DNA from: Flavobacterium sp.
GTDB lineage: Bacteria > Bacteroidota > Bacteroidia > Flavobacteriales > Flavobacteriaceae
DNA length: 64,000 nucleotides
Direction: 5' to 3'
Assembly (NCBI RefSeq): GCF_013823965.1
Contig: NZ_PNNA01000032.1
Location: 62,001 to 126,000, forward strand
Of the stretch, positions 1-64,000 are shown one piece after another. Positions within the stretch are counted from its first letter, which is position 1. Every line of letters begins with the position of its first letter. Position numbers and translations under genes: made by a program. The notes below the pieces were generated by a model, which ran no database searches, was not told the origin of the DNA, and saw only the letters and a list, made by a program, of their open reading frames with translations.

Positions 1-2
1 AA

Positions 3-140
3 GTAGTAGATTATTGTGCTAAAAATAAAATTTATCCCCAAATTGAGATTATTAAAGCTAATGAAATAAACAATGCTTGGGATAAAGTAGTCAATAAAGA
101 AGCTCGTTATAGGTATGTGATAGATGCTGCAACTTTTTAA
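3..140 (+). CDS. Zinc-dependent alcohol dehydrogenase, C-terminal end (partial)
   Basis: Only the last 45 codons lie in the window, open from the left edge to a TAA at 138-140. The tail contains an EIIKANEINNAWDKVVNKEARYR-like stretch ending in VIDAATF, which resembles the C-terminus of YahK/CAD-type zinc alcohol dehydrogenases, where the last helix and strand close the catalytic domain. The catalytic zinc and NADP-binding parts are outside the window, so the call rests on the tail alone. It lies 11 bases before an SDR oxidoreductase on the same strand, so the two are probably co-transcribed. Confidence 0.6.
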   Translation, partial: VVDYCAKNKIYPQIEIIKANEINNAWDKVVNKEARYRYVIDAATF

Positions 141-151
141 AAAATAGAAAA

Positions 152-907
152 ATGAAAGAAGAATTTAAAGATAAGGTAGCAGTAGTAACAGGTGCCTCAA
201 TGGGTATGGGACTTGCAGCAGCAAAAGCATTTGCAGAGGTTGGTGCTCATGTAGCTTTGGTAGATATAATGGATGCCAATGCACAAGCTGAAGAACTTAC
301 AAAGGCAGGATACAAAGCAGTGGCATTTGTGTGCGATGTAGCCGATGAAAAACAGGTTAAAGCTACCGTAGAAAAAATTGCAGGGCAATTTGGAAGACTT
401 GATTTTGCATTTAATAATGCAGGCATACAAGCACCACCGCAAGAACTTGCCGATGTAAGCAATGAGATTTATGATCGCACAATGGATGTAAATCTAAAGG
501 GAATCTGGAATTTTATGAAGTATGAACTGCAGCAGATGCGTAAACAGGGTAATGGAGTCATAGTGAACAATTCTTCTCTTGGCGGATTGGTAGGTGTGCC
601 TGGGCGTGCTGCTTATCACGCTTCTAAGCATGGCATTTTAGGTATGACGAAAAGTGCAGCTCTGGAGTATGCTTCGCAGGGTATACGAATTAATGCAGTA
701 TGTCCTGGCATTATTTTAACCCCTATGGTAGAAAGTATGCTTGTTAATGAAGCAGAAGCAATGGATGTATTAATACAGCAGCTCCCTATCAAACGTTTAG
801 GTAAGGCTGAGGAAATTGCCGATGTGGTACTTTGGCTGTGCAGCAAAGCGTCTACGTATGTAATCGGGCAGGCCATTTCAGTAGACGGAGGTTATACTGC
901 ACAATAA
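152..907 (+). CDS. SDR family NAD(P)-dependent oxidoreductase
   Basis: A 251-residue classical short-chain dehydrogenase/reductase. The TGASMGMG cofactor loop is at residues 13-20, NNAG is near residue 88, the catalytic Ser lies in NNSSLGG, and Tyr/Lys in YHASK near residue 155. An Asp at the end of strand 2 (VDIMD) favours NAD(H) over NADP(H). The length is normal for the family and the C-terminus ends in the usual ISVDGGYTAQ. The substrate cannot be read from the sequence; relatives are often called glucose 1-dehydrogenase or 3-oxoacyl-ACP reductase. It follows an alcohol dehydrogenase fragment by 11 bases and a strong terminator lies 68 bases downstream. Confidence 0.9.
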   Translation: MKEEFKDKVAVVTGASMGMGLAAAKAFAEVGAHVALVDIMDANAQAEELTKAGYKAVAFVCDVADEKQVKATVEKIAGQFGRLDFAFNNAGIQAPPQELADVSNEIYDRTMDVNLKGIWNFMKYELQQMRKQGNGVIVNNSSLGGLVGVPGRAAYHASKHGILGMTKSAALEYASQGIRINAVCPGIILTPMVESMLVNEAEAMDVLIQQLPIKRLGKAEEIADVVLWLCSKASTYVIGQAISVDGGYTAQ

Positions 908-974
908 TTTTAATTATAAAAAAACTATAAAAAAGTTTTGAAGAATTAAATAGCTGTCAAAAACATAACGTTGA

Positions 975-1006
975 AAAACACCAGCCATAAATTGACTGGT
1001 GTTTTA
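975..1006 (+). terminator. Rho-independent terminator after the SDR gene
   Basis: The 10-bp arms AAAACACCAG and CTGGTGTTTT flank an 11-base loop. The A and T runs on the two sides could let it work in both directions. It closes the alcohol dehydrogenase/SDR transcript. Confidence 0.8.
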
Positions 1007-1057
1007 GTATAATGCCAATCGTTATAAAAAAAATACAACCAAAATCAAATTTTAAAC

Positions 1058-1411
1058 TTGAATAACAAAGCCACGCAACTACTTTCTAAATTAAACGAAC
1101 AATTAAACTTTACCGATTTAGAAATAGATGATTCCATTCAAAGAAGTGAAAGTGCGATAAATATTATTGTAAATTCGATTGAAAAATTGAAGAATATTTT
1201 TGAAAAAGAAAAATACAAATCACAAGAAATAGAAATAGATTTTTTCAAAAATATAAAACCAAAATTTACATCAAAACTAATTTATTACAATGCTATTTAT
1301 AAAATAGAAAGCAAAAAACCTCATGGTGGAGAACGTATTTTAAAGAAATATTTAAACAATGAGGACGGGTCAAGGACGGGTCATAAGCAGGGTTACTGTA
1401 GGGCATCGTAA
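1058..1411 (+). pseudogene. Truncated RteC-family regulator (conjugative-transposon remnant)
   Basis: This reads from TTG as a 117-residue product; no ATG is available near the start. Residues 1-100 look like the N-terminal part of RteC (tetracycline-inducible excision regulator of Bacteroides conjugative transposons), including the EIDFFKNIKPKF and LIYYNAIYKIE segments. RteC proteins are usually well over 200 residues. Here similarity stops at about residue 100 (YLNNE) and the reading frame passes into unrelated sequence containing a tandem repeat. No integrase, mobilisation or tet gene is nearby. I read this as the scar of an integrated element that has since decayed or left. The family call is from recognition of the motif, not from a search. 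Confidence 0.6.
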
Positions 1412-1460
1412 TACATACCCCGTATCAAAGGTTAGGTTGTGGTACCCTAAAGGTTTATGA
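1359..1460 (+). CDS. 33-codon ORF overlapping the rteC breakpoint
   Basis: An ATG at 1359 opens a 33-residue frame to TGA at 1458-1460, out of phase with the rteC remnant. The product is basic and begins MRTGQGRVISRV. I cannot assign a function. It may be a fragment of a gene from the same mobile element rather than an independent gene. It starts where RteC similarity ends and spans the tandem repeat at 1362-1383. Confidence 0.25.
   Translation: MRTGQGRVISRVTVGHRNTYPVSKVRLWYPKGL
1362..1383. repeat. Tandem 11-bp direct repeat at the rteC breakpoint
   Basis: AGGACGGGTCA occurs twice head to tail (1362-1372 and 1373-1383) with no mismatch. It is more G+C-rich than its surroundings and sits at the point where RteC similarity stops, so it may mark a recombination or deletion joint. 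Confidence 0.75.
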
Positions 1461-1488
1461 AATATGAGGTGTTTTTCAAACAAAAAAA

Positions 1489-1510
1489 AGCTATAACAGT
1501 CGTTATAGCT
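1489..1510 (-). terminator. Terminator of the E1 dehydrogenase gene
   Basis: A perfect 9-bp stem (AGCTATAAC/GTTATAGCT) with a 4-base loop. Read on the minus strand it is followed by a run of eight T, the layout of an intrinsic terminator, 33 bases after the E1 stop codon. Confidence 0.85.
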
Positions 1511-1542
1511 CATTTATGATATAATAATTTAAAGAAAAACCT

Positions 1543-3519
1543 CTAATACTCCAACAACTCCAACAATTCCTTTTCAAATCTTCCTTTTGGCAAATACTGG
1601 TCTTCCAAGGCTTTGGTAAAAGGAATCGGGCTATCTAAACTCGCCACACGTTTTACGGGAGCGTCGAGATACTGGAAACAATTTTCCATAATCAAGGCCG
1701 AAATATCGCTGGCAATACCGCCAAATAAAGTGTCCTCCTGATAAATAATCGCTCTCCCCGTTTTCTTCACCGAAGCATAAATAGCTTGGGTGTCCAAAGG
1801 TTGCAAGGTTCTTAAATCCAATACATCGGCTGCTATTTCTGGGTTTTTAGCCAAAGTTTCCAATGCCCAATGGACTGCGGCACCAAAAGCGATAATGGTA
1901 ACCTGGTTTCCTTCTTTCAGCAAAGCCGCTTTCCCTAACGGAATCGTGTAATAATCCGTTGGCACATCTTGGTAGATACTTCTGTACAATTGTTTGTGTT
2001 CAAAAAACAAAACAGGATTGGGTTCGTTGATGGATTCATTCAACAAACCTTTGGCATCATACGGAAACGCTGGATAAACCACTTTCAATCCCGGTGTTTT
2101 GGTAAACCAGGCTTCATTGGTTTGCGAATGAAAAGGCCCTGCTTGCGTGCCTCCACCACAAGGCATCCGAACCACGACATCGGCTTTTTCCTGCCAACGG
2201 TAATGTGTTTTGGCCAATAAATTGACAATTGGATTGAATCCAGTGGAAACAAAATCGGCAAACTGCATCTCAACTATGGCTTTGTAACCGTTGATGGACA
2301 ATCCCATTCCTGCCGAAACAACGGCACTTTCACAGATTGGTGTATTGCGAACGCGTTCTTTACCAAACTGCTCAACAAATCCGTCGGTAATCTTGAAGGC
2401 ACCTCCATATTCGGCAACGTCCTGACCCATAATGACCAAATTGTCATAACGTTCCATTGATAGTCTCAAACTGCTGGAAATGGCATCTATAAATCGAATG
2501 TTTTTAACTTCATCATTAGGTTTAACTTCTTGATATTGAAATGGTTTGTAAACGTCATTTAATTCTTCTTCATAAGTAGCTTCAATTTCTGGTTCGGCAT
2601 TGGCAACAGCCAGATTTTCATCAATTTCCTTCTTTATTTCACTTCGTATAGTCGCATCAAAATCGTCAGAAAGAATTCCGTTTTCTAATAAAAATTGCCT
2701 GTAATTTTCCACCGGATCTTTTGCAGCCCATAAATCCATCAACTCCTGAGGAACATATTTGGTGCCACTCGCCTCTTCGTGTCCCCGCATCCTGAAGGTT
2801 TTGAATTCCAATAAAACGGGACGTGGATTTACTGCCATCGAAGCTTTCAATTCCGATAATTTGTTGTAGACTTCAAGAATGTTGTTACCGTCGATAATAT
2901 GGTTTTCCATTCCATAACCAATGCCTTTGTCGGCAAGGTTTTCGCAACGAAATTGCTCGTCCGTGGGTGTCGAAAGTCCGTATCCATTGTTTTCGATAAT
3001 GAACATAACGGGTAATTCCCAAACAGCTGCAATGTTTAATGCTTCGTGAAAATCACCTTCAGAAGTGGCTCCTTCTCCAGTAAAAACAGCAGTAATTTTG
3101 CCGTTTTTTTGTAGTTTGTTGGCCAAAGCAATTCCATCGGCAACGCCCAATTGTGGTCCCAGGTGCGAAATCATCCCGATAATCTTGTATTGCTGCGTTC
3201 CAAAGTGAAAACTGCGATCGCGACCTTTGGTAAATCCATTGGCTTTGCCTTGCCATTGCGAAAAAAGTCGGTACAAAGGGATGTCTCTTCCAGTGAAAAC
3301 ACCCAAGTTTCGGTGCATTGGCAAGATGTATTCATCAGCATCCAAAACTGCCGTAACTCCCACGGAAATGGCTTCCTGCCCAATTCCGGAAAACCATTTG
3401 GAGACTTTTCCTTGTCGGATAAGAATCAACATTTTTTCTTCGATTAACCGTGGTTTAAGTAATTTTTTATATAAATCCAATAATTGGTCGTTGGAAAGAC
3501 TTTTTCTGTCGAAATTCAT
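1543..3519 (-). CDS. 2-oxoacid dehydrogenase E1 component, fused alpha and beta subunits
   Basis: A 658-residue thiamine-diphosphate enzyme. Residues 1 to about 330 are the E1-alpha part with the TPP/Mg2+ signature GEGATSEG followed by ENNGYGLS. Residues about 340-658 are the E1-beta part (VIMGQDVAEYGGAFK, CGGGTQAGPFHS, VLDLRTLQPLD). It carries out oxidative decarboxylation of a 2-oxoacid and passes the acyl group to a lipoyl E2, which is not in the window. The fused arrangement is common in Bacteroidota and is usually annotated as branched-chain 2-oxoisovalerate dehydrogenase; pyruvate dehydrogenase is the alternative. The gene is monocistronic with its own terminator. Confidence 0.9.
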   Translation of the reverse strand: MNFDRKSLSNDQLLDLYKKLLKPRLIEEKMLILIRQGKVSKWFSGIGQEAISVGVTAVLDADEYILPMHRNLGVFTGRDIPLYRLFSQWQGKANGFTKGRDRSFHFGTQQYKIIGMISHLGPQLGVADGIALANKLQKNGKITAVFTGEGATSEGDFHEALNIAAVWELPVMFIIENNGYGLSTPTDEQFRCENLADKGIGYGMENHIIDGNNILEVYNKLSELKASMAVNPRPVLLEFKTFRMRGHEEASGTKYVPQELMDLWAAKDPVENYRQFLLENGILSDDFDATIRSEIKKEIDENLAVANAEPEIEATYEEELNDVYKPFQYQEVKPNDEVKNIRFIDAISSSLRLSMERYDNLVIMGQDVAEYGGAFKITDGFVEQFGKERVRNTPICESAVVSAGMGLSINGYKAIVEMQFADFVSTGFNPIVNLLAKTHYRWQEKADVVVRMPCGGGTQAGPFHSQTNEAWFTKTPGLKVVYPAFPYDAKGLLNESINEPNPVLFFEHKQLYRSIYQDVPTDYYTIPLGKAALLKEGNQVTIIAFGAAVHWALETLAKNPEIAADVLDLRTLQPLDTQAIYASVKKTGRAIIYQEDTLFGGIASDISALIMENCFQYLDAPVKRVASLDSPIPFTKALEDQYLPKGRFEKELLELLEY

Positions 3520-3618
3520 TTGATTCTCTTTTTTTATTGCTGTTCAAAAGTATAAAAAAATAACAGTTTTGCCTTGTATTGTTATATTTTTATTGTGATT
3601 GAGTTGCATTGAAATAAA

Positions 3619-3648
3619 AAATGAGAATGTTCGAAAACAATCTCATTT
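3619..3648 (-). terminator. Probable terminator downstream of hypE
   Basis: An imperfect hairpin (AAATGAGA/TCTCATTT with further inner pairs) follows the hypE stop on the minus strand and leads into a T-rich stretch. It is weaker than the other terminators in the window. Confidence 0.5.
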
Positions 3649-3679
3649 ATCGAAATTAAAAACAATAAGAATTCTGTCT

Positions 3680-4699
3680 TTAGCAAATTCTAGGCAATTG
3701 TTCCCCAATCAAAGGACTTACCACTCTTTTTCCTCCGAAAGCACTTTGCAAGATAATCTTGGCATTCGTGTCGTTTGTTATTTGGCCAATTATGGATGGA
3801 TTTTGCCCCAATGATTTTAAGATTTCCAATATGTCATTTTCGACAGATTTGGAAACAATACAAGCAAAAACGCCTTCGTTAGCAACATATAAAGGATCTA
3901 ATCCCAGAATTTCGCAAGCACTTTGTACTTGAGTATCCACAAGAATTTTCTCGTCTTCAAGCAGCATTCCAAGATTACTTTCGGTGGTGATTTCGTGCAA
4001 AACAGAAGCTAATCCGCCGCGAGTGGCATCTCTCAAAAAATGGATGTCGTCACCACATTGATCCATTAATTTCTCTACAATAAAGTTAAGATTGTTGGTG
4101 TCACTGAGAATTTCACTTTCAAATTGCAGTCCCTCCCTTTCGGACATAATCGCCATTCCGTGAGAAGCTATGGGCATATTGACAATTATGGAATCTCCGG
4201 CTTGAATGTTGCTAATCTTGATGTTCGCCTTTTCGTGCAAAACTCCAACGCCTGAAGTGTTGATATAAATCTTGTCGCCTTTCCCTTTTTCGACCACTTT
4301 GGTATCGCCTGTCACGATATAAACACCTGCTTTATCGGCCGTTTCCCTGATGGATTTTATAATTTGTGTGAATTTGTCCAATCCGAAACCTTCTTCAATA
4401 ATAAAGGCTAACGAAAGGTATTTTGGCATGGCACCACACATAGACAAATCATTCACAGTTCCGTTTATGGCCAATTCGCCAATATTTCCACCTTTGAAGA
4501 AAATGGGATGAATGACATAACTATCGGTAGAAAAAGCTAATTTCCCTTGTATGTCAAGAAAAGCACCATCGTGTTTCACGTTGAGAATGGGATTGCTCAA
4601 GTGTTTAAAAATCACTTCATTCAAAAGCTTGGTGGTGTGTTCACCTCCGCTTCCGTGGTGCATGTTTATTTTTTCGTAATTATCTTGTTGATTCGGCAT
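3680..4699 (-). CDS. hypE: Hydrogenase maturation protein HypE
   Basis: A 339-residue AIR-synthase-like (PurM-fold) protein. HypE dehydrates the carbamoyl group that HypF attaches to its C-terminal cysteine, giving the thiocyanate used as cyanide ligand for the [NiFe] centre. The chain ends in PRIC with the required terminal cysteine. The N-terminal HHGSGGEHT, the DSYVIHPIFF stretch and RDATRGGLASVL are family hallmarks. It is the last gene of a leftward hypA-hypB-hypC-hypE set; the 86-base gap after hypC is the only sizeable gap in that set. Function in the cytoplasm is inferred from the family. Confidence 0.96.
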   Translation of the reverse strand: MPNQQDNYEKINMHHGSGGEHTTKLLNEVIFKHLSNPILNVKHDGAFLDIQGKLAFSTDSYVIHPIFFKGGNIGELAINGTVNDLSMCGAMPKYLSLAFIIEEGFGLDKFTQIIKSIRETADKAGVYIVTGDTKVVEKGKGDKIYINTSGVGVLHEKANIKISNIQAGDSIIVNMPIASHGMAIMSEREGLQFESEILSDTNNLNFIVEKLMDQCGDDIHFLRDATRGGLASVLHEITTESNLGMLLEDEKILVDTQVQSACEILGLDPLYVANEGVFACIVSKSVENDILEILKSLGQNPSIIGQITNDTNAKIILQSAFGGKRVVSPLIGEQLPRIC

Positions 4700-4785
4700 T
4701 AATTATAGTTTTTTTTCAATGAATAGAACGACCAATTAGTTTCAGAACTTTTAATTTCAAATTCCAACAAATCTAAAATCTGCAA

Positions 4786-5022
4786 TCAAATCCCTTCACC
4801 CATTTGCTTCAAAACTTTCATCGTGGATTTGGCTTCTTCCTCATTTATTATTCCAATGGCGGCACCAACGTGCACCAATAAATAATCGCCTATTTGGGCT
4901 TCGGGAACCAAGGCTAGATTGACTTCCTTGACAACTCCTTCGAATGAAACACTGCCAATTCGGAAGGTTTCATCCAGTTCGGCTATGATTTTTTCTAATT
5001 TTCCGGGAATGGCTAAACACAT
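4786..5022 (-). CDS. hypC: Hydrogenase maturation chaperone HypC
   Basis: A 78-residue HypC/HybG-family chaperone starting MCLAIPGKL. Cys2, exposed after removal of Met1, binds the Fe(CN)2CO precursor together with HypD and delivers it to the large subunit. The length is typical. It lies 4 bases after hypB. This is the only hypC copy seen, so it presumably serves the single hydrogenase of this locus. Confidence 0.96.
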   Translation of the reverse strand: MCLAIPGKLEKIIAELDETFRIGSVSFEGVVKEVNLALVPEAQIGDYLLVHVGAAIGIINEEEAKSTMKVLKQMGEGI

Positions 5023-5026
5023 AATT

Positions 5027-5863
5027 TTATTTTTTTAACGATTTCTTTAAAAAGTTGTACCAAGACTCCATTCCTTCGCCCGTGTAAGCTGAAACTTCAA
5101 AAAACAGGAGATTTGGATTCACTTTCTTGGCATAATCCTTCAACTTTTCGATATCGAATTTAAGATAAGGCAATAAATCAATTTTATTGATGATACATAT
5201 TTGTGAGCCATAAAACATGTCGGGATATTTGATCGGTTTATCTTCTCCTTCGGTGATTGAAATTATGACAACCCTTACATTTTCGCCCAAATCAAACATT
5301 GACGGACACACTAAATTACCCACATTTTCAATCATCAACAAGGTTCCGTCCACTGGTGAAAGTTGTTTTACGGCTTTCGAAATCATTTCGCTATCCAGGT
5401 GACATCCTTTGCCCGTGTTGATTTGGATTACGGGAACTTCAAGAGCTGCAATTCTGTCGGCATCGTTTGTGGTTTGCTGGTCGCCTTCAATCACGGCGAA
5501 TGGAATTTCACTTTTTAAATCAGCTATTGTTCTCTCTAATAATGACGTTTTTCCAGAACCTGGAGAACTGACTAAATTGATGGCATAAATGTTCTTGGCC
5601 TCAAAATAACCTTTGTTTCTCTCGGCCAACAAATCGTTTTTGTGCAAGATGTCTTTTTCTAAATCAATTTCCTTGATGTGGCTATGGCTGTGATCATGAT
5701 CGTGGTCGTGATGATGATGTTCGTGATCGTGGTCATGGCTATGGCTATGCACATGAGGTCCATTTCCGTGATCGTGCGAATGAGAATGTTGAACGGTTTT
5801 GCCATCCACTTTTATGATTTTAACTTCATTTTCATCGGAACTGCATCCACAAGTTACACACAT
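5027..5863 (-). CDS. hypB: Hydrogenase nickel-incorporation GTPase HypB with His-rich region
   Basis: A 278-residue SIMIBI GTPase for nickel insertion into the large subunit. It carries the N-terminal high-affinity Ni site (MCVTCGC) and a long His/Asp-rich tract at about residues 24-62, which suggests nickel storage as in Bradyrhizobium-type HypB. Walker A (SSPGSGKT) is near residue 100, ENVGNLVCP carries the G-domain metal-site Cys, and NKIDLLP gives guanine specificity. It sits between hypA (10 bases upstream) and hypC (4 bases downstream). The histidine tract is encoded by repetitive cat/gat codons and makes low-complexity shadows on the other strand. Confidence 0.96.
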   Translation of the reverse strand: MCVTCGCSSDENEVKIIKVDGKTVQHSHSHDHGNGPHVHSHSHDHDHEHHHHDHDHDHSHSHIKEIDLEKDILHKNDLLAERNKGYFEAKNIYAINLVSSPGSGKTSLLERTIADLKSEIPFAVIEGDQQTTNDADRIAALEVPVIQINTGKGCHLDSEMISKAVKQLSPVDGTLLMIENVGNLVCPSMFDLGENVRVVIISITEGEDKPIKYPDMFYGSQICIINKIDLLPYLKFDIEKLKDYAKKVNPNLLFFEVSAYTGEGMESWYNFLKKSLKK

Positions 5864-5873
5864 AATAATTAGG

Positions 5874-6215
5874 TTAGTTTATTATTAATTTCTTTATTTT
5901 TAACTCTTTGCCCGAGATGATGTTTTTGAAAGGGCTGTTGCATTTTGGACAGGAATCATAAATTTTTTCCAATGCAAATTCCGTTTCGCACTCGGCACAT
6001 TTTGCCCTTCCTTCAGGTTCAAATATAATGATTTTCGAATCTTGCAACACCGTTCCTTTGGCAGATAATTCCCAAACAAACTGTAACGATTGAATTTCCA
6101 CTCCCGAAAGTTGACCAATTTCCAAATGAATTTCCAACACTTTTTCGCCACCATTATCCTGCACCTCCTTTTCGGCGGTTTTGACAATTGAAGTTGCAAT
6201 GGAAAGTTCGTGCAT
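5874..6215 (-). CDS. hypA: Hydrogenase nickel-incorporation protein HypA
   Basis: A 113-residue HypA/HybF protein. The start is set at the ATG ending at 6215, because HypA must begin MHEL: the His2 amine and side chain bind nickel. An in-frame ATG seven codons upstream would bury this motif. The zinc domain shows CAEC and CPKC pairs near residues 74-94. HypA works with HypB to load nickel. It is the first gene of the leftward hyp operon and is divergent from the hydrogenase structural operon across a 164-base region containing an FNR-like palindrome. Confidence 0.95.
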   Translation of the reverse strand: MHELSIATSIVKTAEKEVQDNGGEKVLEIHLEIGQLSGVEIQSLQFVWELSAKGTVLQDSKIIIFEPEGRAKCAECETEFALEKIYDSCPKCNSPFKNIISGKELKIKKLIIN

Positions 6216-6279
6216 AATTGTGTTAATTAAGTGCAATCGTTATTATGTAATTAACAAATAAAAATATAAAAAAGTTAAT

Positions 6280-6303
6280 ATTATATGATAAATATCATAT
6301 AAT
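6280..6303. promoter_or_regulatory. FNR-like palindrome between hypA and the hydrogenase operon
   Basis: Perfect 11-bp arms around an AA centre, with the core TGATAAATATCA. The core fits the TGAT-N4-ATCA pattern of FNR/Crp-type operators. It lies 65 bases upstream of the hypA start and 76 bases upstream of the chosen small-subunit start, so one protein could control both directions. The regulator is unknown. Confidence 0.6.
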
Positions 6304-6379
6304 TACTGAGATTATGACAATAAATTTAAAACGTTTTTTATTTTTTACAAAAGTATTAATTTTTTCAAATCACCTAGCT

Positions 6380-7501
6380 ATGGGACAAAAAATCAAAACG
6401 AATGAAACCTATTACGACAGCGTCATAAGACAAGGATATGACCGAAGAGATTTTCTAAAGTTTGTGGCATTTATTGGAGCTTATATGGGAGTGGAATCCT
6501 CCGCTTTGGGGCAAATTGCAGCATCTTTAAAAACAAAACCAAGATTACCGGTTATATGGGAACATTTTCAGGAATGTACATGTTGTAGTGAATCATTCAT
6601 TCGTTCGGATCACCCCATTGTTGCCGATATTATTTTGGACAAAATTTCTCTTGATTATACACTAACTTTAATGGCCGCTTCCGGACATCAAGCTGAAGCT
6701 GCCAAGAAAGCCACAATGGACAAATACAAAGGAGAATACATCCTTTGTGTGGAAGGTTCCATTCCTATGGGTGATGATGGAAATTATTGTTGCATTGGCG
6801 GTAGAAGCGCAATCGATATAGTAAAAGAAGCTGCGGCTGGAGCCAAAGCCATAATTGCTTGGGGAAGTTGTGCAACTTCCGGTTGTGTCCAAGCTGCCAA
6901 ACCCAATCCAACGGGTGCTGTGTCAATCGACCAGATAATTACCGATAAACCTATAATTAATGTTCCCGGTTGTCCTCCCATTGGCGAAGTCATGGCGGGA
7001 ATTATTGTGCATGTCGTGGCTTTCGAAAGACTTCCAGAACTGGATGGTGCAGGAAGACCTAAAGCATTTTACTCTAAAAGAGTACACGACAGCTGTTACA
7101 GAAGACCATATTTTGATGCCGGATTATTTGTCGAAAACTTTGATGACGAAAATGCCAAAAAAGGGTATTGTCTCTACAAAGTGGGTTGCAAAGGCCCAAC
7201 TACTTACAATGCCTGTGGAAACATTAAATGGAACGGTGGCGTTAGCTACCCAATTCAATCAGGACATGGTTGCTTGGGATGCAGTGCCAAAGGGTTCTGG
7301 GATGCAGGCAGTTTCTATTCGAGAGACCTGGCAATTGGCGGCGGAATAGAAAGCGATGCAGATACTTTAGGAAAAGTGGCTCTTGGAGCTGTAGGCGTTG
7401 GAATCGCTGCACACGCAGCACTTTCCAATGTTTCCAAAAGAAAAGAATTAGCACGAAGAATCGCTGAAGGTGAAAAAGTGGAAGCAAAAATTAAAGATTG
7501 A
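6380..7501 (+). CDS. hyaA: [NiFe]-hydrogenase small subunit, oxygen-tolerant group 1 type
   Basis: A 373-residue electron-transfer subunit with three Fe-S clusters. The start is placed at 6380 (MGQKIK) because the twin-arginine motif RRDFLK then falls at residues 22-27 as in Tat signals; 22 further in-frame codons lie upstream. Proximal-cluster ligands are C66, C69, C164 and C198, with two extra cysteines C68 (ECTCC) and C169 (GSCATSGC). Their spacing matches the six cysteines (17/19/20/115/120/149) that bind the [4Fe-3S] cluster of E. coli Hyd-1. Ligands for the medial and distal clusters follow. The C-terminal part has a hydrophobic helix (about 330-350) that should anchor it in the membrane. 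It exports folded with the large subunit through Tat. Confidence 0.95.
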
Positions 7502-7522
7502 TAAACCAAAAAATAATTTAAG

Positions 7523-9259
7523 ATGGCAGAAAGAATCGTAGTTGACCCAATTACAAGAATTGAAGGACATTTAAGAGCAGAAGTAGAAATTTCGGATGGA
7601 ACGATACAAGAAGCTTTTTTGTCTTCGACAATGGTAAGAGGTCTGGAAAATATTGTTAAAGGAAGAAACCCTAAAGATGTTTGGGCTTTTGTTCAAAGAA
7701 CCTGTGGCGTTTGTACAGCCGTTCACGCCACGGCATCAGTGAGAGCCGTGGAAGATGCTTTAGACATAAAAGTACCGCCAAATGCAGAAATAGTGCGAAA
7801 CATAATGTTGGGTTCCTTATATATTCACGACCACGTGGTTCACTTTTACCATTTGCATGCCTTTGATTGGGTAGATGTGGTGAGTGGATTAAGTGCGGAT
7901 CCTGTAAAAACTTCGCAATTGGCGCAAAGCATTTCGAATTGGCCAAAAAGCTCTCCGGGTTATTTTTCTGATTTGCAAAAAAGACTCAAAAAATTCGTTG
8001 CCAGTGGACAATTGGGCATATTTGCCAACGGTTATTGGGGACATCCAGCGATGAAATTGCCGCCAGAAGCTAATTTGATGGCTACCGCACATTATTTGGA
8101 AGCCCTGGAATGGCAAAAAGAAATAGTAAAAGTACACGCCATTTTTGGAGGAAAAAATCCACACCCTAACTTCTTGGTGGGTGGAATGGCTTGTTCCATC
8201 AATCTGGATGATGCCAGTGGACTAAATGCCGAAAGATTGGCAATGGTTCAAAAATTGTTGATTCAAGGAAAAGAATTCGTGGAACAAGTTTATATTCCTG
8301 ACGTGTTGGCAATTGCAGGCTTCTATAAAGATTGGGGAGCCATTGGCGGATTCCATAACTTCATGAGTTTTGGCGATTTCCCAATGCAAGGACATAATAA
8401 TACCAATAGGGATACATTCAAATTCCCTTCTGGCGTAATTTTAAACAAGGATTTGACCAAAGTTCACAATCTTGATTTAAGAGATTTAAAAACCGTGGAA
8501 GAATATGTAAACAACTCTTGGTACGACTATTCCGGTGATGGAGATGCCGGTAAACATCCTTGGGTTGGTGAAACCAAAATCAATTACACGGGACCAAAAC
8601 CTCCTTACACCCATCTTGATGTGGACAATAAATACAGCTACATCAAAACGCCTAGGTGGAAAGGTCAAGCCATGGAAGTGGGACCTTTGGCAAGAACTTT
8701 AATTGGTTATGCTTCTGGAAGACCTGAATACAAAGAAATTGTGGATGCCACACTTTCTAAATTGCAGGTTCCTGCCGCTGCCCTTTTCTCTACCTTGGGA
8801 AGAACTGCAGCAAGAGCATTGGAAACCCAATTAGTGGCAGGCTGGAACTTGGAATTTTTTGATGAATTGATCAAAAACATCAAAAATGGCGATGAAAGAA
8901 TGTCCAATATGGAAAAATGGGAAGAATCAACATGGCCTTCAGAAGCCAAAGGTGTTGGATTGGTAGAAGCGCCTAGAGGCGGATTAAGTCACTGGATCGT
9001 GATAAAAGACGGCAAAACGGACAACTACCAACAAGTGGTTCCATCAACATGGAATGCTTCGCCCAGAGATCCAAAAGGTCAAAGATCACCTTATGAAAGT
9101 GCCTTGATAAACACTCCGGTTGCCAATGCTGAATTGCCTCTGGAAATCATTAGAACGATTCACTCCTTCGACCCTTGCATTGCTTGTGCAGTGCATTTGT
9201 ATGATGAGAATGGCAACATCATTAACCAAGTGAATGACATATCTGTTTGCAATGTGTAA
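7523..9259 (+). CDS. hyaB: [NiFe]-hydrogenase large subunit
   Basis: A 578-residue catalytic subunit for H2 oxidation. The nickel-iron ligands are C61 and C64 (RTCGVC) and C552 and C555 (DPCIACAVH). Residues 559-578 follow the cleavage-site His558 and should be removed by the endopeptidase encoded two genes downstream after nickel insertion. The length and the N-terminal DPITRIEGHLR motif are typical of group 1 membrane-bound uptake hydrogenases. It lies 21 bases after the small subunit in the same operon. It has no export signal of its own and should travel with the small subunit. Confidence 0.97.
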   Translation: MAERIVVDPITRIEGHLRAEVEISDGTIQEAFLSSTMVRGLENIVKGRNPKDVWAFVQRTCGVCTAVHATASVRAVEDALDIKVPPNAEIVRNIMLGSLYIHDHVVHFYHLHAFDWVDVVSGLSADPVKTSQLAQSISNWPKSSPGYFSDLQKRLKKFVASGQLGIFANGYWGHPAMKLPPEANLMATAHYLEALEWQKEIVKVHAIFGGKNPHPNFLVGGMACSINLDDASGLNAERLAMVQKLLIQGKEFVEQVYIPDVLAIAGFYKDWGAIGGFHNFMSFGDFPMQGHNNTNRDTFKFPSGVILNKDLTKVHNLDLRDLKTVEEYVNNSWYDYSGDGDAGKHPWVGETKINYTGPKPPYTHLDVDNKYSYIKTPRWKGQAMEVGPLARTLIGYASGRPEYKEIVDATLSKLQVPAAALFSTLGRTAARALETQLVAGWNLEFFDELIKNIKNGDERMSNMEKWEESTWPSEAKGVGLVEAPRGGLSHWIVIKDGKTDNYQQVVPSTWNASPRDPKGQRSPYESALINTPVANAELPLEIIRTIHSFDPCIACAVHLYDENGNIINQVNDISVCNV

Positions 9260-9282
9260 TCCAACTTTTAAATTAATTACTT

Positions 9283-10008
9283 ATGCCAACTCAAGATTAT
9301 AAAAGAGCCTATATATGGCAATTGCCGGTTAGGATATTTCATTGGGCCAATGCATTGGCATTATTAGTCTTAATCGCCACAGGACTTTTAATCTCTCATC
9401 CGCCAGCAATTATGTCTGCTGGTGAAGCTTCAGCCCAGTTTTGGTTTGGATACATTCGCAAGATTCATTTTATGAGTGCTTACGTGATGGTGGCTGTTTT
9501 GATTATGAGGGTTTATTGGTCTTTTAAGGGAAATAAATATTCCAGTTGGAGAGTTTTTGTACCCTTTGACAAAGAAGGAGTGTCAAGTATATGGCATACT
9601 CTTAAACATGATATTTTTCTTCAAAATGAAAAACATTACGACTATAAAAAAAGTGTTTTTGTAGGACATAATGATATCGCTGCAATATCCTATTTGGTCA
9701 TGTTTATTCTGGCTTTGGTCATGATTTTTACCGGATTTGGATTGTATGCGGACAATGCAACTTGGTTCTTGCCAAAAATGTTTGCTTGGGTACCCGAATT
9801 CCTTGGTGGAGACATGAATACCAGAGTGTTGCATCACTTAACAATGTGGGCATTTATATTGTTTTCTTTGGTACATGTTTATCTTGTGTTATTCCACGAT
9901 TGGTTGGAAGGCCGAGGCGAATCATCGGCAATGGTGAGCGGTTACAAATTTGTTAGGGCCGAAAGAGCCAAGGCAGCACCCAAAAATGAATCAGAAAAGG
10001 AAAAATAA
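9283..10008 (+). CDS. hyaC: Ni/Fe-hydrogenase b-type cytochrome subunit
   Basis: A 241-residue integral membrane dihaem cytochrome b of the HyaC/HupC family with four predicted helices. Candidate haem ligands are the histidines in VRIFHWANA, RKIHFMSAY and LHHLTMWAF. The C-terminal HDWLEGRGE is characteristic of the family. It takes electrons from the small subunit and passes them to quinone, linking H2 oxidation to the respiratory chain. It lies 23 bases after the large subunit, and an intrinsic terminator follows directly. Confidence 0.95.
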   Translation: MPTQDYKRAYIWQLPVRIFHWANALALLVLIATGLLISHPPAIMSAGEASAQFWFGYIRKIHFMSAYVMVAVLIMRVYWSFKGNKYSSWRVFVPFDKEGVSSIWHTLKHDIFLQNEKHYDYKKSVFVGHNDIAAISYLVMFILALVMIFTGFGLYADNATWFLPKMFAWVPEFLGGDMNTRVLHHLTMWAFILFSLVHVYLVLFHDWLEGRGESSAMVSGYKFVRAERAKAAPKNESEKEK

Positions 10009-10011
10009 TTA

Positions 10012-10044
10012 AAAATTCCCTGATACTTTCAGGGAATTTTTTTA
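10012..10044 (+). terminator. Intrinsic terminator between hyaC and hyaD
   Basis: A 12-bp perfect stem (AAAATTCCCTGA/TCAGGGAATTTT) with a 5-base loop and a T run. It splits the structural genes from the maturation genes, so it may act as an attenuator that makes structural transcripts more abundant than maturation transcripts. Confidence 0.85.
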
Positions 10045-10070
10045 GTACCCAAAAATTTAATTTGACAAAG

Positions 10071-10598
10071 ATGAAAGAAGAATTATTTCCACATACACCC
10101 GATGATTTTCATAACAACGGAAACGCTATTTTGATCCTGGGAATTGGTAATTATTTGATGGGAGACGAAGGTGTTGGCGTTCATTTTGTCAATACGCTTG
10201 ACGAATCCGAATTTCCTAAAAACATCACTTTTATGGATGGTGGAACAGGTGGATTCCTGCTTATTCCCTATCTCGAAAGCCATCCCGTGGCCATAATTGT
10301 CGATGCCACAATGGACGGAAAAGAGGCTGGAACGGTTTCGCTTTTGACACCAAAATTTTCCAATGATTTTCCTTTATCGTTAAGCGGACACAACTTTGGA
10401 TTAAAAGATATGGTCGAAATTTTGACTATGTTCGAAAGAATGCCTGACATTTACCTTTACACCGTTTCCATTGACAACATGGATCCGATGGTTACTGAAT
10501 TGTCTCCAAAAGTCCAGGCTTCTCTAGCCGTCGTGAAAGACAAAGTACTGCAGTTAATTGAAGAATTGAATATAAAAAATACTATTTTAGTTGAGTAA
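10071..10598 (+). CDS. hyaD: Hydrogenase maturation endopeptidase (HyaD/HupD family)
   Basis: A 175-residue nickel-dependent maturation protease that removes the C-terminal tail of the large subunit. The ATG at 10071 is preferred to a TTG three codons upstream. GIGNYLMGDEGVG, DGGTGG and the GHNFGLKD histidine segment provide the conserved acidic and His nickel contacts. Its stop codon overlaps the TTG start of hypF by 8 bases. It stands after the terminator that follows hyaC. Confidence 0.94.
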   Translation: MKEELFPHTPDDFHNNGNAILILGIGNYLMGDEGVGVHFVNTLDESEFPKNITFMDGGTGGFLLIPYLESHPVAIIVDATMDGKEAGTVSLLTPKFSNDFPLSLSGHNFGLKDMVEILTMFERMPDIYLYTVSIDNMDPMVTELSPKVQASLAVVKDKVLQLIEELNIKNTILVE

Positions 10599-12873
10599 TA
10601 AAGTCTATGAAATAACGATTTCCGGAAGGGTTCAAGGTGTGGGCTTCAGGCCGTTTATATATAATTTGGCCAAGAATTATGATATAAAAGGTTTCGTGAC
10701 CAATGATGCAAAAGGCGTTTTTATAATTGCCGTGGCCAACCAAAACACATTGGATGCTTTTTACAAGCAAATAGTCATCCAAAAACCGCAAAGTTCCAAG
10801 ATTACTTCCTCACACAAAAAAGAAATTTCGACGACGGAATTTTTTTATGATTTTTATATAAAACCCACCGCTCCCCACCTATTCATCGATATTCCTTTAA
10901 CGCCTGATTTCGCCATTTGCGAACATTGTGCGGCAGAAATATTGGATGCAGAAAACCCGAGATACTATTATCCGTTTACTACTTGCACAGCTTGTGGCCC
11001 GAGATATGCCATCACCAAAAAATTTCCGTTCGAAAGAGAAAACACCAGTATTGATGAATTCGTAATGTGCGAAAGTTGCTCGAAAGAATACAAAACTAGC
11101 CACGACATTCGATTTCATTCTCAAACCAATTCGTGTCCAAATTGCGGAATTAGGTTGAAATTCACCAACAATTCAGGTGAAATTATATCAGAATCTAATA
11201 CTGAAATTTTCAAAATCATTGCTAAAAAACTTTCTTTGGGAAAAATAATTGCCCTGAAAAACACGGCAGGCTATTTATTAATTTGTGATGCCACCAATGA
11301 AGAAACCGTAAAAGAATTAAGAGTTCGAAAACGAAGACCCACAAAACCATTTGCCGTTTTATTTAACGACGTTAAAACAATTGGCAACTATTTATATTTA
11401 AACAATTTAGAAAGGACCATATTAAGTTCAACTGAAGCTCCAATCGTGATTTTGTCCATAAAAAATCCATTAAATTTAGCCGTGAACCAAATTGCGCCAA
11501 ATATGGAAACCATTGGTACGATGATTCCAAACTCCGGAACTTTAAAATTGGTAACTAAAAATTTTAATAAACCAATCATTGCCACAAGCGCTAATTTTCA
11601 CGGCTCGCCTATCTGTTGTTCCGAAAAAGATGTCACTAAAAACTTGAAAGAAGTTGCCGATTATTTTCTTCATAATTCCTTGAATGTTCTGCATCCCCAA
11701 GATGATTCCGTGATGAAATTCTCTGAAAAATTTTTAAAAAAAATAATCCTGCGACGCTCTCGTGGTTTTGCTCCCAATTTGTTGGAAATAGGAAAAATAA
11801 ACAGCAATAAAAAAATACTCTGTTTTGGCAGCGATTTAAAAAACACGATTAGCATTTTGCCCAACAGTAATTGCTATGTTAGCGAATACATCGGCGATTT
11901 GGCAAATTATGACACTTATTTGCGATTCGAAAAAACAATCGAAAATTACACTCGAATATTCAATTTTGAACCGCAAGTCCTTTTATTCGATGCGCATCCG
12001 AAATATGTAAGTTCCAGATTTGCCGAAATTTTTGTTCACGATGAAAAAAAGGTGCATTTTCAAAAAATCCAGCATCACAAAGCGCATTTTGCGGCAATTC
12101 TGGGAGAGAAAAATTTATGGAAATCCGATGGCAAAATTTTGGGAATTATCTGGGATGGCATTGGTTATGGAGAAGATGACAAAATTTGGGGAGGAGAATT
12201 TTTCGACTATCACGAAAATGCCATCAATAGAATTGGTCATTTGGAATATTATCCTTGGATTCTTGGTGACAAAATGTCCAAAAATCCAAAGATTTCGGCT
12301 TTGTCAATCAGTAATTCCAATCCAACTTTCAAAGAATATTTTGATGACAATGAATGGAGTGTGTATTCAAAAGCAATCCAAAGCCCAAAAATGGAAACCT
12401 CTTCAATGGGCAGGTTATTTGATGCCGGTGGTTTCGTGTTAGGATTTCAACAAACTATTTCCTTTGAAGGGGAAGCAGCAATGTATTTGGAAAAAATTGC
12501 CCAAAAACAATATTCCACAAACCAAAAAACTTTTGTTGATTATCTTGAAGACGAAAATTTAAGCAACAACATCATTCCAATAAAGTTGCTTTTTGACAAC
12601 ATCATTTCCTGTCAACAAAGCGGAATTCAAGCCGGTGAAATTGCCTTGAATTTTCATTACACGCTAATTAAGTGTATCGAAAAAATCGCTGTCAACAATA
12701 AAATTCATACATTAGCATTCAGCGGTGGTGTATTTCAAAATGCTTTGCTTGTAGATTTAATTATTGAATTTTTATCTAAAAATTTCGCCGTTCATTTTCA
12801 CGAAATCCTTTCGCCAAACGACGAAAATATTTCTTTCGGGCAATTGAATTATTACTTAAATATTAAAAATTAA
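10591..12873 (+). CDS. hypF: Carbamoyltransferase HypF
   Basis: A 760-residue protein that makes the carbamoyl group for the cyanide ligands, from carbamoyl phosphate and ATP, and transfers it to HypE. In order: acylphosphatase domain (residues about 5-90, GRVQGVGFRPF), two C-x2-C zinc modules (CEHC/CTACG and CESC/CPNCG, about 105-195), YrdC-like domain (about 205-385) and Kae1-like domain (QHHKAHFAAI near residue 490, FSGGVFQNALL near residue 710). The only in-frame start is the TTG at 10591 inside the hyaD stop region; the next ATG would remove the acylphosphatase domain. This implies translational coupling to hyaD. Confidence 0.94.
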   Translation: MSNKVYEITISGRVQGVGFRPFIYNLAKNYDIKGFVTNDAKGVFIIAVANQNTLDAFYKQIVIQKPQSSKITSSHKKEISTTEFFYDFYIKPTAPHLFIDIPLTPDFAICEHCAAEILDAENPRYYYPFTTCTACGPRYAITKKFPFERENTSIDEFVMCESCSKEYKTSHDIRFHSQTNSCPNCGIRLKFTNNSGEIISESNTEIFKIIAKKLSLGKIIALKNTAGYLLICDATNEETVKELRVRKRRPTKPFAVLFNDVKTIGNYLYLNNLERTILSSTEAPIVILSIKNPLNLAVNQIAPNMETIGTMIPNSGTLKLVTKNFNKPIIATSANFHGSPICCSEKDVTKNLKEVADYFLHNSLNVLHPQDDSVMKFSEKFLKKIILRRSRGFAPNLLEIGKINSNKKILCFGSDLKNTISILPNSNCYVSEYIGDLANYDTYLRFEKTIENYTRIFNFEPQVLLFDAHPKYVSSRFAEIFVHDEKKVHFQKIQHHKAHFAAILGEKNLWKSDGKILGIIWDGIGYGEDDKIWGGEFFDYHENAINRIGHLEYYPWILGDKMSKNPKISALSISNSNPTFKEYFDDNEWSVYSKAIQSPKMETSSMGRLFDAGGFVLGFQQTISFEGEAAMYLEKIAQKQYSTNQKTFVDYLEDENLSNNIIPIKLLFDNIISCQQSGIQAGEIALNFHYTLIKCIEKIAVNNKIHTLAFSGGVFQNALLVDLIIEFLSKNFAVHFHEILSPNDENISFGQLNYYLNIKN

Positions 12874-12883
12874 TTTCAAAAAA

Positions 12884-13510
12884 ATGAATATAAACGAACT
12901 ATTGGGAACCATTGGAAAAACAGATGAATCGGATAAAATTTCTTATTCAGCAGGAGTAATTATGGCGCAAAGCCTCAAAGACATTGGTTTTGACGAAATA
13001 AAATACGATGATTATCTGGAAGGAATGAAGTCCGTTTTCAATGATTCCTATCCCAAAATCACGCAAAAACAGGCCATCGCCATTTTTCAAAACTACGTTG
13101 CTTTGCTTCAAGAAGATTTAAAAGAGAGAAATGCCGAATTGGGTAAAGAATTTTTAAATAAAAATGCCCAAAAGGAAGGTGTAATCACGCTCGAAAGCGG
13201 TTTGCAATTCGAAATTCTGGTGCAAGGAAATGGAGAAATCCCCACTATTAATGATGTCGTGAGAGTCATTTATGAAGGTACTTTATTGAGCGGTGACGTT
13301 TTTGATTCCACAAAGGAAAGCGGTGCCATCGACATGAACGTGGCGCAAACCATTTTGGCTTGGCAAGAAGCGTTATTGCTGATGCCGGTGGGTTCTCGCT
13401 GGAAATTATACATTCCGCATCATTTGGCTTATGGAGAATATGGCGCACAACCCATGATTCAACCCAATTCCACACTAATTTTTATTATTGAATTGTTGGA
13501 AATAGTGTAA
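12884..13510 (+). CDS. FKBP-type peptidyl-prolyl isomerase in the hydrogenase operon
   Basis: A 208-residue two-domain protein: a helical dimerisation-like N-terminus (about 1-105) as in Mip/FkpA proteins, and an FKBP catalytic domain (about 110-208) with YEGTL, DVFDST, AYGEYG and IQPNSTLIFIIEL. No signal peptide is visible, so it should be cytoplasmic. It lies 10 bases after hypF and before hypD. E. coli SlyD, another FKBP, helps nickel insertion into hydrogenase, but this protein has no His/Cys-rich metal tail. A role in folding the large subunit or another maturation factor is inferred from position only. Confidence 0.88.
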   Translation: MNINELLGTIGKTDESDKISYSAGVIMAQSLKDIGFDEIKYDDYLEGMKSVFNDSYPKITQKQAIAIFQNYVALLQEDLKERNAELGKEFLNKNAQKEGVITLESGLQFEILVQGNGEIPTINDVVRVIYEGTLLSGDVFDSTKESGAIDMNVAQTILAWQEALLLMPVGSRWKLYIPHHLAYGEYGAQPMIQPNSTLIFIIELLEIV

Positions 13511-13531
13511 TATAAATCTTGACTTTTTCAA

Positions 13532-13951
13532 ATGATGACTAAAAATGATTATAAATACGCCTCAATTTCCTTGCTGTTGATAAACATCTGGACTTCGTAT
13601 GTCTTTTTTGGTTATTACACTAACGCTGAAATGCTTAGAGGATTTGGACTCTTGTCTTTTTTTATTTTTAGCGTATATTTTGCTATTGGAATGGGAATTA
13701 TTTTATTCATTTCTAGATTTCTTTATTTTAAAAAAGACAAAAAGAATAAATTGATAAATAATTTTTTCTATGTTTTTACTGGTATCTTTAACATTAATCT
13801 TTTTATAATTTGGATAGTAACCAGCATCTTACAAATGTTGAGTTTGGATTATGATACTATATTTTTTCCAATTTTAAACCTACTCATTTCAACATTAATT
13901 TTTATTGATATTTATAAATTCAGAAAAATAAACAATAGAGAATTAAAATAA
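13532..13951 (+). CDS. Unknown four-helix membrane protein in the hyp operon
   Basis: A 139-residue protein with about four hydrophobic segments (near residues 9-27, 35-60, 74-97 and 107-126) and a basic Lys/Arg loop between helices 2 and 3. I do not recognise a family. It sits 21 bases after the FKBP gene and 5 bases before hypD, all on the same strand, so it is almost certainly co-transcribed with hydrogenase maturation genes. The local A+T content is higher than in its neighbours, which could mean later insertion into the operon or simply hydrophobic codon use. Confidence 0.7.
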   Translation: MMTKNDYKYASISLLLINIWTSYVFFGYYTNAEMLRGFGLLSFFIFSVYFAIGMGIILFISRFLYFKKDKKNKLINNFFYVFTGIFNINLFIIWIVTSILQMLSLDYDTIFFPILNLLISTLIFIDIYKFRKINNRELK

Positions 13952-13956
13952 TTCCA

Positions 13957-15036
13957 ATGAAATACCTAACCGAATACCGAAATCCAGAACTCGTAAAACA
14001 CTATTTGTCGGAGATAAACAAGATTGTCACGAAACCTTGGAACATCATGGAAATTTGTGGTGGTCAAACCCATTCCTTGGTCAAAAACGGCTTGTTGGAT
14101 TTGCTTCCAAAAGAAGTTCGAATGATTCATGGCCCAGGTTGCCCGGTTTGCGTCACCCCTATTTCATTGATTGACAAAGCCATCGAACTCTTGAAACAAG
14201 GCGTTATTGTTTGCTCATTTGGCGACATGATTCGAGTTCCGGGTTCAACAAAAAGTTTATTGCAAGCCAAAGCCGATGGCGGTGATTTGAGAATTTTGTA
14301 TTCCCCTCTCGAAGCCGTAAATATCGCTGCTGAAAATCCAGACAAAGAAGTGGTTTTCTTTGCCGTTGGTTTTGAAACTACCGCTCCAAGCAATGCGCTT
14401 TCCGTTATTCACGCCGCAAAATTAGGTCTAAATAATTACTCTATTTTAGTGTCTCACGTCTTGGTTCCGCCCGCAATGGAAGCTATTTTGTCGGATGAGT
14501 TTTGTACCATCGACGCCTTTTTGGCGGCGGGTCACGTTTGCACGATAATGGGATTGGACGAATACCATCCCATTGCTGCGAAATATAAAATTCCGCTTGT
14601 GGTAACAGGATTTGAGCCTGCCGATTTGGTTCAAGGCATTTATCACGCCGTACTTCAATTAGAAAATGGGGAATATTTTGTGGACAATCAATACAAAAGA
14701 TTGGTCAAGCCAGAAGGAAATGTTCGTGCCAAAGAAGTGATTTATGACGTGTTCGAAATAGGTGAACAAGAATGGCGCGGCATTGGGAAAATCCCGGAAA
14801 GTGGTTTTGTCATGACCGAAAAATACAAAAAATACGATGCCAACAAAAAATTTTCCATTGAAGTAATCCATAGTAAAAAAGATATAAACTGTATTGCGGG
14901 AGAAATCTTGAAAGGCACCAAAAAACCACACGAATGTCCTGAATTTGGTAAAAATTGCAAGCCTTCAAATCCTCTTGGAGCTCCTATGGTTTCCTCTGAA
15001 GGAGCTTGTGCCGCTTATTACCATTACTCAATTTAG
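13957..15036 (+). CDS. hypD: Hydrogenase formation protein HypD
   Basis: A 359-residue [4Fe-4S] protein that, with HypC, forms the scaffold on which Fe(CN)2CO is assembled. It shows MEICGGQTHS and GPGCPVCVTP, which carry the essential cysteines, then FAVGFETTAP and the C-terminal cluster cysteines (CIAGEIL, HECPEFGKNC, GACAAYYHY). The length is typical. It lies 5 bases after the orphan membrane protein and 6 bases before the nickel permease. With hypA, B, C, E and F it completes the maturation set. Confidence 0.97.
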   Translation: MKYLTEYRNPELVKHYLSEINKIVTKPWNIMEICGGQTHSLVKNGLLDLLPKEVRMIHGPGCPVCVTPISLIDKAIELLKQGVIVCSFGDMIRVPGSTKSLLQAKADGGDLRILYSPLEAVNIAAENPDKEVVFFAVGFETTAPSNALSVIHAAKLGLNNYSILVSHVLVPPAMEAILSDEFCTIDAFLAAGHVCTIMGLDEYHPIAAKYKIPLVVTGFEPADLVQGIYHAVLQLENGEYFVDNQYKRLVKPEGNVRAKEVIYDVFEIGEQEWRGIGKIPESGFVMTEKYKKYDANKKFSIEVIHSKKDINCIAGEILKGTKKPHECPEFGKNCKPSNPLGAPMVSSEGACAAYYHYSI

Positions 15037-15042
15037 AAAATT

Positions 15043-15759
15043 ATGCTTGGATTTTTCATCACGGCCTACGCTGGCTTGGAACACGCTTTTGAAGCCGATC
15101 ATTTATTGGCGGTCAATAATTTGGTGACCAACAGAAACAAAATGAATGAAGCCATTAAAGATGGAATTTATTGGGGAATTGGACATACACTCACCATTTT
15201 TGTGGTAGGGATTTTCATGATTGGTTTCAAAGTGGCCGTCAGCGAGCATATTTTTAATTATCTGGAAGCCACTGTTGGATTGATGTTGGTTTTTTTGGGA
15301 ATATATCGCTTGTCAAAATTGTTTAAAAAGAACACGCATACCCACACTTATTCCCACAGTCACACACTTTCCAATTCAAATTCCGTGAGTCATTTGCATT
15401 CCCACACTTATTCGCATTCGCATTACATAACGGTTTCTAATCACAGTCATCCCAATAATTTGAATACTTTTAGTGCCGCTTTTGGCGTAGGCTTGGTACA
15501 CGGTTTGGCGGGAAGTGGTGCTCTTGTGGCCTTGGTGCTGACACAAATAAAATCGGCAACGGAAGGATTAGTATACATCTTGATTTTTGGAATTGGTTCC
15601 ATATTGGGGATGTTTATTGCCTCGGGTTTGTTCAGCATTCCCTTCAGTAAATCAGTTTTAAAATCTAATAAACTACAAATCGTTCTCATTACAGTTTCTT
15701 CGCTTCTTTGTGTTTTTTATGGCAGTCACGTCATTTATGACAATATTTTTAATGCCTGA
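15043..15759 (+). CDS. Nickel permease of the UreH/NiCoT-related type with His-rich loop
   Basis: A 238-residue inner-membrane protein with about six helices. The second-helix motif HAFEADHLLAVNN matches the HxxxADH nickel/cobalt-binding signature of NiCoT, UreH and RcnA-type transporters. A second, HGLAGSGALV, lies near residue 155. A loop at about residues 98-140 is packed with His, Thr and Ser (HTHTYSHSH and similar), a probable metal-sensing or metal-buffering loop. Its place 6 bases after hypD supports nickel supply to the hydrogenase. Export of nickel, as for RcnA, cannot be excluded from sequence. Confidence 0.85.
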   Translation: MLGFFITAYAGLEHAFEADHLLAVNNLVTNRNKMNEAIKDGIYWGIGHTLTIFVVGIFMIGFKVAVSEHIFNYLEATVGLMLVFLGIYRLSKLFKKNTHTHTYSHSHTLSNSNSVSHLHSHTYSHSHYITVSNHSHPNNLNTFSAAFGVGLVHGLAGSGALVALVLTQIKSATEGLVYILIFGIGSILGMFIASGLFSIPFSKSVLKSNKLQIVLITVSSLLCVFYGSHVIYDNIFNA

Positions 15760-15821
15760 TAGTGAATTTTCCTTGTTTTCTAAATTGGAAATTTTATTAA
15801 ATTTGTCTAAAACACTGTCTA

Positions 15822-16604
15822 ATGGAAATCCAAATCGAAGCCGTCCAAATTGCAGAATCCTTCAATATCAAGAAATTCCGAGCTGAATTCCGTGCCGAAA
15901 CCTTTTCGGGATCCACTTCAGAAGTATTTTATGCCTTGACGGAAAACAATCGTTATTTGTATGTGTTTGATTATGGCGTGGTGGTTTTTGCCAATTACGA
16001 TGCTGTCGCCAAAAGTGAATTCATACAATTCATGAGAAATTACGCCATTACATTGGTCAATTTGGATTTATCCGAAGAATACCGAATCGTTGTGGACGAA
16101 AAATTGAACAAGATTTTGGTTAAAAATGATTTTGTTTCCGTTCCTCAAATTGACTCTTCCCTATTGCGAATCGTGATGCTCAATATAGGGCAATCGGTCG
16201 CATTGGAACATTATGAAGTCTTGACGGATGAACTCATTTCGTCTTCCAAACATTATATCATGGAACTGGAAAACCGTGGTAAACTGAGTATTTCCAAAAA
16301 AGATTTGCTTAAATACATTGGCCGAGTTTTGAATGTCAAAAACAGTATTGTTGATAATTTATACATTTTGGACGATCCCAATTTGGTTTGGGACAATGAA
16401 GAACTCAATTTGTTGAATCGCAACCTTAAGACTAATTTTGACATCAATCCCCGTTTCAAGGATTTGGATTATCGGCTTCAAATTGTCGAAAATAATCTCA
16501 CCCTTTTTACGGATGTTCTCAACGTTAGGGAAAGTTCCCGATTGGAATGGATAGTTATCATTTTAATTGCCCTTGAAATCGTAATTGCCTTATTTTTTCA
16601 TTGA
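15822..16604 (+). CDS. RMD1/YagE (DUF155) family protein
   Basis: A 260-residue protein of the DUF155 family (yeast Rmd1, human RMND1). The N-terminal part is alpha/beta. The C-terminal half is helical, with the conserved GQSVALEHYE segment near residue 125 and a terminal membrane helix (about 241-258, EWIVIILIALEIVIALFF). Its biochemical function in bacteria is not established. It lies 62 bases after the nickel permease, so co-transcription is possible but unproven. The last 7 bases overlap the end of the convergent gene on the other strand. Confidence 0.8.
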   Translation: MEIQIEAVQIAESFNIKKFRAEFRAETFSGSTSEVFYALTENNRYLYVFDYGVVVFANYDAVAKSEFIQFMRNYAITLVNLDLSEEYRIVVDEKLNKILVKNDFVSVPQIDSSLLRIVMLNIGQSVALEHYEVLTDELISSSKHYIMELENRGKLSISKKDLLKYIGRVLNVKNSIVDNLYILDDPNLVWDNEELNLLNRNLKTNFDINPRFKDLDYRLQIVENNLTLFTDVLNVRESSRLEWIVIILIALEIVIALFFH

Positions 16605-17182
16605 GAAAATGATTTTCCAATTTCCTCCAATGTCAAATTAGAAATCACGGATTTATTTGCATTCAAAATATCGGTTTCACTGGCAAATTCATCTTCTTTT
16701 TTTATTAAAAGCCAGGCATTTTTCTGTTTTATTTTTAATCTCACCAAGGCAAATTCGCCTTTCAATTTTTTGCCGTTCAGGATAAAACTCAAATGTCCGT
16801 TTTGTAAGCCGGATTTAAACTTGGTTTCAACGGACTCTGTTTTTTGTTCGTCAGCTAAAGTGTAAGTTCCGTTATCCCAAACAATGACATTTCCAGCACC
16901 GTAATTTCCTTCAGGAATGGTTCCTTCAAAATCCTTGTATGAGTACGGATGATTTTCGACCATAATCGCCAGCCGCTTTTCCCCTGGATTCATTGATGGC
17001 CCTTTTGGAATGGCCCAACTTTTCAAAACACCATTCATTTCAAGCCGAAAATCATAATGCAAGTGCGATGCGGCATGTTTTTGTACTACAAAAATTAATT
17101 CATTTTTTGATTTTTTAATCTCGCCTTTGGGTTCATTGGTGGAATTAAAATTGCGTTTAAGGTTGTATTTACTTAAATCCAT
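16598..17182 (-). CDS. Stand-alone DNA ligase D 3'-phosphoesterase (PE) domain protein
   Basis: A 194-residue protein. The start at 17182 (MDLSKYNLKRNF) is chosen because the longer frame upstream runs through a terminator and another gene. It matches the LigD N-terminal phosphoesterase fold: QKHAASHLHYDFRLE with metal-binding His and Asp, KSWAIPKGPS, ENHPYSYKDFEG, IPEGNYGAG. In LigD this domain trims 3' ends during Ku-dependent end joining. Here no ligase or polymerase domain follows, and no ku gene is seen. Such free PE proteins exist in bacteria and archaea. The C-terminal tail continues past the core with a Lys-rich stretch. Confidence 0.88.
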   Translation of the reverse strand: MDLSKYNLKRNFNSTNEPKGEIKKSKNELIFVVQKHAASHLHYDFRLEMNGVLKSWAIPKGPSMNPGEKRLAIMVENHPYSYKDFEGTIPEGNYGAGNVIVWDNGTYTLADEQKTESVETKFKSGLQNGHLSFILNGKKLKGEFALVRLKIKQKNAWLLIKKEDEFASETDILNANKSVISNLTLEEIGKSFSQ

Positions 17183-17266
17183 TGTCTTGGGGATTAGCAT
17201 TAAAACTAACGTAAAAGATACAATTTTTAAATTTATTTCCTGTAAGAATGCCTGATATAAACCAAA

Positions 17267-17297
17267 AAAGAGGATGCCCTTTAAGAACATCCTCTTT
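17267..17297 (-). terminator. Terminator downstream of the DUF2892 gene
   Basis: A 10-bp stem AAAGAGGATG/CATCCTCTTT with an 11-base loop, followed on the minus strand by T-rich sequence. It closes the RND-pump operon tail ahead of the PE-domain gene. Confidence 0.8.
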
Positions 17298-17316
17298 GTA
17301 AACCTGTGAATTTGAA

Positions 17317-17502
17317 TTAATCCTTCACGCCTAGTTTGGTCAAAATATCTTCCATCAAACACCATTTGGTGATGGAGGATTGCAACAAATTGGCTCCTAC
17401 AAAGGCGGTAAACCACAACCAATTTTGGTCAACATAAATGGACAATAATAAACTTATCAGTATAAAAGTTCCTGCAACGGCTCTAACAATTCTATTTTTC
17501 AT
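17317..17502 (-). CDS. DUF2892 family small membrane protein
   Basis: A 61-residue protein with two hydrophobic segments (about 4-24 and 29-42) and the KNRIVRAVAGTFIL start typical of YgaP-like DUF2892 proteins. A Cys lies near residue 48 (TKWCLMEDILTKLG). DUF2892 segments often occur next to rhodanese and thiol chemistry, but here the neighbours are an efflux pump and a PII-like protein. It is 19 bases downstream of the PII-like gene. Confidence 0.75.
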   Translation of the reverse strand: MKNRIVRAVAGTFILISLLLSIYVDQNWLWFTAFVGANLLQSSITKWCLMEDILTKLGVKD

Positions 17503-17521
17503 ATTTTTTATTTTTTATTTT

Positions 17522-17827
17522 TTAATTTGATTTTTCAACACATAAAACGGATACATGGATATGCGATGCTGATTTTTGCTTGGTATTAAAAGCATCAACC
17601 AATTCGAAAAGATGGTCTACTTTTTCATTATCCACAAAGGCATAAAACAGCACCGATTCATTTTCGCTCATTTCGGTGGCAAACCAATTTTTCTCCATCA
17701 ACTCCTCTGAACTATCTTTAAATCCCGCCACATCTTTGTAAGAGAATGACCTAACATTCGACTTTTTTAGAATCTGTTTGATGTCTTTTTCAAATTCCTT
17801 AACGGCAACAATAATAAGTAATTTCAT
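17522..17827 (-). CDS. PII-like small ferredoxin-fold protein next to an RND pump
   Basis: A 101-residue protein with a beta-alpha-beta start (KLLIIVAVKEFEKDIKQIL) and a C-terminal SHIHVSVLCVE strand, the shape of PII/CutA-like signal proteins. The family is recognised only loosely. It begins 12 bases after the RND pump gene, so it is part of that operon. Small PII-like or DUF3240-type proteins are known beside metal RND pumps, where a sensing or modulating role is suspected. No T-loop uridylylation motif is apparent. Confidence 0.55.
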   Translation of the reverse strand: MKLLIIVAVKEFEKDIKQILKKSNVRSFSYKDVAGFKDSSEELMEKNWFATEMSENESVLFYAFVDNEKVDHLFELVDAFNTKQKSASHIHVSVLCVEKSN

Positions 17828-17839
17828 GTTTTTGGCTTT

Positions 17840-20800
17840 TTAAAGTTCTTTATTTTCTTCAGAAGAATCAGTGTTGGTTTCCCATTTTTTTCTCTCTGTG
17901 ATGTAATAAATCAAAGGCACTACAAGCAAGGTCAATACGGTCGAAACAATGGCTCCGGCAACCAATGAAATGGCCAATCCCTGAAAAATTGGATCAAACA
18001 AAATGATGGAAGCTCCAATAACGACCGCTCCAGTTGTCAACAAAATTGGCGTTGTTCGCACCGCTCCGGCTTCGATGATGGCTTGTTTTAAAGGCACGCC
18101 ATCGTTCAGTCGGATTTCGATAAAGTCAATCAACAAGACCGAATTTCGAACCATCACTCCTGCCAAAGCAATCATTCCGATAAAAGAAGTGGCCGTAAAA
18201 TAAGCATTCAACAACCAGTGACCCAATACAATCCCAATTAGCGAAAGCGGAATGGCCAACATCATCACCATCGGCGTTTTGAAGTTTTGGAACCAACCCA
18301 CAATCAGCATATAAATAATCACGATGACAACCATAAAAGCCACACCCAAATCACGGAAAACCTCCAACGTAATTTGCCATTCGCCATCCCATTTTACGGT
18401 AAAATCGCTTTCGTCCGTAGGTTGTTCCATATACAATTCGTTGACTTTGTAACCTGCTGGCAGTTTTATTTTGGCCAGTTTTTCGTTCATTCCCAAAATG
18501 GCATACACTGGACTTTCTAATGCTCCAGCCATATCGGCGGTAACATAAACCACGCGTTTTTGGTCTTTTCGGTAAATGGTTTTCTGCAAAGTGTCTTGAA
18601 CCACTTTTACCAAATCGCTCACCGGAATCATATTGCCTTGACTGCCCTTGATTTTCAGGTTTTCGATGTCCTGCAGACTCGTTTTGTCCTTGTCGTCCAG
18701 CGAAAGCACGATGCCCACATTGTCGTTGGAATTCTCGTCATACAAATTAGAAACGGGATATTCTTTCAACAAATACGTCAGATTCCCCACTATTTGTTGT
18801 GGTGCAATTCCGTTCAGCATTGCTTTTTCTTTATCGACTTCCAGTTTGTATTCGGTTTGGTTGTCTTCTACCATCCAATCGATATCGACAATATCCGAAG
18901 TGTTTTGTAAAATAGTTTTCACCTGATTCGCCACTTTAATCTGGTCTTTGTAATTCGGTCCATAAATTTCGGCCACCAAAGTCGATAAAACTGGTGGTCC
19001 CGGCGGAACTTCAATCAGCTTCACATTCGCACCATATTTCTTGGCAATCTTCTGAATTTCCGGACGCATTTCCTTGGCGATGTCGTGACTTTGCAAATCA
19101 CGTTCTTCTTTGTGCAACAAATTCACCTGAATATCCGCCATATTGCTACCACCACGCATATCGTAATGACGCACCAATCCGTTGAAAGTAATCGGAGCCG
19201 AAGTCCCAATATAATTCTGGTAATTCACCACTTCGGGTTTGGTCGAAAGATATTGCGCAATTTCTTTGGTCACTGCCGAAGTTCTTTCCAAGGTGGTTCC
19301 TTCGGGCATATCAATCACGACTTGAAATTCGTTTTTGTTGTCAAAAGGCAACATTTTCACGACCACCGATTTGGTAAAAAACATCGTCACCGAACCAAAC
19401 AATAATACCACGGTCACGGCCAAAAGGATTTTCCTTTTCGCACTGCTTTCCAATAAAGGTCTTTCAAGTTTGTTGTAAATTTTATATACCCAACTGGTTT
19501 CCATTCCTGCTTCGTGTTTGTGCTCTTGCTCCTCTTTTTCTTGTAGCAAATGATAGCCCAAATAAGGCGTTACGGTCAAGGCCACGAACAGGGACAACAG
19601 CATCGCTATCGAAGCGCCAATCGGCATCGGACTCATATAAGGCCCCATCATTCCGGACACGAAAGCCATTGGTAGAATAGCCGCAATTACAGTGAAAGTT
19701 GCTAAAATCGTTGGATTTCCAACCTCGTTTATCGCATAAATAGCCGCTTGTTTAAAGGGCAGTCGCTTCATCTTGAAATGACGGTGCATATTTTCGGCAA
19801 TGATAATACTGTCATCGACGACGATTCCCACTACGAATACTAGGGCAAAAAGAGTAATTCGATTTAACGTATAACCCAATAAATAATAGGCAAACAAGGT
19901 CAAGGCAAACGTCAACGGAACGGAGAAAAACACGACCAATCCGCCTCGCCAACCCATTGCCAAAATCACCAAAATCGTTACGGCAATAATCGCAATGCCC
20001 AAGTGCAACAACAATTCACCCACTTTGTCCGAAGCGGTTTCACCATAATTTCGGGTTACTTCCACGTGAACATCATCAGGAATCAAGTTTTTCTTTAAAT
20101 GCTCGACCTTGTCAATAATTTTCTCCGAAATTTTCATCGCATCTGCCCCTTTCACCTTTCCGATGGAAATCGTCACGGCAGGATATTCCGATTTGGCGGT
20201 TTTGAATTTCTCGTTGGCTTTGCCATAACCAAAAGATACATAACTTCTGGGCGTGGACGGCCCGTCTTGTACCGTCGCCACTTGTTTCAAATAAACCGGC
20301 ATATTTTTGTTGACGCCCACCACCAAGTTTTCCACGTCTTCCGAATTCGATAAAAATTGTCCGGTTGTAATCAAATATTCTTGGTCATTTTGTACAAAAC
20401 TACCCGATTGCGAACTGCCGTTGTTGGCTTGAATCATTTGCATAATACCCAAAGCATCAACACCGTTTTCGGCCATTTTATCCTTGTCTAAAACGACTTT
20501 TAGTCCACGATTTGCACCTCCAATTTCCTTGGTAATCGCCACGTCTTTCACTTTCTCGATTTCCGAAGTCACTTCTTCGGCAATCTGGCGCAACTGGAAA
20601 TCATCTTGTTTTTCGCTCCAAAGCGTCAATCCCAACATTGGCACATCGTCGATGGAACGGGTTTTTACCATTGGTTTGTAAACACCTTGCGGAAACATGT
20701 CTTCATGTTTGGCCAACTCGTCATACAATTTCACGTAGGAACGCTCCACGTCTTGTCCCACATAAAACTGGACAATCAACATCGCTTGGCCATTCATTGC

Positions 20801-21064
20801 CATCGTGTGAACGTGCTCCACACCTTTGATGTTGGAAATAATTTTTTCCAATGGTTTTGCCACGCGACTTTCGACTTCTGTAGGACTTGCACCTGGATAA
20901 CCTACCATTACGTCGGCCATTGGGACATTGATTTGCGGTTCTTCTTCCCTTGGAATTAGAAACGAACTGTACACGCCAATAATCATCAAGGCTACCATCA
21001 ATAAAATGGTGAGTTTCGAATTGATGAAAAAATGGGCTATTTTACCTGAAATACCTTCTTGCAT
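17840..21064 (-). CDS. RND efflux transporter, inner-membrane pump
   Basis: A 1074-residue AcrB/HAE-like RND protein. The start is set at MQEGISGKIAHFF; 19 extra in-frame codons upstream look like leader sequence. There are two repeats of membrane helices and large periplasmic loops. The VVGIVVDDSIIIAENMHR segment in helix 4 carries the paired Asp residues of the proton relay, the pattern of drug-type pumps more than CzcA-type metal pumps. It works with the adaptor (85 bases upstream in the operon) and TolC. The substrate is unknown. Order on the minus strand: TolC, adaptor, pump, PII-like, DUF2892. Confidence 0.92.
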   Translation of the reverse strand: MQEGISGKIAHFFINSKLTILLMVALMIIGVYSSFLIPREEEPQINVPMADVMVGYPGASPTEVESRVAKPLEKIISNIKGVEHVHTMAMNGQAMLIVQFYVGQDVERSYVKLYDELAKHEDMFPQGVYKPMVKTRSIDDVPMLGLTLWSEKQDDFQLRQIAEEVTSEIEKVKDVAITKEIGGANRGLKVVLDKDKMAENGVDALGIMQMIQANNGSSQSGSFVQNDQEYLITTGQFLSNSEDVENLVVGVNKNMPVYLKQVATVQDGPSTPRSYVSFGYGKANEKFKTAKSEYPAVTISIGKVKGADAMKISEKIIDKVEHLKKNLIPDDVHVEVTRNYGETASDKVGELLLHLGIAIIAVTILVILAMGWRGGLVVFFSVPLTFALTLFAYYLLGYTLNRITLFALVFVVGIVVDDSIIIAENMHRHFKMKRLPFKQAAIYAINEVGNPTILATFTVIAAILPMAFVSGMMGPYMSPMPIGASIAMLLSLFVALTVTPYLGYHLLQEKEEQEHKHEAGMETSWVYKIYNKLERPLLESSAKRKILLAVTVVLLFGSVTMFFTKSVVVKMLPFDNKNEFQVVIDMPEGTTLERTSAVTKEIAQYLSTKPEVVNYQNYIGTSAPITFNGLVRHYDMRGGSNMADIQVNLLHKEERDLQSHDIAKEMRPEIQKIAKKYGANVKLIEVPPGPPVLSTLVAEIYGPNYKDQIKVANQVKTILQNTSDIVDIDWMVEDNQTEYKLEVDKEKAMLNGIAPQQIVGNLTYLLKEYPVSNLYDENSNDNVGIVLSLDDKDKTSLQDIENLKIKGSQGNMIPVSDLVKVVQDTLQKTIYRKDQKRVVYVTADMAGALESPVYAILGMNEKLAKIKLPAGYKVNELYMEQPTDESDFTVKWDGEWQITLEVFRDLGVAFMVVIVIIYMLIVGWFQNFKTPMVMMLAIPLSLIGIVLGHWLLNAYFTATSFIGMIALAGVMVRNSVLLIDFIEIRLNDGVPLKQAIIEAGAVRTTPILLTTGAVVIGASIILFDPIFQGLAISLVAGAIVSTVLTLLVVPLIYYITERKKWETNTDSSEENKEL

Positions 21065-21149
21065 AATTTTATAATTTGAAAATGTGGAAATATGGAAATT
21101 TGAAAATGCTGTATCGCACAAATCATTTTCAAATTTTCAAATTACCTCA

Positions 21150-22229
21150 TTAATTAATTGACACTTTAACTCCGTTATACAATTTGCCGTCAGCCGAGAC
21201 AATATATTGTTCGTTAGCCGACAATCCAGATAAAACCTCTACTTGATTGCCAAAGATTTTTCCAATGCGCAACCATCTTAAAATGGCCACATTTCCTGTT
21301 CCTATCGTATAAATTCCGGTTAACTGTCCTTGTTTTACCAAAGCGTTTTCAGGGACTAAAACCTTGTCGGTTTGAACTGTTTGCGTTTTGTTTTCAACTG
21401 GGAACTGGACGTTGACAAACATTCCTGATAAAATGGAATTGTCGGTTTTGTCTAAATTCACTTTTACCAAATATTGTCCACCCGTATTGGTTGCAGACAA
21501 ACTCACTTCGCTTACTTTTCCGTTTAGCGTTACGTTGGAGGATTTTACCAAAACTTTCACCGTCATTCCTTTTTTGATGGAAGCAATATCATTTTCTGAA
21601 ACCATCGCTGTTACTTGCAATCTTGAAGCTCCTTCCACACTAACTAAGGGCATTCCCGGATTCGCCATATCGCCTTCTTTCACGAAAGTGTTGGTCACCG
21701 TTCCCGAAAATGGAGCCGTGATATTCGAATAGGAAAACTGCGCCAAGACTTCGTTTCGCATTTGTTTGGCGCCTTCCAAGCCGGCTTTCGCCATTTCGTA
21801 ACGAGCCGTCATATCGTCCAATTCTTTTTGGGAAGCCGATTGTTGTTTGAACAAATTCACGAAACGATCGTAGTCTTTTTTGGCATTGTTGTAACCCGCA
21901 GTCGCTTGCAGAATACTGGCGTCTACTTGTGCTTTTTTGGCCAGTAAATCGCTATTGTTGATGCTGACCAACAATTGTCCGGCTCCTACTTTTTGTCCCA
22001 CTTTCACGTGAATTTTGGTCACGTAACCCATCATTCGAGTGCTTAGATTGGCACTGTTTTCGGCTTCGATTTTTCCGCTGGCCGTCACGAACGGGCTGTT
22101 GTTGTTTTCAGAAACACCGCTAACTTTCACTGCTATGGCAGGTTCTTTGATAATTTGTTCTTTTTTGTTTTCTCCACAAGAAGTTAAGAAAACTACTGAT
22201 ATTGAAAGGATTGCTATTATTTTTTTCAT
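21150..22229 (-). CDS. RND periplasmic adaptor (membrane fusion) lipoprotein
   Basis: A 359-residue HlyD/AcrA-type adaptor. The N-terminus MKKIIAILSISVVFLTSCGEN has a lipobox with the acceptor Cys at 18. The barrel-sandwich (lipoyl-like) halves show TKIHVKVGQKVGAGQLL and NITAPFSGTVTNTFVKEGD, with a coiled-coil hairpin between them (about 95-160) and beta-barrel domains after. It bridges the RND pump and the TolC channel. It lies between them in the operon. Confidence 0.92.
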   Translation of the reverse strand: MKKIIAILSISVVFLTSCGENKKEQIIKEPAIAVKVSGVSENNNSPFVTASGKIEAENSANLSTRMMGYVTKIHVKVGQKVGAGQLLVSINNSDLLAKKAQVDASILQATAGYNNAKKDYDRFVNLFKQQSASQKELDDMTARYEMAKAGLEGAKQMRNEVLAQFSYSNITAPFSGTVTNTFVKEGDMANPGMPLVSVEGASRLQVTAMVSENDIASIKKGMTVKVLVKSSNVTLNGKVSEVSLSATNTGGQYLVKVNLDKTDNSILSGMFVNVQFPVENKTQTVQTDKVLVPENALVKQGQLTGIYTIGTGNVAILRWLRIGKIFGNQVEVLSGLSANEQYIVSADGKLYNGVKVSIN

Positions 22230-22285
22230 AGTTGTTATTTTTATTGCATACCTGGCAGGTTTTAAAACCGTTAAGTATAATCCTA

Positions 22286-23599
22286 TTATTTGGTTAAAAA
22301 TTGTAAATATTGTTGGGTAAAATTATATTCGAAAACGGCTTGCAACAACTCCAGTTCTTTTTGGAACATTTGGGTTTCGGTTAGCAATAAATCTGTCGTT
22401 TTTTCAAGACCTTGGCTGAAACGGTTGCTTCTAATTCGGTAAGCTTCTTGTGATTGTTCCAAGGCCAATTTTTCTAGATTTACCTTGTTTTCGGCATCTT
22501 TCAACTGACGATTGATTTTGTTGAGTTCCAGTTGGCTTTGGGATTTGTATTGTTGGTTTTCCACTTCGGCTTTTTGGAAATCGGCTTTGGCTTTTTCCAT
22601 TTTTCCAATGGATTTGTAACCATCGAAAACTTTCCAGGACAATTGTGCACCCACCAAATAACCTTGTGCATTCGTTCCAAAAAGAGTGTCGTCATACATT
22701 TCGTAACTTCCAAAAGCATTCAAAGTAGGCAGGAAATTCATTTTGCTGGATTGATACATTTTGGCATAAGCTTCGGAAGATTTATTCATTGCCAAAATGT
22801 CTTTTCTGTTGCTCGAAACTGTTGTATTTATACTTGAAATGGAAATGGTGTTGTCTAACTCTTCCAGTGGTTTATACACTTTATTCGTATTGTCTTCGTT
22901 GAGAAGAAAAGCCAAATAATCGGAAGCGTTTTGCACATTGCTTTTGGCATATTGCAACTGGTTTTTGATTTCGTTGACACGAACCTGAACCGATAATAAA
23001 TCCGTTTTTTGAAGAATTCCTTGTTTGAAATAATTTTCTACCAGTTTCAAATTGGCATTAGCCGTGGCATTTGCTTTTTCCAAAACTTTTACGGCTTTGT
23101 ACGCCAATTGCAATTGCATAAAGGATTTGTTGACCTCCAATGCTAAATATTCCGTGGTGCGTTCGGTTTGCAATTGATAAGCTTCCATTTTTGATTTGGC
23201 GGCTTGACGTCCGTACAATCCGTCCATATTGATTAAAGGCTGCAACACTTCAATTTTGGTCGCGTAATTTTGGGTTGCGGCAGGATTATTTAGCAATGCC
23301 GGATTAAAATCAGAAGCTGTTAAGACCTCCTGATTTAATTTAGACCCAAAAGCCATCAACGGATTTGTCGTGGAAATGGCAGTGTGCGAAGCCGAAATAC
23401 TGGGCAAAAACAAGGCATTGGATTGTCTGTAATCAGCTTGCGCCGATTTGAATGCCTGATTGGCAATTTGGAGTTGCAGGTTCTTGTCGTTTGCTTTTTG
23501 CCAAATATCATTTTTGGAAATCGTCAAGGTGTCTTGACCAAAACCTAATGTCGAAATGGAAATGGTTCCAAATAGCAATAGTAAATTAATTTTCCTCAT
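22286..23599 (-). CDS. TolC family outer-membrane channel (RND operon)
   Basis: A 437-residue outer-membrane efflux protein. The start is placed at MRKINLLLLFG because it opens directly with a signal peptide ending at GFGQ; 20 upstream in-frame codons lack signal-peptide character. Two repeats of the coiled-coil/beta-barrel unit are visible (conserved NDIWQKANDKNLQLQIA at the front; FSQGLEKTTDLLLTETQ late). It is first in the RND operon. A GTAAC-N4-GTTAC palindrome lies 54 bases upstream of the ATG. Confidence 0.9.
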   Translation of the reverse strand: MRKINLLLLFGTISISTLGFGQDTLTISKNDIWQKANDKNLQLQIANQAFKSAQADYRQSNALFLPSISASHTAISTTNPLMAFGSKLNQEVLTASDFNPALLNNPAATQNYATKIEVLQPLINMDGLYGRQAAKSKMEAYQLQTERTTEYLALEVNKSFMQLQLAYKAVKVLEKANATANANLKLVENYFKQGILQKTDLLSVQVRVNEIKNQLQYAKSNVQNASDYLAFLLNEDNTNKVYKPLEELDNTISISSINTTVSSNRKDILAMNKSSEAYAKMYQSSKMNFLPTLNAFGSYEMYDDTLFGTNAQGYLVGAQLSWKVFDGYKSIGKMEKAKADFQKAEVENQQYKSQSQLELNKINRQLKDAENKVNLEKLALEQSQEAYRIRSNRFSQGLEKTTDLLLTETQMFQKELELLQAVFEYNFTQQYLQFLTK

Positions 23600-23652
23600 A
23601 ATTGTTTTATCTAAATTATGGGCAAAGATATATTCAGCAAAAAAGTTGTTCA

Positions 23653-23666
23653 GTAACAAGTGTTAC
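23653..23666. promoter_or_regulatory. GTAAC-N4-GTTAC palindrome upstream of the RND operon
   Basis: GTAACAAGTGTTAC, perfect 5-bp arms, 54-67 bases before the tolC ATG on the minus strand and about 100 bases before the histidine kinase on the plus strand. The same palindrome occurs at 39675-39688 beside a Crp/Fnr regulator, with a one-mismatch copy at 40468-40481. The width and N4 centre suit a Crp/Fnr-family operator. Confidence 0.6.
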
Positions 23667-23766
23667 ATTACAATGATTTTATGGATTTAATATTCTCACA
23701 TATCATATTTTTTTTATATATTTAAGCATTATTTAAAAGTCCAAATAATTGTCTATTTCTTGAATT

Positions 23767-26700
23767 ATGAAAAAGAAACTTCCAACTTATGAAGATTTAC
23801 AAGAGAAAATTAAAATTCAAGAGTTAGAAATTAATAACTTATTGGAGTTTAAACAATCGATAAATAAATCTGAAAATAATTTTTTGAAGGAGACTCAGGC
23901 TATTGCCAAAAGTAAAAGGACCTTAGATAAAATCATCCAAAATGAAAAGCGTTTTCGTGCATTATTGGAAAATAATGAAGGCATTGTCTTTTTAATCGAC
24001 GAGAATTTAAATACCATTTTTCGCAACTCATCAGCCATACGAATCACGGGATGGAACCATAAAGAGTTTGAAATAATTTCTACCAGAAAATACGTTCATC
24101 CCGACGATGTTCAAGTATTGGAAAAAACACTCCAAAAAGTATTGGAAAATCCAGGTTGTTTATTTTCCATTTTAATGCGAGTAAGGCATAAAAAAGGCCA
24201 TTACATTTGGCTGAAAGGTTCTATCAATAACTTGCTTTCCAACCCAGAAATTAGAGGCATCGTAACCAATTTGGAAGATGTTACCGAAAGCAAAAAAACA
24301 GAAGAAACACTCAAGGAAGAAAGAGATAAATTTGCAAAAATAGCATCCACATCTCCCGGTTTAATTTATTCGATGCGCCAAAATAACGACGGTTCATTGA
24401 CATATCCCTATGCCAGCGATGCCGTTGAGGATATTTATGGATTTACCTATCCAGCCATCGAGAACGACTCCAATAAAATATTTTCATTGATACATCCTGA
24501 TGATATAGAATATGTCATGAAGAGCATTTATGAAACCAAAACTAAATTAATTCCGTTAAGAGGAACCTATCGTTACCTGCATCCCAAAAAAGGATTAGTT
24601 TGGCACGAAGTCAATTCATTGCCTGTAGTGGAACCAGAAGGAACCGTAATTTGCCACGGAATTATTACCGATGTCACCGATAGAATTTTGGCAGAGCAAA
24701 AAATAATTAAAGCAAATCGACTTTATTTATTTATCAGCCAGATCAATCAAATGATTGTTCGTGTCACGGATGAGCAAACACTGTTTAAAGAAGCTTGTGA
24801 TATTGCCGTAAATTTAGGAAAGTTTAAAATGGTTTGGATAGGCTTGATAAACGAAGACACGAAGGAAGTAATTCCCACAATGGTTGCAGGAGAGGATAAT
24901 GGATATTTGTCAACAATAAATAGAATTACGGTAGACGATAAACCTGAAGGAAGAGGACCTACTGGAACTGCTTTGCGAGAAGAAAGATATACCATTTGCA
25001 ATGATATCGAAAATGATTTGCGAATGTCGCCGTGGCAAAATGATGCATTAAAAAGAGGCTATTTGTCTTCGATGTCATCACCCATCAAAAAATTTGGAAA
25101 AGTAATTGGAGCTTTTACTTTTTATGCCGGAGAAAAAAACTTTTTTGATTCAGAAGAAATTGCATTATTAGAAGAAGCAACGGGAGATGTCTCTTTTGCA
25201 TTAGAAAATATTGAAAAAGAAGCTCTTCGAAAAAAAGCAGAAGTTTCTGTCTTAGAAAGCGAACAAAGATATCAAACACTTACCGAAGTTTCACCCGTAG
25301 GAATTTTTCGTACTGATGCTTACGGAAGCACAACTTATGTTAACCAACGTTGGTGTGAAATTGCAGGAATCTCCTATCAGGAGGCAATGGGCAAAGGCTG
25401 GCTTAGAGCCGTACATGTTGAAGACAGTGCTAAATTATTTGAAGGATGGATGTATTCCACGTCCAAAAAGGAAAGATCAGAATCCGAATATAGATTTGTC
25501 AGACCTGATAAATCAATTGCTTGGGTAATAGGTCAAGCCATCCCGGAACTCAATTCCGACAATCAAATTATTGGCTATATCGGAACCATAACTGATATTA
25601 CGGATCGTAAGCTCGCGGAAATAAATGAAAATAATGTGCATCAAAAAATGGAAGCTATTCTGGATGCGATTCCGGATTTGCTTTTTGAAGTTGGAATTGA
25701 TGGCAGGGTTTATAATTACCATTCCAGACGAGAAGAATTATTGGCGATGCCACCGGATTTATTCCTTGGAAAAAGATTCTCCGACATATTGCCTTCAGAA
25801 GCGTCCGATATATGTTTAGCGGCAATTAATGAAGCGCATGAAAAAGGATTTTCAACAGGAAAACAGTATACAATAGAGTTACCGGACGGAAAACATTGGT
25901 TCGAACTTTCAGTTGCTCCCATGCAAGATACTGAAGATTACAAGGCTCATTTTATCATCCTTTCGAGAGATATCACTGAAGCAAAAAAATCGGATTTTGC
26001 ACTTCAAATCAGCGAGGAAAGACTTCGTGGTTTATTAAATAATCTCGATGCCGGCATTATTGTTCTGGCATCGGACAATTCCATTATTTTTTGCAATCAC
26101 GAAGCATCAGAATTGATGGAATTAGAAGTTGACAAAATAAACGGGAAATTACAAATAGATTTAAACCGGTCTATATTTAGTGAAGATGGTTCTAAAATGG
26201 ATTTAGAAAAAGATCCCGCACTAATCATAAGGCAAAGCAAACAGCCTTTAAAAAATTATATGATAGGTTTAGAAAGAAAAACCAATGGTGAAAATATTTG
26301 GCTCTTGGTCAGTGGTTTTCCAATTATTGATGAAAATGATGAAATAACGGAAATAGTACTTTGTTTGATTGACTTCACTGAGCGCAAGTTGATGGAAACA
26401 GAATTAATAAAAGCCAAAGAACTGGCCGAATCAGCCAATAAAGCCAAAACGGATTTCTTGGCCAATATGAGCCACGAAATCAGGACACCATTGAACGGAA
26501 TCATCGGTTTTACCCATTTGTTGATGGAGTCAAATCTAAAAAAGAAACAGGCAGAATACATGGCCACGGTCAATGAATCAGCTAATTTATTGATGCATAT
26601 TGTCAATGATGTTTTAGATTTTTCTAAAATCGAATCTGGAAAACTAGAATTAAATTTAGAAGAAGTCAATCTGTATAAACTAACCAATCACGTTATTGAT

Positions 26701-27582
26701 TTATTTAAATACCAAGCCGAGAAAAAAAATATAGAACTAACACTAACCATCAATAAAAAAATTCCACAATATGTTTTTGCGGATTATGTGCGGTTAAAAC
26801 AGATATTGGTTAATTTATTGAGTAATGCCGTAAAATTCACAACTTTTGGAGAAATCAGATTGGAACTCTATGATATTGAAGTGTCAGATAAAGAATGGGC
26901 ATCCATAAAGTTTTCCGTAAAAGATACCGGTGTGGGCATAAAAGAAGGCAACAACGAAAAAATATTCAAATCCTTCATGCAGGAAGACAATTCCACAAAC
27001 AGAAAATTTGGAGGAACGGGACTAGGTTTGGCAATTTCCAACAAACTTTTGGGACTTATGGATAGTAAATTGGAACTGATAAGTCATTATGGCGAAGGAA
27101 GTGATTTTTTCTTCACGATTAAATTTAGAAAATCAAAACACGTAAAAATAAAATCAGAACTTTTAGATGTTTCCAAAAGCAAAAAGGCAATACCGGAAAT
27201 AGTTCTTAAAGATAAAAAAGTTTTAATTGTCGAGGACAATAAAATCAACATGCTTTTGACAAAAAAACTAATTAGCACCATAATTTTTAATTGTGCCATT
27301 TTTGAAGCCACCGATGGAAATGAAGCCATAGAAAGATATAGTCAAGAAAAACCAGATCTCATCCTGATGGACATTCAAATGCCCAATAAAAATGGTTACG
27401 AAGCCGTAAAAGAAATTAGAAAAATAAAAGATGCGGTCAATACACCAATAATTGCCTTGACAGCAGGAATAATGTCAGGAGAAAGAGAAAAATGTATAGA
27501 ATCAGGAATGAATGATTACCTGCCTAAACCAATAATTAAAAAAGATTTAGAAGAAATTATTACCAAATGGCTCAAAAAGTAG
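23767..27582 (+). CDS. Hybrid sensor histidine kinase with five PAS domains, GAF and receiver
   Basis: A 1271-residue cytoplasmic sensor; no membrane helix is evident. In order: N-terminal coiled coil (1-60), PAS (about 57-175), PAS (180-310), GAF (325-485), PAS (497-620), PAS (632-745), PAS (758-875), HisKA with phospho-accepting His903 in NMSHEIRTPLNG, HATPase with LVNLLSNAVKF, DTGVGI and GTGLGLAI, and a receiver (about 1157-1271) with phospho-acceptor Asp1202 in LMDIQMP. No haem or flavin motif can be assigned by eye. The output partner is not adjacent. It is divergent from the RND operon, so control of that pump is possible but unproven. Confidence 0.93.
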   Translation: MKKKLPTYEDLQEKIKIQELEINNLLEFKQSINKSENNFLKETQAIAKSKRTLDKIIQNEKRFRALLENNEGIVFLIDENLNTIFRNSSAIRITGWNHKEFEIISTRKYVHPDDVQVLEKTLQKVLENPGCLFSILMRVRHKKGHYIWLKGSINNLLSNPEIRGIVTNLEDVTESKKTEETLKEERDKFAKIASTSPGLIYSMRQNNDGSLTYPYASDAVEDIYGFTYPAIENDSNKIFSLIHPDDIEYVMKSIYETKTKLIPLRGTYRYLHPKKGLVWHEVNSLPVVEPEGTVICHGIITDVTDRILAEQKIIKANRLYLFISQINQMIVRVTDEQTLFKEACDIAVNLGKFKMVWIGLINEDTKEVIPTMVAGEDNGYLSTINRITVDDKPEGRGPTGTALREERYTICNDIENDLRMSPWQNDALKRGYLSSMSSPIKKFGKVIGAFTFYAGEKNFFDSEEIALLEEATGDVSFALENIEKEALRKKAEVSVLESEQRYQTLTEVSPVGIFRTDAYGSTTYVNQRWCEIAGISYQEAMGKGWLRAVHVEDSAKLFEGWMYSTSKKERSESEYRFVRPDKSIAWVIGQAIPELNSDNQIIGYIGTITDITDRKLAEINENNVHQKMEAILDAIPDLLFEVGIDGRVYNYHSRREELLAMPPDLFLGKRFSDILPSEASDICLAAINEAHEKGFSTGKQYTIELPDGKHWFELSVAPMQDTEDYKAHFIILSRDITEAKKSDFALQISEERLRGLLNNLDAGIIVLASDNSIIFCNHEASELMELEVDKINGKLQIDLNRSIFSEDGSKMDLEKDPALIIRQSKQPLKNYMIGLERKTNGENIWLLVSGFPIIDENDEITEIVLCLIDFTERKLMETELIKAKELAESANKAKTDFLANMSHEIRTPLNGIIGFTHLLMESNLKKKQAEYMATVNESANLLMHIVNDVLDFSKIESGKLELNLEEVNLYKLTNHVIDLFKYQAEKKNIELTLTINKKIPQYVFADYVRLKQILVNLLSNAVKFTTFGEIRLELYDIEVSDKEWASIKFSVKDTGVGIKEGNNEKIFKSFMQEDNSTNRKFGGTGLGLAISNKLLGLMDSKLELISHYGEGSDFFFTIKFRKSKHVKIKSELLDVSKSKKAIPEIVLKDKKVLIVEDNKINMLLTKKLISTIIFNCAIFEATDGNEAIERYSQEKPDLILMDIQMPNKNGYEAVKEIRKIKDAVNTPIIALTAGIMSGEREKCIESGMNDYLPKPIIKKDLEEIITKWLKK

Positions 27583-27640
27583 GCCTCACTTAATTTCCCA
27601 AAAAAGCCTCGTCAAATGGTATGGGTATTTTCTTTTCTGA

Positions 27641-28363
27641 TTACCATCTAGCTTTGTATTCTTTCTTTTTTAAACCAAACTTCTTGATAGCGTGTTTTTT
27701 AATGTGTGCCACTAAATCCTCGACTGAATCAGTTACAAACAACAATTGCATGTCTTCAGGACTAATGCTTTCGTGTTTAACCATCATGTCAATGTGTTGG
27801 CACAAATCTTTATGGTATTCTGTGTCAAAAATCACGACAGGAAAGCCCGCAATCATTCGGTTTTGGATTAAAGCCAAGGCTTCAAACAGTTCGTCTAACG
27901 TGCCAATTCCTCCCGGCATAACCACAAAAGCAAAGGAATATTTGACAAGAATCACTTTTCGAACAAAAAAATGGGGAATATAAATCCATTTGTGAAGATA
28001 CGGATTCGGTTTTTGCTCCACGGGAAGCACAATATTGCAACCCACGGAATAACCACCAGCTTCATAAGCGCCTTTGTTGGCAGCTTCCATAATTCCGGGA
28101 CCGCCTCCCGTCATTACGGTAAAACCCAGTTTTGCCATGGCTGCACCAATTCTTTCGGCATCTTTGTAATGATCCATTTCAGGACCAAAACGTGCCGAAC
28201 CAAATATGGTCACACAAGGCCCAATAGGATGCATTTTTCGAAAAGCCCGAATAAAAGTGAAGAGCACTTTAAACATAAAGACCAATTCCTTAAACCGCGA
28301 CAACGGCCCTTGGACAAATCGGGATTCGCTCTTTGAAAGTCTGTAGTGTGACGTCTTTTTCAT
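27641..28363 (-). CDS. LOG-family / TIGR00730 Rossmann-fold protein
   Basis: A 240-residue protein with the two family signatures GGGPGIMEAANKGA and PGGIGTLDELFE, which form the nucleotide site of LOG (cytokinin riboside 5'-monophosphate phosphoribohydrolase) and related nucleotide 5'-monophosphate nucleosidases. About 60 residues precede the core. The bacterial role is probably nucleotide salvage or stress-related purine nucleotide breakdown. It is monocistronic and convergent with the histidine kinase gene (58 bases apart). Confidence 0.88.
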   Translation of the reverse strand: MKKTSHYRLSKSESRFVQGPLSRFKELVFMFKVLFTFIRAFRKMHPIGPCVTIFGSARFGPEMDHYKDAERIGAAMAKLGFTVMTGGGPGIMEAANKGAYEAGGYSVGCNIVLPVEQKPNPYLHKWIYIPHFFVRKVILVKYSFAFVVMPGGIGTLDELFEALALIQNRMIAGFPVVIFDTEYHKDLCQHIDMMVKHESISPEDMQLLFVTDSVEDLVAHIKKHAIKKFGLKKKEYKARW

Positions 28364-28546
28364 GGCTTCATAAAGTTAGTGAATAGTTTTATAACTTACA
28401 AAAACTCAAAAAAATATTGCCTAAATTACATCTGAAAGCTATAAACAAAAATAACTAGCTGTATTATTTATGAGACTATTGAAGATTGATCCAAAATCAA
28501 GGAACCAAACTTTGCACAACTTGTTAAATTGATTTAACGATCAATA

Positions 28547-29671
28547 TTAATTCACCTTTTTATAACTCCAAACCGCAATTCCATTCAAGGCAAAAGCATA
28601 CAAAACAATAAGAAAAAAAGGTCTCGAAATATCCCAAAACGTTGCACCTTTAAGCATTACCATTCGAATAATCTCCACAAAATAACGTATTGGATTAAGC
28701 AACGTCACGTTTTGTGCCCATTGAGGCATACTTTCGATAGGCGTAAATAATCCGCTCATCAAGATGAAGATAACCGAAAAAAACCAAGCAATAAACATCG
28801 CTTGCTGTTGGGTATCGGAATTGTTGGAGATGATTAATCCAATGCCGAGAATAACCAACAAATATACTGAAGTAAAAAAATAAATCAAGCCAATGCTTCC
28901 CAAAATGGGAACGTTAAAAATGACTTTGGCAATGATTAAACCCACGGTCAAAATCATCAATCCCAAGACCCAAAACGGAAACAATTTCCCGATGATAAAT
29001 TGGTGCTTTCTTATGGGCGTCACGTTAATTTGTTCCAAGGTTCCTATTTCTTTTTCCCGAACAATATTCATCGAAGATAAAAAAAGCGTGATCATAGTTA
29101 CCAGCAACACCAAAATTCCCGGAACCATAAAGGTTTTGTAGTTCAAGGTATTGTTGTACCAAAACGAAGGAATTGTCACAATATTCACGGGCTGAATGTA
29201 GGAAGCCTCATTGTATTGATACAGTTGGGTTTGGATTTTTTGGTTAAAACCCGTTATGATTTGCGAAATATAAACACTCTCCACTCCTGCCGCAGCACCG
29301 TCAATGGCGTTGATGCTTACCGAAAGATTTGTTGTTTTTTCGGTGATTAAATCCCGTTCAAAATGGTTTGGAATTTCGAGAATGACATCCACTTTTCCGG
29401 TTTGCATTTGCAGGTTAGCCTCTTTCTTGGAAGAAAAACTTTCGACAACATTGAAATATTTCGAAGCTTCAAATTTTGAAATCAATTCCCTGGAAGCCAC
29501 GGAATGATCATTGTCTATATACGAAAACTTGATGTTCTTGATTTCAAAACTGGCCGCATTTGATAAAATAAGCAATTGCATCAGTGGCAAAACAAATATA
29601 ATGGGAAGCATACCTTTGTTTCTAAAGATTTGCCGGAACTCTTTTTGGATGATGAATAGTATTGTTTTCAT
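28547..29671 (-). CDS. ABC-2 type transporter permease (YbhR/S-like)
   Basis: A 374-residue permease. The start at MKTILFIIQKEFRQIFRNK (29671) is preferred; seven in-frame codons lie upstream. One N-terminal helix, a large extracytoplasmic domain (about 45-170) and five C-terminal helices are the ABC2_membrane_3 layout. The EKEIGTLEQINVTPI cytoplasmic coupling motif precedes helix 3. It is last in the operon TetR, TolC, adaptor, ATPase, ATPase, permease, permease. Confidence 0.9.
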   Translation of the reverse strand: MKTILFIIQKEFRQIFRNKGMLPIIFVLPLMQLLILSNAASFEIKNIKFSYIDNDHSVASRELISKFEASKYFNVVESFSSKKEANLQMQTGKVDVILEIPNHFERDLITEKTTNLSVSINAIDGAAAGVESVYISQIITGFNQKIQTQLYQYNEASYIQPVNIVTIPSFWYNNTLNYKTFMVPGILVLLVTMITLFLSSMNIVREKEIGTLEQINVTPIRKHQFIIGKLFPFWVLGLMILTVGLIIAKVIFNVPILGSIGLIYFFTSVYLLVILGIGLIISNNSDTQQQAMFIAWFFSVIFILMSGLFTPIESMPQWAQNVTLLNPIRYFVEIIRMVMLKGATFWDISRPFFLIVLYAFALNGIAVWSYKKVN

Positions 29672-29720
29672 AAATGGGAAGCTGATATTCACGGATTATA
29701 TTTTGTCTTTTCTCTATCTC

Positions 29721-30827
29721 CTACTCTAATCTTATTTTATATTTCTTGACACTTATGGCAAGGAAAAACACCGTCATGGCAACCAGAATCAGGGTCTCTT
29801 TCCAGATTACGCTGAGGGTTGCTCCTTTGAGCAAAATCGCCTTGATGATGATGATAAACCACTTGGCAGGAATAATGTTGCTGATGATTTGCAACGGCAA
29901 CGGCATACTCGAAATAGGGAAAATAAAACCCGAAAGGATGATGACGGGCAGCATTAATCCCATCAAGGAAAGCATCATCGCGGTTTGTTGCGAATTGGAC
30001 ACCGTAGAGATTAATATGCCCAATGAAAGTGCCGTTGTGATGAACAAAACGCTTTCGAAAGCCAATAAAAACAAATTTCCTTCAACTGGCATTTTGAATA
30101 CAAAAAAGCCCAAAAGCAAAATAATTGTGGCGTTAATGATAGATAGAAAAATATACGGAAACACTTTGCCAATTATGACTTGAAATGGTTTTATGGGAGA
30201 AACCAACAATACTTCCATCGTTCCCAATTCTTTTTCTCGAGTGATGGAAATCGACGTCATCATAGCCGAAACCAACATCAAAATGATGGTCATCACGCCG
30301 GGCACAAAGTTAAAAACACTCTTTAATTCGGGGTTGTAGTAAAGTTGGGTTTGTGTCTGTATTTGATGACTTGCCTTGTTGTTTTTATTGATTTCCTGGG
30401 TGTAATTTTGCAAAATGGCGTTGACATAATTAGCAATCGTATTGGCTACATTGGGGTCAGTGGCATCGGTTATGACTTGTACTTTAGCTTGCTTTTGGAT
30501 TTGCAAATTCTTGATAAAATCGGTTTCGAAAACCAAAACGGCTTTAACTTTTCCTTTTTTGAAAACACTTTCTATTTGGTTTTCGTTGCTAATTTCCTCA
30601 TTGATTTTAAAATAGCTGGACGAACTGATTTTGTTGATTATTTTTTGCGTTTCGCTATCCTTTGATTTATCTAAAATCGCAATATTCACGTTGTTGATTT
30701 CGTTGGTTATGGCAAAACCAAACAACATAATTTGGGCTATTGGCATCCCGAAAAGAATGAACATAGTTCGCTTGTCACGAAAAATGTGATAGAATTCTTT
30801 TGTTACAAAACCGATGAATCTTTTCAT
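29721..30827 (-). CDS. ABC-2 type transporter permease, paralogue of the next gene
   Basis: A 368-residue permease with the same topology as its downstream neighbour and the coupling motif EKELGTMEVLLVSPI. The FVTKEFYHIFRDKRTMFIL N-terminus matches YbhS/YbhR-type subunits. The two permeases probably form a heterodimer driven by the two upstream ATPases. The gap to the ATPase gene is 60 bases. Confidence 0.9.
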   Translation of the reverse strand: MKRFIGFVTKEFYHIFRDKRTMFILFGMPIAQIMLFGFAITNEINNVNIAILDKSKDSETQKIINKISSSSYFKINEEISNENQIESVFKKGKVKAVLVFETDFIKNLQIQKQAKVQVITDATDPNVANTIANYVNAILQNYTQEINKNNKASHQIQTQTQLYYNPELKSVFNFVPGVMTIILMLVSAMMTSISITREKELGTMEVLLVSPIKPFQVIIGKVFPYIFLSIINATIILLLGFFVFKMPVEGNLFLLAFESVLFITTALSLGILISTVSNSQQTAMMLSLMGLMLPVIILSGFIFPISSMPLPLQIISNIIPAKWFIIIIKAILLKGATLSVIWKETLILVAMTVFFLAISVKKYKIRLE

Positions 30828-30887
30828 ATTGTCATTGTGAGGAACGAAACAATTTCATCCTCATTTTAAATTATTTCATACTGGAAA

Positions 30888-31622
30888 TTATTCCACATTT
30901 CTAGCCAATTTCAAGAAAACATCATTCATTGAAGCTACATTATACTTGTTTTTCAGGTTTTTGGGAGTATCTAACGCTTCAATCACTCCTTCGACCATTA
31001 TGGAAACCCTGTCACAATATTCGGCTTCGTCCATATAATGCGTGGTCACAAAAATAGTGGTTCCCTTGTTGGCTTCGGCATAAATCATTTCCCAAAATTG
31101 TCTTCGGGTAATCGGGTCAACACCTCCGGTTGGCTCATCCAAAAACACGATTTTAGGTTCGTGCAACAAGGCTACCGAAAAGGATAATTTTTGTTTCCAT
31201 CCCAATGGCAGTGAGCCTACGAGTTTATCTGCCACTTCATCCAGTTCCAGTTCTTGAATTAATTGCGCCGTCTTTTCCTTGATTTGAACCCTGCTCAATC
31301 CATAAATTCCACCAAAAAATGTGATATTTTCTTTGATGGTTAAATCATCGTACATTGAAAATTTTTGGCTCATGTAACCAATGCTTCTCTTAACCAGTTC
31401 AGTATTATTTTTTACGTCAAATCCCGCAACCAAAGCTACTCCAGACGAAGGTTTTGATATCCCGATAAGCATTTTCATCGCTGTGGTTTTTCCGGCACCA
31501 TTGGCTCCGAGAAATCCAAAAATTTCTCCTTTATAGACATCAAAAGAAATGCTATTGACCGCCGTGAAGCTGCCAAATTGCTTGGTCAAATTTTGAACTG
31601 CTATGATTTTTTCTTTCTTCAT
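30888..31622 (-). CDS. ABC transporter ATP-binding protein with degenerate signature
   Basis: A 244-residue ATPase: Walker A GANGAGKTT (about 36-44), Q-loop YMSQKFSMYDD, Walker B IVFLDEPTGGVDP, switch His in TTHYMDE. The ABC signature reads LPLGWKQKL instead of LSGGxxQ. The partner ATPase upstream keeps LSGG, so the pair resembles the two halves of E. coli YbhF encoded as separate genes. It is separated from that partner by a 153-base repeat-filled spacer. Confidence 0.9.
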   Translation of the reverse strand: MKKEKIIAVQNLTKQFGSFTAVNSISFDVYKGEIFGFLGANGAGKTTAMKMLIGISKPSSGVALVAGFDVKNNTELVKRSIGYMSQKFSMYDDLTIKENITFFGGIYGLSRVQIKEKTAQLIQELELDEVADKLVGSLPLGWKQKLSFSVALLHEPKIVFLDEPTGGVDPITRRQFWEMIYAEANKGTTIFVTTHYMDEAEYCDRVSIMVEGVIEALDTPKNLKNKYNVASMNDVFLKLARNVE

Positions 31623-31775
31623 TTTTTAGCCACTAATTTCACTAATTAGCACAAATTTTTTTGGCCACAGATTACACGGATTAAACGGATTTCTGTTGTT
31701 TTTTAACCACAAATTGCACAGAATTTCACAAATTTATTTTGTATTCGTAATTCCTAATTTCTAATTCGTAATTAT
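31623..31775. repeat. Degenerate CACnnATTnCAC-like repeats between two ABC ATPase genes
   Basis: This 153-base spacer holds related words: GCCACTAATTTCACTAATT, GCCACAGATTACACGGATT, ACCACAAATTGCACAGAATT, and a run of ATTCGTAATTCCTAATT-type units. They look like the short degenerate intergenic repeats I recall from flavobacterial genomes. There is no ORF and no clear terminator, and the repeat interrupts what otherwise looks like one operon. A related pair of arms forms the hairpin at 49628-49679. Confidence 0.6.
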
Positions 31776-32672
31776 TTACAAGTCCATAAAAACGTCCTCA
31801 ATTGTTGGTTTTGAAACGCTGATTTCTATTTCGGAATGCTGCTTTTTTTCCAGATAGATTTCCAAATCTTTTGGATTAAAATCGGCATTTTTATCGATAT
31901 AATGAATGAATTCCCCAAAAGCAAAAACACTGTATTGATTCGGATAATTTTTCAAATCCAAAATTAATTGGTGCATATTGTTGGTTCGGACATCATAAAT
32001 TATTTTGTCATAATTTTTGATGATATTTTCGGGAGAATCAATTTTCAGGATATTTCCTTTTTGGATGAGCGCAATTCGTTCGCAGAGCGCAGCCTCGTCC
32101 ATATAAGGCGTGGAAACCAAAATCGTGATGCCTTTTTGCTGCAATCGCTTGAGCATTTCCCAAAATTCTTTGCGCGAAACCGGATCGACTCCCGTGGTGG
32201 GTTCGTCCAGAAACAAGACTTTGGGCTTGTGAATCAAGGCGCAACACAAGGCCAATTTTTGCTTCATCCCACCCGAAAGTGCTCCTGCTCTTCTGGTTTT
32301 GAATGGTTCAATTTGAATGTAAATATCCTTGATCAAATCGTAATTTTCTTCAATTGTTGTTCCAAAAATGGTGGCGAAAAAAGACAAGTTTTCCTCCACG
32401 GATAAATCTTGGTACAAAGAAAATTTTCCAGGCATATACCCTACAGAATTTCTAATAGATTTGTAATCTTTTACCACATCAAAACCGGCAACGGTTGCCG
32501 AGCCTTCATTGGCCAATAAAAGCGTGGTCAAAATCCTAAAAATGGTTGTCTTTCCTGCTCCATCCGGTCCAATCAATCCAAACAGCTCCCCTTCTTTTAC
32601 ATCAAAAGAAATGGCTTCAACAGCTTTGATTTTGTTGTAGGATTTGGAGATGTTTTGGACGGTTATACTCAT
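31776..32672 (-). CDS. ABC transporter ATP-binding protein
   Basis: A 298-residue ATPase with Walker A GPDGAGKTT, Q-loop GYMPGKFSLYQD, intact signature LSGGMKQKL, Walker B VLFLDEPTTGVDP and a C-terminal extension (about 215-298) ending EDVFMDL, typical of drug-efflux ABC-2 systems. It lies 17 bases after the adaptor gene. With the second ATPase and the two permeases it makes a full exporter. Confidence 0.92.
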   Translation of the reverse strand: MSITVQNISKSYNKIKAVEAISFDVKEGELFGLIGPDGAGKTTIFRILTTLLLANEGSATVAGFDVVKDYKSIRNSVGYMPGKFSLYQDLSVEENLSFFATIFGTTIEENYDLIKDIYIQIEPFKTRRAGALSGGMKQKLALCCALIHKPKVLFLDEPTTGVDPVSRKEFWEMLKRLQQKGITILVSTPYMDEAALCERIALIQKGNILKIDSPENIIKNYDKIIYDVRTNNMHQLILDLKNYPNQYSVFAFGEFIHYIDKNADFNPKDLEIYLEKKQHSEIEISVSKPTIEDVFMDL

Positions 32673-32689
32673 ATTTTTTTTTCTAATCT

Positions 32690-33565
32690 CTATTTAATCC
32701 ACATTTCGGCAGGCATTCCTGTTTTTAAACTGCCATCATTTTTTACTTTCACTTTTACGGCATAAACCAAATTTACCCTTTCTTCCTTGGTTTGGACAAT
32801 TTTCGGAGTGAATTCTGCCGAAGAGGCAATCCAAGAAATGGTTCCGGGAAAGGATTTCATTTCTTTTTCGGCATCTATTTTTACGGTTACTTTTTGACCC
32901 ATTTTTATGTTTGATAATTGGGTTTCGCTCACATAAACCCGAAGCGTCATTTCTGAAATATCGGCTATTTTGTAGATGGGTTTCCCGAAAGCGGTTACTT
33001 CGTTTGGCTCTGCATATTTGGCTAAAACTGTTCCTTTCATTGGGTTGATGATTTTGCTTTTCTCGATTTGGTCGTTAATTTTTTCAATCTGGAAATCGAT
33101 GGATTTTGCTTCGTTGACGATGGGCGCATTTTGGGTTTGCACGCTTTTTATTTGCTCTTGAATGACGCTTACTTTTCCGTCAATTTCATCCACTTGACGT
33201 TTGGTTGCGGCATTTTCGGCAAACATGTTTTGGATTCTTTTTTTCTCGATTTGTGCCGTTTTCAGTTGTTCCTGCAACACTTTAATTTGCGACAGAACAT
33301 TGGCCGATTTGGAATAAACGGTACTTTTTGAAGCCAATAATTGTTGTTTGTTGAAATGCAATTGGGTTGTGTTGATCAAACCAACTTGGTTATTGGGTTC
33401 CAAAATATCGCCTTCTTCAAGTTTTAAATATTCGATTTTCCCGTTTGCTTCCGCCGAAATGGTAATTTCTGTTGCTTCAAAATTCCCGTAACCATCGGCT
33501 TTGTCGTTGTTTTTGGTGCAGGAGATTAGGCTTGCAAGCATTAAGATTGGGATTATTTTTTTCAT
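32690..33565 (-). CDS. HlyD/YbhG-type adaptor lipoprotein of the ABC efflux system
   Basis: A 291-residue periplasmic adaptor. The start at MKKIIPILMLASLISC (33565) places a lipobox Cys at residue 16; 32 upstream in-frame codons overlap the previous gene and lack signal features. A short lipoyl half (EYLKLEEGDILEPNNQVG), a long coiled coil (about 70-165) and the second half (INPMKGTVLAKYAEPNEV) follow. It joins the ABC permeases to the TolC encoded 13 bases upstream. Confidence 0.9.
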   Translation of the reverse strand: MKKIIPILMLASLISCTKNNDKADGYGNFEATEITISAEANGKIEYLKLEEGDILEPNNQVGLINTTQLHFNKQQLLASKSTVYSKSANVLSQIKVLQEQLKTAQIEKKRIQNMFAENAATKRQVDEIDGKVSVIQEQIKSVQTQNAPIVNEAKSIDFQIEKINDQIEKSKIINPMKGTVLAKYAEPNEVTAFGKPIYKIADISEMTLRVYVSETQLSNIKMGQKVTVKIDAEKEMKSFPGTISWIASSAEFTPKIVQTKEERVNLVYAVKVKVKNDGSLKTGMPAEMWIK

Positions 33566-33578
33566 GTTTCTTCTATTT

Positions 33579-34823
33579 TTAGTTTCCTTTAATAACTTGA
33601 TAATTTGCCTTGGCCAAAGCCAATTGAATTTCGTGTAACTTTTGATTGGTTCGCGCTTCAAATAAATTCGTGAATTCCACCAAATATTCGGAAGTGGTTA
33701 TCACACCGTTTTTCAATTGAGAATTGGCCGATTTTTCGACATATTCTCTTAAACCAATAATTGCTGTATCGGTTTTGATGATTTCTTCTGTTTTTTTTAT
33801 TTCGTTCTCCATTTCCTGCAATTGCAAGGAATTGTTGAGTAAAAAAGTTTCTTTTTCAGTGGCGACAATATCGGCTGAAACCGTCAATGCGTCTTTTTCG
33901 GCTTTGGATTTGTTCCAATCAAAAACATTCCAATTGGCTCTCAATCCCACCATAAAAATGGGTTGATACGAATTATCGACCATATTCAATCCGGGATTTC
34001 CATAACCAGCAATCCCGAAAGCATTTATTTTTGGTAAATTATTTTTAGAGATAACCATTTTCGAAGCTTCAATTTGCTGGTTTTGCAATTCGAAATATTT
34101 CAATTCCGGCCGATTTTTTGCCGTGTTTTCTTCCGTGATTATTGTTGGTTTTTGCAAAACACTGGTTTCAGGAATCGTCGTATAAGTCAAGGACGAAAGA
34201 TTTTCGAACAAGCGTTTTTGATCGAAATGAATTTCAGAAAGTTGTTGTTTTATTTTCAAATTCTCGGCTTCCAATACTTTTTCGGAAGCAGGAAGAATGG
34301 CTCCAAATTTGATTCCAGCATTGACTTCTTTTATTTTGGAAACCAATTGTTCTTGTTTGTAAATCAGGATTTCTTTTCGCTCCTGCAATAGTAAAATTGA
34401 GAAATACAACTGGTTGATTCTGGTCTTGATTTGGTATAAATTGACTTCAACTTGTTGTTGTTGGGTTTTGGTTTGCGCCTCTTTCAGCTTGGTGTTGGCA
34501 TCAATCAATCCGCCATTATAAATGAGTTGGTTGACATCAAAATTAGCTCGATATTGGTCTTTGTTTAACGGTTCGAGAACTGGATTTGGAATCATGGTCA
34601 CTTGATTTTGGTAGCTTCCTTGGGCAACCAAATCTATTTTGGGAAGTTTGCCGGTTTGCAATGCATCTACTTCGTAATCAGATTTTTGCTGCAACAATCC
34701 AATTTGTTTGGCTATGGGATAATTTTTATTGGCCAAAGCATAACACTCTTCCAAGGTCAATGATTGCTGTGCATTGGAAAAAAATGCAGCCAATAAAAAG
34801 GATATGATTAATATTCGTTTCAT
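33579..34823 (-). CDS. TolC family outer-membrane protein (ABC efflux operon)
   Basis: A 414-residue outer-membrane channel with signal peptide [19 protein letters not shown] and the TolC-type start [19 protein letters not shown]. Two coiled-coil repeats are visible. Its start overlaps the end of the tetR gene by 4 bases, indicating coupled translation. It is distinct from the TolC of the RND operon at 22286-23599. Confidence 0.9.
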
Positions 34824-35413
34824 CTTTTTATGGAATTTATAATTTGTTCGGCAATGCTGGTTTTTCGTTCTTCCATCATTTGATTGAATTCTGCATCCGA
34901 AATTTGCAACATTCCTTTGGCCAATATCTGTGCGGCAAAAGGAAAAACGGTCATCGAAAAAACATCCATCAAAAGCTGTTTTGGATTGACGGGTTTAATG
35001 ATTCCGTCGGCGATTTCTTTTTCGATTTGAGTAATCAGCAAGGTGGGATTGGGTCTGTTTTCATTGTTTAAAAAGGACATGACAAACGCTGGATTGTTGT
35101 TCATTTCCTGGATTATAAATTGCGGTAAATAGGGATTATGAATTACAAATGAAATGTAGCTGTGCGTGAATTTCTTGATTTTATCAAAAACACTTTCTCC
35201 AGATGTGAAGATTTCTTTGATTTGTGGTGCCAATTGACTGAATGCATTCATGAAAACGGCTTCAAAAAGTAATTGTTTGTTCTTGAAACAATAATGTAGC
35301 ATTGCTTTGTTGATACCTGCTTCATCTGCTATTTCCTGCATTCTGGCTCCTGCGAATCCTTTCTTTTGGAATACAATTCGAGCAGCATTGAATATTTTTT
35401 CTTCAGTTGTCAT
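34820..35413 (-). CDS. TetR/AcrR-family repressor of the ABC efflux operon
   Basis: A 197-residue regulator. The N-terminal HTH (about 8-53) includes [24 protein letters not shown] and [18 protein letters not shown]; the rest is a helical ligand domain. It is the first gene of the operon, like cecR (ybiH) before ybhGFSR in E. coli. A 16-bp palindrome 20 bases before the ATG is the likely operator, giving autorepression. The ligand is unknown. Confidence 0.92.
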
Positions 35414-35432
35414 CGTGATTTAACTATGTGGT

Positions 35433-35448
35433 TTAACCATTTGGTTAA
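35433..35448. promoter_or_regulatory. Palindromic operator before tetR
   Basis: TTAACCATTTGGTTAA: seven-base arms about a TT centre, 20 bases upstream of the tetR ATG. The size and place fit a TetR-family operator. Confidence 0.6.
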
Positions 35449-35463
35449 CAAAGGTAAATAAAA

Positions 35464-35488
35464 AAAGTATTCCGTGATGAAATACTTT
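35464..35488 (-). terminator. Terminator after the persulfide operon
   Basis: An 8-bp stem AAAGTATT/AATACTTT with a 9-base loop, followed on the minus strand by a T-rich run. It lies 14 bases past the methyltransferase stop. Confidence 0.7.
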
Positions 35489-35501
35489 AATTCATAGGAA
35501 A

Positions 35502-36092
35502 TTATTTTTTTTGAAATTCGATAAACAATTCAGAATTGGCTCTTGGCGCAATTGAATTGTGGCAATTCTCCATAATTTTAAAGTCGAAATAATCTTTAAA
35601 TAATTGCTCATATTCGATTTGGGTTCCACCAAAAGGAGGTCCAGAATCAAAAATTTTATTGAACAACAATCCAACTAATTTTCCTTTTTCTGTCAAAAGT
35701 TGGTACATTTTCGACACATATTCTTCACGTATTAAGGGTGGCAAGGCACAGAAAAAAGTTTGCTCAATAATCAAATCATAACTTCCTTGATGCTCAAAGA
35801 AATCACCTAAAACAATGCTTATATTGGTGTTGTCTTTGAATTTTTTTTGGAGATTTTTTACTAATGTTGGTGCTATATCTATCACGGTAACATTGGTAAA
35901 GCCTTGTTCCAATAGATATTCTGCTTCATAAGTATTGCCGCAACCTGGAATCAAAATGTTGATGTGCTTGTCCTTTAAATTGTCCACATATTTTTTTATT
36001 GGTGGAGAAACTTGGCCTAAATCCCAACCAGTTGCATTGGATATGTATTGTTTGTCCCAATATTCTTGATCCAATATTTTTTCACTATTCAT
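35502..36092 (-). CDS. TPMT/HOL-type thiol S-methyltransferase family protein
   Basis: A 196-residue SAM-dependent methyltransferase of the thiopurine methyltransferase superfamily. The start at MNSEKILDQEYW (36092) is preferred to one eight codons upstream. Motifs: YWDKQY...TGWDLGQVSPP, SAM-binding ILIPGCGNTYEAEYL, YDLIIEQTFFCALPP, GPPFGG and ENCHNSIAPR. Relatives methylate thiols, thiopurines, bisulfide, halides or selenium. Its start overlaps the end of the DUF202 gene by 8 bases at the end of a persulfide-handling operon, so a sulfide or thiol substrate is a reasonable inference. The SAM methyltransferase call is firm; the substrate is not shown. Confidence 0.85.
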   Translation of the reverse strand: MNSEKILDQEYWDKQYISNATGWDLGQVSPPIKKYVDNLKDKHINILIPGCGNTYEAEYLLEQGFTNVTVIDIAPTLVKNLQKKFKDNTNISIVLGDFFEHQGSYDLIIEQTFFCALPPLIREEYVSKMYQLLTEKGKLVGLLFNKIFDSGPPFGGTQIEYEQLFKDYFDFKIMENCHNSIAPRANSELFIEFQKK

Positions 36093-36384
36093 AATATTCC
36101 ATTTTATAATCGCCAACGTGTTTTTCGTTTTCTAAAATCATTTTCTTGTGCTTGAAATAGTTGAACACGCCAATTAAAAAAAGGACGAACGAACTGGTGA
36201 AAAAAAAAATTCAATGGCAAAACTGAGTTCTACTTTTAACAAACCTTCCAAACTTAAAGCTGCTATAAAAAATACATCGAAGTTCGCAGAAATGCCAAAA
36301 AAGTCGATTGATTGCCAAAATTGTTCTTTGCATAGCCAATCGTTCTCTTAAAATAAGGTCTTTATTTAGAGACTTTTCAATCAT
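36085..36384 (-). pseudogene. DUF202 membrane protein with three homopolymer frameshifts
   Basis: The minus strand from ATG 36384 begins MIEKSLNKDLILRERLAMQRT, the start of DUF202 (YidH-like) proteins. It then needs three single-base insertions to stay open: one after TILA (A run near 36320), one after the TSMY segment (run of six T, near 36270) and one at a run of ten (36200-36209). With these restored the product is 100 residues with helices FLAFLRTSMYFFIAALSLEG and a second one ending LIGVFNYFKHKK. The stop is at 36085-36087. All three lesions shorten homopolymers, so sequencing error is as likely as true decay. Its ends overlap both neighbours, as intact operon genes do. Confidence 0.75.
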
Positions 36385-36590
36385 TTATTCTTTTTTTTTC
36401 GTGTAGAAAGTCCAAAAGGCAAATACAAAGGACAAAAACTGATAAAACTGGTTGCTACCATTACTGTTGCCAAAATACCTAAAACTAATGCCAATGTGCC
36501 TTCAACTGTTTTGGTGTAAAACAAAACGGCAACTACAAGAGCAAATAGAATACGAATAATTTTGTCTGTTGAACCCATGTTTTTTTTCAT
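36381..36590 (-). CDS. DUF2892 small membrane protein (sulfur operon)
   Basis: A 69-residue protein with the DUF2892 pattern: N-terminal GSTDKIIRILFALVVAVLF helix, a second helix (about 32-50) ending at FCPLYLPFGLSTR. This domain is fused to rhodanese in YgaP, which fits a persulfide context. It overlaps the DUF202 start by 4 bases and lies 26 bases after the DUF6132 gene. An alternative start four codons in is possible. Confidence 0.85.
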   Translation of the reverse strand: MKKNMGSTDKIIRILFALVVAVLFYTKTVEGTLALVLGILATVMVATSFISFCPLYLPFGLSTRKKKNK

Positions 36591-36616
36591 GATTTTCGAA
36601 TTTTGTTGGTTAATTA

Positions 36617-36814
36617 TTAAAGTTTTTTTGGTGATTTCACGAACATGTTAAATAGTAAACCTCCCATTAATGCTCCATACAAAGTGCTGTTTAAAGGTTT
36701 TGAGGTTATGGCACAAGTTCCTGTAACACAGCCTACATAATAGTAGTAAAGATAGCCTGCGATGGCACCAATTATAATTCCTGTTGCCGTGATAATAATT
36801 GCTTTCTTGCTCAT
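36617..36814 (-). CDS. DUF6132 family small membrane protein
   Basis: A 65-residue protein with two hydrophobic segments and a central GCVTGTCAITS, giving two closely spaced cysteines on one side of the membrane. I recognise it as the Bacteroidota DUF6132 family, which often sits with thioredoxin and rhodanese genes. It shares one base with the thioredoxin stop. A role in thiol or sulfur relay is inferred from the cysteines and neighbours. Confidence 0.75.
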   Translation of the reverse strand: MSKKAIIITATGIIIGAIAGYLYYYYVGCVTGTCAITSKPLNSTLYGALMGGLLFNMFVKSPKKL

Positions 36815-37116
36815 TAGTTGCTTTTTTCAACAATGGTTTTTATGATTTCATCTTTGGTCAAAACACCGGATTGTCTCCATAACTGTTTTCCATTTTGAAA
36901 CAAAATCATTGTTGGAACACCGCGAACTTGGTATTTTGATGATAACTGCTGGTTTTTATCCACATCGATTTTTAGTATGGTAATGCGTTCTCCCAAACTG
37001 TCTTTTACCTCTTTTAAAACGGGAGCCAGCATCTTGCAAGGACCACACCAAGTGGCAAAAAAATCAATCAAAACCGGTTTTTCCGATTGGATAATATTTT
37101 CGAAACTATTGCTCAT
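36814..37116 (-). CDS. Thioredoxin
   Basis: A 100-residue thioredoxin with the WCGPC active site (residues about 24-28) and the cis-Pro in VRGVPTMILF. No signal peptide is seen, so it is cytoplasmic. It overlaps the upstream 67-residue membrane protein by 4 bases. In this operon it probably reduces persulfides or the rhodanese cysteines formed by the neighbouring enzymes. Confidence 0.93.
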   Translation of the reverse strand: MSNSFENIIQSEKPVLIDFFATWCGPCKMLAPVLKEVKDSLGERITILKIDVDKNQQLSSKYQVRGVPTMILFQNGKQLWRQSGVLTKDEIIKTIVEKSN

Positions 37117-37316
37117 TTTTTAGAATATTTATTGTTGGGAATGGCGCAACCATTTGGCCCACAGCCTAAATTAAAAATCGCTTGAAATAAAAAAAATAAA
37201 CCGAAAGCAATAAAAAACCATTCATGGGTAGTGTAAGCTTGAACGAACAAAAACAAGGCAAATGCCAATCTAACCCAACGCATGGCGTGCCAATTTGTAA
37301 AAAGTATTTGTTTCAT
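37113..37316 (-). CDS. Small membrane protein with CGPNGC tail
   Basis: A 67-residue protein with two hydrophobic segments (about 14-28 and 31-48) and a C-terminal CGPNGC motif. It resembles the small membrane partners found beside sulfur-transfer genes in Bacteroidota, but I cannot name a family with certainty. It starts 1 base after the dioxygenase-rhodanese gene and overlaps thioredoxin by 4 bases. Confidence 0.7.
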   Translation of the reverse strand: MKQILFTNWHAMRWVRLAFALFLFVQAYTTHEWFFIAFGLFFLFQAIFNLGCGPNGCAIPNNKYSKK

Positions 37317-37317
37317 T

Positions 37318-38742
37318 CTATTTCAATGTTGACGGACAAACATAATTTGTCGTTTTTATGGATGTTTTTTTGATGGCTGCAAATCCGCCTGCCACGTTAA
37401 TTACGTTGTGATACCCTCTTGCTTTTAATATGGAAGCCGCAATCATGGAACGATAGCCACCGGCACAATGCAAATAGAATTCTTCTTCTTTTGGGAATTC
37501 GGCTAAATGGTCGTTAATATTATCCAATGGTGTTGATGGGACGTCAGCTATATGTTCAGCAGAATATTCACCGTCTTTTCTAACATCAAAAATGATTACT
37601 TTTTCTTTCTCCTCTTCTGCCTCTTCCAATATTTCTTCCAGCATTGGAGCCGAAACGGAACTGACAGTGTCGTATTCCAATCCTTCATTTTTCCAAGTGT
37701 CAAATCCACCTTTTAGATACCCCAAGGTATTGTCGTAACCCACTCTTGCCAAACGAATTATACTTTCCTCTTCCCTGCCCAATGGCGTTATTAATAGTAA
37801 AGGTTGCTTGATGTCTGGAATTAAAGCACCAACCCAAGGAGCAAAATCGCCATCGATACCTATGAAAATAGATTTTGGAATATGTCCTTTTGCATAATCA
37901 TCTTGATGACGAACGTCCAGAATTACGGTGTCGATTTCATTGGCAACCATTTCAAAAGTCTCGGCATCATAAGCTACAGCGTCCCTGATAATGTCTTCCA
38001 CATTTTCATAACCCTCTTTATTGAGTTTTACGTTCAACGGAAAATATACTGGCGGAGGCAACAATCCATCCGTAACTTCCTTGATGAATTCGTCTTTGGT
38101 CATGTTGGCACGAAGCGCATAATTGATCTGCTTTTGTTCCCCAATGGAACCTATTGTTTCCTTGCTCAAATTCTTGCCACAAGCACTTCCTGCACCATGC
38201 GCTGGATAAACAATCACGTCATCGGCCAAGGTCATTACCTTGTTTCGCAAACTATCGAATAAAATTCCGGCTAGTTGTTCCTTGGTCATGTTAGCCACTT
38301 TTTGGGCTAAATCAGGACGACCAACATCGCCTAAAAATAAGGTGTCACCACTAAAAAGTGCATAATCCTTTCCATCTTTGTCTTTCAAAAGATAACAGGA
38401 ACTTTCCAAGGTGTGTCCCGGCGTATGTAAAACGGTTATCGTAATTTCTCCCAATTGAAAAACTTCGCCATCAGTGGCAATATGTGCTTTAAATTTTGGC
38501 TCTGCCGTAGGACCATATATGATTGGAGCACCCGTTTTCTCGGCTAACGTGACATGTCCACTTACAAAATCAGCGTGGAAATGGGTTTCAAAAATATATT
38601 TGATTTTAGCTTTTGCGTTAGTGGCTTTATCAATGTAAGGCTGCACTTCTCGCAATGGATCTATAATGGCAACTTCTCCATTACTTTCAATATAATATGC
38701 ACCTTGCGCTAAACAACCCGTATAAATTTGTTCTATTTTCAT
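37318..38742 (-). CDS. Persulfide dioxygenase-rhodanese fusion (CstB-like)
   Basis: A 474-residue protein. The N-terminal metallo-beta-lactamase domain (about 1-250) has the ETHFHADFVSGH metal motif at 52-63 and FSGDTLFLGDVGRPDL, as in ETHE1/CstB persulfide dioxygenases. Two rhodanese domains follow: the first (about 260-355) lacks the catalytic Cys, the second (about 375-474) has HCAGGYRS. The expected reaction is oxidation of a low-molecular-weight persulfide to sulfite or thiosulfate. It is second in the leftward operon after the TSUP transporter, which could export the product. Confidence 0.92.
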   Translation of the reverse strand: MKIEQIYTGCLAQGAYYIESNGEVAIIDPLREVQPYIDKATNAKAKIKYIFETHFHADFVSGHVTLAEKTGAPIIYGPTAEPKFKAHIATDGEVFQLGEITITVLHTPGHTLESSCYLLKDKDGKDYALFSGDTLFLGDVGRPDLAQKVANMTKEQLAGILFDSLRNKVMTLADDVIVYPAHGAGSACGKNLSKETIGSIGEQKQINYALRANMTKDEFIKEVTDGLLPPPVYFPLNVKLNKEGYENVEDIIRDAVAYDAETFEMVANEIDTVILDVRHQDDYAKGHIPKSIFIGIDGDFAPWVGALIPDIKQPLLLITPLGREEESIIRLARVGYDNTLGYLKGGFDTWKNEGLEYDTVSSVSAPMLEEILEEAEEEKEKVIIFDVRKDGEYSAEHIADVPSTPLDNINDHLAEFPKEEEFYLHCAGGYRSMIAASILKARGYHNVINVAGGFAAIKKTSIKTTNYVCPSTLK

Positions 38743-38821
38743 GTTTCAAAGTGTATTTATAATGTAAATTTATTTATTTTTTTAAACAAGACCGTATTTT
38801 GAGTTAGATTTTAGGAAATTA

Positions 38822-39625
38822 TTATGACCAAAAAAGTTCCCTAATAATGATATAAATTCCCATTCCGAGCACAAACCACCCAAAACTGTTTTTGAGTTTT
38901 TCGTCTTCTACTTTTTTGGAGATGAAATTTCCAATAAAAATCCCAACTATTGATGCTAAAGTAAAGAAAAATAATAACATCCAGTCAATGATTTGATTTC
39001 CCATAATATCGCCCATAAATCCAATCAATGATTGTAGTGAAACGATAAAAAGAGAGGTACCAACAGCCATTTTCATGGGCGTTTTTGCAAAGAACAACAA
39101 AGTGGGAACTATCAAAAAACCACCTCCTGCTCCAACAAATCCTGAAAGTAGTCCAATAAAAATTCCCAGAAAAATAATTTTATAATAATTGAGTTTTTCA
39201 CCCTCATGAACAATTCTCTCTTTCAAAGGTTTTATCATTTGAATTGATGCAAAAATCATCACGAAGGCAAAAACCACCATAATTAAGATGGACTTGCTCA
39301 AAGTGAAATTTTCTGTCGAAAAAATAATATCGGGTATCCTGGGAACAAGAATTTTTCGCGTGACAAAAACCGAAATTACCGCTGGAATTCCAAACAAAAA
39401 TACCTTATTGAAATCAACTAATTTTTGTTTGGCCTTGTGAATTCCGCCAACGAATGAAGTTGTGCCAATCACAAATAAAGAATAGGCCGTCGCCAATGTT
39501 GGTTCTATGCTCATGACATACACCAAAATAGGCACGGAAAGTATGGAGCCGCCACTTCCCAACATTCCGAGTGTCATACCTACAAAAACCGCCAGAACAT
39601 AACCAATTATTTGAGATATTTCCAT
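38822..39625 (-). CDS. TSUP (TauE/SafE) family sulfite/sulfur-compound transporter
   Basis: A 267-residue integral membrane protein with about eight helices and the duplicated TSUP motif (GMLGSGGSILSVPILVY and GFVGAGGGFLIVPTLLFF). TSUP members export sulfite or import thiosulfate. It is the first gene of the leftward sulfur operon, 79 bases before the dioxygenase-rhodanese gene, which favours sulfite export. A GTAAC-N4-GTTAC palindrome lies 50 bases upstream of its ATG. Confidence 0.92.
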   Translation of the reverse strand: MEISQIIGYVLAVFVGMTLGMLGSGGSILSVPILVYVMSIEPTLATAYSLFVIGTTSFVGGIHKAKQKLVDFNKVFLFGIPAVISVFVTRKILVPRIPDIIFSTENFTLSKSILIMVVFAFVMIFASIQMIKPLKERIVHEGEKLNYYKIIFLGIFIGLLSGFVGAGGGFLIVPTLLFFAKTPMKMAVGTSLFIVSLQSLIGFMGDIMGNQIIDWMLLFFFTLASIVGIFIGNFISKKVEDEKLKNSFGWFVLGMGIYIIIRELFWS

Positions 39626-39674
39626 TTATAAAAATTTTTGATTACAAAAATAAGGGTATTTTCATCCCATTTCT

Positions 39675-39688
39675 GTAACAAATGTTAC
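39675..39688. promoter_or_regulatory. GTAAC-N4-GTTAC palindrome before the TSUP operon
   Basis: GTAACAAATGTTAC, perfect arms, in the 64-base gap between the Crp/Fnr gene and the TSUP ATG. This is the best candidate binding site for the adjacent regulator. It is the same palindrome as at 23653-23666. Confidence 0.65.
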
Positions 39689-39689
39689 C

Positions 39690-40319
39690 TCATTTCAACA
39701 ATACTATCGAAGACCTGTTGAGTTTAATTTTCCCATTGTTTTCCAATGCTTTCAACAAGCGGGAAATCACGACTCTCGAAGTATGCAAGTCATACGCAAT
39801 TTCTTGATGGGTGTTGTGAATTTCATTGGTATTATTAATTTTTACTTTCTCGTTGAGATAGTTTAACAATCGTTCGTCCATATTCATAAAAGCAAGATTG
39901 TCAATGGCGGACAGCATTTCTTTTAAACGATTGTTGTAACTGTTAAAAACAAAGTTTCTCCAGCTTTTGTATTTACCCAACCATTCTTCCATTTTGATTA
40001 TGGGAATCATTACGACAGTTCCTTTGGTTTCGGCCACAGCTCGAATTTCGCTTTTGGTTTCGCCTAAACAGCAAGCCATCGTCATGGCACAAGTGTCGCC
40101 TTTTTCTATAAAATACAACAGTAATTCGCCTTCGTCAAAATCTTCTCGCAATATCTTGATGGCTCCAGAAATCAACAACGGCATTTTCCTTATGGAATCA
40201 CCAAAATCGATCAGGATGTCGCCTTCTTTGAAATCCCTCAGCAAAGAAGATTCGGCTATTTCATCAATCAATTTATCTTCAAATATATAACCGTAAGTTT
40301 GCTTGATTAGTTCTTTCAT
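39690..40319 (-). CDS. Crp/Fnr-family regulator with cysteine-bearing sensor domain
   Basis: A 209-residue regulator: cNMP-binding-type beta-barrel (about 25-120), dimer helix (about 125-155) and C-terminal winged HTH with HQEIAYDLHTSRVVISRLLKALE. The barrel holds C77, C83 and C84 (CAMTMACC). It lacks the N-terminal cysteine cluster that binds Fe-S in FNR. Flanking sulfur genes and the vicinal cysteines suggest thiol or persulfide sensing; a different ligand is possible. It lies between the TSUP operon and the divergent disulfide reductase, each with a GTAAC-type site. Confidence 0.9.
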   Translation of the reverse strand: MKELIKQTYGYIFEDKLIDEIAESSLLRDFKEGDILIDFGDSIRKMPLLISGAIKILREDFDEGELLLYFIEKGDTCAMTMACCLGETKSEIRAVAETKGTVVMIPIIKMEEWLGKYKSWRNFVFNSYNNRLKEMLSAIDNLAFMNMDERLLNYLNEKVKINNTNEIHNTHQEIAYDLHTSRVVISRLLKALENNGKIKLNRSSIVLLK

Positions 40320-40467
40320 TGCTGTTAATTCTTTAATAAGTCGTAAATTTCGCTAAAAAAAATTAACTTTAAACATAAATATGTAAAACAGTTTGTCGAA
40401 GTTTTTGCAATGTATATGTACCGCATTTTGGCAACACACATTTTTTAGTTCAAACATTTGATTTTAT

Positions 40468-40481
40468 GTAACAAAAGCTAC
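40468..40481. promoter_or_regulatory. GTAAC-type site before the CoA-disulfide reductase gene
   Basis: GTAACAAAAGCTAC, one mismatch from the perfect palindrome, 63-76 bases upstream of the ATG at 40544. The position matches the other two copies relative to their genes. Confidence 0.55.
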
Positions 40482-40543
40482 AAACTTTTACGTTGTGTTT
40501 TCTCAAATTTGTACCATAATTAAATACAAGAAATACTCTAAAC

Positions 40544-42184
40544 ATGAAAATACTTATTATAGGTGGAGTTGCCGGTGGCGCAACTGCAGCAGCAAGATTA
40601 AGAAGATTGAGCGAAGAAAATGAAATTATCATTTTTGAAAAAGGAGAACATGTTAGTTTTGCAAACTGTGGCCTGCCCTATCATATTGGCGGTGTAATCG
40701 TGGAACGCTCCAAATTATTGTTGAACACACCCACATCTTTAAAAACAAGATTCAACTTGGATGTGCGCATTTTTAATGAAGTTTTAAAAATAAACAATAA
40801 AGAAAAAACGGTCGAAGTTAGAAACGTGATTACGAATGAAATTTACATCGAAACTTACGATACATTATTATTGTCTCCAGGCGCAGAACCCTTCAGACCC
40901 AACATTCCCGGGATTGATTCCAACAAAATAATGACGCTTCGAAATGTTGCCGATATGGACAGAATCATTGCCAAGACTAAAAATTTGAAAAATATTGCCG
41001 TTGTCGGCGGTGGTTTCATTGGCTTGGAAGTAGCTGAAAATCTGGTTGAAAAAGGACTCAATGTCACTGTTATCGAGTTGGGAAACCAAGTGATGGCTCC
41101 AGTGGATTATGAATTTGCCAAAATGGTACAACATCACGCTGTTGCCAAAAATCTAAATATTCTCGTAAACACGGGCGTTGAAGCTTTTGAAGACAAAAAC
41201 AATGAAATCGAATTAAAACTAAATAACGGCGGCACTATTTTGGCTGATGCAGTTGTGTTTGCCATTGGAGTAAAACCCGAAAACGCTTTGGCAAAATCAG
41301 CTGGACTGGAGTTGGGCGTCACCGGCGGAATTGCCGTAAACGAGTTTATGCAAACTTCTGACCCCAATATTTATGCAGTGGGCGATGCAGTTGAAGTTGC
41401 ACATTTCATCAATCAGGCAAAAGTGTTGATTCCGCTTGCTTGGCCAGCCAATCGTCAAGGTAGAATTGTGGCCGATAATATCACTAGAGGAAATAAAATA
41501 TCGAATAAAGGAACTTTGGGAACTTCGATTATAAAATTCTTTGACTTGACCGTTGGTGCCACTGGACTTAACGAAAAACTATTGAAACGCTACAATATTC
41601 CGTATCGAACCGTAACGGTTACCAGAGCCAATCACGCCAGTTATTATCCTGGAGCCACGAATATTGTCTTGAAAATGAATTTTGGAGAAGATGGAACCAT
41701 TTATGGCGCACAAGCCTTGGGACAAGAAGGAGTCGACAAAAGAATTGACGTAATTGCAACGGCCATAAAAGGAAATTTGACAATTCATGATTTGCAAGAA
41801 ATTGAAGTGGCTTATGCTCCACCTTATAATTCCGCCAAAGACCCCGTAAACATTCTAGGTTACGTTGCCGAAAATATGTTGAACGACGATGTACGATTCG
41901 TCAATTACGACCAATTAGTCGAGTATCTTTCGACCGAAAATGCCATTCTGATTGATGTGAGAACCAAAAAAGAATTCGAAAACGGCGCGATTCCAAATGC
42001 CATAAACATGGATGTGGATACTTTGAGAGAAAATCTGGATTTCTTTGACAAGAATAAAAAATATGTGATTTACTGCCAGATTGGTTTAAGAGGTTATTTG
42101 GCTCAACGAATTTTGAGAAACAACAACATCTATTCCGTGAATTTGAATGGCGGTTACGGACTTTGGAAACCCGTGAATAGTTAA
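40544..42184 (+). CDS. CoA-disulfide/persulfide reductase with C-terminal rhodanese domain
   Basis: A 546-residue flavoprotein. The FAD-binding GGVAGGATAAARLRR starts at residue 7, redox-active Cys42 lies in FANCGLPYH, NAD(P)H-binding VVGGGFIGLEVAEN is near residue 150, and a dimerisation domain is at about 325-440. A rhodanese domain (about 455-546) carries Cys511 in YCQIGLRG. This is the architecture of CoADR-Rhd/NADH persulfide reductases, which reduce CoA persulfide or polysulfide to sulfide. It is transcribed away from the Crp/Fnr gene and ends in a strong terminator. Confidence 0.93.
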   Translation: MKILIIGGVAGGATAAARLRRLSEENEIIIFEKGEHVSFANCGLPYHIGGVIVERSKLLLNTPTSLKTRFNLDVRIFNEVLKINNKEKTVEVRNVITNEIYIETYDTLLLSPGAEPFRPNIPGIDSNKIMTLRNVADMDRIIAKTKNLKNIAVVGGGFIGLEVAENLVEKGLNVTVIELGNQVMAPVDYEFAKMVQHHAVAKNLNILVNTGVEAFEDKNNEIELKLNNGGTILADAVVFAIGVKPENALAKSAGLELGVTGGIAVNEFMQTSDPNIYAVGDAVEVAHFINQAKVLIPLAWPANRQGRIVADNITRGNKISNKGTLGTSIIKFFDLTVGATGLNEKLLKRYNIPYRTVTVTRANHASYYPGATNIVLKMNFGEDGTIYGAQALGQEGVDKRIDVIATAIKGNLTIHDLQEIEVAYAPPYNSAKDPVNILGYVAENMLNDDVRFVNYDQLVEYLSTENAILIDVRTKKEFENGAIPNAINMDVDTLRENLDFFDKNKKYVIYCQIGLRGYLAQRILRNNNIYSVNLNGGYGLWKPVNS

Positions 42185-42206
42185 ATTTAAACTGTCCCAA
42201 ACCTAC

Positions 42207-42241
42207 AAAAAAGCCCATCAAATATTTTGATGGGCTTTTTT
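42207..42241 (+). terminator. Strong terminator after the disulfide reductase gene
   Basis: A perfect 16-bp stem (arms with central GCCCATCAAA/TTTGATGGGC) with a 3-base loop and flanking A and T runs. It can serve both this gene and the convergent GH92 gene. Confidence 0.92.
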
Positions 42242-42292
42242 GTGCTGTATAATGCAGAAATCAATTATCGTTCATAAAACCGAAAAATATCC

Positions 42293-44575
42293 TCATTTTT
42301 TTGGTTTTGACCCCATATAAAATGTCAATTTACTTCCATCCGTAATGTTATCGTGGTTTATAAACAAAGTTGGCAAAGGTTTTCCGTTTAGCAGGATTTT
42401 TTGAACGTAAACATTTTTGTCTTTTTGATTAATTACGTCTATTGTAAATGTTTTTCCATTTTCTAAAGTCAACACCGCATTGTTTACCAATGGCGATCCA
42501 ATGGCATATTCGTTTGAACCTGGTGCAACCGGATAAAATCCCAAGGAAGAAAAAATATACCAAGCACTCATTTGTCCGCAATCGTCATTTCCTCCCAAAC
42601 CATCAGCTGTTGGTTTGTATTGCATTTGCATTATTTTTCGAACCTGAAATTGTGTTTTCCAAGGTTGATTTGTCCAATTGTAAAAATAAGCCACATGGTG
42701 CGCAGGCTCATTTCCGTGAACATAACCGCCAATAATTCCTTCTCTGGTGATGTCTTCTGTTTCTGCAAAAAAGGAATCAGGCAAATGCATCGAAAACAAG
42801 GTGTCTAAACGGGATGAAAATGCTGTTGTTCCGCCCATTTTGGCAATCAATTCGGTTGGATTATGGGGAACAAAAAAACTGTAATTCCAACTATTTCCTT
42901 CAATAAATCCTTGACCGTGCGTCGACAAAGCATCAAAATTGGTTTTAAAAGTTCCATTTGCCAATTTGGGTTGCATGAATCTTGTAGTGTCGTTAAAATT
43001 ATTTTGCCAATTTGTGGATCGTTTAATAAACTCTTCATAAACGTCTTGCCTGTTTAATTTTTTGGCCAATTGCGCAATGCACCAATCATCGTAGGCGTAT
43101 TCTAAAGTATTGGAAACGGAAGTTCCATTTTCTTCATCAGGTATAAAACCTAAATCCATATAAGAACCAATTCCTTCATAATTTCGATGTTTTGCTGTTG
43201 CTACACAAGCATTCAAGGCTTCGTTTGGGTCGCCATCATAAACGCCTTTGAGAATGGCATCTGCAATGACCGAAACGCTGTGATAACCGCTCATACACCA
43301 ATTATCATTGGAATAATGCGACCAAATGGGCAACATGTGCAAGGCACTTTGATGGTAATGAGCCATCATCGATTTTACCATATCGTTATTTCGGGAAGGC
43401 TGAATGATGTTAAAAAAAGGATGCAGCGCCCGATAAGTATCCCACAAAGAAAACGTGCTGTAATTGGTAAAACCATTGGCTAAATGAATGTCTTGATCCA
43501 AGCCTTTGTATTCTCCATTCACGTCGGTATAAACGGTCGGATTGATGAAAGTGTGATACATGGCGGTATAAAAATTTACCTTGGTGTCTTCCGAAGCTTC
43601 GATTTTAATTTTGTTCAGTTCTGTATTCCATAATTTTTGAGCATTGGTTTTTACTTTTTCAAAATCCCAATCCCTAATTTCGGATTGCATATTTTCCAAA
43701 GCATTTTCTTGGCTTACAGATGACAACGCCAATTTTATTTTGATTTTTTCAGACTCCTCGGTTTTAAAATCAAAATACATTCGAATCCTTTTTCCTGCTA
43801 TTTCCGGAAAGTTTTTCGATTGATCAAATTTCCTCCAAAATCCACGATACGCTTGTTTGGTATCATAATTTTTCTGGCCATAACTGATAAATGGTTTTGA
43901 AAACGACATAGCAAAATACACGGTTCGAGTTCGTGCCCAGCCATTTGTTTGGCGATAGCCCGTAATCAAGGTGTCGTTAACCACTCGCACGTAAGTCCAA
44001 ACGTTTTTTTCTTCATAATTATAAATACCGGCCATCAAATCAAGAATAATATGACTTTCCTCCGATTTTGGAAAGGTATATTGATGCATTCCAACTCTGG
44101 TACTTGCCGTCATTTCGGCGATAATGGCATCATCATCTAGTTTTACTTTATAATAACCAGCTTCGGAAATTTCGTTAGAATGAGAGAATGCAGAACGATA
44201 ACCGCTTTTTGAATTTGAAGTAGTTCCGGGATTCAATTGCAGTTTTCCTTGCGTTGGCATAACCAAAAAATCACCAAGGTCTGAATGTCCCGTTCCACTA
44301 AAATGGGTGTGACTGAAGCCTACAATAGTTTTGTCTTCATATTTATAACCTGCACAATATTTATATACATCGCCATTGTATTTCCCGTTCAATTCATAGG
44401 ATAAAGTATCCGTTTCCGGACTCAATTGCACTGCTCCAAACGGCACCGTTGCACCGGGATAAGTATGTCCCATTTTTTCGGAACCAATGATGGGTTTTAC
44501 ATATTTAATTAAATTTTGCTGTGCATTAACACAATTAAAATGGAGTAAAAGAATAACAAATAAGAAGTATTTCAT
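42293..44575 (-). CDS. GH92 family alpha-mannosidase, secreted
   Basis: A 760-residue glycoside hydrolase family 92 protein. The start at MKYFLFVILLLHFNCVNAQ (44575) gives a clean signal peptide; 23 in-frame codons upstream are unlikely to be translated. The N-terminal beta-sandwich opens VKPIIGSEKMGHTYPGATVPFG. The catalytic barrel shows SLWDTYRALHP, GNSWNYSFFVPHN, HGNEPAHHVAYFYNW and GNDDCGQMSAWYIFSSLGFYP. Members are Ca2+-dependent exo-mannosidases acting on N-glycan mannose. It stands alone here with no SusC/SusD pair, so it is not in a recognisable polysaccharide utilisation locus. Confidence 0.93.
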   Translation of the reverse strand: MKYFLFVILLLHFNCVNAQQNLIKYVKPIIGSEKMGHTYPGATVPFGAVQLSPETDTLSYELNGKYNGDVYKYCAGYKYEDKTIVGFSHTHFSGTGHSDLGDFLVMPTQGKLQLNPGTTSNSKSGYRSAFSHSNEISEAGYYKVKLDDDAIIAEMTASTRVGMHQYTFPKSEESHIILDLMAGIYNYEEKNVWTYVRVVNDTLITGYRQTNGWARTRTVYFAMSFSKPFISYGQKNYDTKQAYRGFWRKFDQSKNFPEIAGKRIRMYFDFKTEESEKIKIKLALSSVSQENALENMQSEIRDWDFEKVKTNAQKLWNTELNKIKIEASEDTKVNFYTAMYHTFINPTVYTDVNGEYKGLDQDIHLANGFTNYSTFSLWDTYRALHPFFNIIQPSRNNDMVKSMMAHYHQSALHMLPIWSHYSNDNWCMSGYHSVSVIADAILKGVYDGDPNEALNACVATAKHRNYEGIGSYMDLGFIPDEENGTSVSNTLEYAYDDWCIAQLAKKLNRQDVYEEFIKRSTNWQNNFNDTTRFMQPKLANGTFKTNFDALSTHGQGFIEGNSWNYSFFVPHNPTELIAKMGGTTAFSSRLDTLFSMHLPDSFFAETEDITREGIIGGYVHGNEPAHHVAYFYNWTNQPWKTQFQVRKIMQMQYKPTADGLGGNDDCGQMSAWYIFSSLGFYPVAPGSNEYAIGSPLVNNAVLTLENGKTFTIDVINQKDKNVYVQKILLNGKPLPTLFINHDNITDGSKLTFYMGSKPKK

Positions 44576-44806
44576 TTGGAAAAATATTGAATGGTTGCTT
44601 AAACGCCGTTTGGTAAAAATAGTTTTTAGAATAAAATAGGACAACTATTCAGGGATAATTTTTTCATAAATGTAACAACTATTTTTACAATTGGACAAGT
44701 AATTTTTATTCCAATGACTTATTCTCTGGAATAATCATGAAATAAATACTCATAAATCAATTTAAGGAAACTTATTGTTGTTTTTTACTACAACTTAAAA
44801 CAAAAA

Positions 44807-45769
44807 CTATTCTCTTGGCAACATAACCGTGGCGGTAATATGTTCCAAAACCTCGAAAGCCGTCTCGGCCATTTTGTTTCCCTTGTTGTCCAAAAGCGGG
44901 TTTATCTCCACAAATTCAATACAAACCACTTTTTTGGTTTCGATAATTTGATCCATAATGGCGATAATTTCATATTGGTCAAACCCTCTTGGAACCGGCG
45001 TTCCCGTTCCATAAGATATCAAATCGCAATCCATCGAATCCACATCAAATGAAAGATACAAAATGTCGCAATGGGAGAGTTTGTCCAATGCTTCTTTCAC
45101 GCAAGTTTTGAGGCCGCGATACCGGATTTCGGCTACTTTGTAATTCCGGATTTTATATTTTTCTATTTGCTTTTCTTCAGCTTCTTCCGTATCGCGAAGG
45201 CCAAAATATACAATGTTTTGGGGCAATACTTTTGCTCCTTTGCAACCAATATTTTTCAATTCTTCCCAATAATGTTGGGTTTCTGGAGCCAATTCGTTGA
45301 TCTGGCAACTCAAATTGTCATCGGCAATCGCGGCAGACAAAGGCATTCCGTGAATATTTCCTGATGGCGAAGTGTAAGGCGAATGCAAATCGGCATGGGC
45401 ATCAATCCAAATGACTCCCAATGTTTGCTTGGGATAAACGGATTTTATCGCACTTATCGTTCCCAAAGCTGAAGAATGGTCACCCGACAAAACAATGGGA
45501 AAGAAATTAGCTTCCAAATTTTTCTTGACCGTGGCGCAAACTCTCGTGCATTGTTCTACAACGTGTTCAATTCTCTTGGCAAACGTGCTTCGGTTTTTGT
45601 CATAAATCGACTCGTTGTGCGTTTTTACGTCTTCAAACGGAAACTGGTTAAAATAAGCGCTATTCTGGTTGATGGCCGCAATTTCAATGGCATCAACTCC
45701 CATATCCGACCCTCTTGTTCCTGCGCCAATGTCAGACCGATTCTTTATCAATTTAATTATGGCTTCCAT
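44807..45769 (-). CDS. Arginase
   Basis: A 320-residue ureohydrolase. The binuclear manganese motifs are present: SGDHSSALG, WIDAHADLHSP and SFDVDSMD. The RGSDMGVDAIEIA start and TGTPVPRGFDQYE are more arginase-like than agmatinase-like. It hydrolyses arginine to ornithine and urea; ornithine is then used by the aminotransferase encoded 9 bases upstream. A divergent Lrp-family gene probably controls the pair. Formimidoylglutamase is a less likely alternative. The 231 bases downstream toward GH92 hold no gene I can see. Confidence 0.88.
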   Translation of the reverse strand: MEAIIKLIKNRSDIGAGTRGSDMGVDAIEIAAINQNSAYFNQFPFEDVKTHNESIYDKNRSTFAKRIEHVVEQCTRVCATVKKNLEANFFPIVLSGDHSSALGTISAIKSVYPKQTLGVIWIDAHADLHSPYTSPSGNIHGMPLSAAIADDNLSCQINELAPETQHYWEELKNIGCKGAKVLPQNIVYFGLRDTEEAEEKQIEKYKIRNYKVAEIRYRGLKTCVKEALDKLSHCDILYLSFDVDSMDCDLISYGTGTPVPRGFDQYEIIAIMDQIIETKKVVCIEFVEINPLLDNKGNKMAETAFEVLEHITATVMLPRE

Positions 45770-45778
45770 ATGAGGCTG

Positions 45779-47062
45779 TTATTTGAAATCATTTAGCGAT
45801 TTTTCTATAATGGCAAGACATTCCTGAATTTGACTTTCGGTTATCACCAATGGTGGTGCAAAACGAATTTTGTTGCCATGCGTTGGTTTTGCCAATAGTC
45901 CGTTTTCACTGAATTTCATGCAAATATCCCAAGCTAAATCCGATTCTTCGTCACTGTTGATAACAATGGCATTTAACAATCCTTTACCTCGAACTAATTT
46001 AATGATTGAGTTTCTTGAAGCAATATCGTTCAATCCTTTTCTCAAAATTATCCCCAGTTTTTCGGCATTGGCGGCGAGATTTTCTTCTTTTACGACCTCA
46101 AGCGCGGCGATGGCTACGGCCGCTGCAATTGGATTTCCACCGAAAGTGGAACCGTGTTGTCCCGGTTTGATTACGTTCATAATTTCGTCATTTGTCAAAA
46201 CCGCCGAAACTGGATAAACGCCACCCGAAATCGCTTTTCCCAAAATAAGAATATCAGGTTTTACTTCCGGTTTATTTTCGCATCCATTTTCACATGAGCA
46301 ATTCCCGCAAGTTGCGAGCAATCTTCCGGTTCTGGCAATACCTGTTTGCACTTCATCAGCGATAAACAAAGCATTGTATTTTTCGCAAAGTGCTTTGGCT
46401 TTCGCCAAATATCCGTCGGCAGGCACGTAAACTCCGGCTTCACCTTGAATAGGTTCTACCAAGAATCCAGCGATATTTGGTGTTGATTTCAATACATTTT
46501 CCAAAGCATCGATATCATCATAAGGAATTTTTATAAATCCGGCGGTGAAAGGACCAAAACTTTTACGAGCACTTTCATCATTGGAAAACGAAATAATGGT
46601 TGTGGTTCTTCCATGAAAATTGTTTTCGCAAACGATGATTTGCGCTTGGTTTTCAGGAATACCCTTTACTTCATAAGCCCATTTTCGGCATAATTTAAGA
46701 GCCGTTTCTACCGCTTCGGCACCTGTGTTCATTGGCAACACTTTGTCAAAACCAAAATATTTGGTTACATATTCTTCAAAATTTCCCAATTGGTCGTTAT
46801 AAAAGGCACGCGATGTCAAGGTCAATGTTTGCGCTTGTTTGATCATTGCATTCACAATTTTTGGATGACAATGTCCTTGGTTCACGGCAGAATAAGCCGA
46901 TAGGAAATCAAAATATTTTTTGTCGTCCATATCCCAAACAAAAACACCTTCTCCCCTTTTTAAAACCACGGGCAACGGATGGTAATTGTGAGCTCCGTAT
47001 TTATTTTCTTTTGCTATCATTGCTGATGCTTTTGAAGAAAGTGTTTGATGTATTTGTTCCAT
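45779..47062 (-). CDS. rocD: Ornithine-oxo-acid aminotransferase
   Basis: A 427-residue class III PLP-dependent aminotransferase. It opens [21 protein letters not shown] and shows [20 protein letters not shown], the PLP-phosphate Asp in [14 protein letters not shown] and the Schiff-base Lys in [11 protein letters not shown] short Cys-rich insertion ([13 protein letters not shown], near residue 245) is unusual for the family. It converts ornithine and 2-oxoglutarate to glutamate semialdehyde and glutamate. It is first in a two-gene operon with arginase. Confidence 0.94.
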
Positions 47063-47133
47063 AATCCAATGTTTTTAAGATATTTGATTACAAAATTAAT
47101 ATTATTTTTTATTTAGCAATTTAAAATAATAAT

Positions 47134-47155
47134 TTTGACTTACATTTGAGTCAAA
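47134..47155. promoter_or_regulatory. Inverted repeat upstream of the Lrp gene
   Basis: Seven-base arms TTTGACT and AGTCAAA separated by 8 bases, between the divergent rocD and Lrp-family genes. Further half-sites (AAGTCAT, AAGTCAA) follow before the Lrp ATG. The arrangement suits Lrp/AsnC binding and control of both genes. Confidence 0.6.
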
Positions 47156-47209
47156 TAAGTCATATTTAATTTATATTATAAAATTTAAGTCAATTTAATT
47201 TAAAATTGT

Positions 47210-47662
47210 ATGGAAAAACTGGACAAATTTGATATATTTATCATCAAGGAATTAGAAAAAGACGGACGAATGGCCTATTCGACAATTGCCGCCAATTTGA
47301 AAATTTCAAACACTATGGTACACCAACGCGTCAATCGGTTGATGGAACATGGTATTCTTCTTGGAATAAAACCAGTATTGAACGAAAAAAAAATTGGGTA
47401 CGATTGGGGCGCTTTCACGGGAATTACCTTGAATAAAGACCAAGATTCGTCTCGAATAATTGAAGAATTGAAAAAAATTCCAGAAATCACGGAATGTTAT
47501 TATATATCAGGCTTATACACGCTTTACATCAAAATCATAGCCCGAGATCATGAGCACATGCGGAAGGTGCTTTATGAAAAAATTGACAATATTCCCGGTA
47601 TTTCAAAAACCGATTCCATTATGGAATTGGGTTGTGCCTTTAAACGCAATGTTACTTTGTAA
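47210..47662 (+). CDS. Lrp/AsnC-family transcriptional regulator
   Basis: A 150-residue regulator with N-terminal HTH (about 5-55, FIIKELEKDGRMAYSTIAANLKIS and HQRVNRLMEHG) and a RAM ligand domain (about 65-145). It is divergent from the arginine-catabolic pair across a 147-base region with an inverted repeat, so it is the likely regulator responding to arginine, ornithine or another amino acid. The ligand is not known from sequence. Confidence 0.92.
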   Translation: MEKLDKFDIFIIKELEKDGRMAYSTIAANLKISNTMVHQRVNRLMEHGILLGIKPVLNEKKIGYDWGAFTGITLNKDQDSSRIIEELKKIPEITECYYISGLYTLYIKIIARDHEHMRKVLYEKIDNIPGISKTDSIMELGCAFKRNVTL

Positions 47663-47755
47663 ACATTGTCCTCTTTGTAAAAATCATCTAATTAACAACT
47701 GTTTATAAACAACTATTCTTTTTTATTTCAGATATTTGTCAGAAACAATATCGTC

Positions 47756-48529
47756 ATGAAAAATATCAACTATTTCTTTTTAGCCATTTTATCGTATGCA
47801 AGCGTTTCGTTTGCCCAATTAAAACCCGTGAAATACAAGGACGGAACTCAAGTTTTAAACGGTTTTGAAATTCAACCTTCGAAAAAAAACCTGCAAAAAC
47901 CCGGAATTTTGATACTTCCTGCTTGGATGGGAATCGATAAATTGTCCAAAGATACCGCCGAGAACTTGGCAAAATTGGGCTATTATGCATTTATTGCAGA
48001 TATTTATGGCGAAGGAAATTACCCAAAAGACTATAAAGAAGCAGGACAAAATGCCGGTTTCTACAAAACTAATTTCAAGGATTACCAAAAACGAATTGCC
48101 TTGGCATTGGAACAGTTGATTCGCTCGGGTGCAAATCCGGAAAACATAGTCGTTATCGGTTATTGTTTTGGAGGAACTGGAGCGTTAGAAGTGGCTCGAG
48201 GACATTTGAACGTAAAAGGTGTCGTTTCTTTCCACGGAGGATTGGGCAAAGCGGCAACAAGACCAACAGAGCCAATTTCTGCCAAGGTTTTGGTTTGCCA
48301 TGGAGCGGATGACCCATACGAATCCAAGGAAGAAATCACGGCTTTCCAACAGGAAATGCGCGACACAAAAGCCGACTGGCAGATGATTTATTATGCCAAT
48401 GCGGTACATTCTTTTACCAATCCTGAATCTGGAAACGATAATTCGAAAGGTGCAGCTTACAACGAAAAAGCAGCAAAACGTTCTTGGGAACACTTGAAAC
48501 TTTTCTTGAATGAAGTGCTGAAAAAATAG
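47756..48529 (+). CDS. Dienelactone hydrolase family protein, exported
   Basis: A 257-residue alpha/beta hydrolase with signal peptide MKNINYFFLAILSYASVSFAQ. The nucleophile is Cys in GYCFGGTGALE, the acid is in CHGADDPYESKEE, and the His is in ANAVHSFTNPESG, the Cys-Asp-His triad of dienelactone hydrolases. The natural substrate of exported members is unknown. It is 31 bases before the M28 peptidase gene and probably co-transcribed. Confidence 0.88.
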   Translation: MKNINYFFLAILSYASVSFAQLKPVKYKDGTQVLNGFEIQPSKKNLQKPGILILPAWMGIDKLSKDTAENLAKLGYYAFIADIYGEGNYPKDYKEAGQNAGFYKTNFKDYQKRIALALEQLIRSGANPENIVVIGYCFGGTGALEVARGHLNVKGVVSFHGGLGKAATRPTEPISAKVLVCHGADDPYESKEEITAFQQEMRDTKADWQMIYYANAVHSFTNPESGNDNSKGAAYNEKAAKRSWEHLKLFLNEVLKK

Positions 48530-48560
48530 CCTTTTGTATTAATCAAAATCAATATTTTAG

Positions 48561-49580
48561 ATGAAAAAAATAATTCTTATAAGTACGCTATTTCTCTTGA
48601 GCATAAGTTGCTCCAGTCAAGTAGGCAAAGTGAACCGTGTTGATCCTGCCGAATACATCAATACCATCACTGCTGTAGATTTAAAAAAGCATCTTCTTGT
48701 AATCGCTTCCGATGAAATGGAAGGCCGTCAAACGGGTTCTTCCGGACAAAAAAAAGCGGGAGATTATCTCATAAACCAATATAAAACAAACACGGTTCCT
48801 TTTCCAAAAGGAGCAACGGATTATTACCAAAGAATTCCGGCTTCCTTCCTGAATGCCATTCGCAATGATAATTTGTCCGATTCCGAAAATATCTGGGCTT
48901 TTATCGAAGGTTCCGAAAAACCAGACGAGATTGTCGTGATTTCGGCTCATTACGATCACATTGGTGTAATAAACGGTGAAGTGTACAATGGAGCCGATGA
49001 TGATGGCTCTGGAACCGTGGCTTTGCTGGAAATTGCCCAAGCATTTGAAACCGCAAAAAAAGAAGGCAATGGCCCGAAACGTTCCATCTTGTTTCTTCAT
49101 GTAACCGGCGAAGAACACGGATTATTGGGGTCCAGTTATTATTCCCAAAATCCCTTGTTTCCGTTGGCCAATACCGTTGCTGACATCAATATCGACATGA
49201 TTGGTCGTCACGACCAATTCCATAATGATTCCAGCAATTATGTTTATCTCATTGGGTCCGATTATCTTTCGAGCGATTTGCACAACATTTGCGAAGCTGC
49301 CAATACAAACTATTCTAAACTGTTTTTGGATTACAAATACAATGACAGAAACGATCCCAACCGTTTCTATTACCGTTCCGATCATTATAATTTTGCCAAA
49401 AACGGGATTCCCTCGGTTTTTCTTTTTAGCGGAGTGCATGCTGATTACCACAAAGCCACGGACGAAGTTGATAAAATCGAGTTTGATGTTTTAGCCAAAA
49501 GAACCCAATTCGCCTTTGCCATTGCTTGGGAATTGGCCAACAGGGAAAATCGTCCCGTGGTGGACAAAAGCGGGAATTGA
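48561..49580 (+). CDS. M28 family metallopeptidase, lipoprotein
   Basis: A 339-residue zinc aminopeptidase-like protein. The N-terminus MKKIILISTLFLLSISCSSQ has a lipobox Cys at 17. Zinc ligands and catalytic residues appear in order: SAHYDHIG (His), NGADDDGSG (Asp), GEEHGLLGS (Glu pair), NIDMIGRHD (Asp) and SGVHADYH (His). It should act in the periplasm or at the outer membrane on short peptides. It follows the dienelactone hydrolase gene. Confidence 0.92.
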   Translation: MKKIILISTLFLLSISCSSQVGKVNRVDPAEYINTITAVDLKKHLLVIASDEMEGRQTGSSGQKKAGDYLINQYKTNTVPFPKGATDYYQRIPASFLNAIRNDNLSDSENIWAFIEGSEKPDEIVVISAHYDHIGVINGEVYNGADDDGSGTVALLEIAQAFETAKKEGNGPKRSILFLHVTGEEHGLLGSSYYSQNPLFPLANTVADINIDMIGRHDQFHNDSSNYVYLIGSDYLSSDLHNICEAANTNYSKLFLDYKYNDRNDPNRFYYRSDHYNFAKNGIPSVFLFSGVHADYHKATDEVDKIEFDVLAKRTQFAFAIAWELANRENRPVVDKSGN

Positions 49581-49627
49581 TTGTTAAAAGAAGAATAAAT
49601 TTGGTCAGGAAATTACATAATTTTTTT

Positions 49628-49679
49628 ACCGCAGATTCGCAGATTTTTAAATCATTTTTTAAATCCGAGAATCTGCGGT
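49628..49679. terminator. Bidirectional hairpin between M28 peptidase and ACR3 genes
   Basis: The 11-bp arms ACCGCAGATTC and GAATCTGCGGT flank an A+T-rich centre, with T runs on both outer sides. It lies between convergent genes. The sequence resembles the flavobacterial intergenic repeat words at 31623-31775, so it may be a repeat copy serving as terminator. Confidence 0.75.
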
Positions 49680-49704
49680 TATTTTTATATGATAGTATTT
49701 AGTT

Positions 49705-50772
49705 TTATTGATTCAAGAAGTATTTTTTTCTGAACCAAAAGGCAACATTTACCAAAGCTATCAAAGCCGGAACTTCTACCAAAGGCCCAATGACACCTGC
49801 AAAAGCCTGACCACTATTGATACCAAAAACACCAATGGCTACAGCAATGGCCAATTCAAAGTTGTTGCCTGTTGCGGTAAAAGCGATAGCCGTAGCTTTC
49901 GAATAATCGGCACCAAAATACTTCCCGATCAAGAAACTTATGATGAACATTATGGTAAAATAGATTACCAAAGGAAGCGCTATTCGCAACACATCAAAAG
50001 GAATTTGAACAATCAATTCTCCTTTCAGGCTGAACATCAAAACAATCGTAAAAAGTAATGAAATCAGTGTTATTGGAGAAATAAAAGGAACGTATTTTGT
50101 TTCAAACCATTCTGAACCTTTAAGTGCGATTAACGCATACCTACTGACAATTCCCATTACAAAAGGAATCCCTAGATAAATACCCACGCTTTCGGCAATT
50201 TGACCAATGCTGATGTTGACTTCAAAGCCGGTATAACCAAAGTAAGGTGGCAAAATTGTAATGAAAACATAGGCATAAACGCTGTACAACAACACTTGAA
50301 AAATACTGTTCAAGGCGATTAAACCTGCCGCATATTCTCGGTTTCCATCGGCTAAATCATTCCAAACTACGACCATCGCAATACAACGTGCCAAACCAAT
50401 CAGGATGACGCCAATCATGTATTCGGGATAGCCGTTTAGTAACAACAATGCCAAGAAAAACATCAAAATTGGTCCGACAACCCAGTTCAAGAACAGGGAT
50501 GCTCCAAGGACTTTGGTGTTTTTGAACACCTCTCCCATTTGTTCGTATTTTACTTTAGCCAAAGGCGGATACATCATTAATATCAAGCCAATTGCCAACG
50601 GAATATTGGTGGTTCCATTTGAAAAGGAATTGATGAAATTCCCACTCGAAGGAATGAAATAACCAATCAAAACTCCCAAAGCCATCGCCAAGAAAATCCA
50701 AAGGGTAAGGTAATTGTCGAGAAAGCTCAATTTCTTTCTTTCCACAACTGGTGCACAATGATTTGCTGACAT
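49705..50772 (-). CDS. arsB: ACR3-family arsenite efflux transporter
   Basis: A 355-residue carrier with about ten helices. The ACR3 hallmarks are present: [18 protein letters not shown] at the front, [16 protein letters not shown] (helix 4 region with the Cys essential for As(III)), and [35 protein letters not shown] near the C-terminus. It exports arsenite with proton antiport. It lies 2 bases after the arsenate-reductase-like gene and is last in the arsenic block. Confidence 0.94.
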
Positions 50773-50774
50773 AT

Positions 50775-51407
50775 TTATTTTTTTATTTGGGAGAATACAT
50801 AAAACATTTCGGTGGCAATTTGCACACTTCTTTCCTCATATTTTTCGGCTTGTTCAGACGTGTTATCAAAAGCTTTTGGGTCTTCAAAAGTCATTGGAAT
50901 ACGTTTTTCCGCTCCAGCAATAAACGGACAACCTTGGTCGGCTGAGGAACAAGTCAGAATAGCTGCAAACTCGCTTTGTGGATTGAAATCGTCGTCAAAA
51001 GTTTTCGAAAAACAAATTACTGGATGCGCATTTTCCGAATATTTTATCGCATAAACAGGATTGTTTCCTTCGGCAATGGTCTTGATTTGAAAGCCTTGTT
51101 TTGCCAATGTTTTGGCAGCCATCGGGAACATTGCCGTAGCTTCGGTTCCACCCGAATAGCAAAATACGTTTTTAATATTGTAATGAGCTGCTGCTGTTTG
51201 CGCCCAAACTTGCGACAAATGACTTCTTCTGGAATTGTGCGTGCAAATCAAGTTCAAACGAATTTCTTGATTTTTGCTGGCTTTACCTTGGATAAAATCA
51301 ACAAGCGGTTGCAAAACGATTTTTCGTTCATCGGAAATACTTTCGAAGTTTAAAGTATTGATAACTTTTTCAATTTCTGGGAAAAGGATGTTTTTGGTTG
51401 ATGTCAT
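50775..51407 (-). CDS. Low-molecular-weight phosphatase-type arsenate reductase
   Basis: A 210-residue protein with an LMW protein-tyrosine-phosphatase P-loop CTHNSRRS (about residues 51-58, C-x5-R) after an N-terminal extension of about 45 residues. Further cysteines occur in PVICFSKT and [12 protein letters not shown], a plausible relay to regenerate the active Cys, as in thioredoxin-coupled ArsC. The expected reaction is As(V) to As(III) in the cytoplasm. It sits directly before the ACR3 gene. Confidence 0.87.
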
Positions 51408-51433
51408 TTATATTAGTTTTATTCATTTAAAAA

Positions 51434-51904
51434 TTAGCAACAGCTTCCGCCTGGAGTGCAGCAGCTTTGTTCAATTTTAATATCCGATAATCTTACTTTT
51501 TGTTTTTCAGCAGGAATGCCACATTGGTCTTGAGCCAAACAAGCGGTTTGTTTGTCTAGTAAAACAAAGTCGTTTCCGTTGGAATCCAAATCGTATTTAC
51601 CAATGGTTTGTGCTTGGTATTCCACTTCTATTTCAAAATCCTCGATACCCAAAACCTTTTCGGATAATTCGATGATGTTGAGTAATTTTTGGGGTTTCAA
51701 ACGGTGTTCGAAATCGTTGGCATCCCATAACTGGAAATTCACCACGGTTTCCTTGCGAACCGTTCCGCCACAATCGATGAAGTTTTTGGTAATCAATCCC
51801 ACTTCGGTCACGTGAAAATGTTCCGGCACCGAAGTACCGTCAGGCAAAAGGAAATTTACTGCTTCTACTGACTTCAAAATGTTTTTTGCTTGAGATAGTT
51901 TCAT
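51434..51904 (-). CDS. DUF6428 family protein of ars operons
   Basis: A 156-residue protein ending in CCTPGGSCC, with two vicinal cysteine pairs able to bind As(III), plus another Cys pair in KQTACLAQDQCGIP. I recognise it as the DUF6428 family that accompanies arsR and arsC in Bacteroidota. Function unknown; arsenic binding or chaperoning is inferred from the cysteines. It lies 16 bases after arsR and 26 bases before the arsenate reductase gene. Confidence 0.75.
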   Translation of the reverse strand: MKLSQAKNILKSVEAVNFLLPDGTSVPEHFHVTEVGLITKNFIDCGGTVRKETVVNFQLWDANDFEHRLKPQKLLNIIELSEKVLGIEDFEIEVEYQAQTIGKYDLDSNGNDFVLLDKQTACLAQDQCGIPAEKQKVRLSDIKIEQSCCTPGGSCC

Positions 51905-51920
51905 TTGTATTGAATTTAAA

Positions 51921-52253
51921 TTAACAACATTGATTTTTATTTTTTTCCAAATGATTGGTAACTTCTTGGAAAAAGCCTTTTATTTTTTCGAATCCCAGTT
52001 CGTCGATGCAGTAACAAATAGATGCACCTTCGAAGTTTCCCTTGATTAAACCTGCATTTTTCAGCTCCTTCAAATGCTGCGAAACCGTTGGCTGGGCCAA
52101 AGGCAATTCGTTTACTATATCGCCGCAAATGCAAGTATCTACTTTTAGCAAGTATTCAATTATGGCGATTCGTGCCGGATGTCCCAATGCTTTGGCAAGA
52201 ATCGCCAATTCATTTTGTTGGTCTGTAAATTGTTCTGTTTTGGATGCTCCCAT
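51921..52253 (-). CDS. arsR: ArsR-family repressor (proximal)
   Basis: A 110-residue ArsR/SmtB winged-helix repressor. The start at [13 protein letters not shown] (52253) is preferred to an upstream in-frame ATG that would cross the palindrome. [11 protein letters not shown] carries the Cys pair that binds As(III) in the recognition-helix region, followed by [22 protein letters not shown]. It ends CC. It heads the sub-operon arsR, DUF6428, arsC, ACR3. It is close in sequence to the distal ArsR at 55318-55620. Confidence 0.92.
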
Positions 52254-52265
52254 CGTTATATTTTT

Positions 52266-52277
52266 ATATTGCAATAT
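52266..52277. promoter_or_regulatory. Palindrome at the proximal arsR start
   Basis: ATATTGCAATAT, a perfect 12-bp palindrome 13 bases before the arsR ATG, extended on the minus strand by an ATCGTAATATTGCAAT context. This resembles the TTCGTAA...CGAA sites of the distal arsR and suggests an internal, repressible promoter in the block. Confidence 0.5.
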
Positions 52278-52327
52278 TACGATATATATTTGTAAAGACA
52301 AAATTATTTTTTGAACTTATCAATTAT

Positions 52328-53029
52328 CTAAAATAGTTTGAAGTAAATATTAATGTAATACAAACCTGTTACGGTAAAGGTAACTCCCGCTAATATTCGC
52401 ATTATTTTTTCGATTTTGGTTATCGCTTTGAAATAGATTCCCAGCTTTTCCATACTAAAAGCAATCACGAATGCGAAAAGAATTACGGGTAATCCCGTGC
52501 CAATAGAAAACAGTACAGGCATTACCAATCCTGACTTAAGAGTCATTGGAACCAGCATTCCGAAAAACAAGGCACCACTGTAAGGACAAAAAGCCAAAGC
52601 AAACAAAGCACCCAAAAGAAAAGCGCCCAACAACCCCTTAGTTTTGAATTTATCCGAAAGTTGGTCAATCCAGTTCCCTCCTTTTATAAAATTGAGTTTG
52701 ATGATGTCCAGCATTATCAAGCCCAGAATAACCAAAACAAAACCTATATATTTTTCGCCGTTTCCTTGAAAAAGTTTGGCTATTTGGAATGTGTTGGCGC
52801 CAAAATAAATGATGGAACCAATTATTGTATAAGAAAACATTCTGCCCAAAGTATACAGTAAACCGCTCAACAATACTTTCTTTCGGCTGTTGATGGTTTT
52901 GGCGATAAATGCCGTTGCTGTGATATTGGTAGCCAACGGACAAGGTGCAATCGCGGTCAACAATCCCAAAGCCAAGGCTGCCAATAAAGGAATTTCATTG
53001 TTTTGAGCCAACTCATTTAACCATTCCAT
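52328..53029 (-). CDS. ArsG-like (CcdA/DsbD-fold) organoarsenical efflux permease
   Basis: A 233-residue membrane protein with about six helices. It has the paired Cys motifs APCPLATN and AFCPYSGALFFG of the CcdA/DsbD fold, which match the ArsG family of aromatic arsenical efflux permeases. It lies 1 base after the ArsF-like gene. In Shewanella, arsEFG confers resistance to nitroaromatic arsenicals. The specific substrate here is inferred from family and neighbours; a CcdA-type thiol transporter is the alternative. Confidence 0.78.
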   Translation of the reverse strand: MEWLNELAQNNEIPLLAALALGLLTAIAPCPLATNITATAFIAKTINSRKKVLLSGLLYTLGRMFSYTIIGSIIYFGANTFQIAKLFQGNGEKYIGFVLVILGLIMLDIIKLNFIKGGNWIDQLSDKFKTKGLLGAFLLGALFALAFCPYSGALFFGMLVPMTLKSGLVMPVLFSIGTGLPVILFAFVIAFSMEKLGIYFKAITKIEKIMRILAGVTFTVTGLYYINIYFKLF

Positions 53030-53030
53030 A

Positions 53031-53423
53031 TCAGGATTTTAGGAAAGCATCCATATTTTTATTGAATTCCTTGATGAATTTATCTTGGTCGCCGGCATTC
53101 ATAAAAGCCATTTCGGTTAAATTCTTGATCTTTTTGGTTTTGGTGTTGTACAAAAACAAGGAACTTCCGTAGGCCTGAAATTGGGTACATAATTTTTCGT
53201 TCTTTTTATCGTCGGCATTGACCAACGAAAACGGAATGGTTGGGTATTTTTTCAAAGCAACCCTTGCTAATTCTTCTATTTTGTTACAGGTCATACAGCG
53301 GTGTTCCGAGTGAAACTGAATCACTTGAACGGTGGTGGTTGTTTTGGTTTGCGCATTACCATCATTGGAAACAAATAGCAACAGTAGCGTTGCGAAAATG
53401 GATAATAAGACAGTTTTTTTCAT
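53031..53423 (-). CDS. ArsF-like exported thioredoxin-fold protein
   Basis: A 130-residue protein with signal peptide MKKTVLLSIFATLLLLFVSNDGNAQ and a thioredoxin-like domain holding HRCMTCNKIEELA (C-x2-C). I recognise it as the family named after ArsF, a subunit of the nitroaromatic-arsenical reduction system. It directly precedes the ArsG-like permease. Action in the periplasm as reductant for that permease is inferred. Confidence 0.75.
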   Translation of the reverse strand: MKKTVLLSIFATLLLLFVSNDGNAQTKTTTTVQVIQFHSEHRCMTCNKIEELARVALKKYPTIPFSLVNADDKKNEKLCTQFQAYGSSLFLYNTKTKKIKNLTEMAFMNAGDQDKFIKEFNKNMDAFLKS

Positions 53424-53441
53424 TAGTTTTTTATTTTATGT

Positions 53442-53567
53442 TTATTGAATATCTTTATTTTTGGCATCATCTTCTGATTTTTTTTTCTGGAATTGAAGTT
53501 TATAAAGTACCCATCCAAAGCCAGCCACGATATGTAACAATACCACTGCAAAAATTATTTTTTCCAT
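53442..53567 (-). CDS. 41-residue single-helix membrane protein in the arsenic block
   Basis: A short gene read from ATG 53567 to TAA 53442-53444. One hydrophobic helix (residues 4-21, IIFAVVLLHIVAGFGWVLY) is followed by a charged tail (QKKKSEDDAKNKD). It lies 6 bases after the ArsP-type permease and 18 bases before the ArsF-like gene on the same strand, so it fills an otherwise empty operon gap. Composition and spacing support a real gene. It may be an accessory of the ArsP or ArsG permease. Family not recognised. Confidence 0.65.
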   Translation of the reverse strand: MEKIIFAVVLLHIVAGFGWVLYKLQFQKKKSEDDAKNKDIQ

Positions 53568-53573
53568 AGTAAT

Positions 53574-54548
53574 TTATAAAATGAGATTAAAAAAGTAACC
53601 GGATAAAATCATGAAGAAGCCAATAGTTCCAAAATAAATAGCAATTAATTTCCAATTCATTACTTTTTTCAAAAGCATCGCTTCGGGTAATGACATGCCA
53701 ATAACCCCCATCATAAAAGCGATTGCCGTTCCCAGCGGAACACCTTTGGCAACTAAAACTTGTATCACGGGAATGACTCCCGCCGCATTGCTATACATTG
53801 GAATTCCCAAAATCACGGCAATTGGCACTGCAAAAGGGTTTTCTTTACTGATATAGGCTTCAAAAAAGCCCGTCGGAAGAAATCCGTGCATTAAGCCACC
53901 AATGGCGATTCCAATGATGATGTAAGGTGAAACTCCTTTAACAATATCGTAAGCTTCTTTTATAATACCGGGGAATCGTTCTGTCAATGTTAGTTTTTCT
54001 TCTTCGAGTTCTTCTTCGGTTTGAGAGTTGGCAATGATGTTTTGCACCCAAGGCGACAGCTGTTTTTCCAACTTTAATTTTCCGAGTGTAAAACCGCCAA
54101 TGATTCCCAAAACGATTCCGGTTCCAACATAAATGGCCGTAATTTTAAATCCAAATGCCCCTAAAAATATGGCAATTGCCACTTCGTTGACCAATGGAGC
54201 CGTAATGAGATACGTAAATGTAATTCCAAGTGGAATTCCGCCTTTGACAAAACCAATAAATAATGGAACAGACGAGCAAGAACAAAACGGCGTAATAACT
54301 CCAAAAGTGGAAGCGAACAGGTATTCCAAGCCGTAGAGTTTATTGCGACTCAAAAAATTACGTACTTTTTCCACCGGGAAATAAGAATTGACAATTCCCA
54401 TTACGGTCGTGATTACAAAAAGTAATAACGCAATTTTCAAGGTATCAAATACGAAGAAATTTAAAGCGTCTCCTAATTTGGTATGTTGTTCAATTGCAAA
54501 AGCGGAGTAAATCAGCCAATCGGCGAATTGTTGAAGCCAGTCGAACAT
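53574..54548 (-). CDS. ArsP-type permease (DUF318 family)
   Basis: A 324-residue permease with about eight helices and the family motif TPFCSCSSVPLFIGF (cysteines near residues 94-96), plus a second PMYSNAAGVIPV motif. ArsP proteins export trivalent organoarsenicals such as methylarsenite; other DUF318 members move other metals or thiols. It lies 25 bases after a Cys-rich rhodanese gene. The placement in an ars block supports ArsP. Confidence 0.83.
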   Translation of the reverse strand: MFDWLQQFADWLIYSAFAIEQHTKLGDALNFFVFDTLKIALLLFVITTVMGIVNSYFPVEKVRNFLSRNKLYGLEYLFASTFGVITPFCSCSSVPLFIGFVKGGIPLGITFTYLITAPLVNEVAIAIFLGAFGFKITAIYVGTGIVLGIIGGFTLGKLKLEKQLSPWVQNIIANSQTEEELEEEKLTLTERFPGIIKEAYDIVKGVSPYIIIGIAIGGLMHGFLPTGFFEAYISKENPFAVPIAVILGIPMYSNAAGVIPVIQVLVAKGVPLGTAIAFMMGVIGMSLPEAMLLKKVMNWKLIAIYFGTIGFFMILSGYFFNLIL

Positions 54549-54573
54549 AGCTTTTTTGCATTAAAAAATTATT

Positions 54574-55017
54574 TTAACAACAGCTTCCTTCCGTTTTTGG
54601 TTCGTCGTGGCAACACGATTTTTTACTGTCAGATGAATGTGAATCGCAACAAGTTGAAGCTGTGGTATTTTCCAAAACCGAGGAAGTGTCGCCAATTGTT
54701 GGAAATCCTTTTTGCGCCCAACGAATTAGACCGTGTTTCATATTGATTACATTGTCGTAACCGTGATATACCATAAATCCTGCGACTCTCAAACTTCTTC
54801 CACCTGATTTACAAACCATAACTACTTCTCTATCTTTGGGAATTTCGGTGTAATGTTCCTCAAAAACGCTTAAAGGAATATTGATGATATTGGGCACGTC
54901 ATAAGCTAGTTGTGCTACTTCGTCTTTTTCGCGAACATCGACTAATAATGCTCCGTTTTTGATTAAAGCTTGTGTTTTGGTTGGGCAAATTTCTGTTACT
55001 CTTACTTGTTTTTCCAT
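54574..55017 (-). CDS. Rhodanese-like protein with cysteine-pair tail
   Basis: A 147-residue protein. The rhodanese domain (about 8-108) has active-site VCKSGGRSLR and starts LVDVREKDEV. The C-terminal tail (about 118-147) contains three CC pairs (TCCDSH, KSCCHD, GSCC) in a polar linker, a metal- or arsenic-binding pattern unusual for rhodanese. It lies 4 bases after the thioredoxin-like gene. A role in arsenic-thiol chemistry is inferred. Confidence 0.85.
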   Translation of the reverse strand: MEKQVRVTEICPTKTQALIKNGALLVDVREKDEVAQLAYDVPNIINIPLSVFEEHYTEIPKDREVVMVCKSGGRSLRVAGFMVYHGYDNVINMKHGLIRWAQKGFPTIGDTSSVLENTTASTCCDSHSSDSKKSCCHDEPKTEGSCC

Positions 55018-55021
55018 TGTA

Positions 55022-55261
55022 TTATTGTTTTAAAAAATCTTTAATTTCGTCTATTTGGGCAATTCTACCTTTTACTTTTACCACATCATCAATCATCAAA
55101 ACGGGCGTTGTCAGCACGTTGTAGCGCATCATTTCTTCGATGTCTTCTATCTTGATTAGTTCGGCTTCAATTCCTAATTGTTTTACAGCTTCTTGTGCAT
55201 TGTAAAATGTAGTTTTGCATTTTGGACAGCCAGGTCCCAATACTTTAATTGTTTTACTCAT
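55022..55261 (-). CDS. Small thioredoxin-family protein (redox-active disulfide type)
   Basis: A 79-residue glutaredoxin/thioredoxin-fold protein with GPGCPKCKT at the N-terminus and the cis-Pro in LTTPVLMIDD. This is the short thioredoxin family often called redox-active disulfide protein 2. It is the first gene after the distal arsR. It may supply electrons to the rhodanese, the ArsP-linked chemistry or the arsenate reductase. Confidence 0.87.
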   Translation of the reverse strand: MSKTIKVLGPGCPKCKTTFYNAQEAVKQLGIEAELIKIEDIEEMMRYNVLTTPVLMIDDVVKVKGRIAQIDEIKDFLKQ

Positions 55262-55282
55262 AATATGTTATTTAGTTGTCGG

Positions 55283-55302
55283 TATTCGTAAAAATGCGAA
55301 TA
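55283..55302. promoter_or_regulatory. ArsR-like operator before the thioredoxin-family gene
   Basis: TATTCG and CGAATA arms separated by 8 bases, 22 bases upstream of the ATG and downstream of the distal arsR. It is similar to the perfect site at 55638-55653 and implies a second repressible start. Confidence 0.55.
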
Positions 55303-55317
55303 TTGCAATTAATTTTT

Positions 55318-55620
55318 TTACTTTAATAAGCCGTTCATTAATGTTTTTGCTATTAGCCAATTCTTACGATTAATACAATACTTTACAGTAGGAGGTGTAA
55401 TAGTTCCCTGAATTAAACCAGCATCTTTGAGTTCGTTCAAATGTTGTGATAATGTTGATTTTGCAATAGGTAATTCCTCTGCCATATCGCCGTGAAAACA
55501 ACAAGATTGAGAATTAAGCAATTGCAAAATGGCAATTCTTACAGGATGCCCTAATGCTTTTGCATATCTTGCTAAATCTGTTTGATGGTCTGTAAAGTAA
55601 TCTTTTTTAGTCTTTCCCAT
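55318..55620 (-). CDS. ArsR-family repressor (distal)
   Basis: A 100-residue ArsR/SmtB repressor. The ATG at 55620 (MGKTKKDYFTDHQ) aligns with the start of the proximal ArsR; another ATG lies five codons upstream. SQSCCFHGDMAEELPIAKSTLSQHLNELKDAGLI forms the HTH with a vicinal CC in place of the CxC of the proximal copy. It heads the sub-operon with thioredoxin-like, rhodanese, ArsP, the 41-residue protein, ArsF-like and ArsG-like genes. A perfect palindrome lies just upstream. Confidence 0.9.
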   Translation of the reverse strand: MGKTKKDYFTDHQTDLARYAKALGHPVRIAILQLLNSQSCCFHGDMAEELPIAKSTLSQHLNELKDAGLIQGTITPPTVKYCINRKNWLIAKTLMNGLLK

Positions 55621-55637
55621 TTTGGTTTCTTGCATTA

Positions 55638-55653
55638 TTCGTAAAATTACGAA
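55638..55653. promoter_or_regulatory. Operator of the distal arsR
   Basis: TTCGTAAAATTACGAA: seven-base perfect arms around AA, 17 bases upstream of the ATG. Its size and imperfect copies elsewhere in the block mark it as the ArsR operator. Confidence 0.7.
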
Positions 55654-55770
55654 CAACAAAATTAATTACAAATCAAATAGGTAACTTTTTTGGTTATTTG
55701 GAGTTATTCTAATTTGGTGGTTTTAATATTTTAGTAACAGTTTATTGCGGACGAAACTTTATCCCACAAA

Positions 55771-55798
55771 AAAAGCTTCGAATTTCTTCGAAGCTTTT
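55771..55798 (-). terminator. Terminator after tRNA-His
   Basis: A 12-bp stem AAAAGCTTCGAA/TTCGAAGCTTTT with a 4-base loop and a T run on the minus strand, 8 bases past the tRNA 3' end. Confidence 0.85.
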
Positions 55799-55806
55799 GC
55801 GTTCTG

Positions 55807-55881
55807 GGTGGCTGACCGGGTTCGAACCGGCGACCCTCGGCACCACAAACCAATACTCTAACCAGCTGAGCTACAACCACC
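55807..55881 (-). tRNA. tRNA-His (anticodon GUG)
   Basis: On the minus strand the full cloverleaf folds: acceptor GTGGTTG/CAGCCAC (with one G-T pair), D-stem GCTC/GAGT, anticodon stem TTGGT/GCCGA with loop TTGTGGT (GTG at 34-36), T-arm GCCGG-TTCGAAC-CCGGT. The extra G at position -1 opposite C73 is the identity element of tRNA-His and supports the call. The CCA end is not fully encoded. Confidence 0.95.
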
Positions 55882-55942
55882 ATTTTTAACGAGTGCAAAT
55901 ATAGCATTAAAGTTTGCTTTTGCAAACAAAAAAATAAAAAAA

Positions 55943-56659
55943 TTATATTAAATCTCCTAAACTATTGACTCCCAAATATCTTTCAACGGTAAATCCTTCG
56001 GCATAATCCGTTCCAATCAGTCTTCCGAAATCTTGTGCGCGGTAATTGAGGCTTTCCAAGAAATTTTTTGAAGCAATCGGCGTTTCCGGTTCGTCCGAAT
56101 CTGGATTGTAAAACTGGGAACTGTAGGCTAAAATTGCGGCTATCCTTTTGTCATTATAGCCCGTAATATCTACTACAAAATCCGGTGTTATATTTTTCCA
56201 TTGGATGTAATGATACACTAATTTGGGGCGCCAAGCGGCTTGTTTTATACCTTTGTGTTCCGTTTTAATCTTTATTAAACCAGAAAGAAAACAAGCATCT
56301 GAAACCAGTTTACTGCCTTTTGCATGGTCGATATGACGGTCGTCAATAGCATTGCAAATCACGATTTCGGGTTGGTATTTCCGAATCATTTCAATGATTT
56401 TCAATTGGTGTGCTTCGTCATTGACAAAAAAACCGTCGCGCATGTCAAGGTTTTCCCTAGCCAAAATGCCCAATATTTTTGCTGCCTCAGCCGATTCTTG
56501 ATTCCTAATTTCTACAGAACCACGTGTTCCGAGTTCGCCACGGGTCAAATCGATGATTCCTGCTTTTTTTCCAAAAGAGATTTCTTTGGCCAGCGTTCCG
56601 CCGCAACCTAATTCCACATCGTCTGGATGCGCTCCGAATGCTAATATGTCTAGTTTCAT
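55943..56659 (-). CDS. bshB1: Bacillithiol biosynthesis deacetylase BshB1
   Basis: A 238-residue PIG-L/LmbE-type zinc deacetylase. The start at MKLDILAFGAHPDD (56659) is set by the conserved N-terminal strand and the zinc motif HPDDVELGCGG; ten upstream in-frame codons are not conserved in type. The second zinc ligand region is DDRHIDHAKGS, and the GLIKIKTEHKGIKQAAWRPKLVYHY segment is typical of BshB1. It removes acetyl from GlcNAc-malate in bacillithiol synthesis, the low-molecular-weight thiol that may also serve the persulfide and arsenic systems in this window. Confidence 0.93.
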   Translation of the reverse strand: MKLDILAFGAHPDDVELGCGGTLAKEISFGKKAGIIDLTRGELGTRGSVEIRNQESAEAAKILGILARENLDMRDGFFVNDEAHQLKIIEMIRKYQPEIVICNAIDDRHIDHAKGSKLVSDACFLSGLIKIKTEHKGIKQAAWRPKLVYHYIQWKNITPDFVVDITGYNDKRIAAILAYSSQFYNPDSDEPETPIASKNFLESLNYRAQDFGRLIGTDYAEGFTVERYLGVNSLGDLI

Positions 56660-56770
56660 TTCTTTTTTTGTTAATATTAATTGGTACACGGATAAACACT
56701 GATTTTAAAAATTATGTTTGAATTTCGTTACTCTTATAATCTTTAAAATCCGTTTGAATTGCGTTCCATT

Positions 56771-57814
56771 TCACAAAACCCTTTTCATCGTTGCCGATTT
56801 GTTGCAGCTTTCCTCCCACTCTTTTTCGGGAATACTCTCTTTCGTGATGCCGCAACCCATGTATAAATGCGCTTGCGAACCACTAATTTCCATACAGCGC
56901 AAATTTACAAACAAATCCGTTTGGTCTTCCACATTTAATTCGCCCAGAAAACCGGTGTAAAAAGTGCGGTCATAATTTTCATTTTCCAAGATAAAAGCCT
57001 TTGATTTATCTTTTGGCAATCCACAAACCGCTGGCGTTGGATGCAATAACTGCACTACTTCGCACAAGTTGGAACTTGAATTCAAAGTTCCCGAAATATC
57101 CGTTTTGATATGCCAAATACTTCCTGCTTTTAAGCTGTAAGGTTCTGAAACTTCTACTTCGGAAGTGATGTCTTTTATTTTTTCGACAATATAATCAGTG
57201 ACAATTTGTTGTTCTTCTTGTTCTTTTTTCGGCCAAATTACTTCATTGGAACCAGTATCTTTTTGTGTTCCAGCCAAAGCTATTGTATTGAACTTTTTAT
57301 CATTGGCTTTTAATAATTGTTCGGGCGTTGCCCCAAGCCAAATTCCAACTTTTGGATGAAAAAAGCAATAGGCAAAAGTACTCGGATATAACTGTGCCAA
57401 CTTTTCGAATGCGGCAATCCAATCAAAATCAACCAAGTCCACAGTTTCTTTTCGAGATAAAACGACTTTTTTGAATTGCTTGTTTTCAATGGCTTGAATG
57501 CCTTTGGCAACCAAGTTTTCGAAGTTGTTTTTCGCTTTATCGTTTGTCGTATTGTCTACTTTTTGGGAAATCGCAATTGCTTTTTCTTGGAAAACAGCAC
57601 TGATTGTTTCGGATTGGTTTTCTGGAATCAAGACCGTTTTGCTACTGTCGAAAGAGGTGAAAACAAATCCTTTTTCGATGCAATCAGTTGCTGTAAACAA
57701 GGTGTCATTTTGCTGAAAAAGACCTTTGACATTGTTATTGTTCGGTTTTTTATAAATTACAAAAGGTAGATTTTGCCTGTACTGTTTGTTGGCTTTCTGT
57801 AAAATTAGTTTCAT
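56771..57814 (-). CDS. Isochorismate synthase (MenF/EntC family)
   Basis: A 347-residue chorismate-binding enzyme. Conserved features: KQFKKVVLSRKE, FAYCFFHPKVGIWLGATPEQLL, IALAGTQ, VQLLHPTPAVCGLPK and the Mg2+-binding C-terminal MGCGITKESIPEKEWEE. It converts chorismate to isochorismate, for menaquinone rather than siderophore synthesis in most Flavobacteriaceae. It overlaps the upstream thioesterase gene by 4 bases. Confidence 0.92.
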   Translation of the reverse strand: MKLILQKANKQYRQNLPFVIYKKPNNNNVKGLFQQNDTLFTATDCIEKGFVFTSFDSSKTVLIPENQSETISAVFQEKAIAISQKVDNTTNDKAKNNFENLVAKGIQAIENKQFKKVVLSRKETVDLVDFDWIAAFEKLAQLYPSTFAYCFFHPKVGIWLGATPEQLLKANDKKFNTIALAGTQKDTGSNEVIWPKKEQEEQQIVTDYIVEKIKDITSEVEVSEPYSLKAGSIWHIKTDISGTLNSSSNLCEVVQLLHPTPAVCGLPKDKSKAFILENENYDRTFYTGFLGELNVEDQTDLFVNLRCMEISGSQAHLYMGCGITKESIPEKEWEESCNKSATMKRVL

Positions 57815-58251
57815 TCTTGTTTTTCAATTTTTCTTTTTGGTAAAACCATGGTCGTCAATTTGCAAAGCGAAATTAATGCTTCTTTTTCATCCGTAATTCG
57901 GATTTCCCATAAATGAATGCTGCTTCCTTTGTGAATGATTCTTGCCGTGGCGGTTACAATTCCGTCGCGTTTTGCTTTCAAGTGATTGGCCGAGATTTCA
58001 ATTCCTCGAACTTCGCTATGTTCAGCATTGACAAACAAGAAAGAAGCGGCACTTCCCACACTTTCTGCCAATGCCACCGAAGCACCACCGTGCAACAATC
58101 CCATAGGTTGATGAACTGAAGGATTTACTGGCATCGTGGCCACTAAAAAATCTGGTCCAGCATCAATATATTCAATATTCAAGGTTTGCATTAAGGTGTT
58201 TTTTGAAATATCGTTACAATAATGAAGTATTTTTTCTTTGTCGAATGTCAT
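57811..58251 (-). CDS. PaaI-family hotdog thioesterase (likely DHNA-CoA thioesterase)
   Basis: A 146-residue hotdog-fold thioesterase with the motif HQPMGLLHGGASVALAESVGS and the catalytic region of PaaI/YdiI/MenI proteins. It overlaps the isochorismate synthase by 4 bases, so a menaquinone step, hydrolysis of 1,4-dihydroxy-2-naphthoyl-CoA, is likely. Broad acyl-CoA activity is the alternative. Confidence 0.87.
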   Translation of the reverse strand: MTFDKEKILHYCNDISKNTLMQTLNIEYIDAGPDFLVATMPVNPSVHQPMGLLHGGASVALAESVGSAASFLFVNAEHSEVRGIEISANHLKAKRDGIVTATARIIHKGSSIHLWEIRITDEKEALISLCKLTTMVLPKRKIEKQE

Positions 58252-58371
58252 GTGTTTTGCTTTAAAAATGTAAATTTATGGAAAAGATGGCAGAAACAAT
58301 TGGTATTATAAATTAAAAATCGTTCTACTTTAGTATTAGTTTTTTCCTATTTTTACAAAAAATATAACCCA

Positions 58372-59898
58372 ATGCGTCAGCTTACTTTTCTGTTTTTTAT
58401 TGGAATCCTTGTTTTTGCAAGCTCTTGTCGAACCGATTTTGAAACCGTGGCCAGCACCGGAGATTTAGCATTTTCGAAAGACACTATTTATTTAGACACC
58501 GTTTTTACCAACATTGGTTCGAGTACGTATACGCTAAAAGTGTTCAATAAATCCAAAAAAGACATTACGATTCCAAGCATAAAATTAGGAAAAGGCTTAA
58601 ATTCAAAATACAGAATGACCGTTGATGGAATGCAGGGCAATCAAGGAAAAGTATTTGAAAACGTGAATCTTATAGCCAAAGACAGCATGTATATTTTTAT
58701 TGAAACCACTGCCAATATTGCCGATGCCAATCCAACAGATTTTCTGTACACGGACCAAATTTTATTTGACGGAGGAACCAATCTTCAAAAAGTGGAATTA
58801 GTGACGCTTATCCAGGATGCTGTTTTCCTTTATCCAAAACGTTTTGCTGACGGTACCACCGAAACGCTTCCCATTGGCGATGAAGAAATTTATGGTTTCT
58901 TTTTGGATGCCAATGATCCAGTAAACGGCAACGAACTTGTTTTTACAAACCAGAAACCTTATGTGATTTATGGTTATGCAGCGATTCCTTCGGGAAAAAC
59001 GGTGACTTTTGATGCGGGTGCAAGAGTGCATTTCCATACCAATTCCGGTCTTATTGTGGCCGCAAATGCTTCCATAAACGTGAATGGCGCGACATCAACC
59101 ACAGAAAAAATGGAAAATGAAGTCATTTTTGAAGGTGATCGATTAGAACTTGGTTTTTCTGATGTTCCAGGACAATGGGGAACCATTTGGCTTACTGACG
59201 GCAGCACCAATCACAAATTCAATCATTTGACCATAAAAAATGCAACCATCGGATTGTTGATTCAAAATAATAATGGAACAACTGTATCCATCAAAAATAC
59301 CCAAATTTATGATTCTGCCAATTATGGAATTTTAGCTCAAACCGCTAAAATTAATGGGGAAAATTTAGTGATTAACAATGCAGGATTAGCTAGTTTGAAA
59401 TGTGAATATGGCGGAGATTACAAGTTTACACACAGCACGTTCAACAATAATTGGCCAAGTTCCAGTCAAGTGGCGGTTTCAGTGAATAATTATTATGTTG
59501 GTGCAGTTCCGGAAGTGAAAAATCTTACTGCGGCAACATTCAACAATTGTATCATTTATGGATCGTATTCCAATGAATTGATTTTGAATAAAAAGGTCGG
59601 AGCCACATTCGAATACCAATTCAACAATTGTTTGATCAAGTTCAACAATACTTCAAATCAATATAGCAGCCATCCTGAATACCAGTTCAATACAGATCCA
59701 GCCCATTACAATGCAATAATTCAAAATAAAGATCCTAAATTTTTTAAAATTGTACAAAACAAACTTAATATCGACGAAACTTCTGCGGCTTTTGCCAAAG
59801 GCAATGCAACATATTTAGTTCCGTTGGACATTTTGGGAAATACCAGAACGTTGCCTCCTGATTTGGGAGCGTATCAAAGTAAGCCTTTCCCAAAATAA
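58372..59898 (+). CDS. Outer-membrane lipoprotein with right-handed beta-helix-like repeats
   Basis: A 508-residue protein with lipobox LVFASSCRTDF (Cys at 19). The N-terminal part (about 25-130) looks like an Ig-like/MSP domain (DLAFSKDTIYLDTVFTNIGSS). From about residue 200 there are repeated beta-strand units rich in Asn and Gly (HLTIKNATIGLLIQNNNGT, TQIYDSANYGILAQ), typical of parallel beta-helix proteins. No catalytic motif is recognised. It is common in Flavobacteriaceae as an uncharacterised lipoprotein. Confidence 0.75.
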   Translation: MRQLTFLFFIGILVFASSCRTDFETVASTGDLAFSKDTIYLDTVFTNIGSSTYTLKVFNKSKKDITIPSIKLGKGLNSKYRMTVDGMQGNQGKVFENVNLIAKDSMYIFIETTANIADANPTDFLYTDQILFDGGTNLQKVELVTLIQDAVFLYPKRFADGTTETLPIGDEEIYGFFLDANDPVNGNELVFTNQKPYVIYGYAAIPSGKTVTFDAGARVHFHTNSGLIVAANASINVNGATSTTEKMENEVIFEGDRLELGFSDVPGQWGTIWLTDGSTNHKFNHLTIKNATIGLLIQNNNGTTVSIKNTQIYDSANYGILAQTAKINGENLVINNAGLASLKCEYGGDYKFTHSTFNNNWPSSSQVAVSVNNYYVGAVPEVKNLTAATFNNCIIYGSYSNELILNKKVGATFEYQFNNCLIKFNNTSNQYSSHPEYQFNTDPAHYNAIIQNKDPKFFKIVQNKLNIDETSAAFAKGNATYLVPLDILGNTRTLPPDLGAYQSKPFPK

Positions 59899-60001
59899 TG
59901 TCGTTAATTTAACATTTGAATTAAAATTATAGCTTGTCCATAATCTAATTTTGTTCTCATTAAAAGAGAGATTTAATAACTTCATAAATTAAAATTATTC
60001 C

Positions 60002-62059
60002 ATGAAATTAAAATTACATTTTTTTGCTTTATTATTTTCACTTTATTCTTTTTCCCAAATTCCAGCAGGATATTACAATACAGCCACAGGAACTGGGTAC
60101 ACTCTAAAAACACAATTGTATAATATCATCAAAGGTCACACAAATAATGGCTATGATGGATTATATACAACCTATTTGACCTCGGACAGGGATTATTATT
60201 ATGAAAATGATGGAACTGTTTTAGATATGTATTCTGAAAATCCAACAGGAATTGATCCTTATAATTATTCAACTTCTGTATCTTCCGATAAATGCGGTTC
60301 TTATTCAGTTGAAGGAGATTGTTATAACAGAGAGCATATCATTCCACAATCTGTTTTTGGTTCAGCTTCGCCAATGGTTGCCGATGCTCATTTTATAACA
60401 CCAACTGACGGAAAAGTGAATGGACTACGAAGTAACTTTCCGCATGGAGCAGTTGCGTCTGCTTCAAAAATCACGCTAAATGGCAGTAAATTGGGCACAA
60501 GTGCAGTGACTGGTTATTCCGGAACAGTTTTCGAACCAATTGACGAATTCAAAGGAGACATTGCCAGAATGTATCTTTACTTTGCTACACGCTATGAAAA
60601 TACCGTGGCTGGATATTCTTATCCAATGTTTAATGGAACAAGTAATCAAGTATTTACTACGGCTTTTTTGAACATGCTTTTGACTTGGAATGCTCAAGAT
60701 CCAGTGAGTCAAAGAGAAATTGCTCGAAACAACGCCATTTATGCTCGTCAAAACAACAGAAATCCTTATATTGACCATCCCGAATATGTCCAAATGATTT
60801 GGAATTCAACACTGGACACACAAGCTCCGACAGCTCCATCAAATTTAACGGTATCTGGAACAACCTCAAAAACAGTTTCTTTGAGTTGGGTCGCTGCTAC
60901 GGATAATATTGGCATAACAAGCTATTCCATTTATGTAAATGGTGTTTTGACTACGTCGGTAAATGGTTTAACTGCTACAATATCAGGATTAACACCTTCA
61001 ACAACTTACTCCTTTTATGTAATTGCCAAAGATGCAGCCGTAAATTCTTCTCCAGCGAGTAATACGGTAAATGGAACAACTACGGCCGTGGTGGCTGATA
61101 CTGAAGCACCAACTCCAGCTTCAAGTTTAACCGTTACAGGATCAAGTGCAAACACAGTTTCCTTGAGTTGGTTAGCAGGTACGGATAACATCGGCATAAC
61201 GAACTATGATGTTTATGTAGACGGCCTTTTAAAGACTTCTATTACTGGATTATCGACCATAATCAATGGTTTGACACCATCTACAACTTATTCGTTTTAT
61301 GTAATTGCGCGAGATGAAGCCGGAAATTCTTCCACAGCCAGTAATACTGCAAGTGGAACTACGACAACATCCATAGTTGGAGGCAGCACTTGTGTAGACG
61401 AAAGTTTTGAAAATATTCCATCAAATGCCACTTCTTATGCAACAAGAACTTGGACTGGCGATACGGGAATTAATTGGACTGCAACCGATGCTCGAACAGA
61501 CCAAACCCTAAACACAAGAGCAATTTGTATTAGAAATGGATCATTATCCGCATCAACTGTACCTGACGGAATTGGAAACCTGACTGTAACAACTAAACTA
61601 ATATTTACTGGTACAAGTGGCACCTTTAATCTTCGTGTTAATGGAAATATTGTTGGTACAATTCCTTACAGCGCAACCACGACTACTACAACTATTACAG
61701 GTATTAACATTGCAGATGATGTAATTATTAGCATTACTGATAATAGCACTACATCAAATCGTGTGGCAATTGACGATCTTTCCTGGACTTGTTATTCAGG
61801 TTCATTAGGATTCAAAAAATTCGTCCAAGAAGATTTTACGATTTATCCAAATCCATCCAAAGGAAATTTCAATATTAATTTCGATAATTCTAACAGAGAC
61901 TATACCATTGAAATATTCTCTTTATTGGGCCAAAAGGTTTTCGAAAAAGAAAACACGCGAAGTTCTTCGGTATCGGTAACTAACCTTCAAAAAGGAACCT
62001 ACTTGGTCAAAATAACGAAAGATTCAAAATCAATAACCAAGAAGATTGAAATCAACTAA
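60002..62059 (+). CDS. Secreted endonuclease I with two FN3 domains and T9SS sorting signal
   Basis: A 685-residue exported nuclease. Signal peptide MKLKLHFFALLFSLYSFSQ. The endonuclease I (EndA/BsnI, PF04231-type) domain spans about 20-265 with YNREHIIPQSVFG, ADAHFITPTDGKVNGLRSN and catalytic His in the NREH motif. Two fibronectin type III repeats (about 275-365 and 370-460) are nearly alike (LSWVAATDNIGITSYSIYVNG, LSWLAGTDNIGITNYDVYVDG). A beta-sandwich region follows, and the last 75 residues (FTIYPNPSKGNFNINFDN ... GTYLVKI) are a type A T9SS sorting domain. It probably scavenges extracellular DNA or RNA. Confidence 0.93.
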   Translation: MKLKLHFFALLFSLYSFSQIPAGYYNTATGTGYTLKTQLYNIIKGHTNNGYDGLYTTYLTSDRDYYYENDGTVLDMYSENPTGIDPYNYSTSVSSDKCGSYSVEGDCYNREHIIPQSVFGSASPMVADAHFITPTDGKVNGLRSNFPHGAVASASKITLNGSKLGTSAVTGYSGTVFEPIDEFKGDIARMYLYFATRYENTVAGYSYPMFNGTSNQVFTTAFLNMLLTWNAQDPVSQREIARNNAIYARQNNRNPYIDHPEYVQMIWNSTLDTQAPTAPSNLTVSGTTSKTVSLSWVAATDNIGITSYSIYVNGVLTTSVNGLTATISGLTPSTTYSFYVIAKDAAVNSSPASNTVNGTTTAVVADTEAPTPASSLTVTGSSANTVSLSWLAGTDNIGITNYDVYVDGLLKTSITGLSTIINGLTPSTTYSFYVIARDEAGNSSTASNTASGTTTTSIVGGSTCVDESFENIPSNATSYATRTWTGDTGINWTATDARTDQTLNTRAICIRNGSLSASTVPDGIGNLTVTTKLIFTGTSGTFNLRVNGNIVGTIPYSATTTTTTITGINIADDVIISITDNSTTSNRVAIDDLSWTCYSGSLGFKKFVQEDFTIYPNPSKGNFNINFDNSNRDYTIEIFSLLGQKVFEKENTRSSSVSVTNLQKGTYLVKITKDSKSITKKIEIN

Positions 62060-62064
62060 TTCTA

Positions 62065-62098
62065 AGCGTCCCGATAAAAAACGGGACGCTTTTTTTTT
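62065..62098 (+). terminator. Terminator after the endonuclease gene
   Basis: A 9-bp G+C-rich stem AGCGTCCCG/CGGGACGCT with an 8-base A-rich loop and a run of eight T. Confidence 0.92.
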
Positions 62099-62151
62099 AA
62101 ATCTTAATTGATTAAATTTGCTGCCTAAACAACACTAACTTCACTATTACA

Positions 62152-64000
62152 ATGATTCATTTCTTTGAAAACCAAAGCAAAACGGTATATGCAGTTCAAA
62201 CGCAAGACCTCCTTTCGGCTCAAGACATCTCAAAACTCAACTGGCTTTTTGCCGACGCACATAAAATAGAAAAATCCGTTTTGTCGGATTTTTTTGTTGG
62301 CCCTCGCGCCACGATGATTACGCCTTGGAGTACCAATGCCGTGGAAATTACCCAAAATATGGGCATTTCCGGAATCATTCGAATTGAAGAATTTTACAAA
62401 GTATCGGAAGATTTCACCGATTTCGACCCGATGCTTTCGCAAAAATACACCGAATTGAATCAAGACATTTTCACGATTCACATTCAGCCGGAAGCCATTT
62501 TGAACATTGACGATATCGCCGCTTATAACTTATCCGAAGGATTGTCATTGAGCGATGAAGAAGTGGACTATTTGAATAATTTGGCCACCAAATTGGGCAG
62601 AAAACTGACGGATTCGGAGATTTTTGCTTTCTCACAAGCCAATTCGGAGCACTGTCGTCACAAGATTTTCAACGGAACTTTCGTTATTGACGGCGTGGAA
62701 AAAGAAACCTCTCTTTTCAAATTAATCAAGAAAACATCACAGGAAAATCCCAACGACATTGTATCAGCCTACAAAGACAACGTGGCTTTTGTAAAAGGAC
62801 CAAAAGTGCAGCAATTTGCACCCAAAACTGCCGACAAACCAGATTTTTACGAGATAAAAGAATTTGATTCAGTTATTTCCTTGAAAGCGGAAACCCACAA
62901 TTTCCCGACTACCGTGGAGCCTTTCAACGGAGCTGCAACAGGTTCTGGAGGAGAAATTCGTGACCGTCTGGCAGGCGGACAAGGTTCGTTGCCAATGGCG
63001 GGAACAGCGGTTTACATGACTTCGTATTCTCGTTTGACCAATGACAGAAACTGGGAAAACGGTGTTGAAGAAAGAAAATGGTTGTATCAAACTCCAATCG
63101 ATATTTTGATCAAAGCGTCTAATGGAGCTTCGGATTTTGGAAATAAATTTGGACAACCGTTGATTACCGGTTCTGTTTTGACTTTCGAACACGAGGAAAA
63201 CAACCGCAAATTGGGTTACGACAAAGTAATTATGCAAGCGGGCGGAATTGGTTACGGAAAACTGGATCAAGCCATCAAACACAAACCACAAGAAGGCGAC
63301 AAAATCGTTATTCTTGGTGGAGAAAATTATAGAATCGGGATGGGTGGAGCCGCGGTTTCTTCTGCCGATACCGGAGCGATGAGTTCTGGAATCGAGTTGA
63401 ATGCGGTGCAACGTTCGAATCCTGAAATGCAAAAACGTGCTGCCAATGCCATTCGTGGATTGGTGGAAAGCGACAACAACCCTATCGTTTCCATTCACGA
63501 TCACGGTGCCGGTGGACACTTGAACTGTCTTTCGGAATTGGTTGAAGATACCGGAGGATTGATTGATTTGGACAAATTGCCTGTGGGCGACCCTACTCTT
63601 TCGGCCAAAGAAATCATCGGTAACGAATCTCAAGAAAGAATGGGATTGGTTATTGGTCAAAAAGACATTGATTTACTTCAAAAAATTGCAGACCGTGAAC
63701 GCTCGCCAATGTATCAAGTAGGTGACGTAAAAGCGGATCACCGTTTTACATTCGAATCCAAAACTACCGGGTTGAAACCAATGGATTATGCTTTGGAAGA
63801 TTTCTTCGGAAGTTCGCCAAAAACGGTTATGACCGACAAAACCATCAATTATAATTATCCTGCTTTAGAATATAGCGTAAAAAATATTTCCACTTACTTG
63901 GAAGCGGTGCTACAATTGGAAGCTGTGGCCTGTAAAGACTGGTTGACCAACAAAGTCGATCGTTGCGTGGGTGGAAAAGTGGCCAAACAACAATGTGCCG
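62152..64000 (+). CDS. purL: Phosphoribosylformylglycinamidine synthase PurL, N-terminal half (partial)
   Basis: The frame is open from ATG 62152 to the right edge (616 codons). It matches large single-chain FGAM synthase: MIHFFENQSKTVYAVQT start, SQANSEHCRHKIFNG (ATP-site region), LKAETHNFPTTVEPFNGAATGSGGEIRD, ITGSVLTFEHE and ILGGENYRIGMGGAAVSS. Bacteroidota PurL is about 1200 residues, so roughly half is present and the glutaminase domain is outside. It performs the fourth step of purine synthesis, converting FGAR to FGAM with glutamine and ATP. Confidence 0.95.
   Translation, partial: MIHFFENQSKTVYAVQTQDLLSAQDISKLNWLFADAHKIEKSVLSDFFVGPRATMITPWSTNAVEITQNMGISGIIRIEEFYKVSEDFTDFDPMLSQKYTELNQDIFTIHIQPEAILNIDDIAAYNLSEGLSLSDEEVDYLNNLATKLGRKLTDSEIFAFSQANSEHCRHKIFNGTFVIDGVEKETSLFKLIKKTSQENPNDIVSAYKDNVAFVKGPKVQQFAPKTADKPDFYEIKEFDSVISLKAETHNFPTTVEPFNGAATGSGGEIRDRLAGGQGSLPMAGTAVYMTSYSRLTNDRNWENGVEERKWLYQTPIDILIKASNGASDFGNKFGQPLITGSVLTFEHEENNRKLGYDKVIMQAGGIGYGKLDQAIKHKPQEGDKIVILGGENYRIGMGGAAVSSADTGAMSSGIELNAVQRSNPEMQKRAANAIRGLVESDNNPIVSIHDHGAGGHLNCLSELVEDTGGLIDLDKLPVGDPTLSAKEIIGNESQERMGLVIGQKDIDLLQKIADRERSPMYQVGDVKADHRFTFESKTTGLKPMDYALEDFFGSSPKTVMTDKTINYNYPALEYSVKNISTYLEAVLQLEAVACKDWLTNKVDRCVGGKVAKQQCA

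What the first reader, a model, noticed from the sequence alone, without database searches (positions are those of the whole stretch)
35502..42184. Persulfide-detoxification island combining export, oxidation, reduction and methylation
One leftward operon holds TSUP, dioxygenase-rhodanese, a CGPNGC membrane protein, thioredoxin, DUF6132, DUF2892, DUF202 and a TPMT/HOL-type methyltransferase, with a divergent CoADR-rhodanese. Overlaps of 1-8 bases tie together most of the genes downstream of the dioxygenase-rhodanese. The mix of four cysteine-bearing or small membrane proteins with a thiol methyltransferase is not a pathway I know, and it could turn sulfide into sulfite, thiosulfate and methylated sulfur in one unit.
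Basis: partly seen in the sequence, partly recalled or inferred. Interest (0 to 1): 0.8.

Follow-up and report, generated by a model that had tools for sequence, protein, structure and literature searches.

The report
Sulfide-detox operon with methylation arm
In a Flavobacterium-like genome, genes predicted to oxidise, export and reduce toxic sulfur (persulfides and sulfide) are followed in the same run by a methyltransferase that likely methylates these sulfur species into volatile compounds; the same partners recur in dozens of related genomes, often behind a conserved DNA palindrome that is probably the shared switch, so methylation may be an overlooked branch of bacterial sulfide defence.

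Summary
The set is real but patchy: 57 of the 80 closest methyltransferase loci carry the dioxygenase-rhodanese (PDO) within 6 kb on the same strand; without that selection 10 of 32 full-length TPMT hits in the genome and 60 relatives are linked, and at least 5 of 30 in a phylum-wide draw. Best reading: a CstB/CoA-persulfide-reductase-type persulfide detoxification unit (oxidation, export, reduction) with an added methylation exit by a halide/thiol-methyltransferase-like enzyme. New here: a palindrome GTAAC-N4-GTTAC, 35-80 nt before TSUP and PDO in half of the named loci, also before the genome's SQR and double-rhodanese operons, and a Crp/Fnr protein with invariant Cys77 and near-invariant Cys83 where cAMP receptors bind the ligand phosphate: a likely new persulfide sensor. 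Substrate, sensing and volatile product are predictions. Novelty: new variant of a known kind.

The parts
40544..42184 (+). CoA-disulfide/persulfide reductase with C-terminal rhodanese (Cys42, Cys511), divergent
   Evidence: best PDB relatives 3icr (617.6 bits) and, sixth, 8a56 CoA-persulfide reductase (525 bits); Cys positions
40468..40481 (.). palindrome GTAAC-N4-GTTAC with 1 mismatch, 62 nt before the CoADR start codon: predicted operator
   Evidence: a 1-mismatch site before CoADR also in L106, L107, L142
39690..40319 (-). Crp/Fnr regulator with C77-x5-C83-C84 at the cyclic-nucleotide phosphate site: predicted persulfide sensor
   Evidence: C77 in 61 of 61 and C83 in 92% of the 61 aligned CRPs
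39675..39688 (.). exact palindrome GTAACAAATGTTAC, 49 nt before the TSUP start codon: predicted operator
38822..39625 (-). TauE/SafE (TSUP) exporter, predicted sulfite/thiosulfate export
   Evidence: PF01925 139.5 bits
37318..38742 (-). MBL - degenerate rhodanese - rhodanese protein, CstB-like persulfide dioxygenase/sulfurtransferase (PDO)
   Evidence: (3tp9 225.9 bits; 3r2u 183.3 bits, residues 3-457); Cys188 and Cys426
37113..37316 (-). 67-aa membrane protein with GCGPNGC (C52, C57)
   Evidence: C52 and C57 in 31 of 31 aligned homologues over a score cut
36814..37116 (-). thioredoxin, WCGPC
   Evidence: TIGR01068 117.1 bits over cut-off 96.8; Cys24/27 in 51 of 51 aligned
36617..36814 (-). 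DUF6132 membrane protein with GCVTGTC (C29, C34)
   Evidence: PF19628 33.2 bits; both Cys in 31 of 31 aligned
36381..36590 (-). YgaP-like TM protein (PF11127, formerly DUF2892), Cys53
   Evidence: 74.9 bits; Cys53 in 34 of 35 aligned
36085..36384 (-). DUF202 gene remnant, frame broken twice in this assembly; intact in some relatives
35502..36092 (-). TPMT-superfamily methyltransferase, halide/thiol-methyltransferase-like, predicted to methylate persulfide/HS-

Best explanation
The island is a predicted persulfide and sulfide detoxification unit in which a likely thiol-based Crp/Fnr sensor, acting on a conserved GTAAC-N4-GTTAC palindrome, would switch on predicted oxidation (CstB-like PDO-rhodanese), export (TSUP), reduction (CoADR-rhodanese, thioredoxin, cysteine-pair membrane proteins) and a probable methylation exit (halide/thiol-methyltransferase-like TPMT). 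Shown: gene content, order and overlaps; recurrence of the methyltransferase beside PDO; the palindrome and its spacing; conserved cysteines; the predicted fold class of the methyltransferase. Inferred: SQR, encoded elsewhere in the genome behind the same palindrome, makes low-molecular-weight persulfides from sulfide; PDO turns them into sulfite/thiosulfate, which TSUP exports; CoADR and thioredoxin return sulfane sulfur as HS-; the GCxxxxC and GCxxxxC-type (GCGPNGC, GCVTGTC) membrane proteins relay thiol electrons or persulfides; and the methyltransferase caps R-SS-, HSS- or HS- with a methyl group from SAM, giving methyl persulfides or methanethiol that leave by diffusion. Methylation would be the O2-independent exit when the dioxygenase cannot work.
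Against: The 80 loci are the best of at least 583 and include near-duplicates, so are biased to close kin; in an even draw of 198 phylum genomes TPMT was found in 30 and lies beside PDO in 5 (window included; one PDO match of G149 is not listed, so at least 5), while PDO occurs in 121. The 11 other-TPMT loci without PDO (L074-L084) had been picked as unlinked by coordinates, so they are no independent control. Two of the 57 (L152, L161) have only a distant PDO type (241 and 260 bits). In 28 of 80 loci TPMT carries an HMA-like CxxC tail, which hints at a soft metal or metalloid as well as at a sulfur carrier. Fold rank beyond 8ajp does not separate thiol enzymes: 3lcc (22.6), the heterocyclic toxin methyltransferase 7bgg (22.4) and human TPMT 2bzg (21.3) are close. 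Arg152 of human TPMT, needed for persulfide methylation (PMC13089183), could not be aligned residue by residue; the motif here reads EQTFF with invariant Gln111. The palindrome is missing at this stringency from half of the TSUP and PDO promoters, from the window's own PDO start, and is rare before the CRP gene (5 of 60) and the divergent single rhodanese (1 of 33).
Confidence: 0.6

Rival explanations
1. Persulfide detoxification as above, but the methyltransferase handles selenium, tellurium or another soft element that enters the same thiol chemistry (Se/Te-type TPMT), the HMA tail of relatives delivering it.
For: TPMT-HMA fusions with CxxC in 28 of 80 loci; the NCBIfam model TIGR03840 is named TMPT_Se_Te and is the best NCBIfam hit; the mammalian enzyme also methylates selenite-derived anions (PMC13089183, section heading).
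Confidence: 0.15
2. Cyanide/thiocyanate unit: rhodaneses convert cyanide and sulfane sulfur to thiocyanate and the HOL-like methyltransferase volatilises thiocyanate or halide.
For: Rhodanese domains are numerous; the nearest folds are halide methyltransferases, a class known to take thiocyanate (recalled).
Against: The rhodaneses are fused to a persulfide-dioxygenase-type protein and to CoADR, and the palindrome links the set to SQR and DsrC/DsrE2; no cyanide gene was recognised among the island's families.
Confidence: 0.07
3. The methyltransferase and small membrane genes are passengers on the 3' side of an ordinary CRP-TSUP-PDO unit, kept by read-through.
For: Patchy: 9 of 36 same-genus genomes; close PDO homologues L085, L087, L088 lack it.
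Against: Same partners in at least two gene orders and in records titled Sphingobacteriales, Daejeonella, Solitalea, Chitinophagaceae and Cytophagaceae, several of them MAGs; 1-8-base overlaps; linked loci cluster on the tree yet need about 11 changes, i.e. repeated gain or loss of the same linkage.
Confidence: 0.15

Closest known systems
Staphylococcus aureus cst operon (tauE, cstA, cstB, sqr under CstR)
   Same: TauE plus an MBL-rhodanese-rhodanese protein; chain 3r2u (CstB by recall; named metallo-beta-lactamase family protein) matches over residues 3-457; that operon is sulfide-induced (PMC5480029, passages)
   Different: Here a Crp/Fnr protein instead of CstR, no CstA-like gene recognised, SQR in a separate operon, and added thioredoxin, cysteine-pair membrane proteins and methyltransferase
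Bacillus licheniformis yrkD-pdo cluster
   Same: RHOD, PDO, TauE and thioredoxin genes in one co-transcribed cluster for sulfide and sulfane sulfur removal (PMC9918477, passages)
   Different: CstR-like YrkD and NreBC regulators, SQR inside; 'methyltransferase' does not occur in that paper's main text
Mammalian TPMT as reactive-sulfur methyltransferase
   Same: Same Pfam superfamily and fold class; methylates polysulfides, GSS- and HS- and protects cells (PMC13089183, abstract, part of Results, passages)
   Different: Eukaryotic enzyme outside any operon; its Arg152 region was not aligned residue by residue with EQTFF here
Halide/thiol methyltransferases (HMT, HOL1, TMT1)
   Same: Nearest solved fold and shared TFFCA-type motif
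   Different: 30% identity to the best one; their absence from persulfide operons is my recall, not a search
MddA / MddH / MddM1 / MddM2
   Same: Bacterial SAM-dependent methylation of H2S and MeSH seen as detoxification, with H2S/MeSH-enhanced transcription (PMC12904073, passages)
   Different: MddA is membrane-associated; MddH and MddM2 are called UbiE family and MddM1 UbiG family there; 'TPMT', 'thiopurine' and 'Bacteroid' do not occur in its main text

Membership tests
cst-type persulfide detoxification operon | CstB-like MBL + degenerate rhodanese + active rhodanese | tested here: met
   matches to 3tp9 and 3r2u over residues 3-457; HFHADF, HTPGHT, GDTLFLGD, Cys188, Cys426, no Cys in the middle rhodanese loop
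cst-type persulfide detoxification operon | TauE/TSUP exporter in the operon | tested here: met
   PF01925 139.5 bits
cst-type persulfide detoxification operon | CsoR-family CstR regulator | tested here: not met
   regulator is Crp/Fnr, PF00027 + PF13545
cst-type persulfide detoxification operon | SQR in the same operon | tested here: not met
   SQR at G000:C17:42932-44161, not in the island
CoA-persulfide reductase (CoAPR) | CoADR core with active Cys plus C-terminal rhodanese Cys | tested here: met
   Cys42 and Cys511; 8a56 525 bits over residues 2-544; CoADR equivalog TIGR03385 523 bits, under its cut-off of 578.8
TPMT superfamily (PF05724) | score over Pfam gathering cut-off | tested here: met
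   105.5 against 26 bits
Bacterial Se/Te thiopurine methyltransferase (TIGR03840) | score over equivalog cut-off | tested here: not met
   63.3 against 223.2 bits
Halide/thiol methyltransferase | fold and TFFCA-type motif | tested here: met
Halide/thiol methyltransferase | SAM-dependent methylation of HS-, SCN- or halide | not testable with these tools
   needs enzyme assay
MddA/MddH/MddM | sequence membership of those families | not tested
   their sequences were not at hand
Thiol-based persulfide sensors | conserved cysteine pair in the regulator | tested here: met
   C77 61/61, C83 92%
Thiol-based persulfide sensors | reaction of the cysteines with persulfide and change in DNA binding | not testable with these tools
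   needs biochemistry

The most novel reading that the evidence does not exclude
Bacteroidota run sulfide and persulfide defence through a new class of sensor, a Crp/Fnr protein whose cyclic-nucleotide site has become a C-x5-C persulfide switch reading GTAAC-N4-GTTAC, and couple oxidation and reduction with SAM-dependent methylation of RSS-/HS- by a dedicated halide/thiol-methyltransferase-like enzyme (often fused to an HMA-like CxxC carrier), making flavobacteria an unrecognised source of methanethiol and methylated persulfides.
Probability: 0.4. Interest if true: 0.78.

Novelty: new variant of a known kind. Interest (0 to 1): 0.6.

Why it matters
Reactive-sulfur removal is usually described as oxidation; a methylation branch by TPMT was reported in mammals in 2026 (PMC13089183), and the bacterial H2S-methylating enzymes I found in print are the Mdd enzymes (PMC12904073). 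A recurring Bacteroidota operon that places a methyltransferase beside a persulfide dioxygenase would give that branch a bacterial genetic context, point to a new source of volatile sulfur, and offer a testable Crp/Fnr persulfide sensor with a candidate operator already defined.

Tried and rejected
Reading the whole set as one fixed operon: rejected, since the exact order is limited to few relatives and two main orders exist. Reading TPMT as a Te/Se enzyme by name: the equivalog test failed. Assuming linkage for all TPMT homologues: rejected by the phylum draw (at least 5 of 30) and (10 of 32). Using L074-L084 as a control for linkage: dropped, because I had chosen those 11 loci as unlinked from the coordinates. 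Exact palindrome in 15 genomes: 1-9 sites per genome, against 1-21 for the reversed control pattern; many sites have G/C-rich centres that look like chance, and I did not annotate all of their neighbours, so the operator claim rests on spacing and controls and on the window's genome, where the site at C70 lies inside a TonB/ExbD-like region and is probably chance. No site with one mismatch or less precedes PDO in the window itself. Literature: searches (persulfide dioxygenase + Flavobacterium + operon + rhodanese; TPMT + rhodanese + Flavobacterium) gave no paper; one search gave three, one relevant, judged from their listings only, showed no Crp/Fnr persulfide sensor. 'Not found in print' means only these searches of an open-licence library. 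No viral contigs, padloc or phrogs search was made, since nothing suggested a mobile element; no homologous-protein search was made.
Full report
WHAT IS THERE. The minus-strand run Crp/Fnr (39690-40319), TauE/TSUP (38822-39625), MBL-rhodanese-rhodanese (37318-38742), GCGPNGC membrane protein (37113-37316), thioredoxin (36814-37116), DUF6132 (36617-36814), YgaP-like TM (36381-36590), DUF202 remnant (36085-36384) and TPMT-family methyltransferase (35502-36092) is confirmed, with a divergent CoADR-rhodanese at 40544-42184. From PDO on, the junctions are a 1-nt spacer, overlaps of 4 and 1, a 26-nt gap, and overlaps of 4 and 8. DUF202 is not an open frame: the first 57 codons hit no family, and intact relatives align to 36384-36088 in one frame across a stop, with a middle part in another frame.

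IS IT MORE THAN CHANCE. Unselected: a TPMT family search of the window's genome and 60 relatives gave 32 full-length hits (67 bits or more), of which 10 lie beside a PDO-type gene on the same contig (window; G007, G010, G017, G019, G027, G029, G030, G036; G031 by a PDO fragment), i.e. 9 of 36 same-genus and 0 of 23 same-order genomes besides the window. PDO lies within 6 kb on the same strand in 57 of 80; by score band 24 of 26, 15 of 20, 11 of 15 and 7 of 19. Two of the 57 (L152, L161) hold only a distant PDO type. Within 6 kb and on the same strand, thioredoxin is found in 48, TSUP 39, CRP 38, DUF6132 30, YgaP-like TM 30, DUF202 9. PDO, thioredoxin and a GCGPNGC-type protein occur together in 41 of 80. 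These 80 are the closest and hold near-duplicates. In an even draw of 198 phylum genomes the profile found 30 (window included) and PDO occurs in 121; adjacent places are seen in G000, G199, G126, G211 and G075, at least 5 of 30 since the PDO list is cut. Eleven loci of unlinked methyltransferases (L074-L084), picked as unlinked beforehand, hold none of the other island genes either. A quick tree of 92 rows shows linked loci clustered (14 label changes against a shuffled mean of 27.6), with the window inside a group of 41 rows of which 39 are linked and 2 unknown; that fork has support 83 and the deep forks are weak.

TWO ARCHITECTURES. The window's order with the CoADR-rhodanese divergent recurs in L106, L107 and L142, and without CoADR in view in L109, L134 and L138; DUF202 was found only in L138 and L142 of these six. 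More Flavobacterium loci have a single rhodanese divergent, then CRP, TSUP, PDO, YgaP-like TM, (DUF202), methyltransferase often fused to an HMA-like CxxC tail, GCGPNGC, thioredoxin, DUF6132. The HMA tail scores 20.4, 26.5 and 23.3 bits in the three fused proteins tested against a cut-off of 24.8 and is seen in 28 of 80 loci. In PDO-linked loci, within 6 kb of the methyltransferase, there recur an aldehyde dehydrogenase (16 loci) and CydA and CydB (11 each), mostly on the opposite strand, a type III SQR (7) and a split Sulf_transp (YeeE/YedE-type) pair (6) (one representative each named).

REGULATION. A palindrome GTAAC-N4-GTTAC lies 49 nt before the TSUP start codon (39675-39688), and with one mismatch 62 nt before CoADR (40468-40481). 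In the 80 named loci a site with at most one mismatch lies 35-80 nt before TSUP in 20 of 40 and before PDO in 27 of 54 genes that could be examined; of the sites found within 300 nt, 20 of 22 for TSUP and 26 of 33 for PDO fall at 40-59 nt. On the larger, partly redundant set: TSUP 28 of 62, PDO 43 of 82, CoADR 3 of 4, CRP 5 of 60, single rhodanese 1 of 33, TetR 1 of 16, methyltransferase 0 of 100, thioredoxin 0 of 63, other ORFs of 200 aa or more 18 of 847; six control palindromes gave at most 5 of 82. The window's genome holds only 5 exact sites (control, pattern read backwards: 21): TSUP; upstream of a FadL-like/SQR/DsrC/DsrE2 run (about 215 nt before the first start); upstream of a rhodanese-rhodanese-GCCGSNGC run (92 nt); an RND trio at window 23653; and one probably by chance. 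The regulator is Crp/Fnr; C77 is invariant in 61 of 61 and C83 present in 92%. In the alignments to Vfr and NtcA the CAMTMACC stretch stands in the region of Vfr's FFGELGLF, which binds the cAMP phosphate (recalled). The best PDB relative, 3dv8, also has C-x5-C there. Hence the predicted dithiol persulfide sensor; CstR, SqrR and FisR are the kinds described in the review passages I saw (PMC9774590).

HOW IT LIKELY WORKS. Sulfide is oxidised to persulfides by SQR (separate operon, same palindrome); persulfides modify the Crp/Fnr dithiol, which changes transcription at the palindromes; PDO oxidises them to sulfite/thiosulfate for TSUP; CoADR, thioredoxin and the membrane thiol proteins return reduced sulfur; the methyltransferase removes RSS-, HSS- or HS- as methyl persulfide or methanethiol. 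Only anatomy, conservation and predicted fold are shown; each activity is inferred. Support for the methylation step is indirect: mammalian TPMT does it, with persulfides far better than HS- at pH 6.8 (PMC13089183: abstract, first part of Results, passages), and bacterial Mdd enzymes methylate H2S and MeSH as proposed detoxification (PMC12904073, passages).

VERDICT. A real, recurring but patchy module and not a chance neighbourhood; the core is a known kind (persulfide detoxification of cst/CoAPR type), the methylation arm and the Crp/Fnr-palindrome control are new variants that I did not find in the searches made.

Noticed in passing
window 17840-23666 (-): RND efflux trio (OEP, HlyD_D23, ACR_tran) with an exact GTAACAAGTGTTAC about 53 nt before the likely start at 23599, close to the spacing at TSUP and PDO; may belong to the regulon.
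   Followed up: partly
L193 (G000:C17:41000-48000): FadL-like porin, type III SQR (70% to L157), DsrC-like and DsrE2-like genes in one run behind an exact palindrome.
   Followed up: partly
L194 (G000:C74) 4572-5526: Two single rhodaneses and a GCCGSNGC membrane protein behind an exact palindrome.
   Followed up: partly
L065, L067-L071, L108 and others: Methyltransferase fused to a C-terminal HMA-like domain with CxxC (28 of 80 loci); N-terminal CCVVSC in many of the aligned ones.
   Followed up: partly
window 31776-35413 (-): TetR, outer-membrane factor, HlyD and ABC exporter genes beside the island are also found next to it in about a dozen relatives.
   Followed up: no
L108 4298-5878, L109 4696-7107: Aldehyde dehydrogenase (16 loci) and cytochrome bd genes (11 loci) recur beside PDO-linked islands.
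   Followed up: partly
L135, L141, L163, L164, L174: A second, distant PDO-type protein (about 190-240 bits) beside the full PDO; L152 and L161 hold only such a distant type.
   Followed up: no
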